From Saprospiraceae bacterium (GTDB taxonomy: Bacteria; Bacteroidota; Bacteroidia; Chitinophagales; Saprospiraceae): 44,900 nt of DNA. The position numbers and the translations under genes are program-made. Location: assembly GCA_020629615.1 (NCBI GenBank), contig JAHDCZ010000012.1, positions 6,219 to 51,118 on the forward strand. The letters are read 5' to 3'. Below the pieces are notes generated by a model, which ran no database searches, had not been told where the DNA came from, and saw only the letters and a list, made by a program, of their open reading frames with translations. Shown here piece after piece: positions 1 to 44,900 of the stretch (the stretch's first letter is position 1; each line of letters opens with the position of its first letter).

Positions 1-2371
1 TGTCATCGTCCGGATCAGACGGAGTGCCATTATCATTACATACTACATTAGAAAACACAGCCATAATATCGCATTCATCCGAACATGTTGCCGGAGCATT
101 CACCGTTACCGTCGCCGTACAAGATGGATCATCTACATCAGTAATCGTAAAACTCAAATTACCACCTACAATATTATAAGGTCCAAAACTTGTCAGCACC
201 CCATAACTTCCTGTCGTATTATTGGGATCGTTGGCACTCCAACTTGTCCCTGTGTTACTCCCAGTCACCGTCACATCGAAAGTGTATGTATCATCACTCG
301 GATCTGTCGGCGTACCATTATTGTTGCATTGTACATTCACAGCACTCGCCATGATCATACATTCATCCGAACAGGTCATTGGCGCACTTACATCTATCAT
401 CGCCGTACATGACGAATCATCAACATCCGTAATCGTAAAACTCAAATTACCATCCGATATATCATATGGACCAAAGCTCGTTACTACACCATAATTTCCA
501 CTCGTATTATTTGGATCATTCGCTGTCCAACTCGCGCCTGTGTTACTTCCCGTTACCGTCACATCAAAACTAAACGTGTCATCACTCGGATCACTCGGTG
601 TCCCATTATCGTTGCACTGTACATTCACAGCACTCGCCATAATCATACATTCATCCGAACAGGTCCCGGGGGCCGTTACTGTCACCGGAGTCGTACAAGA
701 AGCATCGTTATTATCCGTTATCGTGAAATTCAAATTGCCATCCGCTATATTGTAAGGGCCGAAGCTCGTCACCACACCATAGTTTCCTGTCGTCCCATTC
801 GCATCATTCGCATTCCAACCCGTACCCGTATTACTCCCCGTTACCGTCACATCAAAAAAGAATACATCATCACTCTGATCCGTTGGCGTACCATTATCAT
901 CACACACTATATTCGCTGCACTTGCCATGATATCACAGTCATCCGAACACGTCATGGGTGCACTGACATCTATCATCGTCGTACACGTCGGATCATCAAC
1001 ATCCGTAATCGTAAAACTTAAATCCCCATCCGTTATATCATAAGGGCCAAAACTGACACTCACTCCATACAGTCCTGTCGTGTTGTTTGGATCATCTGCC
1101 GTCCAACTCGCGCCAATATTCGAGCCCGTCACCACTACATCAAAGCTGAACGTATCATCGCTCGGATCACTTGGCGTACCGCCATCGTTGCATAAGATAT
1201 TACTCACCACTCCCGCTATACTACAGGTTCCTGAACAGGTATTTGGGGGTGTCACCATAATCATTGTTGTACATGTTCCGTCCGCATCATCTGTTATCGT
1301 TATATTCATCGGACCATCTGCTATATTAAAGGGGCCAAATACTACCGCAACTCCATAACTGCCACTCTCTCCGTTTGGATCATCTGCACTCCAGCCTATT
1401 CCCGTGTTACTCCCGGTCACTGTTACACTAAACGTGTATGTATCATCGTCTGGATCACTCGGCGTCCCATTGTTATTACACACTGGAGAGCCAACACTTG
1501 CCATAATCACACATTCATCCGAACAAGTCATCGGTGCTGTTATATTCAACGGCGTTGTACACGTCGGATCATCAACATCCGTAATCGTAAAACTTAGATT
1601 ACCGTCCGCTATATCATAAGGGCCAAAGCTCGTTTCTACACCATAGCTCCCTGTTGTATTGTTTGGATCATTGGCCGTCCAACTCGCTCCTGTATTTGTA
1701 CCTGTCACCGTTACATCAAATGTAAAGGTATCATCACTTGGGTCACTTGGTGTCCCATTATCATTACATACGATATTTGCTTCTACCGCCATGATTGTAC
1801 AGGCATCCGAACAAGTCGGGGGCACTGTGATATTCACCATTACCGTACACGTCGGATCATCAACATCCGTAATCGTAAAACTTAGATTACCATCCGCTAT
1901 ATCATAAGGGCCAAAGCTCGTCACTACCCCATAGCTTTCTGTCGTATTGTTTGGATCGTTGGCCGTCCAACTCGTTCCTGTATTTGCTCCCGTTACCGTC
2001 ACATCAAAGGTATAGGTATCATCACTTGGGTCACTTGGTGTCCCATTGTCATTACATACGATATTCGCCTCTGCTGCCATAATCGTACAAGCGTCCGAAC
2101 AGGTCGGAGGCACTGTTACCATGATCGTCGTTTCACAAAATGAATTGTTCGCATCCGTAATCGTGATCGTTAAATTTCCATCTGATATATTATATGGACC
2201 AAAACTCGTCACCACGCCATAACTTCCTGTCGTATTATTTGGATCATCTGCTGTCCAAGACGATGCTGCATCCCCGCCAGTTACCGTCACTTCAAAGGTA
2301 TAGGTATCATCACTTGGATCACTTGATGTCCCATTATCGTTACACATCACATTGGTGAAACTTGCCATAAT
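1..2371 (-). repeat. Tandem 288-bp (96-residue) coding repeats, 8 full copies plus a partial ninth
   Basis: Read on the minus strand, units start at 2371, 2083, 1795, 1507, 1219, 931, 643, 355 and 67; the last is cut by the window edge. The conserved anchor (IMA at the start, CSD near the end) recurs at exactly 288 bases every time, with no indel across eight full copies. Each unit has four conserved cysteines near positions 10, 79, 91 and 95. It also has an acidic loop (CNDNGTPSDPSDD), a conserved SFGPYDI block and a second acidic turn (TITDVDDP). The length and strand pattern suggest an Ig-like beta sandwich. Calcium binding by the Asp/Asn loops and disulphides are inference. I do not recognise a named family. 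Confidence 0.93.
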
Positions 2372-4963
2372 GTTACTTACTGTCACTGTCACATCAGCCG
2401 TCGATTCACAATAACCCGAATCGTCCGTTACCGTCACCGTATAAGTCGTCGTCATCGTAGGACTTACATTCACCACTGGATTCGTTCCTAGACCATCGCT
2501 CCATTCATAAGTGCCTCCGCCCGTCGCCGTTAAAGTAGAACTCTGGCCTGGACATATTGTCATCGGGCTCGCTGTAGCTCCAGCCGTAGGGGGAGTACAA
2601 TTTATTCCATAGTATTCCATACATATATCTCCTAACGTATTTAGGAAACAAATCGGATCATCAATAATAAATTCTACACATAAGACATAAGTCCCATTTG
2701 GCGTTAAGCCCGAATATTCAGGATTGAAATCTGTACCTACATCGTTTGCTTCGTCTGTATCTGGAATTTCTGCCGCACCTGAACAATTCCCTGAAGCATG
2801 TAATTCAAAGGAATTAATTAAGGTAGGGAAACATGCAACTAAAGAGCCTTCCGCAGCAAGCGCTATCCCAAGAAATCCATTCGCATCCGCTTGCACTTCA
2901 AAGCAATTTGTAAATATCGGAGGATCAACAAAACTTCCAAATATGTCACAATCAGGTTGCCAACATGAATTAGGATTCGCTGTTCCTCCTCCTGCCCATG
3001 ATCTATCATCGTAGGTATCAACACTTCCCATTCCTGTATCCGTACATGGCATATCACATGTGCCACAACCAGTACTACCGCAAGATTCATAATCAAAATG
3101 AAAAGGTCCAGAAAAGTCGACACAATCATCACCGTTAGAATCTATATTCGTAAACGAACAAGAGGGTGCACAATTACCACAATCAAGGGTCACGGGTACA
3201 ACCCATATGTCTGAAACACCATAGGTCATTGACATCCCTTCATTATTAACATCCGTAAATGGATTTGTTGATATTAATTCTACAAAACAACCTCCTGTAT
3301 AACTGTTCTCATCTGTAAGATCCAGTCCTCCTGGATCACAGGTGAATATTGCATAAGCCAGTTCCGATGCAGTACATGACATATCCTGTGGTGCATTCGT
3401 TCCATCAAAATTATAATCCAATAATAAATCTTCACAACATAGAACGGTATAGTCTCCAGGTAATTCTTGCCCATTGGCCGGTGCAGTCACTCCTGTTATA
3501 TCATAGGTGCCCGCGTCTGCACTGCACGTAGGATCCGCAGTACAATCCAACCAAGAGGATCCCGAACCTCCCCAGGAAATATCAAATCCGATACTATTTG
3601 CCGTCCAATTATCTATAAAGAGAAAATACCCTTCTCCAGGTTGTACAATTAAGGGTGCAACAAAACCGTCACCATTAACATCTTCAGAAGTATCAGTAGC
3701 GCCGTTTCCTAAACCAGTATCAGGGCAAAAAGTGCAAGCAGCTCCAGCAAATGAACATCGAACAGGTGAACCCAAATTGTCACAATCCACATTAGGCCCA
3801 AAGAGAGCAAAATCATAATCTACAACCCCACTTCCCAATGGACTCAATGTAAATTCCAAAGTTTGATTTGCAGGAGCGGCATCATCAATTTCAAAATAAT
3901 ACCAAGCGGTCTGATGCTCTCCAAGCGCAATACATCCCGGATCATTAAGAGGACTTGCAAAATCATCCATTCCAGGACCCGAAGGTGTAAAAGCTACATT
4001 CGCATCACTGCAAATAACTGTAGCACCCGTACAATCGCTTTCAGGATCACCAGAACCAGAAGAATTGCCATAAACACAAATATCAAAATCAGGAAAACTC
4101 TCAGTAGAGCTAGACCAACTATGAACCCTTATGAAATAAGTATTGCCAATGGTTAATCCTACTGTTAAAATAAATTCTGTTGCAAATGCAGTTTCATCAT
4201 CTGAACAATATTCAGAAATGAGAGATCCACAAGTGCCACTGAACAATTCGACTACACCATCAAAATCAGAAAACAATTCGATAACTGGATTATTAGAAGT
4301 AGCTTGAAAACTAAACCATACATCATCATTTGAGGTTCCAGCACAACTACTTATACCCGAATCTGTCGCTCCTAATATATCCGAAGAAATAAAAGAACAG
4401 GTTGATGTTTGAGTTAAAGATATGGCCCCATTACAATCATCATTTATCGGACCACTGGAATTTCCTGACTCATAAATGCATATATCAAAAGTTCCTCCAC
4501 CTGTAGAATATTCAAAAATTTGGATATAATAATAATCCCATGTCGTATCGTCCCAAATAAAAGTTATTGTCTCTGTACCATTCGCAGCAGTATCATCCGA
4601 ACAATCTATTTCTCCATTCGATGTGCAAGTCAAACCAATAACTCCAACCACTGAAATCACGGGGTCCATTCCCGAAGTACCCGTCACTTCAACGGTATAT
4701 TCTGTCCCATTCACACCTCCTAAAATCCAATACCATCCTTCATCATCTTCATCTCCGCCTATAGCACATGAAGCCGTAAATTCTGGATCATCCGAGAATC
4801 CAATTGTTGAACCTGACGTTGTAACACAAGAACTACCGACGGATATTGAAGTCGCTGTACAAAAACTATCCCCTTGAGCTGAAGAGTTGATGATTATCAA
4901 AACGAAAAAAAACAAGGTTAAGACTTGTTTATTAAAAATTACGTTTTTCGTGTCATCAAACAT
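1..4963 (-). CDS. Giant secreted repeat protein, 3' end beyond window
   Basis: The frame is open from the ATG at 4963 to the left edge: at least 1654 codons with no stop. Residues 1-30 look like a signal peptide: a charged start, the core LTLFFFVLIII, and likely cleavage near SSAQ. Residues about 30-290 hold two beta-rich modules resembling bacterial pre-peptidase C-terminal (PPC) domains (DDVWFSF and YFIRVHS blocks). Further Cys- and Asp-rich modules run to about 785. An Ig/PKD-like module (TICPGQSSTLTATGGG) spans about 788-864. From residue 865 on, the protein consists of 96-residue repeats to the edge. The architecture is typical of T9SS-exported adhesins of Bacteroidota. The C-terminus, where a sorting domain would sit, is not visible, so the export route is inferred. 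Codon use changes at about residue 790. The gene has its own upstream gap, separated from the next gene by a terminator. Confidence 0.88.
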   Translation of the reverse strand, partial: MFDDTKNVIFNKQVLTLFFFVLIIINSSAQGDSFCTATSISVGSSCVTTSGSTIGFSDDPEFTASCAIGGDEDDEGWYWILGGVNGTEYTVEVTGTSGMDPVISVVGVIGLTCTSNGEIDCSDDTAANGTETITFIWDDTTWDYYYIQIFEYSTGGGTFDICIYESGNSSGPINDDCNGAISLTQTSTCSFISSDILGATDSGISSCAGTSNDDVWFSFQATSNNPVIELFSDFDGVVELFSGTCGSLISEYCSDDETAFATEFILTVGLTIGNTYFIRVHSWSSSTESFPDFDICVYGNSSGSGDPESDCTGATVICSDANVAFTPSGPGMDDFASPLNDPGCIALGEHQTAWYYFEIDDAAPANQTLEFTLSPLGSGVVDYDFALFGPNVDCDNLGSPVRCSFAGAACTFCPDTGLGNGATDTSEDVNGDGFVAPLIVQPGEGYFLFIDNWTANSIGFDISWGGSGSSWLDCTADPTCSADAGTYDITGVTAPANGQELPGDYTVLCCEDLLLDYNFDGTNAPQDMSCTASELAYAIFTCDPGGLDLTDENSYTGGCFVELISTNPFTDVNNEGMSMTYGVSDIWVVPVTLDCGNCAPSCSFTNIDSNGDDCVDFSGPFHFDYESCGSTGCGTCDMPCTDTGMGSVDTYDDRSWAGGGTANPNSCWQPDCDIFGSFVDPPIFTNCFEVQADANGFLGIALAAEGSLVACFPTLINSFELHASGNCSGAAEIPDTDEANDVGTDFNPEYSGLTPNGTYVLCVEFIIDDPICFLNTLGDICMEYYGINCTPPTAGATASPMTICPGQSSTLTATGGGTYEWSDGLGTNPVVNVSPTMTTTYTVTVTDDSGYCESTADVTVTVSNIMASFTNVMCNDNGTSSDPSDDTYTFEVTVTGGDAASSWTADDPNNTTGSYGVVTSFGPYNISDGNLTITITDANNSFCETTIMVTVPPTCSDACTIMAAEANIVCNDNGTPSDPSDDTYTFDVTVTGANTGTSWTANDPNNTTESYGVVTSFGPYDIADGNLSFTITDVDDPTCTVMVNITVPPTCSDACTIMAVEANIVCNDNGTPSDPSDDTFTFDVTVTGTNTGASWTANDPNNTTGSYGVETSFGPYDIADGNLSFTITDVDDPTCTTPLNITAPMTCSDECVIMASVGSPVCNNNGTPSDPDDDTYTFSVTVTGSNTGIGWSADDPNGESGSYGVAVVFGPFNIADGPMNITITDDADGTCTTMIMVTPPNTCSGTCSIAGVVSNILCNDGGTPSDPSDDTFSFDVVVTGSNIGASWTADDPNNTTGLYGVSVSFGPYDITDGDLSFTITDVDDPTCTTMIDVSAPMTCSDDCDIMASAANIVCDDNGTPTDQSDDVFFFDVTVTGSNTGTGWNANDANGTTGNYGVVTSFGPYNIADGNLNFTITDNNDASCTTPVTVTAPGTCSDECMIMASAVNVQCNDNGTPSDPSDDTFSFDVTVTGSNTGASWTANDPNNTSGNYGVVTSFGPYDISDGNLSFTITDVDDSSCTAMIDVSAPMTCSDECMIMASAVNVQCNNNGTPTDPSDDTYTFDVTVTGSNTGTSWSANDPNNTTGSYGVLTSFGPYNIVGGNLSFTITDVDDPSCTATVTVNAPATCSDECDIMAVFSNVVCNDNGTPSDPDDD

Positions 4964-5029
4964 TGTTTTAAGGAATATAATTTCTTTAAAATCGGTCACT
5001 TTAAGATTTGTCATATTTGGTTCTTTGAA

Positions 5030-5042
5030 TTCGCCGAAAGGC
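5030..5042. repeat. Dispersed short repeat, variant copy (TTCGCCGAAAGGC)
   Basis: This differs from the copy at 37663-37679 only by G/C swaps at two positions and, like it, is followed by an A run. It lies in the gap upstream of the repeat-protein gene. See the finding on the GGCTTTCGCCGAA word. Function is unknown. Confidence 0.55.
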
Positions 5043-5235
5043 AAAAAGTAAATCGCAAAAACAGGAGAAACCCAAAATATTGTTTAGCTAAGGACTTAGA
5101 GAAAAAAGCTAGTATGTCTTTGTTTCAAATCGCGGTTTTAATACAAAACTCTTATGAAACCCCAAGATTTCGAGGGTGATAATATTAAAGACGCCCTCTA
5201 ATTTTCCAGAATTATTCTGTACAAAGCGAGAAAAA

Positions 5236-5271
5236 AAAGAGCCCTGTAGTTGTAATTTTACAGGGCTCTTT
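5236..5271 (-). terminator. Rho-independent terminator
   Basis: A 13-bp perfect stem (5236-5248 with 5259-5271, core AGAGCCCTGTA) encloses a 10-base loop. On the minus strand it is followed by a run of T (A run at 5231-5238). It lies 20 bases beyond the stop codon of the 610-residue T9SS protein and should end that transcript before the next gene. Confidence 0.88.
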
Positions 5272-5290
5272 GAGTGAATATATTGCGTAT

Positions 5291-7123
5291 TTAATCTATA
5301 CGAATTAATCTAGTAACAGCCTTTTCTTTTCCATTGCCATTATTGATTTTCAAGGTATACACCCCTGGAGTCAGAATTGACATATCCAATGTCATTTTAT
5401 TTTTAAATAAGCCTCGATACACAAGTTTACCTTGCGTATTGTACAAACTAACATGATGATCAATTAAATCAATATTTGAATCTAAATTGACAACACTTCT
5501 TGTAGGATTCGGATAAGCTTCTAACTTGAATTGATCGTGATTATCAAATCGAACCGACTTAATTTCAGTTAAAAACCCATTTCCATCATAATCAATTTGG
5601 TTCAATCGATAATAATTTATTCCTAACAAGATATTATTGTCAACAAACTCATAATTGTTTACATCGAAAGTTGTCCCTGCTCCGTTGACTCGACCAATAC
5701 TTGTAAAATTGATCCCATCAGCACTTCGTTGAACATCAAAATAGTCATTATTGATTTCTTGCTCCGTGATCCATACCAATCTAGCATTTCGTCCCATTTT
5801 ATAAACCTCGAATGACGTAAAGACAACCGGTAAAGCAAAGTTCTGATCTATAATAGAACCGCCAGAATGTAAGTCATATGTTACCCCATTGATTACCGTA
5901 CCTTCTTCAAAAGTATTATAGGTCGTTGCATTAATTTCAAGTACAACTCCAGGAATTACATTGGGAATTGTATAGTTTCCACTACCATCTGTAGTTATCG
6001 GATATTCCACATCAGTTGTCATATCACAAACTGTCGGGTTATTACAATATGTCACAACTATTATGTCCATAACGTTCGCTGCCGGGTTAGTACCATTGGT
6101 ACCGTCATTATTGTTGTATAGGGTTCCGGAAATTGTAGCATATTGAAATAATCCAGCATCGACATCCGATTCAGAAAGATTACCGCTGTTTAATGTAATC
6201 CCTGGAACGGTTCCTCCTCCTGCACCACTCGTAGCATCACTATCATCTGTATCCGCTCCAACATCTTGAGAAGTAAATTCGTCATAAACAGTAGTTCCAT
6301 CATTCATTCCAAACTCAACTTGATAATTACTATAGGCCAAGCCGTCAAAACAATACGTTCCATCTGTCAATGTTGTCGCAATCCGTGACGGTCCATCGTC
6401 AGTATTATTACAAACGCCATCAGGACCACAATCCAACAAGGTGACCGGTATTCCACTTATCACAACATCTGATCCTGTACCATCTCCAGCTTGATTACCT
6501 TGCGTTCCATCAGCGAAGTTATCAAGAAAAGTTAATCCTTTCACGCTACATCTCTGACTTACTCCTAGATTAGATTGTTGCGAGTCATCGGCAATCTGAT
6601 TCGCAAAAGCAGCTGGACATCCACCTAAAAAACTAGGCACGATGACAACATTGGCATTTGATAAAATAGCTGTACAACTATTTTCAATCATACCGGTAAC
6701 TGTAATTTCTACAGAACCTTGTGGTAAAATTGGATTCAAAGGATCAGAAATATCATAAGTAATATCCACACTATTTGTTCCTCTAAAACAATTATTAACT
6801 GGATCCCAGGTCCAATTGAACATTGGACCATTTATATCCGCCAATCCATTCACTGCTGTATATCTTGGTGGGTCTACTGCATCCATACAAATTAAAATTT
6901 GCCAGCTTCCAATTGGAGCTGTAGCTACTCCGTCACTAGATATCATTGCCCAATCGACAGTTACAAATGTTGTTTCGTTTTCAGCAACACAAGGAACGTC
7001 AAAGTTCATTCCAGTAATTTGAGGATTAGCATCATCTGTTATACAAGGTGCTTGTCCTAATAAGTTCTGATTCAAACATCCTAGAAATAAAAGGATACAC
7101 ACTATTTCGAATATATTTTTCAT
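5291..7123 (-). CDS. Secreted protein with SdrD B-like domain and T9SS type A sorting domain
   Basis: The 610-residue reading starts at the ATG at 7123, which gives a clean signal peptide (MKNIFEIVCILLFLGCLNQN, cleavage near LLGQ). The open frame extends upstream to 7180, but that would overlap the end of the previous gene and bury the signal. Residues about 190-340 resemble an SdrD B-like (Cna B type) module: a KGLTFLDNFADGTQ start, Asp-rich loops and a DDGPSRIATTLTDGTYCF block. A further carboxypeptidase-like beta module follows. The C-terminal 75 residues match the T9SS type A pattern: AYPNPT, a central LYNTQGKLVYRG strand, LTPGVYTLKI, and a basic tail. The protein should be exported across the outer membrane and anchored or released at the surface. 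It starts 28 bases after the stop of the 2264-residue protein, so the two are probably co-transcribed. A terminator follows. Confidence 0.88.
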   Translation of the reverse strand: MKNIFEIVCILLFLGCLNQNLLGQAPCITDDANPQITGMNFDVPCVAENETTFVTVDWAMISSDGVATAPIGSWQILICMDAVDPPRYTAVNGLADINGPMFNWTWDPVNNCFRGTNSVDITYDISDPLNPILPQGSVEITVTGMIENSCTAILSNANVVIVPSFLGGCPAAFANQIADDSQQSNLGVSQRCSVKGLTFLDNFADGTQGNQAGDGTGSDVVISGIPVTLLDCGPDGVCNNTDDGPSRIATTLTDGTYCFDGLAYSNYQVEFGMNDGTTVYDEFTSQDVGADTDDSDATSGAGGGTVPGITLNSGNLSESDVDAGLFQYATISGTLYNNNDGTNGTNPAANVMDIIVVTYCNNPTVCDMTTDVEYPITTDGSGNYTIPNVIPGVVLEINATTYNTFEEGTVINGVTYDLHSGGSIIDQNFALPVVFTSFEVYKMGRNARLVWITEQEINNDYFDVQRSADGINFTSIGRVNGAGTTFDVNNYEFVDNNILLGINYYRLNQIDYDGNGFLTEIKSVRFDNHDQFKLEAYPNPTRSVVNLDSNIDLIDHHVSLYNTQGKLVYRGLFKNKMTLDMSILTPGVYTLKINNGNGKEKAVTRLIRID

Positions 7124-7151
7124 TTTTTTGAATTTATTTTGAAACAAACTA

Positions 7152-10100
7152 TTAGTTAATAATGAATTGACCTTGTGCAAAATTATTCAGTTCAATGACG
7201 TCAAATGCAGTAAATGATTGTATCTGTGCAGTCGTTCCTCCCGTTGAACCAACAATACCAACTGCTTCGAACGACAAACCAATCAAACTTTGAGATCCTT
7301 TTAGAATCTTTTTTCCCGCTTTTAATTGGCAAACGACTTGTGAACCGACCTGGGTGAAATTCCAATCAGCGTTATTCACAGGAATACCACCAAACACGTT
7401 TGCTGTGGTCATTGCTCCACTTACCGTTGATGTAAATGCAGATGTCCCTGGTAATGTAATTGTAAATACAATTTGACCTTCAGAATCTCCTAATCCTATA
7501 TTGTCAATTACGTATATGCCATCACGAGTTTGACCCACTGTAAAAGAAGTTCCATCAATTACGAATTGAGGCGTATATTCTGGTGTAGCAGGAGGAGCTA
7601 GGATGGTAATATAAACAGTTGCCATAGTACATTCCTGAGGTGAACCATCATCACATGTTTCATAAACAAATTGATCATTACCAACAAAATCTTCGTTTGG
7701 AACATATATATAAGACCCATCACTAGCTAAGGTCACTGTTCCATTTGTTGGACCAACCACTGGAGTTGAATTAACAAACTGATTATCACCTTCTGGATCA
7801 AAATCATTTGTAGAAACATTACCAACGATGTTCTCATTAACTGGTCCGATACCTGAATCGTCAAATGCCGACGTAAAATTCCCATCATTTGGCAATACAT
7901 CAATAACTACTGTTGTAATATCACATAATGGGGGTGTACCATTATCACAAATTTCATAATCAAAAGTAACAGACCCAATAAAATCAGTAGGTGGTGTATA
8001 ATTATATGTACCATCTGAGTTAATAATCAAGGTTCCAACAGCAGGCGTTACGATCGGTGTAATTGTGACCGTTAAAGGATCTCCATCTGGATCCGAATCA
8101 TTGGCAATCAAGGAACCTGATATCGGAGTGTTCACTTCTGTTTGACCATAATCTGGGTTAGCTATTGGCCCATCATTTCCTAATGTTGGTGATGGAATCA
8201 CCTCAATGTAAACTGTAGCGATATCACAGGCCATTGGAGAATGAGAATCACAGGTCTCATATTCAAAACTATCTTCTCCAAAGAATCCAGCTGTTGGAGT
8301 ATAAGTATATGTACCATCTGAATTAAGAACAACCGAACCATTTGCAGGATTTGTAACGGGTGTGGTATTCACCGTTTGCGTTTCAGATTCAGCATCATAG
8401 TCATTGATTGAAACATCTCCTGAAACAGCGACATCTTGAACTGTATGATTGTAATCGTTTACTGCTAATGTAGTATTTGGTTTCTCAGGTAATACTGTTA
8501 TGTAAACAGTTGCTTCATCACAAACCATTGGTGAACCATTATCACAAATCTCGTATCTAAATACATCATTTCCTACAAATCCAGTTGTTGGGGTATATTC
8601 ATAGGTTCCATCCGCATTAATAGTAACGGTACCATTTGTAGGATTTGCAGTTGGTATTGTATTTATGGTTTGATCATCTCCTTCAGGATCAAAATCATTC
8701 GCAACAAGATCACCTGAAATCACTTCATCCATTAATCCAATTCCAGAATCATCGGAGGCTCCTGTGGTATTTCCATTATCTGGTACAACATCAATTGTTA
8801 CCGTGGTAACATCACACAAAGATGGAGATCCATCATCGCATACTTCGTATTCAAAAGTATCTGTTCCAACGAATCCACCGTTTGGTGTATAATCATATGT
8901 TCCGTCTGGATTGATCGTCAAGGTACCATTTGATGGAGTAGTAGTTGGAGTCGTATTAATTATCAAATTCTGACCATCTGGATCACTATCATTACTAATT
9001 AAACTTCCAGAAATCGGAGTATCCACTTCAGTTAATCCGTAATCAGGATTGGCTATCGGAGGATTATTAGCGATTGTGGGATCTGGAATGATCTCAATAT
9101 AAACAGTTACATCCTCACAAGCCGGAGGAACAATATCATCACAAACTTGATAAACAAAACTATCCTCTCCTGTTGATCCTGCTGTTGGCGTATAAGTATA
9201 CGAACCATCACCATTAAGGACTAGCATACCATTGGTCGGTCCTGTTACAGGAGTTGTATTCACTGTTTGTGGATCTCCTTGAGGGTCATAATCATTATTT
9301 AAAACATTTCCAGTTACTGCTGTTCCTTCCGAAGTATGTATATAGTCTTGCACCCCAATAGTTGTATTTGGACAGGCTGCAATCATTACTGTCACTGGAG
9401 TACCTCCTTCGCAAGATGTTTCATTTGAATCTTGAATATCCACTGATATAGATGAAGCGATTGTTGGACCGCTTACAGTTCCATCTATTAAAAGCCCAAT
9501 ACCATTTCCCACTCCAGTAACTGTACCTAAAATATCACCAGTTGTAATCCCTAAATCCGTATTGTCCGCAGTAGCTACAATTTGATAGTCTCCGCTTCCA
9601 TCTGTCGCATCAAAAGATAATGAAAATGTTGCATTATTACCATCACACGTATTCTCTGCTGTAACAGCAAGGTTGCTTATTGAACAAGTCACTGGATCGC
9701 AATTTAGATCTGGAACTCCTCCAGCATCAGCTAAGGCTGCTGTAGAATATGGTCCTTTGAAACTAATGTCACATATTTTGACTTCCGCCCATTCCGCATA
9801 CCTAGGATCTGAAGGATCTATAAATACACGAACAAAGTAATAATCCTTCATTGAAGCAGAACCAGGACCATTCATATCATGGTAGACTCTTCTTACTCCC
9901 GAGCCAATCGCAGAATTGGCTGTTTCAGAAGAAGCATCATTATCAGGATCAATATCCCCTAAGGTATCATTGCCATCACAACCATTAATCCCTGTAGTCG
10001 TTGAACTAATGGTCACCTCGGATTCTAAAACTACTGATGAACAAGGATGGTCATAATCCATAGCTCCACCTTCAAGTGCTCCATCTACTCCTGTCGTTCC

Positions 10101-13100
10101 AACAACATAAGTCGTTTGTCCATTATTGTATTGAGATCTTAATTCAAAGTCTAGATCCTGGTCCATTCCAGTTACTTCAATTGCCCAATATGCATTTGTA
10201 GGTGCGTCTACGGGAAGATCGATTTTATAGAATGTTTCTCGCAAGTCAACACATCCTGAGGCGCATTGGCTAATCATCGATTGACTATTGGAACCACAGC
10301 TCCAGCCAGGTGAAATACCAGGACCATCGTTTACTGCTATTTTATATTCTACATTAACCGTAGATGCTTCTTTGTGATATAATCTTAAATAATAGGTTTG
10401 TCCTTCATTCAGATTTCCAAAAACACCCCATGCTTGATCACCAGCTGAACCACCAGTCTCCCATGTTTTTCCTGAAGGATCTGTACTTGGGGTATTGTAA
10501 ATGTCAAGTGACAAAGCATGTCCAGAAACATTTTCAAAAAACACTGATACCCAACTTTTTCCTGTAGTATACGAACCTCCATTTCCCGTAGGCGCCGTAA
10601 ATGAAAACCACACATCTGTTTCTGGAGCGCCATCCACAGGAGTTGTTTCAGTGGCGCCTTGAGCAGACCAAGTTTCTAAATTTGAATAACTAAAACACCC
10701 TACACTTAAGGCTTCTGCATTTGCTGGATCGTCATTACAAGGTGAAGGGTCTGCAGTTTTCCAACTGATATCAAAATCAAATTCATTGAACACTCCAGAC
10801 GAACTATTATCATCAGGTTTAATTCTTAAAAGGTATGAATTGCCTTGGACTAAATCTGATACCGTCCAAGTAGATTGAGGATCATCGAACTGCGCATCTC
10901 CAGCTCCAGATGGTGCTCCATCAAGTACACCACTACAACCTATTAAATTACTGTCACTACATCCGTCATACAAGTACAGAATAGCATCTTCAAATTGTGA
11001 GCCGGCATTATATAAGAAAGTTACAGAAGAAATGGTTTCAGACATTGTAAGATCACATGATCCAACAAAATCAGGAACAGTAACAATATACCAAAGGTCT
11101 CTATCTTCATTAGCATTAATCGCCTGATGATCAACACCGTTACAAAGAGCTGACGAAATATTCGGATGACAATCCGTACTATTTTCAAAATCTCCACTTA
11201 AATAATTCTCAAATCCCAACTCTATAACATAAGGGTTATAATTGACTGCAGGACCTCCATCGTTGACTCCATCAGAAGGGCCTGGTGATGGATCCGTCCA
11301 TCCTAAATTAGTTGGACCTCCGTTCCAAATGTTTTCACAATCATTATTCATTGGGCCAGCTGGTTGAGGATCAGCATTTATCGTTGCATTATCTACTATT
11401 GTTCCTCCGGCCGTTTGTACGACTCTAACAATATATCCACCATCAACAGAAGTATGTAATTCATCTAAGCAAGAAAGTTCTACAATACCATCGGCAGTGA
11501 CCGTTAATGATTCTAAATAGTCTCCTGCTAAATCGTTACAATTATTACTACTAACCGTATTCCCTTTGTACAACAATAAAGTTAGTTCCTCTCCTGCATC
11601 TAATCCACCAACCGTCAATTCTGCAGTAGTTGATGCAGTTGTAAACCCAAATCCATCCGTTGTTGTAAGAGGGTCAAACTGAAACCATAAGTCTCTCCCT
11701 GCGGTAACAGGGTCTGAACCTGAATCAGAAGCGAAATTCATATTTACTTCAGCGCCAAGAACTCCTGTTGGTGGTAAATCAAAACCTGGGAAAGTTTCTT
11801 GCATGATCGAACATGTATTGTTTTCTGCAATTAAATTTGCCGATATGTCAAATGTAGTTGCTGTACTCCCTGTTGGTTTTACAATTCTTATGTTGTAATC
11901 ATTATTTGGAGTCAGGGCATTATCGAAATTCGTAATATTGCTCGCATCAAAAGAGACGATTCCGTCGGCCGAAATACTTGCACAGCCTATTGGGTCAATA
12001 TCACCATTAGAACAATAATTATGCAATAAAACATAAATCTCATCAGCTGTACCAGTAAAATCAATAGCAATATCTACATAGTAATTACTTCCGTTATCCG
12101 GGGTACTTAATGCATACCATAAATCTTCTTCTCCGGTATTGAATGTTATGCCATTGCAAGTTTCACCGTTTACCTCGTCATGCGTATCAGGATCGGCATT
12201 TGCTTGACTGATATCACCACTTTGTGTCACTGGTAAAAATGAATCCGGGTCATTGGTTACATCATCATCGAAACTATTGATATTTAATCCATCATTACAA
12301 ACATCATTTGGTTGTGGTGCTGTTACCCCTATTTGAAAAGCACATTTTACTATATCCGCATCGTTACATGCAGATCCTGCAGCAAGATCGTCATGTGCAA
12401 ACACCCTTAAATATATTGCACTACCTGCATTTGTCGCAGTAAGAACATCACCTCCTTTAAAATGAATGACTCCATCGGTATTGATAAAAGGTCTATCCCC
12501 AGCTTCAACTTCAATTGTCCCATCGTTATCCGAATCTGCAAGTCCTCCAGAACCCGCGGTACCAACATTCAATAAATTCAGGGATCCACATGTACTAGAA
12601 TATGGAAAAACTCCAACAGCACATGTCAATCCTGTAAAATGAACAGAAAATTCATCTGTGCCTGCTGGTAAGTTAATGACATACCAAATATCCTTGTAAT
12701 CGGTATAATAATAAGCAGAATGCTCTGCACAACTTTCTCCTGAACATGTTCCCATTCCCAAAGTATTATTACCAACGTTTTCAAAACAGTTTAATAAAGC
12801 TGCAGGAGCGTCTTTTGTAGCAGTTGTTAAATCGCATGAACTCGTCGTTCCTAAAATATTCACTGCATCCGAACAAGTTTCACCTCCATTACACGATTCT
12901 GTAACCATATAATCCGTTTCACAAGTGACAAAAGCTCCACCAGTAGCTACAATAGTTACTGTATGAGTACCTGTAGCATATCCGGTAAATGTGTATAAAT
13001 TACTCAAAACAGCGTTGGCCTGAACGACCACCCCATCAATCTCAATATCTGCTGCTGTCCCATCTCCAAAACCTGTGACGGTGACTTCAATATCATAATC

Positions 13101-13946
13101 AGCGCTTGTGCAATTCAAGTTCGTTGTATTTACCGTTGCAGCGGGCAAAGTTGAACATTCACACAATTCATTTACAGAAGCGGTTGTAAAATCACAACCT
13201 CCATACGGAGTACCATCAACTAAAAATGTCACTGGAGTATTAGCAGTATAAGGTCCAAAAGTATAAGTACCTGTCCCAACATTTGTTTCAGAATCACTAT
13301 CATTACTTGGAGGTGTAGATGTAATATCCACTCCTGTCCCGTCTCCAATGCTAGAAACCATTAGATCAACGCTAAATTCTCCATTAACACAATCAGGAAC
13401 TAAGGTTGTCGTTGCTATTGGGGCCGTGCATAATGATTCTACTACTGATAAATCATCATAGTACACCCAAAAATCTCCAGCAATCCAATCTGTTCTAAAT
13501 TTCAAATAAACATTTGATCCTGCTGGAGGCGTATAGGTGAAGGATTTGGTTGCACAAGCTGTTGAAGCAGTATGAACAACAGTATATTCAGTAGTCCAAG
13601 GACCACTTGCTGAGGTTCCTGATTGTACCACCATGGTGAAACTGGAAGCTGGAGTTGCACCGCCTCCGGAATAATCAATTACTTTGTAATCAAAGGTAAC
13701 AGTCATTTCTCCCCCTAAGGATGTTCCTAAAGTCGCTGATCGATGTAAATCTCCTTCTAAAGTTGCTGTTGAATAAACATTTTCTCGTACAGACGTTCCA
13801 TTACAAGGGTCCGTAGTCGTTGTCCCAAAACCACTTCCTGTCCAATCTGTCATTGAACTGAAATCTGTGGTATAGTTTACTTGACTTATTGCACAGAGAG
13901 GAAATAATAAAATTAATAAAGTTGTAAAAATCGAAAATTTAAACAT
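7152..13946 (-). CDS. Giant secreted multidomain protein with six cadherin-like Ig domains
   Basis: About 2264 residues from the ATG at 13946, which gives a good signal peptide (MFKFSIFTTLLILLFPLCAISQ). The frame is open to an earlier ATG at 13988 that adds 14 polar residues, so the start is uncertain. Residues about 25-145 resemble a MAM or CUB-like jelly roll (FDYKVIDYSGGG, FWVYYDDLSV). From about 350 to 1400 there are several PPC-like modules with recurring DLWY and YLRV signatures and Cys pairs. Residues 1527-2120 hold six Ig-like domains of the Big_9/cadherin-like kind, each with NDxDPxGD, NGT, GSYTYTP and CDDGSP motifs. The last 145 residues do not match a T9SS sorting domain that I recognise. 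Probably a surface adhesin or matrix protein; the ligand is unknown. It heads an apparent two-gene unit with the 610-residue T9SS protein 28 bases downstream. Confidence 0.87.
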   Translation of the reverse strand: MFKFSIFTTLLILLFPLCAISQVNYTTDFSSMTDWTGSGFGTTTTDPCNGTSVRENVYSTATLEGDLHRSATLGTSLGGEMTVTFDYKVIDYSGGGATPASSFTMVVQSGTSASGPWTTEYTVVHTASTACATKSFTYTPPAGSNVYLKFRTDWIAGDFWVYYDDLSVVESLCTAPIATTTLVPDCVNGEFSVDLMVSSIGDGTGVDITSTPPSNDSDSETNVGTGTYTFGPYTANTPVTFLVDGTPYGGCDFTTASVNELCECSTLPAATVNTTNLNCTSADYDIEVTVTGFGDGTAADIEIDGVVVQANAVLSNLYTFTGYATGTHTVTIVATGGAFVTCETDYMVTESCNGGETCSDAVNILGTTSSCDLTTATKDAPAALLNCFENVGNNTLGMGTCSGESCAEHSAYYYTDYKDIWYVINLPAGTDEFSVHFTGLTCAVGVFPYSSTCGSLNLLNVGTAGSGGLADSDNDGTIEVEAGDRPFINTDGVIHFKGGDVLTATNAGSAIYLRVFAHDDLAAGSACNDADIVKCAFQIGVTAPQPNDVCNDGLNINSFDDDVTNDPDSFLPVTQSGDISQANADPDTHDEVNGETCNGITFNTGEEDLWYALSTPDNGSNYYVDIAIDFTGTADEIYVLLHNYCSNGDIDPIGCASISADGIVSFDASNITNFDNALTPNNDYNIRIVKPTGSTATTFDISANLIAENNTCSIMQETFPGFDLPPTGVLGAEVNMNFASDSGSDPVTAGRDLWFQFDPLTTTDGFGFTTASTTAELTVGGLDAGEELTLLLYKGNTVSSNNCNDLAGDYLESLTVTADGIVELSCLDELHTSVDGGYIVRVVQTAGGTIVDNATINADPQPAGPMNNDCENIWNGGPTNLGWTDPSPGPSDGVNDGGPAVNYNPYVIELGFENYLSGDFENSTDCHPNISSALCNGVDHQAINANEDRDLWYIVTVPDFVGSCDLTMSETISSVTFLYNAGSQFEDAILYLYDGCSDSNLIGCSGVLDGAPSGAGDAQFDDPQSTWTVSDLVQGNSYLLRIKPDDNSSSGVFNEFDFDISWKTADPSPCNDDPANAEALSVGCFSYSNLETWSAQGATETTPVDGAPETDVWFSFTAPTGNGGSYTTGKSWVSVFFENVSGHALSLDIYNTPSTDPSGKTWETGGSAGDQAWGVFGNLNEGQTYYLRLYHKEASTVNVEYKIAVNDGPGISPGWSCGSNSQSMISQCASGCVDLRETFYKIDLPVDAPTNAYWAIEVTGMDQDLDFELRSQYNNGQTTYVVGTTGVDGALEGGAMDYDHPCSSVVLESEVTISSTTTGINGCDGNDTLGDIDPDNDASSETANSAIGSGVRRVYHDMNGPGSASMKDYYFVRVFIDPSDPRYAEWAEVKICDISFKGPYSTAALADAGGVPDLNCDPVTCSISNLAVTAENTCDGNNATFSLSFDATDGSGDYQIVATADNTDLGITTGDILGTVTGVGNGIGLLIDGTVSGPTIASSISVDIQDSNETSCEGGTPVTVMIAACPNTTIGVQDYIHTSEGTAVTGNVLNNDYDPQGDPQTVNTTPVTGPTNGMLVLNGDGSYTYTPTAGSTGEDSFVYQVCDDIVPPACEDVTVYIEIIPDPTIANNPPIANPDYGLTEVDTPISGSLISNDSDPDGQNLIINTTPTTTPSNGTLTINPDGTYDYTPNGGFVGTDTFEYEVCDDGSPSLCDVTTVTIDVVPDNGNTTGASDDSGIGLMDEVISGDLVANDFDPEGDDQTINTIPTANPTNGTVTINADGTYEYTPTTGFVGNDVFRYEICDNGSPMVCDEATVYITVLPEKPNTTLAVNDYNHTVQDVAVSGDVSINDYDAESETQTVNTTPVTNPANGSVVLNSDGTYTYTPTAGFFGEDSFEYETCDSHSPMACDIATVYIEVIPSPTLGNDGPIANPDYGQTEVNTPISGSLIANDSDPDGDPLTVTITPIVTPAVGTLIINSDGTYNYTPPTDFIGSVTFDYEICDNGTPPLCDITTVVIDVLPNDGNFTSAFDDSGIGPVNENIVGNVSTNDFDPEGDNQFVNSTPVVGPTNGTVTLASDGSYIYVPNEDFVGNDQFVYETCDDGSPQECTMATVYITILAPPATPEYTPQFVIDGTSFTVGQTRDGIYVIDNIGLGDSEGQIVFTITLPGTSAFTSTVSGAMTTANVFGGIPVNNADWNFTQVGSQVVCQLKAGKKILKGSQSLIGLSFEAVGIVGSTGGTTAQIQSFTAFDVIELNNFAQGQFIIN
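7587..9368 (-). repeat. Two tandem 891-bp copies, each encoding three Ig-like domains (ABCABC)
   Basis: The six cadherin-like domains are not equally related. Domains 1 and 4 share NTT with VxDYxHT. Domains 2 and 5 share PIANPDYG followed by TPISGSLI. Domains 3 and 6 share DDSGIG with NDFDPEGD. The NTT anchor codons lie at 9368 and 8477, exactly 891 bases (297 codons) apart. The pattern indicates that a block of three domains was duplicated as one unit. The copies have diverged since, so this is not a recent duplication. Confidence 0.85.
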
Positions 13947-14085
13947 CGCAGACTTACGATGAAATTGAGTGTAGAATCTCATATTCATTATTCTGTTTTT
14001 TGTGGATGAAGTAAATTTGTTTTCTTGGGGATCGTAAAAGTATATTTATAAGGCATTTTGTTGAAAAAAAAAGAATTTGATTTGT

Positions 14086-14104
14086 AGCGAAAGACGGTTT
14101 CGCT
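14086..14104. promoter_or_regulatory. Inverted repeat in divergent intergenic region, candidate operator
   Basis: AGCGAAA and TTTCGCT form perfect 7-base arms around the 5-base spacer GACGG. The site lies between the divergently transcribed giant surface-protein gene and the AraC-type regulator gene. A position between two divergent starts fits an operator, but the arms could also form a small hairpin. No protein partner is shown by the sequence. Confidence 0.35.
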
Positions 14105-14214
14105 CCAAATTTTGTATTGATTTTATGAGTTTTGTTAAGGGAAAATGCCTTCTTTTTTACTATTTAAAATATTAATACTTTAATTTCGAGATTAAGAATT
14201 GCCCGCGATTCTGC

Positions 14215-15360
14215 TTGTTCAAACACCAAAAAACTAGATCGTTGAAATCTATAGGGACTTTTATTCTATTAAATTTTTTCCTGAGTTTAACCCTTGGGTT
14301 TCTACTGTATTTAAAGAATTCTATACTCAGGAAGACTCGAATTCTTGCTTTTTTCTATTTTATTATCGGAGGTATATGGTTAACCATGTATACCACTACA
14401 ACTTTTGGAAGTGAAGGAAGTCATCCTTTTATCAACTTCCTTTCTTTAATGTTCTATGTCTTGACAATATCATTGGCACCAATGATGTATTTTTATGTCA
14501 AGAGAATCTGTATCCTGGAGAAAAAGCAGGAAAGTTCGAGTCCCTTAATTCATTTTTTACCCTCTTTACTATTATTACTTATAAATGTAATCTCGTTCAT
14601 CACATTATACAGAGTTGAAGAAGATGGTGAATTACACATACTAGTTAGAGATGTAATGACTTATTCGAATTTCTTCGCCATTATTTTTGTATTTTTTATA
14701 CAGAATGTGATTTATATTTATCTAGCCCTCAAACTATATTTTAATCATAAAAAGAGTGTAGAGGAAGTTTATTCTTTTGAAGATGGAGTTGACTTAAAAT
14801 GGTTATTGACCTTTATTCTAGGATACATTATTATTATTCTTTTCATACTAGCTTTTTTATTAATTCCATCCTTTTACACAGGTGTTCTTGCTGTATTGAT
14901 TATTGTTTATTTACTCATTATTTACAAATATGCGCAGTCACAAAAAGAACTTCCGGATCAGGTAGAGATTAACTCTGAAATTAATTCTGAAATAGAACCA
15001 CATTCCGATATTGATTCTAACCTTTTGATTACAAAAGAAAAACTGGAAAAAATCATGGAATCAGATCGACCTTATCTAAATGAAGATCTCAACATTTATA
15101 GACTGTCTAAGTTGACTGATACTAATATGAAACTCCTTTCAAAAACAATTAATCGCGCCTATAATATGAATTTTGCAAGCTATATCAATATGCATCGTAT
15201 TGAAGAAGCAAAGATTCTACTTTCTGATCCAAGTCAGGATAAATTTACTCTAGAATCACTTGCACAAAAAACTGGTTTCAATTCTCGATCGGCATTTAAT
15301 CGAGCTTTTCAAAAAAATACGGGAATGAGCCCTTCTAAGTATAAACAAACACTGCGATAA
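14215..15360 (+). CDS. Membrane-anchored AraC-family transcriptional regulator
   Basis: 381 residues. The first two thirds are strongly hydrophobic with about seven predicted membrane segments (for example FILLNFFLSLTLGFLLYL near 16-33 and TFILGYIIIILFILAFLLI near 205). An acidic linker with NSEINSEIE repeats follows. The last 100 residues form an AraC/XylS-type double helix-turn-helix: the DLNIYRLSKLTDTNMKLLS helix, then FTLESLAQKTGFNSRSAFNR and the end signature FQKNTGMSPSKYKQ. This membrane-sensor plus AraC layout is common in Bacteroidota. The frame has no ATG before about residue 58. A TTG start at 14215, or the one at 14242 just before the first membrane segment, is needed, so the exact N-terminus is uncertain. 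Its stop directly abuts the stop of kynureninase on the other strand. Target genes are unknown; the divergent surface-protein gene and the kynurenine operon are the nearest candidates. Confidence 0.85.
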   Translation: MFKHQKTRSLKSIGTFILLNFFLSLTLGFLLYLKNSILRKTRILAFFYFIIGGIWLTMYTTTTFGSEGSHPFINFLSLMFYVLTISLAPMMYFYVKRICILEKKQESSSPLIHFLPSLLLLLINVISFITLYRVEEDGELHILVRDVMTYSNFFAIIFVFFIQNVIYIYLALKLYFNHKKSVEEVYSFEDGVDLKWLLTFILGYIIIILFILAFLLIPSFYTGVLAVLIIVYLLIIYKYAQSQKELPDQVEINSEINSEIEPHSDIDSNLLITKEKLEKIMESDRPYLNEDLNIYRLSKLTDTNMKLLSKTINRAYNMNFASYINMHRIEEAKILLSDPSQDKFTLESLAQKTGFNSRSAFNRAFQKNTGMSPSKYKQTLR

Positions 15361-16620
15361 TCAACTCACCGCCTCATTCATCAACTCCACAAATTTCCAA
15401 GCATCTTCAAATGAATTATACATCGGTACCGGTGCAATACGAATGACATCTGGCTCTCTCCAATCCGCAATAACTCCCTTCGCTGTAATCTGATCATAAA
15501 GTTTCTTGTCTGCATCTTTAACTTGAATGGACAATTGGCATCCTCGTTCTTCAGGATTACTCGGAGTGATAATAGAGAATTTATTATTCTCGTTTTGAAG
15601 TAAAAGAGACTCTAAGTATCCGGTAAGTTTTTTCGATTTGGTCGTTAAAGCATCCATTCCAGCTTCTTTAAATAAATCGAGCGATGCGCGCATAGCCGCC
15701 ATTGGAAAAATTGGAGGGTTACTTAATTGCCAAGCTTCTGCTGATTTGATAGGAACAAAAGTAGGTTCCATTAAAAACCGAGTTTTCTTTTCACTACCCC
15801 ACCATCCTGCAAATCGATTTAAATGTTCGTCTTCATGATGTCGCTCATGCACAAAACATCCACTTAAAGAACCTGGACCACTATTCAAATATTTATAAGA
15901 GCACCAAACCGCAAAATCCATTCCTGAGTCATGCAAGTTGAGTTGTAAATTACCTGCGCCATGAGCATAATCAAATCCTACCTTACATCCCTTGGCATGG
16001 GCATAACTTGTAATTTCTTTATTACGATACGCCTGACCAGTATAATAATTAACGCCACCAATTAAGACTAAGGCAATTTCATCACCATGTTGATCCAATA
16101 CCTCTTTGATATTTTCTAAACTCACATTCTCTCCTTGATCAGGTTTCAATTCGATTAAACACTCCTCTGGATCATATCCATGATGTTTAATTTGCGAACA
16201 AGTCGCGTATCGATCTGAAGGAAAAGGATTGTACTCGATAAGAATTTTATTTCTTTTGGGGGTTGGACGATAAAATGAAACCATCATCAAATGAAGATTC
16301 ACGGTCAAACTATTCATCACCACCACTTCGGAAGGTTTGGCACCTACTACTTCTGCCATGGTATCCGTCAAAAATTCATGGTAAGGCATCCATGGATATT
16401 TGGCATGAAAATGTCCCTCAACACCAAAAGTCGCCCAATCATCCAATTCTTGATTAATATAGTCTCTACAGTTTTTGGGCTGGAGGCCTAATGAGTTTCC
16501 ACATAAGTATATATGGTCTTCTCCATTTTTTTGTTTTGGGATATAGTATTTATTTCTAAAATCCTTTAATGGATCATTTGCGTCAAGTTCTAAGGCTTTT
16601 TCTTTACTAGAGTCAATCAT
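15361..16620 (-). CDS. kynU: Kynureninase
   Basis: 419 residues, the usual length. This is a fold-type I PLP enzyme that cleaves 3-hydroxykynurenine to 3-hydroxyanthranilate and alanine (or kynurenine to anthranilate). Family landmarks are visible: the N-terminal YLCGNSLGLQP, the PLP-binding aspartate D217 in GFDYAHGAGN, and the Schiff-base lysine K243 in CSYKYLNSGPG. The C-terminal substrate region includes ADWREPDVIRIAPVPMYN. It is the last gene of the tryptophan degradation operon and is separated from the ACMSD gene by a 171-base gap holding a repeat-like, GC-rich element. The other genes in the operon overlap or nearly touch. Its stop codon abuts that of the convergent regulator gene with no bases between. 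Confidence 0.95.
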   Translation of the reverse strand: MIDSSKEKALELDANDPLKDFRNKYYIPKQKNGEDHIYLCGNSLGLQPKNCRDYINQELDDWATFGVEGHFHAKYPWMPYHEFLTDTMAEVVGAKPSEVVVMNSLTVNLHLMMVSFYRPTPKRNKILIEYNPFPSDRYATCSQIKHHGYDPEECLIELKPDQGENVSLENIKEVLDQHGDEIALVLIGGVNYYTGQAYRNKEITSYAHAKGCKVGFDYAHGAGNLQLNLHDSGMDFAVWCSYKYLNSGPGSLSGCFVHERHHEDEHLNRFAGWWGSEKKTRFLMEPTFVPIKSAEAWQLSNPPIFPMAAMRASLDLFKEAGMDALTTKSKKLTGYLESLLLQNENNKFSIITPSNPEERGCQLSIQVKDADKKLYDQITAKGVIADWREPDVIRIAPVPMYNSFEDAWKFVELMNEAVS

Positions 16621-16640
16621 CGTTTTTCATTTTTGTCATT

Positions 16641-16765
16641 GCCTTGCCAGGCGGGCCTTCATTGTTTTTCCTTGATGAAAAAAACGAAGCAAAAAAAATC
16701 AAGACGCCTTAAGGCTTCCCTACAATGCCGCTCCCGCCACCCACCGAAGGCGTCAGGCTGCGCTT
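16641..16765. repeat. Repeat-like GC-rich element inside the kynurenine operon
   Basis: The 171-base gap between ACMSD and kynureninase differs in composition from its surroundings: GC-rich stretches with an A-rich centre. It contains CTTGAT at 16671-16676 opposed to ATCAAG at 16698-16703 around an A-rich core, and the perfect palindrome GCCTTAAGGC at 16706-16715. Similar CTTGAT...ATCAAG elements with A-rich centres are, to my recollection, dispersed in intergenic DNA of many Bacteroidota. No second copy lies in this window, so repeat status is inferred. Confidence 0.45.
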
Positions 16766-16791
16766 CTCTTTTATTCTTATTCCAATATGTT

Positions 16792-17838
16792 CTATTTGCC
16801 ATGAATCCAGTGGATAACGTTTTCTTTCCAAATTCGACCTTTTTCTTCAGAGTTAATTATTCCTTCGGCTTCAGCCTCATCGATCACACGACCTGGGTAA
16901 GAATTTTCTACGCCAGCCATTTCACCCAAGGGATAAGGATCATCCAATCCTGCCAAAATAGAATCTACACCTTGTCGTTTTTTTAATAATTCAAAAGACA
17001 TGGTATCATGCACCAATGTATCAAAAAATAAATTGGGAGCAAACAATCCATCATCTGGGTTGGTCGCTTTTTCAAATAAATCAGGACGTCCTGCGTAGCC
17101 TTGCTTTCTTCTTCCAAAATTTACTTGTCCAAACTGATTCCCATGTGCAAAGCAGATTCTGGTATCTGGATATTTGTTATGAAAATTCAACAGGGTCAAC
17201 ATGTGATAGGTGTCCGCTGTTTGGGCACACATCCATACCAAATGAAATCTCCAAAACTCATCCTCGAGCTTAATCATCTTCGGCGCATCATATGGATGGA
17301 TCTCAATCGCCAAGTTATGATCATCCGCTTTAGCAAATATTGCCTCTGTGCTCATATCAGCAATGGCTTTCCATTTGCCTTCATGAGTTTGAAAATGCGT
17401 GGGTAAGCAAAGCACTTTCATCCCTTTTTTCACGCAACGGTCAATTTCGTCTAAAGCATCATTGACGTGGGCTGCTTGCACTACAAATCCACCGGTAAAT
17501 TTTTCTGGATATCGATTCTGAATATCACAATTGAAATCATTTTGAAATTGGATAACATCCCTTGCTAATGCACAGTCGATGCCATTACAATATAATTGTG
17601 ATAATGTAATCAGTACTTCATGGTCAATATTGTTTTCTTCCATCCAAACCAACTTCTCTTCTACAAAGAAACTCGGATCTGTTACTGGACGCTTCCATGA
17701 TTCTCCCTGACGCATCCATTGCTTATCGTCTTCGACCCAAAATATCTTTTTGTCCTTCATAAATTTTGGAATCTCATGAGGCTCTGGCAACAAATGTGCG
17801 TGGGCATTAATACGATTCATTTGATGTAAATCAACCAT
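16792..17838 (-). CDS. 2-amino-3-carboxymuconate-6-semialdehyde decarboxylase (ACMSD), amidohydrolase family
   Basis: 348 residues from the ATG at 17838. Decarboxylates ACMS to 2-aminomuconic semialdehyde, diverting it from spontaneous cyclisation to quinolinate and NAD. Metal-site residues of the amidohydrolase superfamily are all visible: HAH (H13, H15), IEIHPYD (H181), CFAHGNQ (H232) and GLDDPYPLG (D299). The start was chosen because it gives an ATG-GT-TGA overlap of 8 bases with the dehydrogenase stop, the same overlap length as between dioxygenase and dehydrogenase. Later ATGs, such as 17820, are also possible. Operon context (dioxygenase, semialdehyde dehydrogenase, deaminase, kynureninase) strongly supports ACMSD over other amidohydrolases. 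Confidence 0.92.
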   Translation of the reverse strand: MVDLHQMNRINAHAHLLPEPHEIPKFMKDKKIFWVEDDKQWMRQGESWKRPVTDPSFFVEEKLVWMEENNIDHEVLITLSQLYCNGIDCALARDVIQFQNDFNCDIQNRYPEKFTGGFVVQAAHVNDALDEIDRCVKKGMKVLCLPTHFQTHEGKWKAIADMSTEAIFAKADDHNLAIEIHPYDAPKMIKLEDEFWRFHLVWMCAQTADTYHMLTLLNFHNKYPDTRICFAHGNQFGQVNFGRRKQGYAGRPDLFEKATNPDDGLFAPNLFFDTLVHDTMSFELLKKRQGVDSILAGLDDPYPLGEMAGVENSYPGRVIDEAEAEGIINSEEKGRIWKENVIHWIHGK

Positions 17839-19276
17839 ACTGGATACACACATTTTTGGGTTCGGTAAAAAATCTTAATACTTCTTGACCTCCTTCACGA
17901 CCAACTCCAGAAGCCTTTACTCCACCAAAAGGTGTTCTTAAATCGCGCAACAGCCAACAGTTAATCCAAACAATTCCAGCTTCGATTTTATCAGCCATGC
18001 GATGTGCTCGACTTAGGTCAGACGTCCATACAGATGATGCCAAACCATAGATTGTACTATTTGCCATTCGTAATGCCTCTTCCTCTGTATCAAAAGGAGT
18101 AATCGTTACCACTGGTCCAAATATCTCTTCTTGATTGGTTCGGCATTGATAATCCAAACCTTCGATGATCGTCGGCTTAATATAGAATCCATCCTCGCAT
18201 CTACCTCCCAATTTTACTCGTTCTCCTCCTGCCAATACAGTTCCTCCTTCATCCTTAGCGAGTTGAATGTATGACAAAACTTTATTCATATGAGCTTCCG
18301 AAACTACGGCGCCCATTTTGGAAGATTTATCCATCGGATCTCCTACAGCTAGAGCATTCGTTTTTTCAACGAAGTCATTTTTGAAGCGATCGTATATCGA
18401 TCTCTCAACAAATATTCGAGAACCACATAGGCAAATCTGTCCCTGATTGGCAAAAGACGAATGCATTGTAGTTTTCAACATTTTATCATAGTCACAATCT
18501 GCAAAAATGATGTTTGGATTTTTACCGCCGAGTTCTAATGAAGTCTTTTTGAACATCGGGCTCGCAATAGATGCAATTTTAGCGCCGGTGGTTGTACCAC
18601 CTGTAAAAGAAATTGCCTTAATTTCAGGATGCGAAACAATTGCATTGCCCGCAGTACCACCTAGACCATGCACAATATTCAACACTCCTGGTGGAAGTCC
18701 GGTTTCTATACAAATCTTAGAAAATAAATAGGCGGTTACTGGGGTCACCTCTGAAGGTTTGGCGACCACGGTATTTCCAGTCGCCAATGCGGGTGCAATT
18801 TTCCATGTAAACAAATACAAAGGTAAATTCCACGGTGAAATACATCCTACAACACCGATCGGTTTCCTCGTCGTATAATTTATAATTGAATCACTTGTCC
18901 GATGAGATTCTGATGCAAATTGCGTAATGGCCTGTGCAAAAAAACGAAGATTCGATTCTGCTCTAGGGATATCTACTCGCTTCGCTAAACTTAGTGGCTT
19001 CCCATTATCCTGACATTCGGCGAAAGCCAAATCATCCATCTGCTCTTTGATTAAATCTGCTATCTTAGTTAAAATCCGTGAACGCTCATCTAGAGAAGTA
19101 TTCGACCAAAGTGGAAAAGCCTTTTTTGCGGCATCAAGTGCCAATAAGACATCTTCTTCTTGAGAATCTGGAATTTCAGAGAACACTTTTCCAGTCGATG
19201 GATCGACATTATCAAAATGCTTCCCGTTTGTAGGGCCTCTTAACTCTCCATTTATGTAATTCTGAAGTCTAAGCAT
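17831..19276 (-). CDS. 2-aminomuconic semialdehyde dehydrogenase (aldehyde dehydrogenase family)
   Basis: 481 residues, typical NAD-dependent aldehyde dehydrogenase. Oxidises 2-aminomuconic semialdehyde to 2-aminomuconate. Visible residues: N150 in SPWNLP, the NAD-binding FTGGTTTG at 224-231, the general base E248 in LELGGKNPN, and the catalytic C282 in NQGQICLCGSRI. The CWLLRDLRTPFGG segment near the C-terminus carries the arginine-rich signature seen in aminomuconic and related hydroxymuconic semialdehyde dehydrogenases. The start overlaps the dioxygenase stop by 8 bases (ATGCTTAG), and its own stop overlaps the ACMSD start by 8, so translation is probably coupled. Substrate assignment rests on this signature and the operon. 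Confidence 0.93.
   Translation of the reverse strand: MLRLQNYINGELRGPTNGKHFDNVDPSTGKVFSEIPDSQEEDVLLALDAAKKAFPLWSNTSLDERSRILTKIADLIKEQMDDLAFAECQDNGKPLSLAKRVDIPRAESNLRFFAQAITQFASESHRTSDSIINYTTRKPIGVVGCISPWNLPLYLFTWKIAPALATGNTVVAKPSEVTPVTAYLFSKICIETGLPPGVLNIVHGLGGTAGNAIVSHPEIKAISFTGGTTTGAKIASIASPMFKKTSLELGGKNPNIIFADCDYDKMLKTTMHSSFANQGQICLCGSRIFVERSIYDRFKNDFVEKTNALAVGDPMDKSSKMGAVVSEAHMNKVLSYIQLAKDEGGTVLAGGERVKLGGRCEDGFYIKPTIIEGLDYQCRTNQEEIFGPVVTITPFDTEEEALRMANSTIYGLASSVWTSDLSRAHRMADKIEAGIVWINCWLLRDLRTPFGGVKASGVGREGGQEVLRFFTEPKNVCIQYG
19013..19028. repeat. Dispersed short repeat copy inside the dehydrogenase gene
   Basis: ACATTCGGCGAAAGCC here is identical over 16 bases to the intergenic copy at 33381-33396. 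On the coding strand it specifies Ala-Phe-Ala-Glu, with the same codons as the copy inside the M28 peptidase gene. It may be chance within a coding region, but it matches the intergenic word exactly. Confidence 0.5.
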
Positions 19277-20384
19277 TTTTCTTTTTGGTTGAAAAATGAA
19301 AATTCAATTGTTCCTTCAATTCTTTGGGTAATTCAGGCAATTCAGAACGTGGTATCAAAAAGGTAGAAATGTTATGAAGGTCTTTAAATATCTGATGCTC
19401 TGAAGCCGTCTTGCTCAAATATTCATGTCCAGAAGATCCTCCTGTCCCTACTTTCTTACCGAGCATTCTTAATACCATTTGAGCATGACGATATCGCCAA
19501 GTGGTTAAAAACTCATCTACCTCTACGAGTTTGTTCAATAATTGAAAGGGTTGCTGAAAAATCGGCTCATCTCGATACAAATTAATCAATAAGGCGGCTA
19601 CAGTTGCCTTGTATGACATCCTTGCATTTCCTGCTGATACCAATTCGTTATACATATTCTCATCAAAAATATACCCAAAATAAGAGTCCGTATCACCCAA
19701 CATTGTCAAGCGCATTTGCTTGTATTTCTCACTTAAAATTTCTGTACTTTTAATCGCGGCTTGTTCTTTATTCAGCATGTTACGCACCGCTTTTTTGTAA
19801 TGTTCGAGAAAATCAAAGTCTTTAAATTCTAGGAATGGCGTCCGTTCCAACCATGCTTCAACTTGTTGCAAAAGAGACATTCCTTCTTCTAATTCTTTGA
19901 GACGTGCTTGTTTTTTTTCATCAAACACAGCGTGATAAGGCGTATTATGATAAGTATGTCGTTGTTCGTTTTTAAGTCCCAGCATCACTTCAATTTCTCT
20001 AAATTGAAAACTTTGAAAACCAGAGGCAGGAAACAAATAATTTCTAAAATCAAGAAAGTCCAATGGCGTCATCGTTTCAAGCACGGCAATTTGTTGAATG
20101 GTCAGTTTTATAATCTCAACAATACGGTCTAGTCGATTGACGCAAGTAATGCTTTCTTCGGCGGAAAGATAACCGTCATCAAACATTTCATTAATTGATT
20201 CAATTTCATGAATGACTTGTTTGAACCATAATTCGTACACTTGGTGTGTAATGATAAAAAGCATTTCTTCGTGGGCCACTTTGCCTTCTACTTCAACACT
20301 TCTCAATTTTTGCGCGTCCAGAATCTTATCAACTTGTAGATACTCGTTGTAATGAATGGACGAATATTTTAGGTCGTTGCTCAT
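19269..20384 (-). CDS. kynA: Tryptophan 2,3-dioxygenase
   Basis: 371 residues. Heme enzyme that opens the indole ring of L-tryptophan to N-formylkynurenine, the first step of the pathway. Family landmarks: distal histidine H47 in ITHQVYELWFKQ, the RNYLFPASGFQSFQFRE substrate loop, and proximal heme histidine H300 in WRYRHAQMVLRMLG. The diagnostic GTGGSSGHEYL follows at 313-323. It is longer than classical bacterial enzymes of about 285 residues, in line with the Bacteroidota type carrying an inserted helical segment. It starts 3 bases after the RidA-type deaminase gene and overlaps the next gene by 8 bases. Confidence 0.95.
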   Translation of the reverse strand: MSNDLKYSSIHYNEYLQVDKILDAQKLRSVEVEGKVAHEEMLFIITHQVYELWFKQVIHEIESINEMFDDGYLSAEESITCVNRLDRIVEIIKLTIQQIAVLETMTPLDFLDFRNYLFPASGFQSFQFREIEVMLGLKNEQRHTYHNTPYHAVFDEKKQARLKELEEGMSLLQQVEAWLERTPFLEFKDFDFLEHYKKAVRNMLNKEQAAIKSTEILSEKYKQMRLTMLGDTDSYFGYIFDENMYNELVSAGNARMSYKATVAALLINLYRDEPIFQQPFQLLNKLVEVDEFLTTWRYRHAQMVLRMLGKKVGTGGSSGHEYLSKTASEHQIFKDLHNISTFLIPRSELPELPKELKEQLNFHFSTKKKNA

Positions 20385-20387
20385 CGT

Positions 20388-20807
20388 CTATTTTTGTGGC
20401 ACGTATGCCATTGCTTTAATCTCTATTAATAAATGTGGGTGAGGCAATTGATGCACTGCTACGGTTGTTCGTGTAGGACCATTGTGATCAAAATAGCTTC
20501 CATAGACCTCGTTATAACCACCAAAATCATTCATATTAACCAAAAAAGAGGTCACATCAACAACATCGTTCAAAGATGATCCGACAGATTTCAAAATATC
20601 ATCAATATTGTCCAGCACCGCTTTGGTTTGTAATCGAATGTCTAAATTGGTGGTTCCCATTTCGTCCACTTCAACACCAGCAAAACTATTATCCGCTTTT
20701 CGGCTACTGGTTCCAGAAACAAAGATGAAATCACCTACTCGCTTTACGTGAGGATATTTTCCACGAGGAGTCGCTTTGCCTTCAATTAATTTAGATTCGA
20801 TTGTCAT
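20388..20807 (-). CDS. RidA-family protein, probable 2-aminomuconate deaminase
   Basis: 139 residues of the RidA/YjgF trimeric fold. The conserved C-terminal block [20 protein letters not shown] carries the substrate-carboxylate arginine R113 and the final acidic strand typical of enamine/imine deaminases. The block resembles bacterial 2-aminomuconate deaminases more than housekeeping RidA. The position as first gene of a kynurenine operon containing ACMSD and the semialdehyde dehydrogenase supports hydrolysis of 2-aminomuconate to 4-oxalocrotonate with ammonia release. A general RidA role, detoxifying reactive enamines, is the alternative. The operon promoter should lie upstream of 20807; no clear TAnnTTTG element was seen. 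Confidence 0.85.
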
Positions 20808-20945
20808 AATCTGAGTTTCAAATTTGACGGAATTTACAACAAAAGGATATGGATTTAAAATGGAATTTGTAGTAATAGAGAGAAATAGAAATCAATATTC
20901 AAGAAATGAGTAGTTTATTCTATTCAGTTTTGGGATTTCTTTATT

Positions 20946-20958
20946 GGCTTTCGCCGAA
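20946..20958. repeat. Dispersed short repeat copy (GGCTTTCGCCGAA)
   Basis: Exact 13-base copy in the gap upstream of the kynurenine operon. The match extends to 15 bases (through ATG) with the reverse complements of the copies at 19013-19028 and 33381-33396. Confidence 0.6.
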
Positions 20959-21021
20959 TGGAAAAAATAAGCTAGACATGTTTATCTGATAACCATTCTT
21001 CGATTTTCATGAGCTTAAAAA

Positions 21022-21053
21022 AATAGGGCTCTTAACTTTTTAAGAGCCCTATT
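21022..21053 (-). terminator. Rho-independent terminator
   Basis: A perfect 13-bp stem (21022-21034 with 21041-21053, core AGGGCTCTTA) encloses a 6-base loop. On the minus strand a T run follows (A run just left of 21022). It would end transcription from the pseudouridine synthase unit, although it is about 215 bases past that stop codon. Confidence 0.8.
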
Positions 21054-21268
21054 GTAATGCTGATCAAATACAAATTAAAAACAAGCTATTTTTAATGTTG
21101 TACCCTTAAGACTGTTCTGTTACATCGTAGGTTAACATTAAAAAATGATTTAGGACATGTTTAACGAGTGTCTTAAAATGTGTTAATATGAAGTAGAGAT
21201 TTTTAGAAACGAGAGTTCGGCATATTACTTTCGGAGCGCTCTATTGAATTGTCCCGAAATCTCAATTC

Positions 21269-21955
21269 TTAATTTCCCTTAATCTTCAAGCTATCCCACA
21301 ACCCATTGTGATTTGGCAAAGGGGCTGTATAAACTTCTTTTTTCTTGGTGACAGGATGTTGGACTTCCATAGAATAGGCAAATAAATCAATGGATCGATC
21401 GCGATTTGATCTTCGGGCGCCATATTTTACATCTCCTTTTATCGGAAGGTGTATATTGGACAATTGGGCTCGAATCTGATGAAATCTCCCTGAATTAAGT
21501 TGAATATCCAGGACAGAATAGTTGTCAAATTTGTGAAACAGTTGATAATCTAATGAACACTCTTTACCGTCAGGATCATTTGCTGTTGTTATGAATGATT
21601 TCTTTGCTTTTGAATTTTTCTTAATGAATCCTTTTAAAGTGGCACTTTCTGGTTCGGGAACGCCTTTTACAATGGCAAAATATCGTTTAGTGAGCCGACC
21701 ATCTTTTAAGCTATTACTAAAATATTCAAGGGCTGTTTTTTTATGAGCCATCAAAACTAATCCTCCGACTGGACGATCAAGGCGATTCATTAAATGAACA
21801 GGATGTTTGAAATAGATTTCTGCTAATTCTTGAAGGGACTTCACTCCTGTTTTATCCTTCTGGACGGGAATACCAAAGGGCTTATTAATAATACTGAATT
21901 GATTATTCTTGGAAATGATCCAGTCAGAGAATTGGGTTTTGTTGGTCAAATTCAT
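21269..21955 (-). CDS. RluA-family RNA pseudouridine synthase
   Basis: 228 residues, the short form without an S4 domain. Isomerises uridine to pseudouridine in rRNA or tRNA; the exact target is not deducible. The catalytic aspartate D60 sits in MNRLDRPVGGLVLMA, the family motif. The later LNSGRFHQIRAQLSNIHLPIKGDVKYG block matches the RluA substrate-binding region. The start codon overlaps by one base the stop of a small membrane-protein gene (TAATG), so the two are probably translationally coupled. A terminator lies 215 bases downstream. Confidence 0.92.
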   Translation of the reverse strand: MNLTNKTQFSDWIISKNNQFSIINKPFGIPVQKDKTGVKSLQELAEIYFKHPVHLMNRLDRPVGGLVLMAHKKTALEYFSNSLKDGRLTKRYFAIVKGVPEPESATLKGFIKKNSKAKKSFITTANDPDGKECSLDYQLFHKFDNYSVLDIQLNSGRFHQIRAQLSNIHLPIKGDVKYGARRSNRDRSIDLFAYSMEVQHPVTKKKEVYTAPLPNHNGLWDSLKIKGN

Positions 21956-22095
21956 TAATCTATTTCTTCATATTCGGTATATCCAACATTTTCATCGATT
22001 TCTTTTTCATCATCTCTACTGTTAGCTAAGGCTGGCTTGGACACCAAACGAAACAATAAATAACCAAGTATTAGAATTGAAAGAATTTTAAACAT
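21955..22095 (-). CDS. 46-residue small membrane protein, DUF4834-like tail
   Basis: Small gene: ATG at 22093-22095, stop TAA at 21955-21957. The N-terminus (MFKILSILILGYLLFRLVSK) is a single membrane segment. The rest is polar and very acidic, ending NVGYTEYEEID. The combination of an N-terminal membrane helix and a final YEEID-like tail resembles the small DUF4834 proteins of Bacteroidota; the similarity is from memory and the protein is shorter than usual. Its stop overlaps the start codon of the pseudouridine synthase gene (TAATG), which supports translation of both. Function is unknown. Confidence 0.68.
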   Translation of the reverse strand: MFKILSILILGYLLFRLVSKPALANSRDDEKEIDENVGYTEYEEID

Positions 22096-22118
22096 TTCGA
22101 GAAATCGCAAAATTTATA

Positions 22119-22286
22119 ATGAACAAAACTACATTAAAATCCATCAAAAACTGTGATTTAGACGAATCTGCATTAAAGTACGAGCAATTTCGTATTTTGG
22201 GCGATATAAATATTGGGGTTTCTTCTGAATCCCCCGAAATCACTAATATCTTTGACATCGAACTAATGGCATCGAAATACATATAA
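22119..22286 (+). CDS. Hypothetical 55-residue ORF (doubtful)
   Basis: ATG at 22119, stop TAA at 22284-22286. It encodes a mixed-charge peptide beginning MNKTTLKSIKNCDLDES, with no recognisable domain or signal peptide. It lies between the divergent small membrane-protein gene and the DUF2723 gene. The opposite strand is also open over 22088-22282 and overlaps the start of the 46-residue gene. At most one of the two is real; the plus-strand one does not overlap a supported gene and is slightly favoured. Confidence 0.3.
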   Translation: MNKTTLKSIKNCDLDESALKYEQFRILGDINIGVSSESPEITNIFDIELMASKYI

Positions 22287-22290
22287 TTGT

Positions 22291-22298
22291 TAACTTTG
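22291..22298 (+). promoter_or_regulatory. Candidate Bacteroidota -7 element (TAACTTTG)
   Basis: Perfect match to the TAnnTTTG element used by the Bacteroidota primary sigma factor, 42 bases ahead of the DUF2723 start. No clear TTG at the expected -33 position was seen, so support is partial. Confidence 0.45.
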
Positions 22299-22340
22299 TG
22301 CCCTTGGATTAATCCTTTATAATTTAAACTTTATCCTTCT

Positions 22341-25300
22341 ATGAATTCCTTCAAAAGAGCCTCAAATCTTACAGGAATAGCTGTTTTCATAATGAGCTTT
22401 ATTGTCTACTTTCTAACAGTCGAACGAACAGGAAGTTTGTGGGATTGTGGTGAGTTCATTCTTGGAGCGTACAAACTACAAGTTGTACACCCACCTGGTG
22501 CCTCTATATTTGTATTAATCGGAAGAATGTTCACTTGGGTTGCTGAATTAATCAGTGATAACCCCTCTGATATTGCTTTTAGTATCAACCTAATGTCAGG
22601 AATGTTTTCTGCAATGATGGCTGGACTTGTGGCTTCGATGACGATGATTTTTGGTAAAATCATCTTGGTTGGAAGAAATGGTGAGACCAATAAAAATGAA
22701 AACATCCTTTTGAGTGGAACCGGTTTAGTAGGAGGATTGACGGCGGCTTTTTGTACTTCTATATGGTTTTCTGCCGTAGAAGGCGAAGTGTATTCAATGT
22801 CTACTTTCTTTACAGCACTCACGATGTGGGCAGCAGTAAAATGGTATAGTCTGCCAAATGAAAGAACTCATGATCGATGGTTGGTATTTGCTGCGTATTC
22901 TGGAGGACTCTCGATAGGTGTTCACCTTTTAAGCATTTTGACATTTCCAGCAATTGCGCTTTTATACTATTTCAAGAAATACGAAAAACCGACTATAAAA
23001 GGTGCATTTTTTAGCATGTTTCTTGGAGCAATTGGAATCATCTTTGTCATGAAAGTGGTCATCGTTGGAATTCCGACCATATGGAAAAACATGGAAATGC
23101 TAATGGTAAATGGTATGGGAATGCCATTTCATTATGGTGTGATACCGACCGTGCTCTTAATCGGTGCTTTGATATTTTTCCTACTAAGATATTGTCATCA
23201 AAAAGGACTTCATAGTTTACAATTATTGACCATGTCAGCTTTAATGACGGTTATTGCTTTTTCAACTTTAGGTGTAATTGTTATTCGTGCCAATGCCGAT
23301 ACACCAGTAAACATGAATGTACCGAGTGATGCTACTCGTTTAATCCCTTATCTTAATCGTGAACAGTATGGAGAAAGACCATTGTTGTTTGGACCTCATT
23401 ATGAAGGTCAACCGAGTGGATTAGATAAAGAAGAACGATATGGAATTTTAGGAGATCGATACGAAATTGTCGACGACAAGTTTGACTACATTTATAAAAG
23501 TTCAGACAAAATTTTATTCCCACGTATTGGACATTCAGATTCGGGAAGACCAGCCCTGCATAATCAATGGAGAAAATACTTGAATAATGGTGAAACTCCA
23601 AAAGGAAAACCAGGTCAACTATACAACCTCGGATTTATGTGGAATTATCAAGTGAAGTGGATGTACTTCCGATATTTTATGTGGAATTTTACCGGTCGTC
23701 AAAATGGAAAACAAGGATATCATCCTTGGGATAAATCCAAAGGTCACTGGGTATCTGGAATCAAGTTTATTGATGATATGCGTTTGTATAATAGTGATTT
23801 ATTTCCTGAATATTTAGAATCTGACGCGCATAACAAATACTATTTTATTCCTTTTTTACTGGGATTGTTAGGACTGTTCTTTCATTGGTTTAGAACGGAT
23901 AAAGAGTTTGGTGTTTTGCTTATTTTATTTCTCATTACTGGTTTAGGTATCATCATATATTCTAATCAACCTCCTAATGAACCGCGAGAAAGAGATTACG
24001 TGCTGGCCGGTTCCTTCTTTACTTTTAGTATTTGGGTAGGACTAGGAGTTCTTGCATTATATAGCTTGTTAAAGGAAAAATTAAATATGTCTGGAATAGC
24101 TCCTGTCGCGGGCTCGATTGCTATCGGAGTTGTTGCACCTGCACTTATGTTGTTTCAAAATTTTGACGACCACGATAGAAGTTCGCACACCGCTGCCAGA
24201 GATTATGCTGCAAACTTTTTGGAAAGTTGTGCTCCCAACGCTTTGATATTCACTTATGGGGATAATGACACCTATCCTCTGTGGTATGCTCAAGAGGTCG
24301 AAGGTATTCGTTTAGATGTAAGAGTTATTAATCTTTCCTTAATCACTGTGGACTGGTATATTGATAAAATGAGGAGAGCACTAAACGAATCTGCTCCCAT
24401 CAAAGTATCCATCTCTTCGGAAGCATATCGAGGACGGAATAGAAATCAGATGTTCTTTATTAATCGCGATACTAAGAAGGATCAAACTATCAATATATAT
24501 GACGAATTAAAATTCATTGGGAGCCCAAAGTCCAAATATCAAGATCAATTTATTAGTAGAACAAGAAAGCTTGTCTTACCTATCGATAAGGAAAGAATAT
24601 TTAAGAATGGAATTTTGCCCGTTAAGGATACCGCTAATATTGTTCCGGCAATCAACATCAATTTTGGTAATGATGCTTACATTACAAAAGACCAGCTGGC
24701 TATTATGGATATTATAGCAAACAATATATATGATCGGCCAATCTATTTCGCCATCACTAGCAACCCAGAAAAACTTCTTGGGCTTCAAGATTACATGCAA
24801 ATGGAAGGATTGGGATTGCGTGTTGTACCCGTAAAATCTTCAAGTGATCGAACGCTCTACATCTATGGTAGTGGACGTGTTGATGCTGAAACAGTATACG
24901 ACAACGTCATGACTAAGTGGAAATGGGGTAATTTTGACAAGGAAGACACCTATGTCAATACAAGTTATGGAGCAGAAGTTCAAGCAATGAAAATGGTTAT
25001 GCTAAGAGCTTCTGCTGATTTTGCGGAACGAGGAGAATTTGAAAAAGCTGCGAACATGGCGGAAAAATATTTTGAAGCATTTCCAAATTTCAATTTCCCT
25101 TATGATTCTAGCATTTTCCCTTTTATCAATATTTTAATCAAGTCTAATAGAATGGATTCTGCGAAGAAACATTTAAGATTATTTTCAGAAGTAACTGCTC
25201 AAAAACTGGCATTCTATGACAGTTTGGAAGAAGATGCGTTTAATAGTTTTAAAGATGACTTTGGTTATTCTATGAGAGGTGCTGATGATGCATTACGTAG

Positions 25301-25391
25301 TTTAGATAAGATTAAAGATCCCTCTTTTAGTGCGGAGATTGAAAAATTATTGGGAGATTACGATATTCAAAAAATGCAAAGAAATAACTAA
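22341..25391 (+). CDS. DUF2723 (TMEM260-like) multi-pass membrane protein, probable protein O-mannosyltransferase-like enzyme
   Basis: 1016 residues. The N-terminal part has the family landmarks: LWDCGEFILGAYKLQVVHPPGA near 33-54 with conserved acidic and VHPPGA residues, then about eight to ten membrane helices. A second hydrophobic block of helices (FLLGLLGLFFHWF, VLAGSFFTFSIWVGLGVL) contains the conserved NQPPNEPRERDYV loop near 545. The C-terminal 400 residues are soluble, with ALIFTYGDNDTYPLWYAQEVEG near 640 and helical TPR-like repeats near the end. The family is related to eukaryotic TMEM260 O-mannosyltransferase; in Bacteroidota it probably modifies exported proteins, which is inference. 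rpiB follows after one base. Confidence 0.9.
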   Translation: MNSFKRASNLTGIAVFIMSFIVYFLTVERTGSLWDCGEFILGAYKLQVVHPPGASIFVLIGRMFTWVAELISDNPSDIAFSINLMSGMFSAMMAGLVASMTMIFGKIILVGRNGETNKNENILLSGTGLVGGLTAAFCTSIWFSAVEGEVYSMSTFFTALTMWAAVKWYSLPNERTHDRWLVFAAYSGGLSIGVHLLSILTFPAIALLYYFKKYEKPTIKGAFFSMFLGAIGIIFVMKVVIVGIPTIWKNMEMLMVNGMGMPFHYGVIPTVLLIGALIFFLLRYCHQKGLHSLQLLTMSALMTVIAFSTLGVIVIRANADTPVNMNVPSDATRLIPYLNREQYGERPLLFGPHYEGQPSGLDKEERYGILGDRYEIVDDKFDYIYKSSDKILFPRIGHSDSGRPALHNQWRKYLNNGETPKGKPGQLYNLGFMWNYQVKWMYFRYFMWNFTGRQNGKQGYHPWDKSKGHWVSGIKFIDDMRLYNSDLFPEYLESDAHNKYYFIPFLLGLLGLFFHWFRTDKEFGVLLILFLITGLGIIIYSNQPPNEPRERDYVLAGSFFTFSIWVGLGVLALYSLLKEKLNMSGIAPVAGSIAIGVVAPALMLFQNFDDHDRSSHTAARDYAANFLESCAPNALIFTYGDNDTYPLWYAQEVEGIRLDVRVINLSLITVDWYIDKMRRALNESAPIKVSISSEAYRGRNRNQMFFINRDTKKDQTINIYDELKFIGSPKSKYQDQFISRTRKLVLPIDKERIFKNGILPVKDTANIVPAININFGNDAYITKDQLAIMDIIANNIYDRPIYFAITSNPEKLLGLQDYMQMEGLGLRVVPVKSSSDRTLYIYGSGRVDAETVYDNVMTKWKWGNFDKEDTYVNTSYGAEVQAMKMVMLRASADFAERGEFEKAANMAEKYFEAFPNFNFPYDSSIFPFINILIKSNRMDSAKKHLRLFSEVTAQKLAFYDSLEEDAFNSFKDDFGYSMRGADDALRSLDKIKDPSFSAEIEKLLGDYDIQKMQRNN

Positions 25392-25392
25392 A

Positions 25393-25824
25393 ATGAATAT
25401 ATCCATAGGTTGCGATCATGCTGGCTTTGAATACAAAAAAAAGATAATAGCATACCTTAGTAAAAAAGGTTATGACATTACTGACTACGGAACAGATTCT
25501 TCTGAATCGGTTGACTATCCAGATTTTGTACATCCTGTTGCCAAAAAAGTTTCTAGCGGACGATCAAAATTTGGAATTGTAATCTGTGGGAGTGCCAATG
25601 GTGTTGCAATGACTGCGAATAAACATAAAAAGATAAGAGCAGCGATTTGTTGGACCCCCGAAATAGCCAAATTAGCAAGGCAACATAACAATGCTAATGT
25701 GTTGGCAATACCCGCTCGATTCATTGATATGAAAACAACTAATCTGATTATCAGAAAATTTCTTTCCACTGATTTTGAAGGAGGTCGTCATAAGAGAAGA
25801 GTTAATAAAATTTCAAAGTGCTAA
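25393..25824 (+). CDS. rpiB: Ribose-5-phosphate isomerase B (RpiB/LacAB family)
   Basis: 143 residues from the ATG at 25393. The open frame continues upstream but only inside the DUF2723 gene. Interconverts ribose 5-phosphate and ribulose 5-phosphate in the pentose phosphate pathway. Family residues visible: GCDHAG at 6-11, the catalytic cysteine C65 in CGSANGVAMTANK, H98 in ARQHNNANVL and the C-terminal FEGGRHKRRV phosphate-binding arginines. It starts one base after the upstream stop and is followed 25 bases later by the M28 peptidase gene, so the three are likely one transcript. Confidence 0.94.
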   Translation: MNISIGCDHAGFEYKKKIIAYLSKKGYDITDYGTDSSESVDYPDFVHPVAKKVSSGRSKFGIVICGSANGVAMTANKHKKIRAAICWTPEIAKLARQHNNANVLAIPARFIDMKTTNLIIRKFLSTDFEGGRHKRRVNKISKC

Positions 25825-25849
25825 TTATTTTTAGTTGAAAAAATCAAAC

Positions 25850-27469
25850 ATGAAACATATCATTCTGCTGTTGTTCATTTTTACTCATTCAACCTTATTT
25901 GCGCAGTATAATAGTGGCGTAACCAAACCGGATACGACGGTTGCAATAGTCATGGACACAAGCTCTTCTGTATACAAAATGGCCAATACAATAAAGGCTG
26001 ATGATATGAGGGCACATCTGCAAATTTTGGCATCGGACGCTTATGAAGGTAGAGAAACTGGAGAACGAGGAAATGAAATGGCCGCTGAATACATTTACAA
26101 TCATTATGATTCTTTAAACCTTCCAAAAGTTATTGGGGATAGTAGTTACTATCAAGAAGTTATGTTTACTTGGACTAAGTGGGACCAGACCGAAATGAAC
26201 ATTAACGGAAAACGTTTTCGACACCTGTGGGATTACTTAGCGTTCCCGGAGCGGAACGAAAGTATAGACAGTATAATTACTGATGAAGTTTTATTTCTCG
26301 GTTATGGAATAGATGATAATAACTACAGCGATTACAAAAAGAATGATGTTAAAGGAAAAACAATTCTAATATTTGAAGGTGAACCTGTCAACAAAGATAG
26401 CATCTCAAGGATTACCAAAACTGATTCCATCTCTGAATGGTCAAACGGTAATGCAAAAAAATTAGCATTGGCGAAAGCCAAAGGAGTAAAGCTTGTCTTG
26501 ATTATCAAAAATGACATTAAAAAAATGCTGGGTGAAAATCGGTCTAAATTGTTGTCCCCAGGCATGCAATTGGGTAATCGTTTAAATGATGAAATACCAT
26601 TTGCCAATCATTGTTATATCAGCACAAATATTGCAAAAGAAATTTGGGGTGACAAAGAAAAGAAGGTAATCAAGTCGAGAGATCGATCCAAGAAAAAAGG
26701 AAAAGCTAAAAAGGTCGACTTGAAAGCAGATTTTAAGGTGTACATGAAAAAATGGTTTAAAACTTTGGAGAGTAGAAATGTAGCTGGTGTTATCGAAGGA
26801 ACTGATAAAAAAGATGAAATTGTAGTTGTATCCGCACACTTAGATCATATCGGAACTAGAGGAGATGAAGTTTATAATGGAGCAGATGACAATGGGTCTG
26901 GAACTAGTGCCGTCCTTGATATGGCTGAGGCTTTCGCCGAAGGAATAAAAATGGGTGTCCGTCCGAGAAGAACAGTTTTATTACTTAATGTGACAGGTGA
27001 AGAGAAAGGCTTATTGGGCTCAGAATATTATGCGGACAATCCATTGTTTGACTTAAAAAATCATGTGGTTAATGTTAATATCGATATGATCGGGCGAGTG
27101 GATGAGTTGCATAAAGATAATCATCGCTACATCTATGCAATAGGATCTGATCGGTTGAGCTCGGATTTACACCGTATCAATGAAGAAATTAATCAGAAAC
27201 ATTCTCAACTAACGCTTGATTATACCTACAATTCCGAAGATGATCCAAATCGATATTACTATCGTTCTGATCATTACAATTTTGCCAAAAAAGGAATACC
27301 TGCTATTTTCTTTTTTAGTGGCGTTCATGAGGATTATCATAGAATTACTGATACCGTTGACAAAATACTATTTGATAAAATGGAAGTAATTACCAAACAC
27401 ATCTTTTATCTAACTTGGGAATTGGCCAATAGAGAAGAACGCATTATTGTAGATGGCTTAGAGAAATAA
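25850..27469 (+). CDS. Exported M28-family zinc metallopeptidase
   Basis: 539 residues from the ATG at 25850 (MKHIILLLFIFTHSTLFAQ signal peptide). A TTG at 25835 would add five residues. The dinuclear zinc site of M28 aminopeptidases is complete: SAHLDHIG (H330), GADDNGSG (D346), TGEEKG (E384, E385), NIDMIGR (D412) and EDYHRITDT (H497). A PA-like insert (residues about 145-255) precedes the catalytic domain. A lysine-rich stretch near 270-290 is unusual. Probably a periplasmic or surface aminopeptidase that releases amino acids from peptides, in keeping with the peptide transporters and tryptophan catabolism nearby. Last gene before a bidirectional terminator. Confidence 0.92.
   Translation: MKHIILLLFIFTHSTLFAQYNSGVTKPDTTVAIVMDTSSSVYKMANTIKADDMRAHLQILASDAYEGRETGERGNEMAAEYIYNHYDSLNLPKVIGDSSYYQEVMFTWTKWDQTEMNINGKRFRHLWDYLAFPERNESIDSIITDEVLFLGYGIDDNNYSDYKKNDVKGKTILIFEGEPVNKDSISRITKTDSISEWSNGNAKKLALAKAKGVKLVLIIKNDIKKMLGENRSKLLSPGMQLGNRLNDEIPFANHCYISTNIAKEIWGDKEKKVIKSRDRSKKKGKAKKVDLKADFKVYMKKWFKTLESRNVAGVIEGTDKKDEIVVVSAHLDHIGTRGDEVYNGADDNGSGTSAVLDMAEAFAEGIKMGVRPRRTVLLLNVTGEEKGLLGSEYYADNPLFDLKNHVVNVNIDMIGRVDELHKDNHRYIYAIGSDRLSSDLHRINEEINQKHSQLTLDYTYNSEDDPNRYYYRSDHYNFAKKGIPAIFFFSGVHEDYHRITDTVDKILFDKMEVITKHIFYLTWELANREERIIVDGLEK
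26929..26941. repeat. Dispersed short repeat copy inside the M28 peptidase gene
   Basis: Exact GGCTTTCGCCGAA, coding Ala-Phe-Ala-Glu in frame. It matches the 13-base core of the intergenic copies. Confidence 0.45.
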
Positions 27470-27483
27470 GTGGTAAATACTAT

Positions 27484-27520
27484 AACAAAAGGAAAGCGTC
27501 TAGCTCACTTTCCTTTTGTT
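27484..27520. terminator. Bidirectional rho-independent terminator
   Basis: A 13-bp perfect stem AACAAAAGGAAAG (27484-27496) pairs with 27508-27520 around an 11-base loop. T-rich sequence follows on the plus strand. It separates the convergent M28 peptidase and T9SS protein genes and can serve both. Confidence 0.85.
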
Positions 27521-27528
27521 TTCTTTGA

Positions 27529-30500
27529 TTAAGGATCTTGTTTAATGAACTTAGCAGTTGAAGTCTTTTCTCTTTGATCTTTCACGATTAGAATATAGAC
27601 TCCCGATGGCCAATCATGAATATTTATTCTTGTTAACTCTGTTTCTAATTCTTCTTCCAATATTAATTTTCCTGACACATGAACCACTTTAATGTTCTTT
27701 ATATTCTCTACCGAATTCATTTCAATATTTAAATAATCAGAAGACGGATTGGGGAATATTCTTAAATCCAAATCTAATTTTTCATTCTGCGAAATACTTG
27801 AGATCGGAGAACAAATTGAAGATTCCAGATCTCCCGAATTATTTATATAATAGTTTCCAGAGATTTTGCCAATCGCATCACAAGCCCAACTCACATCTTC
27901 TTTAATGACTTCCCAATCGAGATTGCAAAGTCTTTGAGCATTTATATTTCCATTGGTAGTTGTACCAAAATGTCCAGAAATTATTAATTCCGCACCATCT
28001 AAAAATCCAGAAAGTGAAACTCCTTCTTGGTAGTTGTTTCCAACTGAAGTAAAAGTATTTCCATCAAATTGACACAAACCCGAAGATCCTGAAATTGGGT
28101 TTCCATTCAAATCTAGTAGATGAAAATCACCTCCAATTATAAGTTTGTTTCTATGGCTTGTATGCCAATGAGGACCTGCAGCATTCCATAGGTTAAATCC
28201 TTGCTGTGGAATGCTAATTGAATTGTTTAACAAATTATAAACTACGACATTATTATAATTTGTACCAAAATCAGCGACAAATACCAATTTAGATTGTAAC
28301 TCACCAACTACATTGATAATGCTAGAATTAGGAATATTATTTAGGCTGGTCCAGTTTACTCCATCCCAAATAGCAACATTGTTCGTAACATTTAGATTTG
28401 AAGTATTAACACGATCAAACCTTCCATATGCTAACAATCCTACACTTGTTGAAGTTAAATATACTCTAGTATCACTGGGATTACTGGTCCAAACAAAATC
28501 TCCAATCTGAGTCCAGTTAATTCCATCAAAATTATGAACTTCAAATACATTGCTTGTTGCATTTGCTGATGCATTAGATGTATATACTTCATTTTGATGT
28601 ATTGTCATCAAACTATTTGGATCACTCAAAACAAAGGTATTCGGGTTTGGATGGTTTAGGTTAACAAAATTAGTTCCATCATATTTATAAAACCCGTGCG
28701 TTCCAAAACCATTGGTATGTCCCCAAAAATATAATTCGTTGGAAAAATTTAAAAAGTGTTTAGCATTAAACAAATCATTCTTAAAACTCCATGGTTCTAA
28801 TTCGCAGCAATCGATAATATTTAATGGACAATCTTCAATATCTATAATATCCATCCAATCGAAAGTACAAGTGTCACCTTGGAAGATTTTAAAAGCAGTA
28901 GCACAAATTTGATAGGGTCCGGACTGGTTTGGATAAATATTAAGGGTACCAAATGTATTGTCAATTAGGTCAACACTAGAATTACATTCATAATCATATT
29001 CTATCCAATCTGGGGTGACATTATTGAAAACGGGAGTAATCGCAATGTCATAAACTGCATTTACTGTACACAATGTATCAACCAAAAAATCGGTTCCTAC
29101 CCAATCTAAAGAGTCACATGGGTTTGGCACTGGCGGAGTATGTTCGATAAAAGGACCCTCACCAGCAGCAAACAATCGACAGTCCCCAGTACATTGATCA
29201 TGAATAAGCAATAAATCTTCGTAAATAGCACCATAGGGTGTGACATCTTCCCATAAGCCCGTGGCACTACTCAACAAGGCTAATCCTTGTGCATTGATCA
29301 AATTATTATCTATTTCTCGAATTGATCCTGAAATCAACAATCCACAAGATAAGTCTTGAATATCTGTAACAACAGAGTTTGCTGGATTTATATTAGCCAA
29401 CGACACCCAACTATTACTAGCTCCATCCCATTTAGCTAATCGTTGAGTATTTAAAACTGCAGTTGTATTTATGGCTCCATCAAATGATCCACCGACATAA
29501 AGATCATTTCCAAGCTGATATATTGAATGAACACCTTCATAATAATTGCCACAAGTTGATATTACATCTAGTCCTCCATTAAAGCCAATCCATGCTCCTC
29601 CCGATAATCTAAGAATCCCATCTGCAAAGCACCCTCCTACGACAAGTTCTCCATTGTAAGTACCAATACCGCTAACTTTATCAGTATTGGAAAAAGGGTT
29701 GGATATATTCACATTCGACCAAACAGTACCGTCATATTTTGCCAAATTATTTAATATTCCTGCTTGATTATTTGCATCCTCAAAGTAGCCACCAACTATT
29801 AGTTCACTTCCTGTACTGTGTAAGTCTAAGACTGTTCCATAAGTATTTAAGGAAAGGCTATGTTGCACTCCTCCAATATCCGTCCAACTAATCCCATCCC
29901 ATTTTGCAATTCCTGCTAATGGAATTCCATTCACCCCAAGGCTTGAAGTAAATTCTCCGCCTACATAAACTTCATTATTGAATACTTCAACCGCTTTTAC
30001 CTCAAAATCAAATCCATCTCCCATGGCGACCCATTGTTCCAAACAAACATCCCACATCGCAACATTTTGAGAGGGTAAACTTGTAAAACTACCCACTACT
30101 ACAATGTTACCATTCCATTCCACCATGTCCTTAATAAATGGAGTATCATGTTGAGTCCAATTAAAATCATTACAATCAATCGGACAGTCCTCAGTACAAT
30201 CTAAAAGAAGAGGAATTGAAAAACTTTTAGAATAACATAACATCATGTGCTGGTCATATTCCGTAACGGTAACATTAATAACATAACTTCCGCTCGTTGC
30301 ATAAGAATGTTGAATAATCGCATTGTAAGAATATACTCCAATTGGAGATCCATCCCCCCAATCAATTGTCACTTCATGACAAGAATCTAGACTAGCGAAA
30401 ATAATGTCTACATCGCATAAATTGATGATTGAACTATAGTTGTTTATTTTATTACAAAAATCATTTAAGTCGGATGAACAACATGGTTCAACACAGATTT

Positions 30501-31923
30501 CTTGTTGTATTGGAATTTCACCTAGAGTAAAGAAAGGCAATTCTGGAACTGGAACCACATCCGCCCTAACAGGTACTATATTAAGTACTAAGGGAAATAG
30601 CGCTGTTTGGGTGAACGATGTTGAATCATAACACGCTTCATTGGTTTCCAAATTAATATCTGCTTCACCGAGCATATATTCAAAATTTGGAGTAAGTGGA
30701 TTTTCCCATAATTTCCCTGCAAAAGGATATTCAAAAGAATCTAATTCTATATCATAAATAATTCCATGACCAGTTGAAGTATTATTATATACTCCTTTAT
30801 GCAAGGTTGCCACATTTAGATTGCCCATTAAATCAGTTTGAATTAACATTGGACTAGCCTCAATTGAATTACAGTTTTGCTCACACAAATCTGAAGCACC
30901 AGAAATAACATAACCATTCTGCGCGACATTAAGAATCATATCCGTTGGGTAGCTAGCTGAATTATTAATATTGAATTTATTCATGTCGTTAAAATCCAAA
31001 AAATTAAAACTCAAGGCACTGAAACGTGAAAAATATGTAAACCTATTTTGCCACGGTGTTCCAATATCTTCTCTTCCAATTCCTACTATGTTAAAAGAAG
31101 CAGCATTATTTACAATTGCGATGCCCTCTTCATGAGTATTTGGATTATCATCAATGTTCCAAATTTTTGCATGGGTATAATCCAAATTGGTATCTATTGT
31201 GATCAGTAATGAATTTTGCTCAAATGCCCCGGTAATAGCATATCGAGGAGTACCATTTGAAGGTATAATTTCGACGATATCATTTCCTTTACTCGAACCT
31301 ATCGAACCGTCTGCATTTATAAACTGTAACTGACTTACCTCGACGTTGATACAATTCGTATCCATTCTAATAATCAGTAAATCACTTTGCCCATTACTTT
31401 CTACCGAACCCACCATTACGATATTACCAGAATTATCTTGGATAATTTCATTGATAAATTCTGACTTATTGTTTGTTGGTAGAGGATCTATTTGGTGAAG
31501 TAAATTACCGTTTACATCCGTTATCAAGATGATCGGTTTAAAGCTATTTCCTCCATTTTCTGAAATAGAAATAGCTAAGACATACCCGATACAATTTCCA
31601 GAAGCCAGATCAAATAAAGGCTCTAATTCAATGTTTGGAAAAATTAAAATATTAGTAGTCGCATTCGCAGGAAAAATTTGATAGTTTCCAACCAAATTTC
31701 CGTTGGAGTCCAGTTTACCAAAAATAAGCCTATCGTTTCCTTGCTGCTGAATTACATTCTTTATAATTCCAGCCGTAAACCGTATTCCAGGCTCACAATG
31801 CATATTGGTCGTTTCATACATAGTCTCATTTTGATGTGCGGTATTTAGCACAGAATTGAACTGAGCAACAGATAGATGATATGTGACCAAAAACCAAAAA
31901 ACGAGAAAGTATTTATTTTTCAT
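27529..31923 (-). CDS. Large secreted T9SS type A protein with PKD domain and propeller-like repeats
   Basis: 1464 residues from the ATG at 31923 (signal peptide MKNKYFLVFWFLVTYHLSVAQ); the frame is open to 31950. Residues about 35-440 contain recurrent strand patterns of a beta-propeller reading 'memory of events' type (YAITGAFEQNSLLITIDT, YVISGASDLC). A PKD-like domain (TIDWGDGSPIG) lies near 520. Two stretches, about 600-900 and 1090-1370, hold repeats of the form KWDGxxWxxIGG, VYVGGEF and ELIVGGYF, like Kelch or delta-60 type propellers. The C-terminal 80 residues form a T9SS type A sorting domain (FPNPSSDYLNIEM, VVHVSGKLILEE, WPSGVYILIV, basic end). The protein is expected at the cell surface or secreted; substrate or partner unknown. 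It stands alone on this strand, with a terminator directly downstream. Confidence 0.9.
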   Translation of the reverse strand: MKNKYFLVFWFLVTYHLSVAQFNSVLNTAHQNETMYETTNMHCEPGIRFTAGIIKNVIQQQGNDRLIFGKLDSNGNLVGNYQIFPANATTNILIFPNIELEPLFDLASGNCIGYVLAISISENGGNSFKPIILITDVNGNLLHQIDPLPTNNKSEFINEIIQDNSGNIVMVGSVESNGQSDLLIIRMDTNCINVEVSQLQFINADGSIGSSKGNDIVEIIPSNGTPRYAITGAFEQNSLLITIDTNLDYTHAKIWNIDDNPNTHEEGIAIVNNAASFNIVGIGREDIGTPWQNRFTYFSRFSALSFNFLDFNDMNKFNINNSASYPTDMILNVAQNGYVISGASDLCEQNCNSIEASPMLIQTDLMGNLNVATLHKGVYNNTSTGHGIIYDIELDSFEYPFAGKLWENPLTPNFEYMLGEADINLETNEACYDSTSFTQTALFPLVLNIVPVRADVVPVPELPFFTLGEIPIQQEICVEPCCSSDLNDFCNKINNYSSIINLCDVDIIFASLDSCHEVTIDWGDGSPIGVYSYNAIIQHSYATSGSYVINVTVTEYDQHMMLCYSKSFSIPLLLDCTEDCPIDCNDFNWTQHDTPFIKDMVEWNGNIVVVGSFTSLPSQNVAMWDVCLEQWVAMGDGFDFEVKAVEVFNNEVYVGGEFTSSLGVNGIPLAGIAKWDGISWTDIGGVQHSLSLNTYGTVLDLHSTGSELIVGGYFEDANNQAGILNNLAKYDGTVWSNVNISNPFSNTDKVSGIGTYNGELVVGGCFADGILRLSGGAWIGFNGGLDVISTCGNYYEGVHSIYQLGNDLYVGGSFDGAINTTAVLNTQRLAKWDGASNSWVSLANINPANSVVTDIQDLSCGLLISGSIREIDNNLINAQGLALLSSATGLWEDVTPYGAIYEDLLLIHDQCTGDCRLFAAGEGPFIEHTPPVPNPCDSLDWVGTDFLVDTLCTVNAVYDIAITPVFNNVTPDWIEYDYECNSSVDLIDNTFGTLNIYPNQSGPYQICATAFKIFQGDTCTFDWMDIIDIEDCPLNIIDCCELEPWSFKNDLFNAKHFLNFSNELYFWGHTNGFGTHGFYKYDGTNFVNLNHPNPNTFVLSDPNSLMTIHQNEVYTSNASANATSNVFEVHNFDGINWTQIGDFVWTSNPSDTRVYLTSTSVGLLAYGRFDRVNTSNLNVTNNVAIWDGVNWTSLNNIPNSSIINVVGELQSKLVFVADFGTNYNNVVVYNLLNNSISIPQQGFNLWNAAGPHWHTSHRNKLIIGGDFHLLDLNGNPISGSSGLCQFDGNTFTSVGNNYQEGVSLSGFLDGAELIISGHFGTTTNGNINAQRLCNLDWEVIKEDVSWACDAIGKISGNYYINNSGDLESSICSPISSISQNEKLDLDLRIFPNPSSDYLNIEMNSVENIKNIKVVHVSGKLILEEELETELTRINIHDWPSGVYILIVKDQREKTSTAKFIKQDP

Positions 31924-32049
31924 AGCGAAAAGAAATTTTATATAGGTCATTGATTTCTTAAAATGTTATCAAAAATGATAGGACAACTTATAATAAGTCC
32001 TAATTGAATAATATCTTACTAAGCATCTAAAGACTTTAAAGATTCACTT

Positions 32050-33336
32050 ATGCTTAAAAATATTACGCTATTCATTTTCGTTGGTCTTCTCCTTTCCTGT
32101 ACTTGTGACAAACCTGAGTATAAGGATGTTCCTTGTAAACAAAATCAATTGCCTGTGGTAATGGTGCATGGTGCATTAGGGTCTGGTGATAATTTTGCTT
32201 TACAAGCATTACGATTTTCAAGCAACGGTTTTTGTGCTGAAAAGCTATATGCCTTTGACTGGAATTCTTTGGGGACGGATGCATCCGAAATGGATTTAGA
32301 TGTTTTTATTGACAATATTCTTGAAGAAACCGGTTATTCGCAAGTAAACCTTGTCGGTCATTCTGCAGGTGGTGGATTGTCCTATACTTATTGTGAAGAC
32401 CCTACTAGAGCAAATAAGATTGCTCATTATGCGCATCTTGGAAGCTTTGTAAATGCAGCACCTCCTGGTCCAAATGGCGAAGTTGCTATGATTAACATAT
32501 GGTCACCTGATGATTTGATTGTAGCGGGAGGTGATATCCCTCAGGCGACCAATGTGAGTATACCCGGTAAAGATCATTTTCAAATTGCCACTTCTGCTGA
32601 AACTTTTGAAGCCATCTATGAATTTTTCGAAGGAGAAAGTCCAAGCCACTTAGCTGTTCAAGAAGAGGGAAGGATAATTCTTCAAGGTCGTATGGTTGAC
32701 TTTGGTGCCAACACTCCACAGACAGATGCATTTGTAAAAGTGTATGAAATCGATCCTGATTCTGGACAACGAATAAGCAATTCTCCTGTAGCCGATCTGG
32801 TTTCTATTGATGGAAACTGGGGACCTTTTGAAGGCGAAAAAAATGTTTATTATGAATTTGAAATTTCCAGAGTGGAATCTTCTTTTCGAAAAATCCATTA
32901 TTACTTCGAACCTTTTATCCGATCCAATCGATTCATTTATTTGAGAAGTTTTCCTCCTCCGACCACTGGTGCAGGAATATTATTGGCGAGTATTCCCAAT
33001 GATGACAATCAAAGTGTGGTGGCCTTATTTTCATCCAATCAAGCAGTGATAGCCGGAAGAGATAATTTACATGTCAATAATGAAGAATTATCTATTCCTC
33101 AATTTACCTCTGCCGAACAAACTTCGATAGCATTCTTCCTATTTGATGATGGCGATGGTGAAAGTTCCTTAACTCCTCATTTACTTTTTAACGGCATTCC
33201 TTTTTTATCAGGCATAGATCAATTTTTTAGCACAAGTGAGGACTCTTCCATTTCAATTGAATTTAATAGTAGAATTATAAATGTTCCTAACTGGAAATCA
33301 AATACTGAAGGAATATCTGTTGTCGTGTTAAACTAG
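32050..33336 (+). CDS. Alpha/beta hydrolase lipoprotein, probable lipase or esterase
   Basis: 428 residues. The N-terminus is a lipoprotein signal (FIFVGLLLSC, lipobox cysteine C17), so the protein is membrane-anchored. The catalytic domain (35-200) has the oxyanion VMVHGALGSG (near 37-46), the nucleophile elbow GHSAGG (S105), a likely acid in IWSPDDLIV (D154 or D155) and a histidine in GKDHFQIA (H176). Residues about 205-428 form a beta-rich C-terminal region without an obvious family. Such lipases hydrolyse acyl esters; the natural substrate is unknown. It stands alone on this strand, followed by a 295-base gap. Confidence 0.87.
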   Translation: MLKNITLFIFVGLLLSCTCDKPEYKDVPCKQNQLPVVMVHGALGSGDNFALQALRFSSNGFCAEKLYAFDWNSLGTDASEMDLDVFIDNILEETGYSQVNLVGHSAGGGLSYTYCEDPTRANKIAHYAHLGSFVNAAPPGPNGEVAMINIWSPDDLIVAGGDIPQATNVSIPGKDHFQIATSAETFEAIYEFFEGESPSHLAVQEEGRIILQGRMVDFGANTPQTDAFVKVYEIDPDSGQRISNSPVADLVSIDGNWGPFEGEKNVYYEFEISRVESSFRKIHYYFEPFIRSNRFIYLRSFPPPTTGAGILLASIPNDDNQSVVALFSSNQAVIAGRDNLHVNNEELSIPQFTSAEQTSIAFFLFDDGDGESSLTPHLLFNGIPFLSGIDQFFSTSEDSSISIEFNSRIINVPNWKSNTEGISVVVLN

Positions 33337-33380
33337 TATTGAAAGGATTTAAAATTACATCTGTTTAGCATACTACTTTC

Positions 33381-33396
33381 ACATTCGGCGAAAGCC
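33381..33396. repeat. Dispersed short repeat copy (ACATTCGGCGAAAGCC)
   Basis: Intergenic copy, reverse complement of GGCTTTCGCCGAATGT. Identical over 16 bases to the copy inside the dehydrogenase gene. It lies 45 bases after the lipase stop codon. Confidence 0.6.
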
Positions 33397-33420
33397 TAAA
33401 ACAAAGGCTTCTCTTCTTTT
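33392..33420 (+). terminator. Weak candidate terminator after lipase gene
   Basis: AAGCCT (33392-33397) pairs with AGGCTT (33405-33410), followed by the T-rich CTCTTCTTTT. The stem is only 6 bp, so the call is tentative. It overlaps the dispersed short repeat. Confidence 0.35.
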
Positions 33421-33568
33421 GACCATGTAAGTGATCTTGGCCACACATAACCCCTTCATGGGCAGACATAACTTAAGATTAAAGATAATTTCCTTTCCTC
33501 TAGTTGCAATTCACGAAGTGGTTCGAACCAATAACGAAGTCTCGTAATTTAAGAAAACCAATCAAACC

Positions 33569-33576
33569 TATCTTTG
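33569..33576 (+). promoter_or_regulatory. Candidate Bacteroidota -7 element (TATCTTTG)
   Basis: Perfect TAnnTTTG match 55 bases ahead of the start of the small outer-membrane protein gene. No strong -33 TTG was seen. The rest of the 295-base gap 33337-33631 holds no recognisable gene. Confidence 0.45.
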
Positions 33577-33631
33577 AATTGCAAATGCTTTACTAACTCA
33601 TTGTGAACGACAAAACCAAAAAATAATAATT

Positions 33632-34390
33632 ATGAAAATTTTAAGCATCATTAGTATTATCACTTTTTTATCATTCAATTTAATCGGACAAGAAATTCCT
33701 AATGAAATTAAAACGGTTGTCAACTCAGTTGTCAATGAAGAGGAAGAAAAAGATTTTCAAAATCATATATTTTACATGAAGTCTGGATATCGGCTAGCGG
33801 CCTCCGAATATGATTTTGAGACGATAGGTTCTTCTTCAACCCCCTCAAATTTTTTACTTAGCCGTGTTGGTCAAGTTAAAAGATCGTTTGGGTATACTGC
33901 TGAATTGGGAAATGTCTTTAGCGTGGTTAAATTTAACAATCATTTTAGACTAGGATTAGATGCGACCTACCTTTCAGTAAGTGTCGATCATTTTGATACA
34001 GGAAACATAAGTCAGGCGTCAAATTCTCCATTGATAAGCATTGGACCAAAACTGGGTCCTTCTTTTTTAATCCATTTAAACAAACAGTTTTCAATTTATG
34101 GTGGGTATAAATATCATACTAACGCTGTATTAAATATGCGGTACAAAGAAAACCCAAATGTTAATACTTCGTATACCATGAATTCGAATTTTGGATATTC
34201 ACGATATCATTCTTTAAACATAAATATTGATCTTCAAGTGATAAGCTTTGGAGCATATTACGAAGTAGGAACGACTCAATTTAATGATGCCGAATTCACA
34301 TTGATTCAAAATTCTACAAGCAGCACTAGAACGCACAGTATGAAATCAAAACAAGCTACACTTACCATTTTTGTTGCCCTCGCATTTTAA
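33632..34390 (+). CDS. Outer-membrane beta-barrel protein
   Basis: 252 residues with a signal peptide (MKILSIISIITFLSFNLIGQ). After an acidic segment (EEEEKD near 36-41) come alternating amphipathic strands such as FRLGLDATYLSVSVDHF and FSIYGGYKYHTNAVLNMRY. The C-terminus ends in phenylalanine (TIFVALAF), typical of BAM-inserted outer-membrane barrels. The size suggests 8 to 10 strands. No specific family or substrate is recognised. Monocistronic: promoter element upstream, bidirectional terminator immediately downstream. Confidence 0.8.
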   Translation: MKILSIISIITFLSFNLIGQEIPNEIKTVVNSVVNEEEEKDFQNHIFYMKSGYRLAASEYDFETIGSSSTPSNFLLSRVGQVKRSFGYTAELGNVFSVVKFNNHFRLGLDATYLSVSVDHFDTGNISQASNSPLISIGPKLGPSFLIHLNKQFSIYGGYKYHTNAVLNMRYKENPNVNTSYTMNSNFGYSRYHSLNINIDLQVISFGAYYEVGTTQFNDAEFTLIQNSTSSTRTHSMKSKQATLTIFVALAF

Positions 34391-34394
34391 ATTA

Positions 34395-34428
34395 AAAGAG
34401 CCAAGCTGTTTGAATAGCTTGGCTCTTT
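34395..34428. terminator. Bidirectional rho-independent terminator
   Basis: A 13-bp perfect stem AAAGAGCCAAGCT (34395-34407) pairs with 34416-34428 around an 8-base loop. A-rich and T-rich flanks serve both directions. It lies between the convergent barrel-protein and peptide-transporter genes. Confidence 0.88.
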
Positions 34429-34450
34429 ATATTATCTCCTAATTAAATAA

Positions 34451-36142
34451 TTAGTGTACTCCATGCATCAATCGTTTTAATACAGGATGCAATAACAGAG
34501 CAATCACTCCTAAACCAATTGGAATAATCGTGAATATTAAGAAGAATGTTGAAAGACTATACTCGGCAGTAATGTTATCAATATCTCCCCCTATATAATG
34601 GGCCAATTTATTCCCAATAGCAATAGCCAAATAATAAACTCCAAACATGAAGGCAATCATACGTGTTGGAATCAACTTACTCAAGTATGATAGTCCCATT
34701 GGCGACAAGCACAACTCGCCCAAAGTATGAAATAAATATGCAAGGACTAACCAAGCCATACTCAACTTGGCGGTTTCTGCGCCTGACGGCACACTCCATG
34801 CGCCCATTGCAAGAAATCCAAATCCTATTCCTAACAAAAAGAGTCCTAAGAAATATTTTACGGAAGCTGGAGGATTGTATTTACTATCCCACCATTTGGT
34901 AAACAATGGTGCAAAGATGATGATGTATAAGGAATTTAAAATAGCAAACCATGTCACTGGAACCTCGGTGTCTGTTGTTTGGAAATCTAAATACAATTTG
35001 TAGAAAACGATTGCCCAAACAATCAAAAAACTAAATCCTAAAATCATGTTTGAAAGAGATATCCGATTGAACGTTCTTTTGAAAAGAAGCATTAGCACAT
35101 AGGTAATAATTCCTAGTGGTATCACCGTAACTAATAAATCTATGATTTTAAAGGTTGTAGCTGCACCACCTTCTAAAAATCGATCGGTGAAATCTCGAGT
35201 ATAAATCGGTAATGAACCAGCTGCCTGTTCGAAAGCAGCCCAAAAAATGATCGTAAATAAACAAAATATTCCAAATGCTATCAATCGATCCCGTTCAAGT
35301 TTCACATAACGAGGAATTCTGATCATCAGAAGTAACATAAAAGAAACTAATGCCGAAATGGAGGCTGGGACATAATCCGTAAATATGAATGCTATCGCTG
35401 AAATGGTAAAAATTCCTACCAAAAGGTAATCAAACATCGTATAAGGATTACGAACAATCATTGAATCTTCAGATACGGATTCCTGGTTATCCAATTCTTT
35501 TGTGACAGGTTTATCACCAAGGTTTCCAAAAATTGGTTGAGCAAAATAAAACTGCAACATGCCCATCAACATAAATATCCCAGCTAATCCAAACCCGTAG
35601 GACCATCCTATTCGTTCACCTACCCAGCCACAAAGCAATATACCTAAGAAAGCTCCTGCATTTACGCCCATATAAAATATATTATAGGCACCATCCTTTT
35701 TCTCATCGTGTCCTTCGTATAATTTAGAAATGATGGAAGTCATGTTGGGTTTAAAAAAACCATTACCTGCTATTAACAAAGCAATGCCTATGTAAAGAAA
35801 CGTTGGTGTTTCAATAGCCATAGAAGCATGACCCAAGGTCATTAATAAAGCACCAATGACGACCGCCAATCGATAACCAATTTTATTATCTGCTAGCCAA
35901 CCTCCTACTATCGGTGTTAGATAAACCAAGGAGGCATAAATTCCTAAGAGATGTAAGGCGTCCTCACTTGACCAACCCCATCCAGGATTATCACCGGTTA
36001 TTACTCCTGTAAGGAAAATAACTAAAATAGCTCTCATCCCATAGTAGGAAAATCTTTCCCACATTTCGGTAAAAAAGAGAACAAACAGTTGGGATGGGTG
36101 TCCCATCACTTCTGGTTTTATCTCAATTGTGTGATCACTCAT
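34451..36142 (-). CDS. POT-family proton-dependent oligopeptide transporter, 14-helix type
   Basis: 563 residues. Major facilitator of the POT/PTR family that imports di- and tripeptides with protons. The N-terminus carries the ExxERFxYYG motif (FTEMWERFSYYGMRAIL), the classical proton/peptide coupling signature. The FYMGVNAGAFLG segment in the fourth to fifth helix region is also typical. Between the two six-helix bundles sits an insert of about 80 residues with two additional hydrophobic segments (MFDYLLVGIFTISAIAFIF, ASISALVSFMLLLMI), the HA/HB helices of many bacterial POTs. FEQAAGS matches the C-bundle signature. It starts 31 bases after its paralogue and is probably co-transcribed with it. 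Confidence 0.93.
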   Translation of the reverse strand: MSDHTIEIKPEVMGHPSQLFVLFFTEMWERFSYYGMRAILVIFLTGVITGDNPGWGWSSEDALHLLGIYASLVYLTPIVGGWLADNKIGYRLAVVIGALLMTLGHASMAIETPTFLYIGIALLIAGNGFFKPNMTSIISKLYEGHDEKKDGAYNIFYMGVNAGAFLGILLCGWVGERIGWSYGFGLAGIFMLMGMLQFYFAQPIFGNLGDKPVTKELDNQESVSEDSMIVRNPYTMFDYLLVGIFTISAIAFIFTDYVPASISALVSFMLLLMIRIPRYVKLERDRLIAFGIFCLFTIIFWAAFEQAAGSLPIYTRDFTDRFLEGGAATTFKIIDLLVTVIPLGIITYVLMLLFKRTFNRISLSNMILGFSFLIVWAIVFYKLYLDFQTTDTEVPVTWFAILNSLYIIIFAPLFTKWWDSKYNPPASVKYFLGLFLLGIGFGFLAMGAWSVPSGAETAKLSMAWLVLAYLFHTLGELCLSPMGLSYLSKLIPTRMIAFMFGVYYLAIAIGNKLAHYIGGDIDNITAEYSLSTFFLIFTIIPIGLGVIALLLHPVLKRLMHGVH

Positions 36143-36173
36143 ATTTTTCGTTTTTGTTTTTACGTTATTACAA

Positions 36174-37526
36174 TTAATGTCCGGTATCTACCTGAAGGTC
36201 TTCTGCTCCATGTGTTAATCGTTTTAAAGGTTTGAGTAACAGAAGTACCAGTAGTCCTATTACTGAACAGAAAATAACCAATCCTGTGAAAATAGATATC
36301 TCTCCAGCGTCTTGTGCTGATTCTCCGATATATGCTGCCAATTTATTTCCAAATCCTGTAGCGGCAAAATATGCACCCATCATAAAAGAAGCGTATTTCA
36401 CAGGAGCCAATTTTGTGATAAATGATAATGCAACAGGTGAGGCACATAACTCACCAATAGTATGAAATAAATATGCTAATACTAACCAATACATTGCGGA
36501 TGAACCTGTTGCTTCAAACTCTTGACTAGCAAATCTCATAAACATAAATCCCCAACCCATTATAATCAATCCAACGGCCATCTTAAATAATGATGATGCT
36601 TCTTTCCCTTTCATTTTCCAACGATACCAAAATCCAGCCACTGCTGTACCAAGTGTTATGATAAAAAATGCATTAACGGATTGAAACCAGGAAGCGGGCA
36701 CTTCAAAACTTCCTAACATTCGGTCTGTCTTTTGATCAGCATAAAGATTCATTAATCCACCTGCTTGTTCAAAAGCACCCCAGAAAACGATAATAATAAA
36801 GAAAGAAAGAAACATAACAATCATTCTATCCTTTTCGATTTTAGTTAAGGGCTTATCTTTAAACTCCTTATCTGGACTTTTAGCATCTCCGATGTATTCC
36901 CCAACACCCTCTAAGTGTTTTAATCCCCATAAATAAACCAACATTCCTAAAAGCATTCCGATACCAGCAAGTCCAAAACCATAATGCCATCCTACCGTTT
37001 CTCCTACATACCCTACAATTAAACTTGAAAGAAAAGCTCCTATATTAATACCTATATAAAAAATAGTGAATCCTTTATCTCTACGCTCATCACCAGTTTT
37101 GTAAAGTCCTCCAACCATTGTAGAAATATTAGGCTTCAGTAATCCAACTCCGGCAATAATCAATCCCAAACCGGTATAAAAGGCCCAATCTTGAGTAATC
37201 GCCAATATAGTATGCCCTGCAACTAAGATCAAGCCTCCATAGAGTACTGCTTTTTTCTGTCCAAATACCTTATCGGCCAATATTCCACCAGGAATACTTG
37301 CTACATACACTAGCATTGTATACCAGCCATAAAGCCAAATGGCATCTCCATCAGTCCAACCCATCCCAGGGTTTTCATCCATGGTTTTTGAAGTAATATA
37401 AAGTACCAAAATGGCACGCATCCCGTAATAAGAAAATCGTTCCCACATTTCAGTGAAAAAAAGTACATATAATCCGATTGGGTGACCAAATAATTCCCTT
37501 TGGCCGTAGTTTTCGTTTGAATTCAT
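36174..37526 (-). CDS. POT-family proton-dependent oligopeptide transporter, short 12-helix type
   Basis: 450 residues, clearly paralogous to the following gene: FTEMWERFSYYGMRAIL, FYIGINIGAFLSS and FEQAGG occur in the same order. The linker between the bundles is short and charged (GDAKSPDKEFKDKPLTKIEKD) without the two extra helices, giving about 12 membrane segments. Role: uptake of small peptides. First gene of the transporter pair; a 191-base gap upstream should hold the promoter and contains one dispersed short repeat. Confidence 0.93.
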   Translation of the reverse strand: MNSNENYGQRELFGHPIGLYVLFFTEMWERFSYYGMRAILVLYITSKTMDENPGMGWTDGDAIWLYGWYTMLVYVASIPGGILADKVFGQKKAVLYGGLILVAGHTILAITQDWAFYTGLGLIIAGVGLLKPNISTMVGGLYKTGDERRDKGFTIFYIGINIGAFLSSLIVGYVGETVGWHYGFGLAGIGMLLGMLVYLWGLKHLEGVGEYIGDAKSPDKEFKDKPLTKIEKDRMIVMFLSFFIIIVFWGAFEQAGGLMNLYADQKTDRMLGSFEVPASWFQSVNAFFIITLGTAVAGFWYRWKMKGKEASSLFKMAVGLIIMGWGFMFMRFASQEFEATGSSAMYWLVLAYLFHTIGELCASPVALSFITKLAPVKYASFMMGAYFAATGFGNKLAAYIGESAQDAGEISIFTGLVIFCSVIGLLVLLLLKPLKRLTHGAEDLQVDTGH

Positions 37527-37662
37527 TTTATCTATTTTTTTGAGTCGACGACATCTTCTAAAAATAGACTATTTCATGGAAAAAACAGGACTATGAAGGG
37601 ATTAATTAGGGCTAATTGAAAGGAATATAATATCTATCAAAGCATATTCTTCCGATCTTTTT

Positions 37663-37679
37663 GCCTTTCGGCGAAAGCC
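37663..37679. repeat. Dispersed short repeat copy, near-palindromic
   Basis: GCCTTTCGGCGAAAGCC contains both the forward and the reverse version of the core word (CTTTCG around a central G, then CGAAAG). It lies in the gap between the DUF3108 gene stop and the peptide-transporter gene start. Confidence 0.6.
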
Positions 37680-37717
37680 AAAAATCTGAAAATATTATGT
37701 ATTGAAACGAAATCCTG

Positions 37718-38569
37718 CTAACGCTTGCAATCAAACTTGTGTTTCAGACCTTTATGGCTTTTTAAAACCGCTTTGACGGATCCTACTGATACTGGGGATT
37801 CTATCAATAATGGAATTTTGTTTTGGTCATCACTTACCCAGATTTTCATTTTGGTATCCTCGTCAAAAACTTCACCTGCCACAACTTCTGGAATAAACTT
37901 GAGTGTCCTGAATTTTCCTAAACCCTTGATTTTTTTCTTCTTTTCTTTTCCACCATACTCTAATTTTAGAGGGAATATTTCTTTATCAAAAAAGAGTTTT
38001 AGTGGAATTTGACTACCCTTTGGGACATCCGAGTAATCCACATTGCGGATATAAAAGAGCAACGATAACATGTCTTGCATACATCCCCCCATCTCAAATT
38101 CAGTTTCGGTTGCAGTTTCTTTACTTTTTCCGTGAATTGCAAGAGCCGTTTGATTCTTCTGATCAAAACTGATACTATCAAACAATCTATAATTTCCCTC
38201 TTCTATTTCTCGCTTAAAGGAAATGGGAAGCATCGTCTCTTTGTCAACGGTTGAATAAAAATAATCCCTAACCTTAAAGAAATTATCATAAGAAGAATAA
38301 GTTTTGCCTACAGCAGAAATATCGTAGACCGTATCACTTTCTTCTATCTTAAATTTTACCTCTCCCGCGGGTATCCAAACAAACTTCCAATTATAGTAAA
38401 GCTTATAAACTAATTCTTCTCCTCCATTGAAGGTTTCGTTTTCTATCGAACAAAGATCCAAATCATAAACATTCTTAGTATTCTGAGAATGACTACTTGT
38501 AACATATTTAGCGCCCAAAAAGGGAATCAAAAAATACAAAAGGTACTTAAAAAGTTTATTTCCGTTCAT
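37718..38569 (-). CDS. DUF3108 protein, periplasmic
   Basis: 283 residues from the ATG at 38569; a TTG two codons earlier is less likely. N-terminal hydrophobic segment (LFKYLLYFLIPFLGAKYV) acts as a signal or anchor. The body matches DUF3108: GGEELVYKLYYNWKFVWIPAGEVKF near the start, a KVRDYFYSTVD block, and the late WVSDDQNKIPLLIESPVSVG VGSV block typical of the family. Beta-rich; exported; function unknown. The start overlaps the end of the upstream membrane-protein gene by 14 bases, so the pair is translationally coupled. Confidence 0.85.
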   Translation of the reverse strand: MNGNKLFKYLLYFLIPFLGAKYVTSSHSQNTKNVYDLDLCSIENETFNGGEELVYKLYYNWKFVWIPAGEVKFKIEESDTVYDISAVGKTYSSYDNFFKVRDYFYSTVDKETMLPISFKREIEEGNYRLFDSISFDQKNQTALAIHGKSKETATETEFEMGGCMQDMLSLLFYIRNVDYSDVPKGSQIPLKLFFDKEIFPLKLEYGGKEKKKKIKGLGKFRTLKFIPEVVAGEVFDEDTKMKIWVSDDQNKIPLLIESPVSVGSVKAVLKSHKGLKHKFDCKR

Positions 38570-39557
38570 AGCCAAAAGATCTTAGAATATTCACATTAAG
38601 AACGATTATCAGTCCTAATAATGCAGGAATAATCAGATTTATTATCCATAACGCAAAAGTAGCCGCTAAAATTCCGATGACATTTGTAGAAAACAATGAC
38701 CAGACATAGAGAGCAATCTCCCCTCTAGCAACGATTCCTAAGACCGGAGGCAGAGGTATTCCGCTTTGAAACAGGAAAATAAGCGCAACGCCCGAAACAC
38801 TAGCCATTAAAGGAATTTGGATGCCAAATACTTTTAGAATCAATACATATTGAGTCAAATAAATAATGTAGCGGAGGACTGATAATTTGAAGGCAGATTT
38901 AAGAATATTATCGTCATACTGAGCTAGCATATTTAACTGTTTCTTAAATCGAATTAACACCTTGTTTGGCAAAACACTCTTCAATAAGCGTTTAAAACTG
39001 GAGATATTGAAATAAATAAGTATCGCAAATATCAACACAAAAGTGCCAGATAACACCAGTCCCCATACGGCATAAGTTTCAATGTCCAAATACAGGGTGA
39101 TGAAGCAGATGGCACCGACAAATCCAAAAATCACATTACTGAGATTTTGGCTGATGCTTGACACCAAAGTAGCTACTAAGCCAGACCAATTCTTTTCTGC
39201 GGGTAGTACTGCAATTCGACCCCCATATTCGCCGATTCGAGCTGGTGTGATCACTGCCAAGGTAACGCCTGACAAAACACCTTTCAGTGATCTAAACCAA
39301 GTGATGTTAATAAAAGGACTTAATAATTTCTTCCATTTTATCGCTTCAAGCAACCAATTGAAAGGCATAAGAAATATCACTACAAAAATGAGCATTGCAT
39401 TGCCTTGGCGCCAATTTAAAACAAATTGTTCTTTGAATTGATCTAGATTTTGATGCTTAATCAATTGATGGTACAAGACCATAGAAAGAGCTGCCAATAG
39501 CAGCAACTTTAGTCCATTATTGATAACAAATCTATATTTGGCTTTACTTTCTGTCAA
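38556..39557 (-). CDS. Lysylphosphatidylglycerol-synthase-like (UPF0104) membrane protein
   Basis: 333 residues with about eight membrane helices. The family landmark is the LSGVTLAVITPARIGEYGGR segment near 94-113. A glycine/proline-rich FLFQSGIPLPPVLGIVARGE segment lies near 268-287. This is the integral-membrane domain of MprF-like proteins without the aminoacyl-transfer domain; its activity in this form is unknown. The frame has no ATG upstream of residue 26, so a TTG start at 39557 is used. It is divergent from ruvC, with a short gap between. Confidence 0.82.
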   Translation of the reverse strand: MTESKAKYRFVINNGLKLLLLAALSMVLYHQLIKHQNLDQFKEQFVLNWRQGNAMLIFVVIFLMPFNWLLEAIKWKKLLSPFINITWFRSLKGVLSGVTLAVITPARIGEYGGRIAVLPAEKNWSGLVATLVSSISQNLSNVIFGFVGAICFITLYLDIETYAVWGLVLSGTFVLIFAILIYFNISSFKRLLKSVLPNKVLIRFKKQLNMLAQYDDNILKSAFKLSVLRYIIYLTQYVLILKVFGIQIPLMASVSGVALIFLFQSGIPLPPVLGIVARGEIALYVWSLFSTNVIGILAATFALWIINLIIPALLGLIIVLNVNILRSFGYERK

Positions 39558-39655
39558 TTTTCTGATTGTCTTGCAAATTAAGCTTTATGAACAATATTTT
39601 CATTTTTAGCTGATGTCAAGCACTTATTGATCATATAGTAGTAATTTTATATTTG

Positions 39656-40210
39656 ATGAAGGATACTTATAAGATTATTGGTGTTGATCCAGGGACTAAT
39701 TTGATGGGATATTCAATTCTCGAAGTACGAGGAAAAGAAATGAAACTCATCACACTAGGTGTTTTAAAACTTGCAAGTTTTGAAAATCATCAAACAAAGC
39801 TAAAAGAGATCTTTTTACAGCTTCAAGAAATTATAGAAACTTATCTACCGACGGTAATGGCCATTGAAGCTCCCTTTTTCGGTAAAAATGTACAGTCGAT
39901 GTTAAAACTTGGAAGAGCACAGGGCGTATCGATGGCTGCTGCTATGACTATGGGTTTAGAAATTGCAGAATACTCTCCTAAAAAAATCAAACAATCAATT
40001 ACTGGAAATGGTAACGCATCCAAAGAACAGGTTTCAAAAATGTTGAATACTATACTCAAACAAAAAATTGAAAGCAAATATTTGGATGCTACCGATGCAC
40101 TCGCCGCTGCAGTATGCTATTTCAATCAAACTGGAAATCCTTTATTCGGAGTAAGCAAGTATTCGGGGTGGGAACAATTTATCAAAGAAAATCCCAAAAA
40201 AGTCAACTAG
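39656..40210 (+). CDS. ruvC: Crossover junction endodeoxyribonuclease RuvC
   Basis: 184 residues from the ATG at 39656; a TTG one codon earlier is the alternative. RNase H-fold Holliday-junction resolvase. All four catalytic acids are visible: D11 in IIGVDPGTN, E71 in IEAPFFG, and D144 and D147 in LDATDALAAA. Length fits the family. Its stop overlaps the stop of the convergent HIT gene by three bases at the palindrome CTAG. Confidence 0.96.
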   Translation: MKDTYKIIGVDPGTNLMGYSILEVRGKEMKLITLGVLKLASFENHQTKLKEIFLQLQEIIETYLPTVMAIEAPFFGKNVQSMLKLGRAQGVSMAAAMTMGLEIAEYSPKKIKQSITGNGNASKEQVSKMLNTILKQKIESKYLDATDALAAAVCYFNQTGNPLFGVSKYSGWEQFIKENPKKVN

Positions 40211-40602
40211 TCCAAATAGCTCGCAATCTCTTTCGCTATGGCCTCAAATTTTTCTGGGTCATGTTTCATTTTTGGTTTTGTGAAATCCATATCGTGCAGA
40301 GAATTAATCGGAATCAAATGGATGTGCGCATGTGGAACTTCCAATCCTATAACGGTAAGACCTACTCGATTGGGTTTAAAAACTTGCATAATGCCTTTTG
40401 AGACTTTTTTTGCAAAAAGCATCATATCAGTTAACAAATCATCTTCAACATCAAAAATATAATCAACTTCTACTTTAGGAATGACCAACACATGACCATA
40501 CCGTAAAGGATTAATATCTAGAAATGCTAAACAAGTATCTGACTCCGCAATCTTATGACAAGGAATTTCTCCAGAGACAATTTTACTAAAAATACTCGCC
40601 AT
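40207..40602 (-). CDS. HIT-family hydrolase
   Basis: 131 residues. Histidine-triad protein of the Hint/PKCI branch: nucleotide phosphoramidase or adenosine-nucleotide hydrolase. The triad PHAHIHLIP places H91, H93 (nucleophile) and H95. The N-terminal FSKIVSGEIPCHKIAESD and YGHVLVIPK blocks match. The start overlaps the greA stop by one base (TGATG), indicating coupling. Confidence 0.95.
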   Translation of the reverse strand: MASIFSKIVSGEIPCHKIAESDTCLAFLDINPLRYGHVLVIPKVEVDYIFDVEDDLLTDMMLFAKKVSKGIMQVFKPNRVGLTVIGLEVPHAHIHLIPINSLHDMDFTKPKMKHDPEKFEAIAKEIASYLD

Positions 40603-41075
40603 CAGATACTCAATTCAATAATTTCAAATTCCAAATTACCCCGTGGCGTTTCTACTATAGCTGTATCTCCAATAGCCTTTCCCAATAATCCTTGACCCAA
40701 TGGAGAGTTAACAGAAATCTTTTTTTGCTTCAAATCTGCTTCGGTTTCTGAGACCAATTTATAGGTTAATTGAGCACCGTTCTTTTTATTTTTTATAGTG
40801 ACATTGGACAATACAGTAACTTTTGAAGTATCCAATTGGCTTTCATCAATTACCCGAGCATTGGCCAAACTTTTTTCTAGCTCATTAATTTTTGCTTCCA
40901 GCATACCTTGGGCATCCTTCGCTGCGTCGTATTCCGCATTCTCTGACAAATCTCCCTTATCACGTGCCTCTGCAATGGCTTTAGCGACGTTTTGTCTCCC
41001 TGTAGTTTTTAACTCCTCTATCTCCTTACTTAGCTTATCATAACCTTCTTGTGTCATGTAATTATAAACTGACAT
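40602..41075 (-). CDS. greA: Transcription elongation factor GreA
   Basis: 157 residues from the ATG at 41075, which gives the normal N-terminus (MSVYNYMTQEGYDKLSKEI). The open frame continues eight codons upstream to 41099. The N-terminal coiled coil carries the catalytic acidic tip GDLSENAEYDAAK. The C-terminal FKBP-like domain contains NSPLGQGLLGKAIGD. Rescues backtracked RNA polymerase by stimulating transcript cleavage. Likely one transcript with the downstream HIT gene. Confidence 0.96.
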   Translation of the reverse strand: MSVYNYMTQEGYDKLSKEIEELKTTGRQNVAKAIAEARDKGDLSENAEYDAAKDAQGMLEAKINELEKSLANARVIDESQLDTSKVTVLSNVTIKNKKNGAQLTYKLVSETEADLKQKKISVNSPLGQGLLGKAIGDTAIVETPRGNLEFEIIELSI

Positions 41076-41113
41076 AACATTAATTTTAACTATTTGCAAT
41101 AATCTTTAGAAAC

Positions 41114-41149
41114 AGAAAACGTTCCCACAATAAAGTAGAAACGTTTTCT
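41114..41149 (-). terminator. Candidate terminator hairpin
   Basis: AGAAAACGTT (41114-41123) pairs with AACGTTTTCT (41140-41149) across a 16-base loop. It lies between the PorV-like gene stop and greA. No strong T run follows on the minus strand, so it may be a terminator of the PorV unit or a regulatory hairpin ahead of greA. Confidence 0.4.
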
Positions 41150-41197
41150 AATATATCTAAGATAATTAAAATCTATCTTTTATTCTAAATGCTTGAT

Positions 41198-42259
41198 TTA
41201 GAAACTCATTCTTACGGCAAAATTATGCGTTCCTCTAAAAGGGTTTGTAGTACGGTAAGCATAATCAATACCGAGACGTTGCGAACCTGCTTTTCGCAAT
41301 GGTACATCAACAGAAGCACCAAATGCCAATCCTGAATAAACGTTTTCTGCCTCTTCATTTGTTGAATTTCCAACCTCTAATTTATAAGCGGCTCTTAAAG
41401 CAAACTTATCAAAAAACATCGCTTCAGCACCGACACCGATTTGATCTCTAGAAAAGGCATTAGAAGTAAAATTACCGACACCGCGAATGTAGTTGGTCTC
41501 TCCCAAATAAAAATCATAAGAGATTCCAATATTTAAAACTGAAGGTAATTCAAAACCCTCCGCTCTTTGATTAAATGTCAACTGATACGTGCCTTCACCT
41601 TCTGGCTTTTCGCCCTGAAAAGACAAACCTTCACCACCACCGAAATTCATTGGTGATCCAATATTTTTTAGCGTAATTCCTAGCTTGAATTCGTCTTTAT
41701 CCCCACTTACATATTGTACACCCGCGTCGAGCGCGAATCCAAAAGCAGAAACATCAGGAAGAGCTTCAGAAATACCACGAGCTAAAATTCCAACAGAAAT
41801 TTTATTGTCATATGTATGTGAATATCCTAAGCCCATATGGAAAAAACCTGGAGAGTAAAATCCACCAGTACCCTCTGGTTGATTAACCGTAGTAATTGGA
41901 ATATCTCCAAAATCAACAGCAACAAGACTTATCCCAAGTGCTCCGTTATCTCCCATCTTCTGAGCAAAACCCAATGAGTTTAATTTTAAAGTTGAACCTT
42001 CATACAAACGAGTATTTGCAATCACCAATTCTGTACCATTGATCCGACCCAAACCAGCAATATTCAATCGCATCGCATCGACACCAGTAACACAGGCCGT
42101 GCCCAAAGAATGTAAACCAGCGCTTCGAGCCCATGGATTAAATAATAATTCTGAGGCTCCTGCCTCACCTTGTCTATCTGGATTTCCAGCATAACTCTGT
42201 ACTGCAAACCCAAGCATTAAGAACAAACAAGTTATTAAAGAGTAGAATTTTTTATTCAT
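41198..42259 (-). CDS. PorV/PorQ-family outer-membrane barrel protein
   Basis: 353 residues with signal peptide MNKKFYSLITCLFLMLGFAV. The PorV-type opening is visible: GASELLFNPWARSAGLHSLG followed by VDAMRLNIAGLG near 50-70. Fourteen or so amphipathic strands follow, and the protein ends in phenylalanine (NFAVRMSF). PorV is the T9SS shuttle that carries folded cargo to the cell-surface sortase; PorQ and related paralogues have lesser-known roles. Which member this is cannot be decided here. It lies 68 bases after the stop of a large surface protein gene on the same strand, suggesting a joint unit. Confidence 0.85.
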   Translation of the reverse strand: MNKKFYSLITCLFLMLGFAVQSYAGNPDRQGEAGASELLFNPWARSAGLHSLGTACVTGVDAMRLNIAGLGRINGTELVIANTRLYEGSTLKLNSLGFAQKMGDNGALGISLVAVDFGDIPITTVNQPEGTGGFYSPGFFHMGLGYSHTYDNKISVGILARGISEALPDVSAFGFALDAGVQYVSGDKDEFKLGITLKNIGSPMNFGGGEGLSFQGEKPEGEGTYQLTFNQRAEGFELPSVLNIGISYDFYLGETNYIRGVGNFTSNAFSRDQIGVGAEAMFFDKFALRAAYKLEVGNSTNEEAENVYSGLAFGASVDVPLRKAGSQRLGIDYAYRTTNPFRGTHNFAVRMSF

Positions 42260-42287
42260 AGCTGTTGATTTCTCTTTTCTTTTAAAT

Positions 42288-42314
42288 GGGGAACCATACC
42301 CTAGGATATGGCTC
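42288..42314. other. Imperfect intergenic hairpin between surface protein and PorV-like genes
   Basis: GGGAACCATACC and GGATATGGCTCCC form a near-complete stem with one bulge and one G-U pair around a short loop, directly after the surface-protein stop codon. There is no T run on the minus strand. It could act as a partial terminator or mRNA-stabilising hairpin that lowers expression of the downstream gene. Confidence 0.35.
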
Positions 42315-42327
42315 CCAATATGTTTTC

Positions 42328-44900
42328 TTACAATCCAGATGGATCAAATTTACGATTCACACCAAACCACTTCAAGGTTCTTTCTTCACCAAGATCCTCT
42401 GCCATAACATGGACCAAATAAACACCACTTGCAACTGGAATACCTGCATAGTTCTTCATATTCCAATCCAAATCAGGTATAATTTGTCTTTGTCGTGTTC
42501 CAGGATTTGAACCACCTTTATTAGATGGATTTTCATCTCTCTTGAATTGGCGTATGAATTTTCCATCTATTGAATAAATTGTAACCGTTGCTTTAGGCGG
42601 CAAATTTGTGATCTTTACAGTATTCACAAATTGTGAAGTCTCGTAAGCACTATAAGCATAGTAAGGATTAGGAACGATATTCACAGCTGCTAAAGCACCT
42701 TCATATTGCTCATCATCCAGTTCTGTCTTAGCTACACCTTGGAAATCCAATTCATAACGAGGTAATCCTTCAACGGTATTGCAACCAGCTACACCAAACT
42801 GAACTTGGTTTTCACGACTATAGGGTTTTTCGACTCTCAGCTTCACCACCAAATCATTCGGAATTAAATTTTCTCCTATTGGTAACATATTCGTACCTAA
42901 GGACATCGAACACCAAGTGATCAGCTCCAGTGCAGGGAATTTTTCTGTATAAAACTGTCCTGATTCTAAAGCATCACTAATTTTTTCACATCCATCGTAT
43001 TCCTGACGAGTTACATAGATCATATGCCCTCCACCGTTCACAAAGTTTCCTACAGAAAACCCACCTGCCGGCAAATTAGGCGGTGTTTCCATAAAGACTT
43101 GGTTAGAAGGATTGAAAATCATATCAGCACCTATTCCAGCATTATTATCTAAAATATCAGGCATTGTAGCTGCCAACTCATCATTGTAGGCTGAATTTTC
43201 ACCAAAGAAAATATTCAATCGCTTTCCAGTTTCCACGTCCACAGCATAACCAGGGAACCATCCTCTACCTCTTGTACCATCACCTGCATCATCTCCGTTT
43301 CTATTTACTGACGGACTATCTCTTAAATCAAACTGGAACACACCTCCTTCAGACGGATAACCATTCAATTTATGATCCTCGTTGTTAGTTTCAACAACAG
43401 CACATCTACTCCACTTGTCTCTGTCAGAAGTAAAAATGATATCTACATTATTTAAATCGTCCAATCCAGTTTTATTTCTCAACAATCCACCTCTATTAAA
43501 ATCAAGCCAACCCGGAGTCACATAATCTGGCGTTGTCGGACTATCCTGAAAATCTGCCAAATAGAAAGGGTACCAACTACCGTCACCCATTCTTGAGAAT
43601 GCACTTTCACGATCATATTGATTCGCTTCTTGACCTTCCCCAGTTTTAAGGAAATCAAAGAAACCACCAACACCTCCACCTGCAAGATTGATATTACCAC
43701 CACCATCTGCAATACCCGTATACCAAGTATCTCCTGTCGGGTCCGCGTATTCATAAATGATGTCTAATGCTCCATTCTGATCTGATGAATTCGATCCAGG
43801 TTTATCTACTTGTCCCAAAGCAATAGAAAATCCGTAATCATGAATGATTTGTTCATTGAGTACATCAATAGTCACTTCGGAATTGATAACCTCATTTGTT
43901 TCCAAGTCGGTCAATTTCCATAAAGCACCCTCATCCAATCCGCAAGTAGCACCTGAAATAAATTCTCCATCAACTTCCAACAAAAACTTTTTGTTTTGAA
44001 CTTCCAAAGGATTGTAAATTATAACATCCACAGGCCCTTTACTTGGCTCATATACCAAAGTACCATCGTTAGAACCATCAAAGATACTTTCGTACATATC
44101 ATCACGTAAGTCTACAACATTACTACCAACACCAGATCCAGACAATCTTGTAATAACAGGTCCGTCTCCATATGCAGAATTTAGATTACTATAAACTATT
44201 GGTCTTGGTATAACCGTATAGGTTTTAATATTTTGACGACCTTCCAAATAAGGCGTTTCTTGACCCAATTCAGTACTTACACTAAATGTTTCATAATTAT
44301 TGTAACCATAGGCTAATGCCATATAATAATACTTGGTATGGTTTACTAATCTAACATCTTGCGTTCCGAATGCATCTTCTGTAATTCTAAAAGTATGTCG
44401 CAAACCAGCATCATTACCTTCCACCTCACTTGTTGCAGTCCATAATTTAATGGTTGGATCAAGAGGATTCAATTCAGAAGTCCAATTATAAATTTCAGAA
44501 ACCCCATTATTCAAATCAACCTGAGCTACAAGTCTAGCCTTATCGGTATCATCCAATTCCTGAGGAGTTACTCCAGCATCTGCTAATTGGAAAATCTTAT
44601 ATCCTTCAAATACATAATTCGTATCAGCTTCTAAGTTCGATGGAGCAAAAATATCCTTTTCGAAATATCGCTCATATGCATTATTAGAATTAATCGAATC
44701 GTTGGTAAGTACAAGTATAACTTCTCTATCCAATTCTATCGCGCACACATCAGGTGCATCAGGACCATCAATAATGTCAAAGCAATTATCAAATAAGTTT
44801 TGTGCTTTTTCATCGGCAGAAAATAATCGAGATAACTCCGGACACGGATAATTAATGTCTGGCACCCATACCACACCAATAATCATTTCATTGGTCGCGC
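42328..44900 (-). CDS. Large surface protein with FlgD-like C-terminal module, 5' end beyond window
   Basis: At least 857 residues in frame; an ATG at 44886 exists, but the frame is open to the right edge with no signal peptide, so the true start is outside. The visible part is Asp- and Gly-rich and beta-dominated (SNLEADTNYVFEGYKIFQLAD resembles a fibronectin type III-like strand pair; HTKYYYMALAYGYNNYE). The last 110 residues form an FlgD-like Ig module: VNIVPNPYYAYSAY, KITNLPPKATVTIYSIDGK, AGIPVASGVYLVHV and KWFGVNR, a T9SS-associated C-terminal layout. Exported surface protein of unknown function. The PorV-like gene follows after 68 bases. Confidence 0.8.
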   Translation of the reverse strand, partial: ATNEMIIGVVWVPDINYPCPELSRLFSADEKAQNLFDNCFDIIDGPDAPDVCAIELDREVILVLTNDSINSNNAYERYFEKDIFAPSNLEADTNYVFEGYKIFQLADAGVTPQELDDTDKARLVAQVDLNNGVSEIYNWTSELNPLDPTIKLWTATSEVEGNDAGLRHTFRITEDAFGTQDVRLVNHTKYYYMALAYGYNNYETFSVSTELGQETPYLEGRQNIKTYTVIPRPIVYSNLNSAYGDGPVITRLSGSGVGSNVVDLRDDMYESIFDGSNDGTLVYEPSKGPVDVIIYNPLEVQNKKFLLEVDGEFISGATCGLDEGALWKLTDLETNEVINSEVTIDVLNEQIIHDYGFSIALGQVDKPGSNSSDQNGALDIIYEYADPTGDTWYTGIADGGGNINLAGGGVGGFFDFLKTGEGQEANQYDRESAFSRMGDGSWYPFYLADFQDSPTTPDYVTPGWLDFNRGGLLRNKTGLDDLNNVDIIFTSDRDKWSRCAVVETNNEDHKLNGYPSEGGVFQFDLRDSPSVNRNGDDAGDGTRGRGWFPGYAVDVETGKRLNIFFGENSAYNDELAATMPDILDNNAGIGADMIFNPSNQVFMETPPNLPAGGFSVGNFVNGGGHMIYVTRQEYDGCEKISDALESGQFYTEKFPALELITWCSMSLGTNMLPIGENLIPNDLVVKLRVEKPYSRENQVQFGVAGCNTVEGLPRYELDFQGVAKTELDDEQYEGALAAVNIVPNPYYAYSAYETSQFVNTVKITNLPPKATVTIYSIDGKFIRQFKRDENPSNKGGSNPGTRQRQIIPDLDWNMKNYAGIPVASGVYLVHVMAEDLGEERTLKWFGVNRKFDPSGL

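Follow-up and report, generated by a model that had tools for sequence, protein, structure and literature searches.

The minus strand at the beginning of the window, by which we mean the whole stretch of 44,900 nucleotides analysed here (positions 6219–51118 of contig C46 from a Saprospiraceae genome assembly of 3.3 Mb in 214 contigs, 79% complete), encodes a giant protein with a long array of 96-residue units. We propose, with a probability of about 0.53, that this array is the covalently stapled stalk of a fibrillar adhesin exported by the T9SS. A fibrillar adhesin, as defined in PMC8286594, has tandem stalk domains and at least one adhesive domain and forms a filament at the cell surface; several tandem stalk domains are found here, in the form of 25 units that are predicted to be folded. 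In the arrangement that we envisage, at least 25 Ig/FN3-like modules would stand end to end and hold an N-terminal part of about 890 residues outwards, the route across the outer membrane would be provided by a signal peptide together with a type B sorting domain at the C-terminus, and a PorP-like barrel would be the probable holder of the protein there.

The eight full units of the window lie in one open frame on the minus strand (2..5044, 1681 codons), which is open at the window edge and whose TTG start is the product of a mechanical listing. Repeat search and alignment place them, all on the minus strand, at 2084..2371 (unit 1), 1796..2083 (unit 2), 1508..1795 (unit 3), 1220..1507 (unit 4), 932..1219 (unit 5), 644..931 (unit 6) and 68..355 (unit 8), with unit 7 at 356..643; the last-mentioned was folded as a module counted from the preceding cysteine (365–649). 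The minus-strand unit starts given in the preliminary description (2371, 2083, 1795, 1507, 1219, 931, 643 and 355) are exact, and its step of 288 bp is reproduced by the repeat search, which yields eight copies with a spacing of 288 seven times over. TRF run on the window gives a period of 288 with 8.0 copies (score 1565, span 27–2344). The repeats had also been called exact and the modules identical. The first holds for length but not for sequence, and the second has to be given up, since the units share 52–86% of their nucleotides (median 62.8%, maximum 86%) and 44–86% of their amino acids. Similarly, the absence of indels stands but the count of eight copies does not: a ninth unit starts at 67 on the minus strand, its beginning (1..67) being cut by the window edge and by a scaffold gap of 100 N (C46:6119–6218) that adjoins base 1 of the window. 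Leftward extension bore out the expectation that the array runs past the window edge. Beyond the gap there follow the rest of unit 9 and then 16 full units in 288-bp steps as far as C46:1235, so that, provided the scaffold join is right, the array comprises at least 25 units (eight full, one split by the gap and sixteen), without indel or stop and each 96 residues, or 288 bp, in length.

Seventeen of the 96 columns are invariant in the 25 units, among them Cys10, Trp39, Cys79, Cys91 and Cys95 and the acidic positions Asp21, Asp22, Asp43 and Asp73. The four cysteines per unit that had been remarked on in the window are kept in 25 of 25 units; lysine or arginine occurs once in all 25. Entropy per codon position is 1.31 at third positions versus 0.66 and 0.71 at the other two, and the median dN/dS is 0.28 at a median dS of 1.34; these medians come from 225 usable pairs out of 276, the remaining 51 having saturated or undefined dS, and pairs involving unit 9 were left out. 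Because third positions are the most variable and dN/dS is 0.28, the array is, as judged from its codons, old and under purifying selection, in agreement with the selection supposed in the preliminary description.

That description had also supposed a stack of modules, and the structure prediction it called for gave a confidently folded unit, with a mean pLDDT of 96. AF2 predicts a β sandwich, both with three consecutive units (pLDDT 96.2, pTM 0.68) and with the single module (pLDDT 96.5, pTM 0.82). Searched with Foldseek, the tri-unit model matched a fragment of GhpA first (9flw_A, E 2.2e-5), and of the 25 chains that scored below E 0.001, seven are GhpA; the TM-scores are nevertheless low (0.17–0.21 by query length) and similar to those of unrelated Ig-like stacks. 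The single module gave no Foldseek match under E 0.001 (best 0.22). With VIA-align, it fell among a broad crowd of Ig, FN3 and PKD domains (best Z 7.9, rmsd 2.7 over 90), in which GhpA ranks 31st (Z 6.7). Because the structure matches of the single module are weak and broad, we limit the claim to the fold class: the unit is predicted to be an Ig/FN3-like sandwich.

The repeat family had been left unnamed, and this remains so: no firm match to a known Ig-like family was obtained from Pfam, NCBIfam or PDB sequences. Pfam was queried with P0001, the 25 units, 141 tri-units and 10 chosen tri-units, and NCBIfam with P0001 and the 141 tri-units. None of the 25 single units of C46 exceeded a curated Pfam cut-off, the best match being K319L-like_PKD (E 0.0062). 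The SprB repeat (PF13573) matched 0 of 25 units at E 1 and one of the 141 tri-units (E 0.00095). Longer queries passed the whole-protein cut-off for Emfourin (36 bits with P0001, 33 with L121), DUF7601 (27.0 bits with L080) and DUF4923 (23.9 bits with L121), with no single stretch over the cut-off for any of the three. Among the tri-units, DUF7601 matched 19 (best E 2.2e-10) and Emfourin 17 (best E 5.9e-8), and at E 0.01 a total of 40 Pfam families with unrelated folds hit one or more of the 141. Emfourin and, with less assurance, DUF7601 were rejected as the family of the unit, their scores with the longer queries being sums of sub-threshold stretches, and the remaining Pfam and NCBIfam names were rejected as weak and spread across unrelated folds; NCBIfam gave no match with P0001 and 13 scattered models with the tri-units (best E 0.00014). 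Sequence searches of the PDB returned nothing for the unit, for P0001 or for profiles A1 and A2 (E limit of 10 for the profiles), and five unrelated chains at chance level (E 0.64 or worse) for profile A3. Nor is the repeat named in the titles and abstract openings of the matches listed from the open-licence subset of PubMed Central. The module is thus without a name in the libraries searched, and the stalk is of a known general kind.

The part of the protein that precedes the array comprises 891 residues, 890 of which are encoded at 2375..5044 on the minus strand. Near its start is a hydrophobic stretch, LTLFFFVLIIINSSA, which by eye resembles a signal peptide. A galactose-binding-like domain, GBD_T9SS_assoc (PF23759), spans residues 201–322 of this part (4079..4444, minus strand; 35 bits, cut-off 27), and an Ig_7-like domain (PF19081) lies directly before the array (2378..2590, minus strand) at 19.7 bits, under the curated cut-off of 27.3. 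GBD_T9SS_assoc is alone over its cut-off, and the Pfam search of the N-terminal part revealed no known adhesive domain. On the C-terminal side of the array are three stretches of SprB repeats (PF13573; 66.5 bits, cut-off 28), followed at the C-terminal end by a type B sorting domain recognised both as CHU_C (PF13585; 49.6 bits, cut-off 27) and as TIGR04131 (42.7 bits, cut-off 35). The contig ends inside this domain, the TIGR04131 match reaching position 72 of 85, seven residues short of the contig end. The full protein would have about 3,700 residues if the gap hides no units. The same genome encodes SprA (2145 bits, cut-off 200), has 22 type B domain matches, 21 of them over the cut-off, and has ten PorP-family matches, eight of them over the cut-off. 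A porP-like gene adjoining the gene of a type B cargo is seen for sprB and sprF; the open frames next to the arrays of two relatives, L046 and L047, are by eye not PorP-like. Because of the type B domain, the SprB repeats, the SprA of the genome and its type B and PorP-family proteins, export of the giant protein by the T9SS is well supported at the level of sequence, and the earlier view of a giant exported protein finds its basis in a type B domain and SprB repeats that exceed their curated cut-offs.

The cysteines were followed through a set of 775 units from 90 ORFs at 79 loci, from which seven twin loci had been removed and in which unit 9 of C46 occurs twice, once cut. Among aligned positions, the remaining units being gaps of the local alignment, Cys10 is present in 744 of 747 units, Cys79 in 763 of 766, Cys91 in 714 of 724 and Cys95 in 502 of 502. 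A cysteine stands at most five residues before the next unit at 649 of 658 internal junctions versus 76 of 93 first units, and at 100 right edges of arrays Cys91 is kept in 96 and Cys95 in 52. These edge counts are rough because some apparently foreign neighbours (for example at L015, L062 and L113) are, as judged by eye, diverged units that the model failed to detect. The acid tail of a quite different domain precedes many first units (for example L081–L084, L086, L087, L089 and L093). The by-eye set of edges lacks eight loci, including one (L051) that has no twin. Because of this cysteine pattern at the array edges, the structural module probably starts at Cys95 of the preceding unit. It would end at the third cysteine of its own unit.

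From the strand order of an Ig-like topology, Cys95 of the preceding unit and Cys79 would meet at one pole of the module and Cys10 and Cys91 at the other, and we infer that each pair forms a disulphide. Cys10 and Cys91 are lost together in L079 and L075 (L048 being the same stretch as the latter), and the single unit L126 is without Cys79 and without a preceding cysteine. In seven rows (four CCx- and three CCxC) Cys91 is lost at its column and Cys10 is kept, although in some of them a cysteine stands a few places off. Sixteen of 17 first units that are without a preceding cysteine, unit 1 of C46 included, keep a cysteine at the place of 79, which a strict pairing of Cys95 with Cys79 would leave single; three further first units have the preceding cysteine and none at 79. 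These 16 units count in favour of a different pairing, of Cys91 with Cys95 within the linker and of Cys10 with Cys79 in the same or the next module, as do the adjoining Ig_7 domain and SprB repeats, in each of which two cysteines occupy, to judge by eye, positions similar to those of Cys10 and Cys79. We nevertheless judge such a pairing unlikely, because the edges split Cys91 from Cys95, the latter being missing at 48 of the 100 right edges where the former is kept in 96, and the pair therefore does not travel together; the cysteine ahead of 76 of 93 first units also speaks against it. Covariation couples variable columns of the AB loop to the linker (16–93, 19–92 and 17–94; z 4.0–4.8), and a parallel A–G register is best at offset 80, weakly so (mean z 0.89 versus 0.83 for antiparallel). 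The high values among the invariant columns 10, 15, 21, 22, 79 and 91 are meaningless and were discounted.

In the stapled stalk that we favour, the Cys95(previous)–Cys79 and Cys10–Cys91 bonds would fasten the first strand of each module to its last at both poles. As a result, force would run along strand G only, the two staples leaving this strand, 12 residues long, alone in the force path, and pulling could not open the module. The acidic AB loops would pack on the short linker, possibly with calcium, whose presence in the linkers is suggested by the combination of acidic loop and linker sequence.

Superimposed on the array is a period of five modules. In C46, units five apart are more alike than units separated by lags 2–4 and 6–8 (permutation p 0.0002 for nucleotides and 0.0004 for protein). 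L046 and L057 have a lag-5 peak as well, and so has L047, where it is accompanied by one at lag 2; C46, L046 and L047 belong to three genera. The period is marked by a linker type, CSxxCS, which in the window forms the end of unit 4 (1237–1220, minus strand, encoding CSGTCS) and recurs in units 9, 14, 19 and 24, with an extra copy at 23. The same tail occurs in L046 at units 2, 7, 12, 17 and 22 (extra at 23), in L047 at units 12, 17, 22, 27 and 32 (extra at 28), its first 11 units being without it, and in L057 at units 2 and 7. L055, of eight units, has no lag-5 peak and an ambiguous tail (units 2, 5 and 6). When columns 1–84 alone are compared, the register predicted from the tail outranks the four other rotations in all six pairs of C46, L046, L047 and L057, and in all ten pairs when L055 is added, its phase having been settled with the help of an earlier test of shared register. 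That test, a permutation by unit shuffling, had given L055 p values of 0.004 (C46), 0.035 (L046), 0.31 (L047) and 0.053 (L057); it proved too lenient, since an array that is periodic in itself contains no more than five independent classes, and was replaced by class relabelling. The predicted register then ranks 1, 1, 1, 3, 8, 1, 13, 8, 4 and 4 of 120 in the ten pairs of arrays, which are not independent of one another. The tests of shared register covered six arrays chosen as near relatives, one of which, L061, had no period in common with the others (p at least 0.16 in each of its pairs) and was omitted from the later tests. Four arrays from different genomes have a common five-module register, then, and a fifth, short one (L055) fits it. 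Identity between arrays is merely 0.5–2.7 points higher within than between classes. Other arrays have a two-module period (L080, L121) or none.

The fifth linkers differ from the others at position 93, which is Asp, Glu or Asn in 3 of 24 in-phase units versus 66 of 85 others in the five arrays (2 of 22 versus 63 of 79 without L055). The corresponding Fisher value of 9e-9 is too good, because the phase was read off the tail and the arrays were picked as near relatives. Lacking the usual Asp, Asn or Glu, most fifth linkers may be a hinge or a contact site; that such a joint recurs every five modules is a guess. The array would have grown by duplication both of single modules and of five-module blocks, and growth in blocks of five would be the reason why the pattern persists. 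A more detailed picture can be drawn in which stiff, acid-capped linkers alternate with a softer or contact-making joint after every fifth doubly stapled module, the plan being common to at least three genera and the inextensible modules having drifted to about 50% identity while arrays grew in blocks of five; taken as a whole, we hold it to be doubtful.

The strongest competitor, which we would put somewhat short of even odds, is a plain giant adhesin stalk in which the period and the fixed length have no function, an ancestral duplication of a five-module block having left its marks and the constraint of the fold alone keeping the 96 residues. It accounts for the observations that neighbours at lags 1 and 5 are the most alike, that identity falls with distance along the array (Mantel r −0.31) and that the other arrays have period 2 or none. 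Moreover, the units of C46 are 59–61% alike among themselves versus 50–56% alike to those of four other arrays, and the higher identity inside C46 therefore points to growth within the lineage. What tells against a plain stalk is that the linker type of the fifth unit has kept the same register across genomes despite drift to about 50% identity. An SprB-like gliding adhesin, moved along the surface so that the cell is pulled and the stalk bears traction, would suit the SprB repeats and type B domain of the protein and the SprA of the genome, SprB itself being described as a highly repetitive type B protein that is moved on the surface (PMC9143113). With 21 type B domains over the cut-off, such domains are common in this genome, and most proteins bearing them cannot therefore be gliding adhesins; in addition, an adjoining porP-like gene is not visible, as the contig ends. 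We think this role improbable for the protein.

Two further explanations carry far less weight. The protein would belong, as one of several chains, to an ordered appendage resembling the hooks made of GhpA, with the five-module period setting lateral contacts, if the first place of the GhpA fragment in the tri-unit Foldseek search and the occurrence of a six-unit protein in an Aureispira MAG were taken at face value. The low TM-scores, equalled by unrelated Ig-like stacks, the 31st rank of GhpA with the single module and the absence of PDB sequence matches for A1, A2, P0001 and the Aureispira protein make this very unlikely. It is similarly hard to believe that the array arose in the assembly, either as an artefact or because two proteins were falsely joined across the gap. 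The gap has a standard length, its flanks have exactly 55 identical bases in common, and another protein, on contig C5, is also broken off after its first unit. Graph assemblers leave such common flanks at gaps; the 55 bases have no other occurrence in the assembly with up to three mismatches allowed. Other genomes have arrays without any interruption, one with 27 units (L046/L056, contig of 617,803 bp) and one with 37 (L047/L058, contig of 156,034 bp), the one-contig genome G062 has 24 matches to the unit profile, and lag-5 similarity is the highest across the gap too (69.9% versus 62.7–66.0% for the other lags from 2 to 8).

Stalks comparable to the stapled one proposed here have been described in other bacteria. 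Region II (RII) of the ice-binding RTX adhesin of Marinomonas, MpAFP or MpIBP, has about 120 copies of a 104-residue repeat (PMC4083281), with calcium clamping the terminal strands at both ends (PMC5380327). The likeness lies in a long run of fixed-length modules with an Ig-like fold, here predicted, in a giant surface protein, and RII ranks among the best structural hits obtained with the tri-unit model (5irb_B, Z 8.5, rmsd 11.6 over 254; 4p99_A, Z 6.9). It differs in having calcium clamps where we propose disulphides, in its identical copies as against 44–86% protein identity here, and in using type I secretion rather than the T9SS, and no sequence similarity was found when profiles A1 and A2 were run against the PDB. 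In Gram-positive adhesins, one of which, from Mobiluncus mulieris, has 51 Ig-like repeats, covalent isopeptide, ester or disulphide bonds are described as joining the first and last strands into a 'spine' (PMC10619420). The bonding of first to last strand would be the same here, with other chemistry and in another phylum; lysine isopeptides cannot be general in this array, because the 25 units contain a single Lys or Arg between them. If the stapling is real, it would be a disulphide counterpart, from a Gram-negative phylum, to the calcium clamps and isopeptide spines of giant adhesins. With SprB and other T9SS type B cargo the protein has in common its giant repetitive character, its SprB repeats and its type B domain, but the 25 modules of C46 are not SprB repeats. 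Periscope proteins (SasG, Rib and Sgo_0707) likewise lift an N-terminal part on a stalk of tandem folded domains (PMC8201768); their repeats are highly identical and vary in number between strains, against a median nucleotide identity of 62.8% in C46. GhpA, secreted by the T9SS as a heptamer and the component of the grappling hooks of Aureispira (PMC11205867), is also a giant protein with Ig-like stacks in the PDB. Given the low TM-scores and the lack of sequence matches, including from the Aureispira six-unit protein, it was dropped as a relative. The five-module register is a natural case for asking whether stalk super-repeats simply record history or serve a mechanical design.

Saprospiraceae are abundant in wastewater treatment, and some attach to other bacteria (PMC9304909). 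At a threshold of E 1e-5, a profile of the 25 units has matches in 124 of the 199 Saprospiraceae genomes sampled, or in 99 of 157 when good genomes alone are counted, so that the unit is widespread and still nameless in the libraries searched. In a phylum-wide sample, 7 of 395 genomes match, five of them outside Saprospiraceae; named genomes have 154 confirmed matches, the best 80 of which, at 73 loci, belong for the most part to Saprospiraceae. Aureispira is a member of the same family, and its MAG has the six units in one protein. Open frames bearing the unit reach 11,186 residues, and the largest arrays have 37 units. The genome studied here has further units on C205 (one), on C189 and C182 (three to four) and at the broken end of C5. 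A larger collection comprises 894 units from 97 ORFs at 86 loci, some stretches being counted twice.

Fixed length, which had been read as a requirement under selection, does not hold for the family. Over 658 junctions, C46 included, the spacing ranges from 87 to 113 residues with a mode of 96 (155 junctions), and because of this range the fixed 288 bp is, on the sequences compared, a feature of the C46 array and its near relatives and not a law of the family. Among arrays of at least six units, lower mean identity goes with more variation in length (Spearman −0.30, p 0.017, twin loci included). Near-identical series of spacings, of 14 units each, are found in the Phaeodactylibacter loci L089 and L093 and in the MAG locus L084, and L087 and L112 have a common series save for one unit.

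The arrays of the 96-residue unit in related genomes are patterned in more than one way. In three arrays of 18-28 units, at L080 and L121, module types alternate: identity is 57-64% between units two places apart and 50-52% between immediate neighbours, a period of two modules. Comparison of L087 with L112 reveals the same series of unit spacings apart from one additional 100-residue unit, a difference that looks like the clean gain or loss of a single module. In the 12-unit array L069/L052, identity declines steadily the farther apart two units lie (87% for lag 1, 59% for lag 7), a gradient that looks like growth by local duplication.

A set of 141 stretches of three consecutive units, one from the window and 140 from relatives, was scanned against Pfam. 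Weak but recurrent matches were obtained to DUF7601 (19 of the 141; best E-value 2.2e-10) and to Emfourin (17 of the 141; best E-value 5.9e-8), which possibly reflect a distant tie and possibly composition.

The Aureispira sp. CCB-QB1 metagenome-assembled genome contains a 4067-residue open frame, L113, with many repeated domains, among them six of the 96-residue units; its end, judged by eye, is type B-like. A search of PDB sequences with this protein gave no match, and we therefore rejected its identification as the Aureispira grappling-hook protein GhpA.

In the genome of the giant protein, G000, a frame on contig C5 (L013, 2126-3) has a related N-terminal part, then enters the 96-residue unit family and one unit later is cut short by the end of the contig; it is another incompletely assembled array.

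The second gene upstream of the giant gene, on the same minus strand (window 7152-13988), encodes a 2278-residue protein with six Big_9/tandem-95 Ig-like stretches; a domain search of that protein found no sorting domain. Proteins encoded at 5291-7180 and 27529-31950, both on the minus strand, match the Por_Secre_tail sorting domain above the cut-off and are likely to be two more T9SS cargo proteins. Also on the minus strand, a run of genes for kynureninase, an amidohydrolase, an aldehyde dehydrogenase and tryptophan 2,3-dioxygenase (15361-20384) looks like a tryptophan-degradation (kynurenine) cluster, and two POT-family transporter genes lie side by side at 34451-37526.
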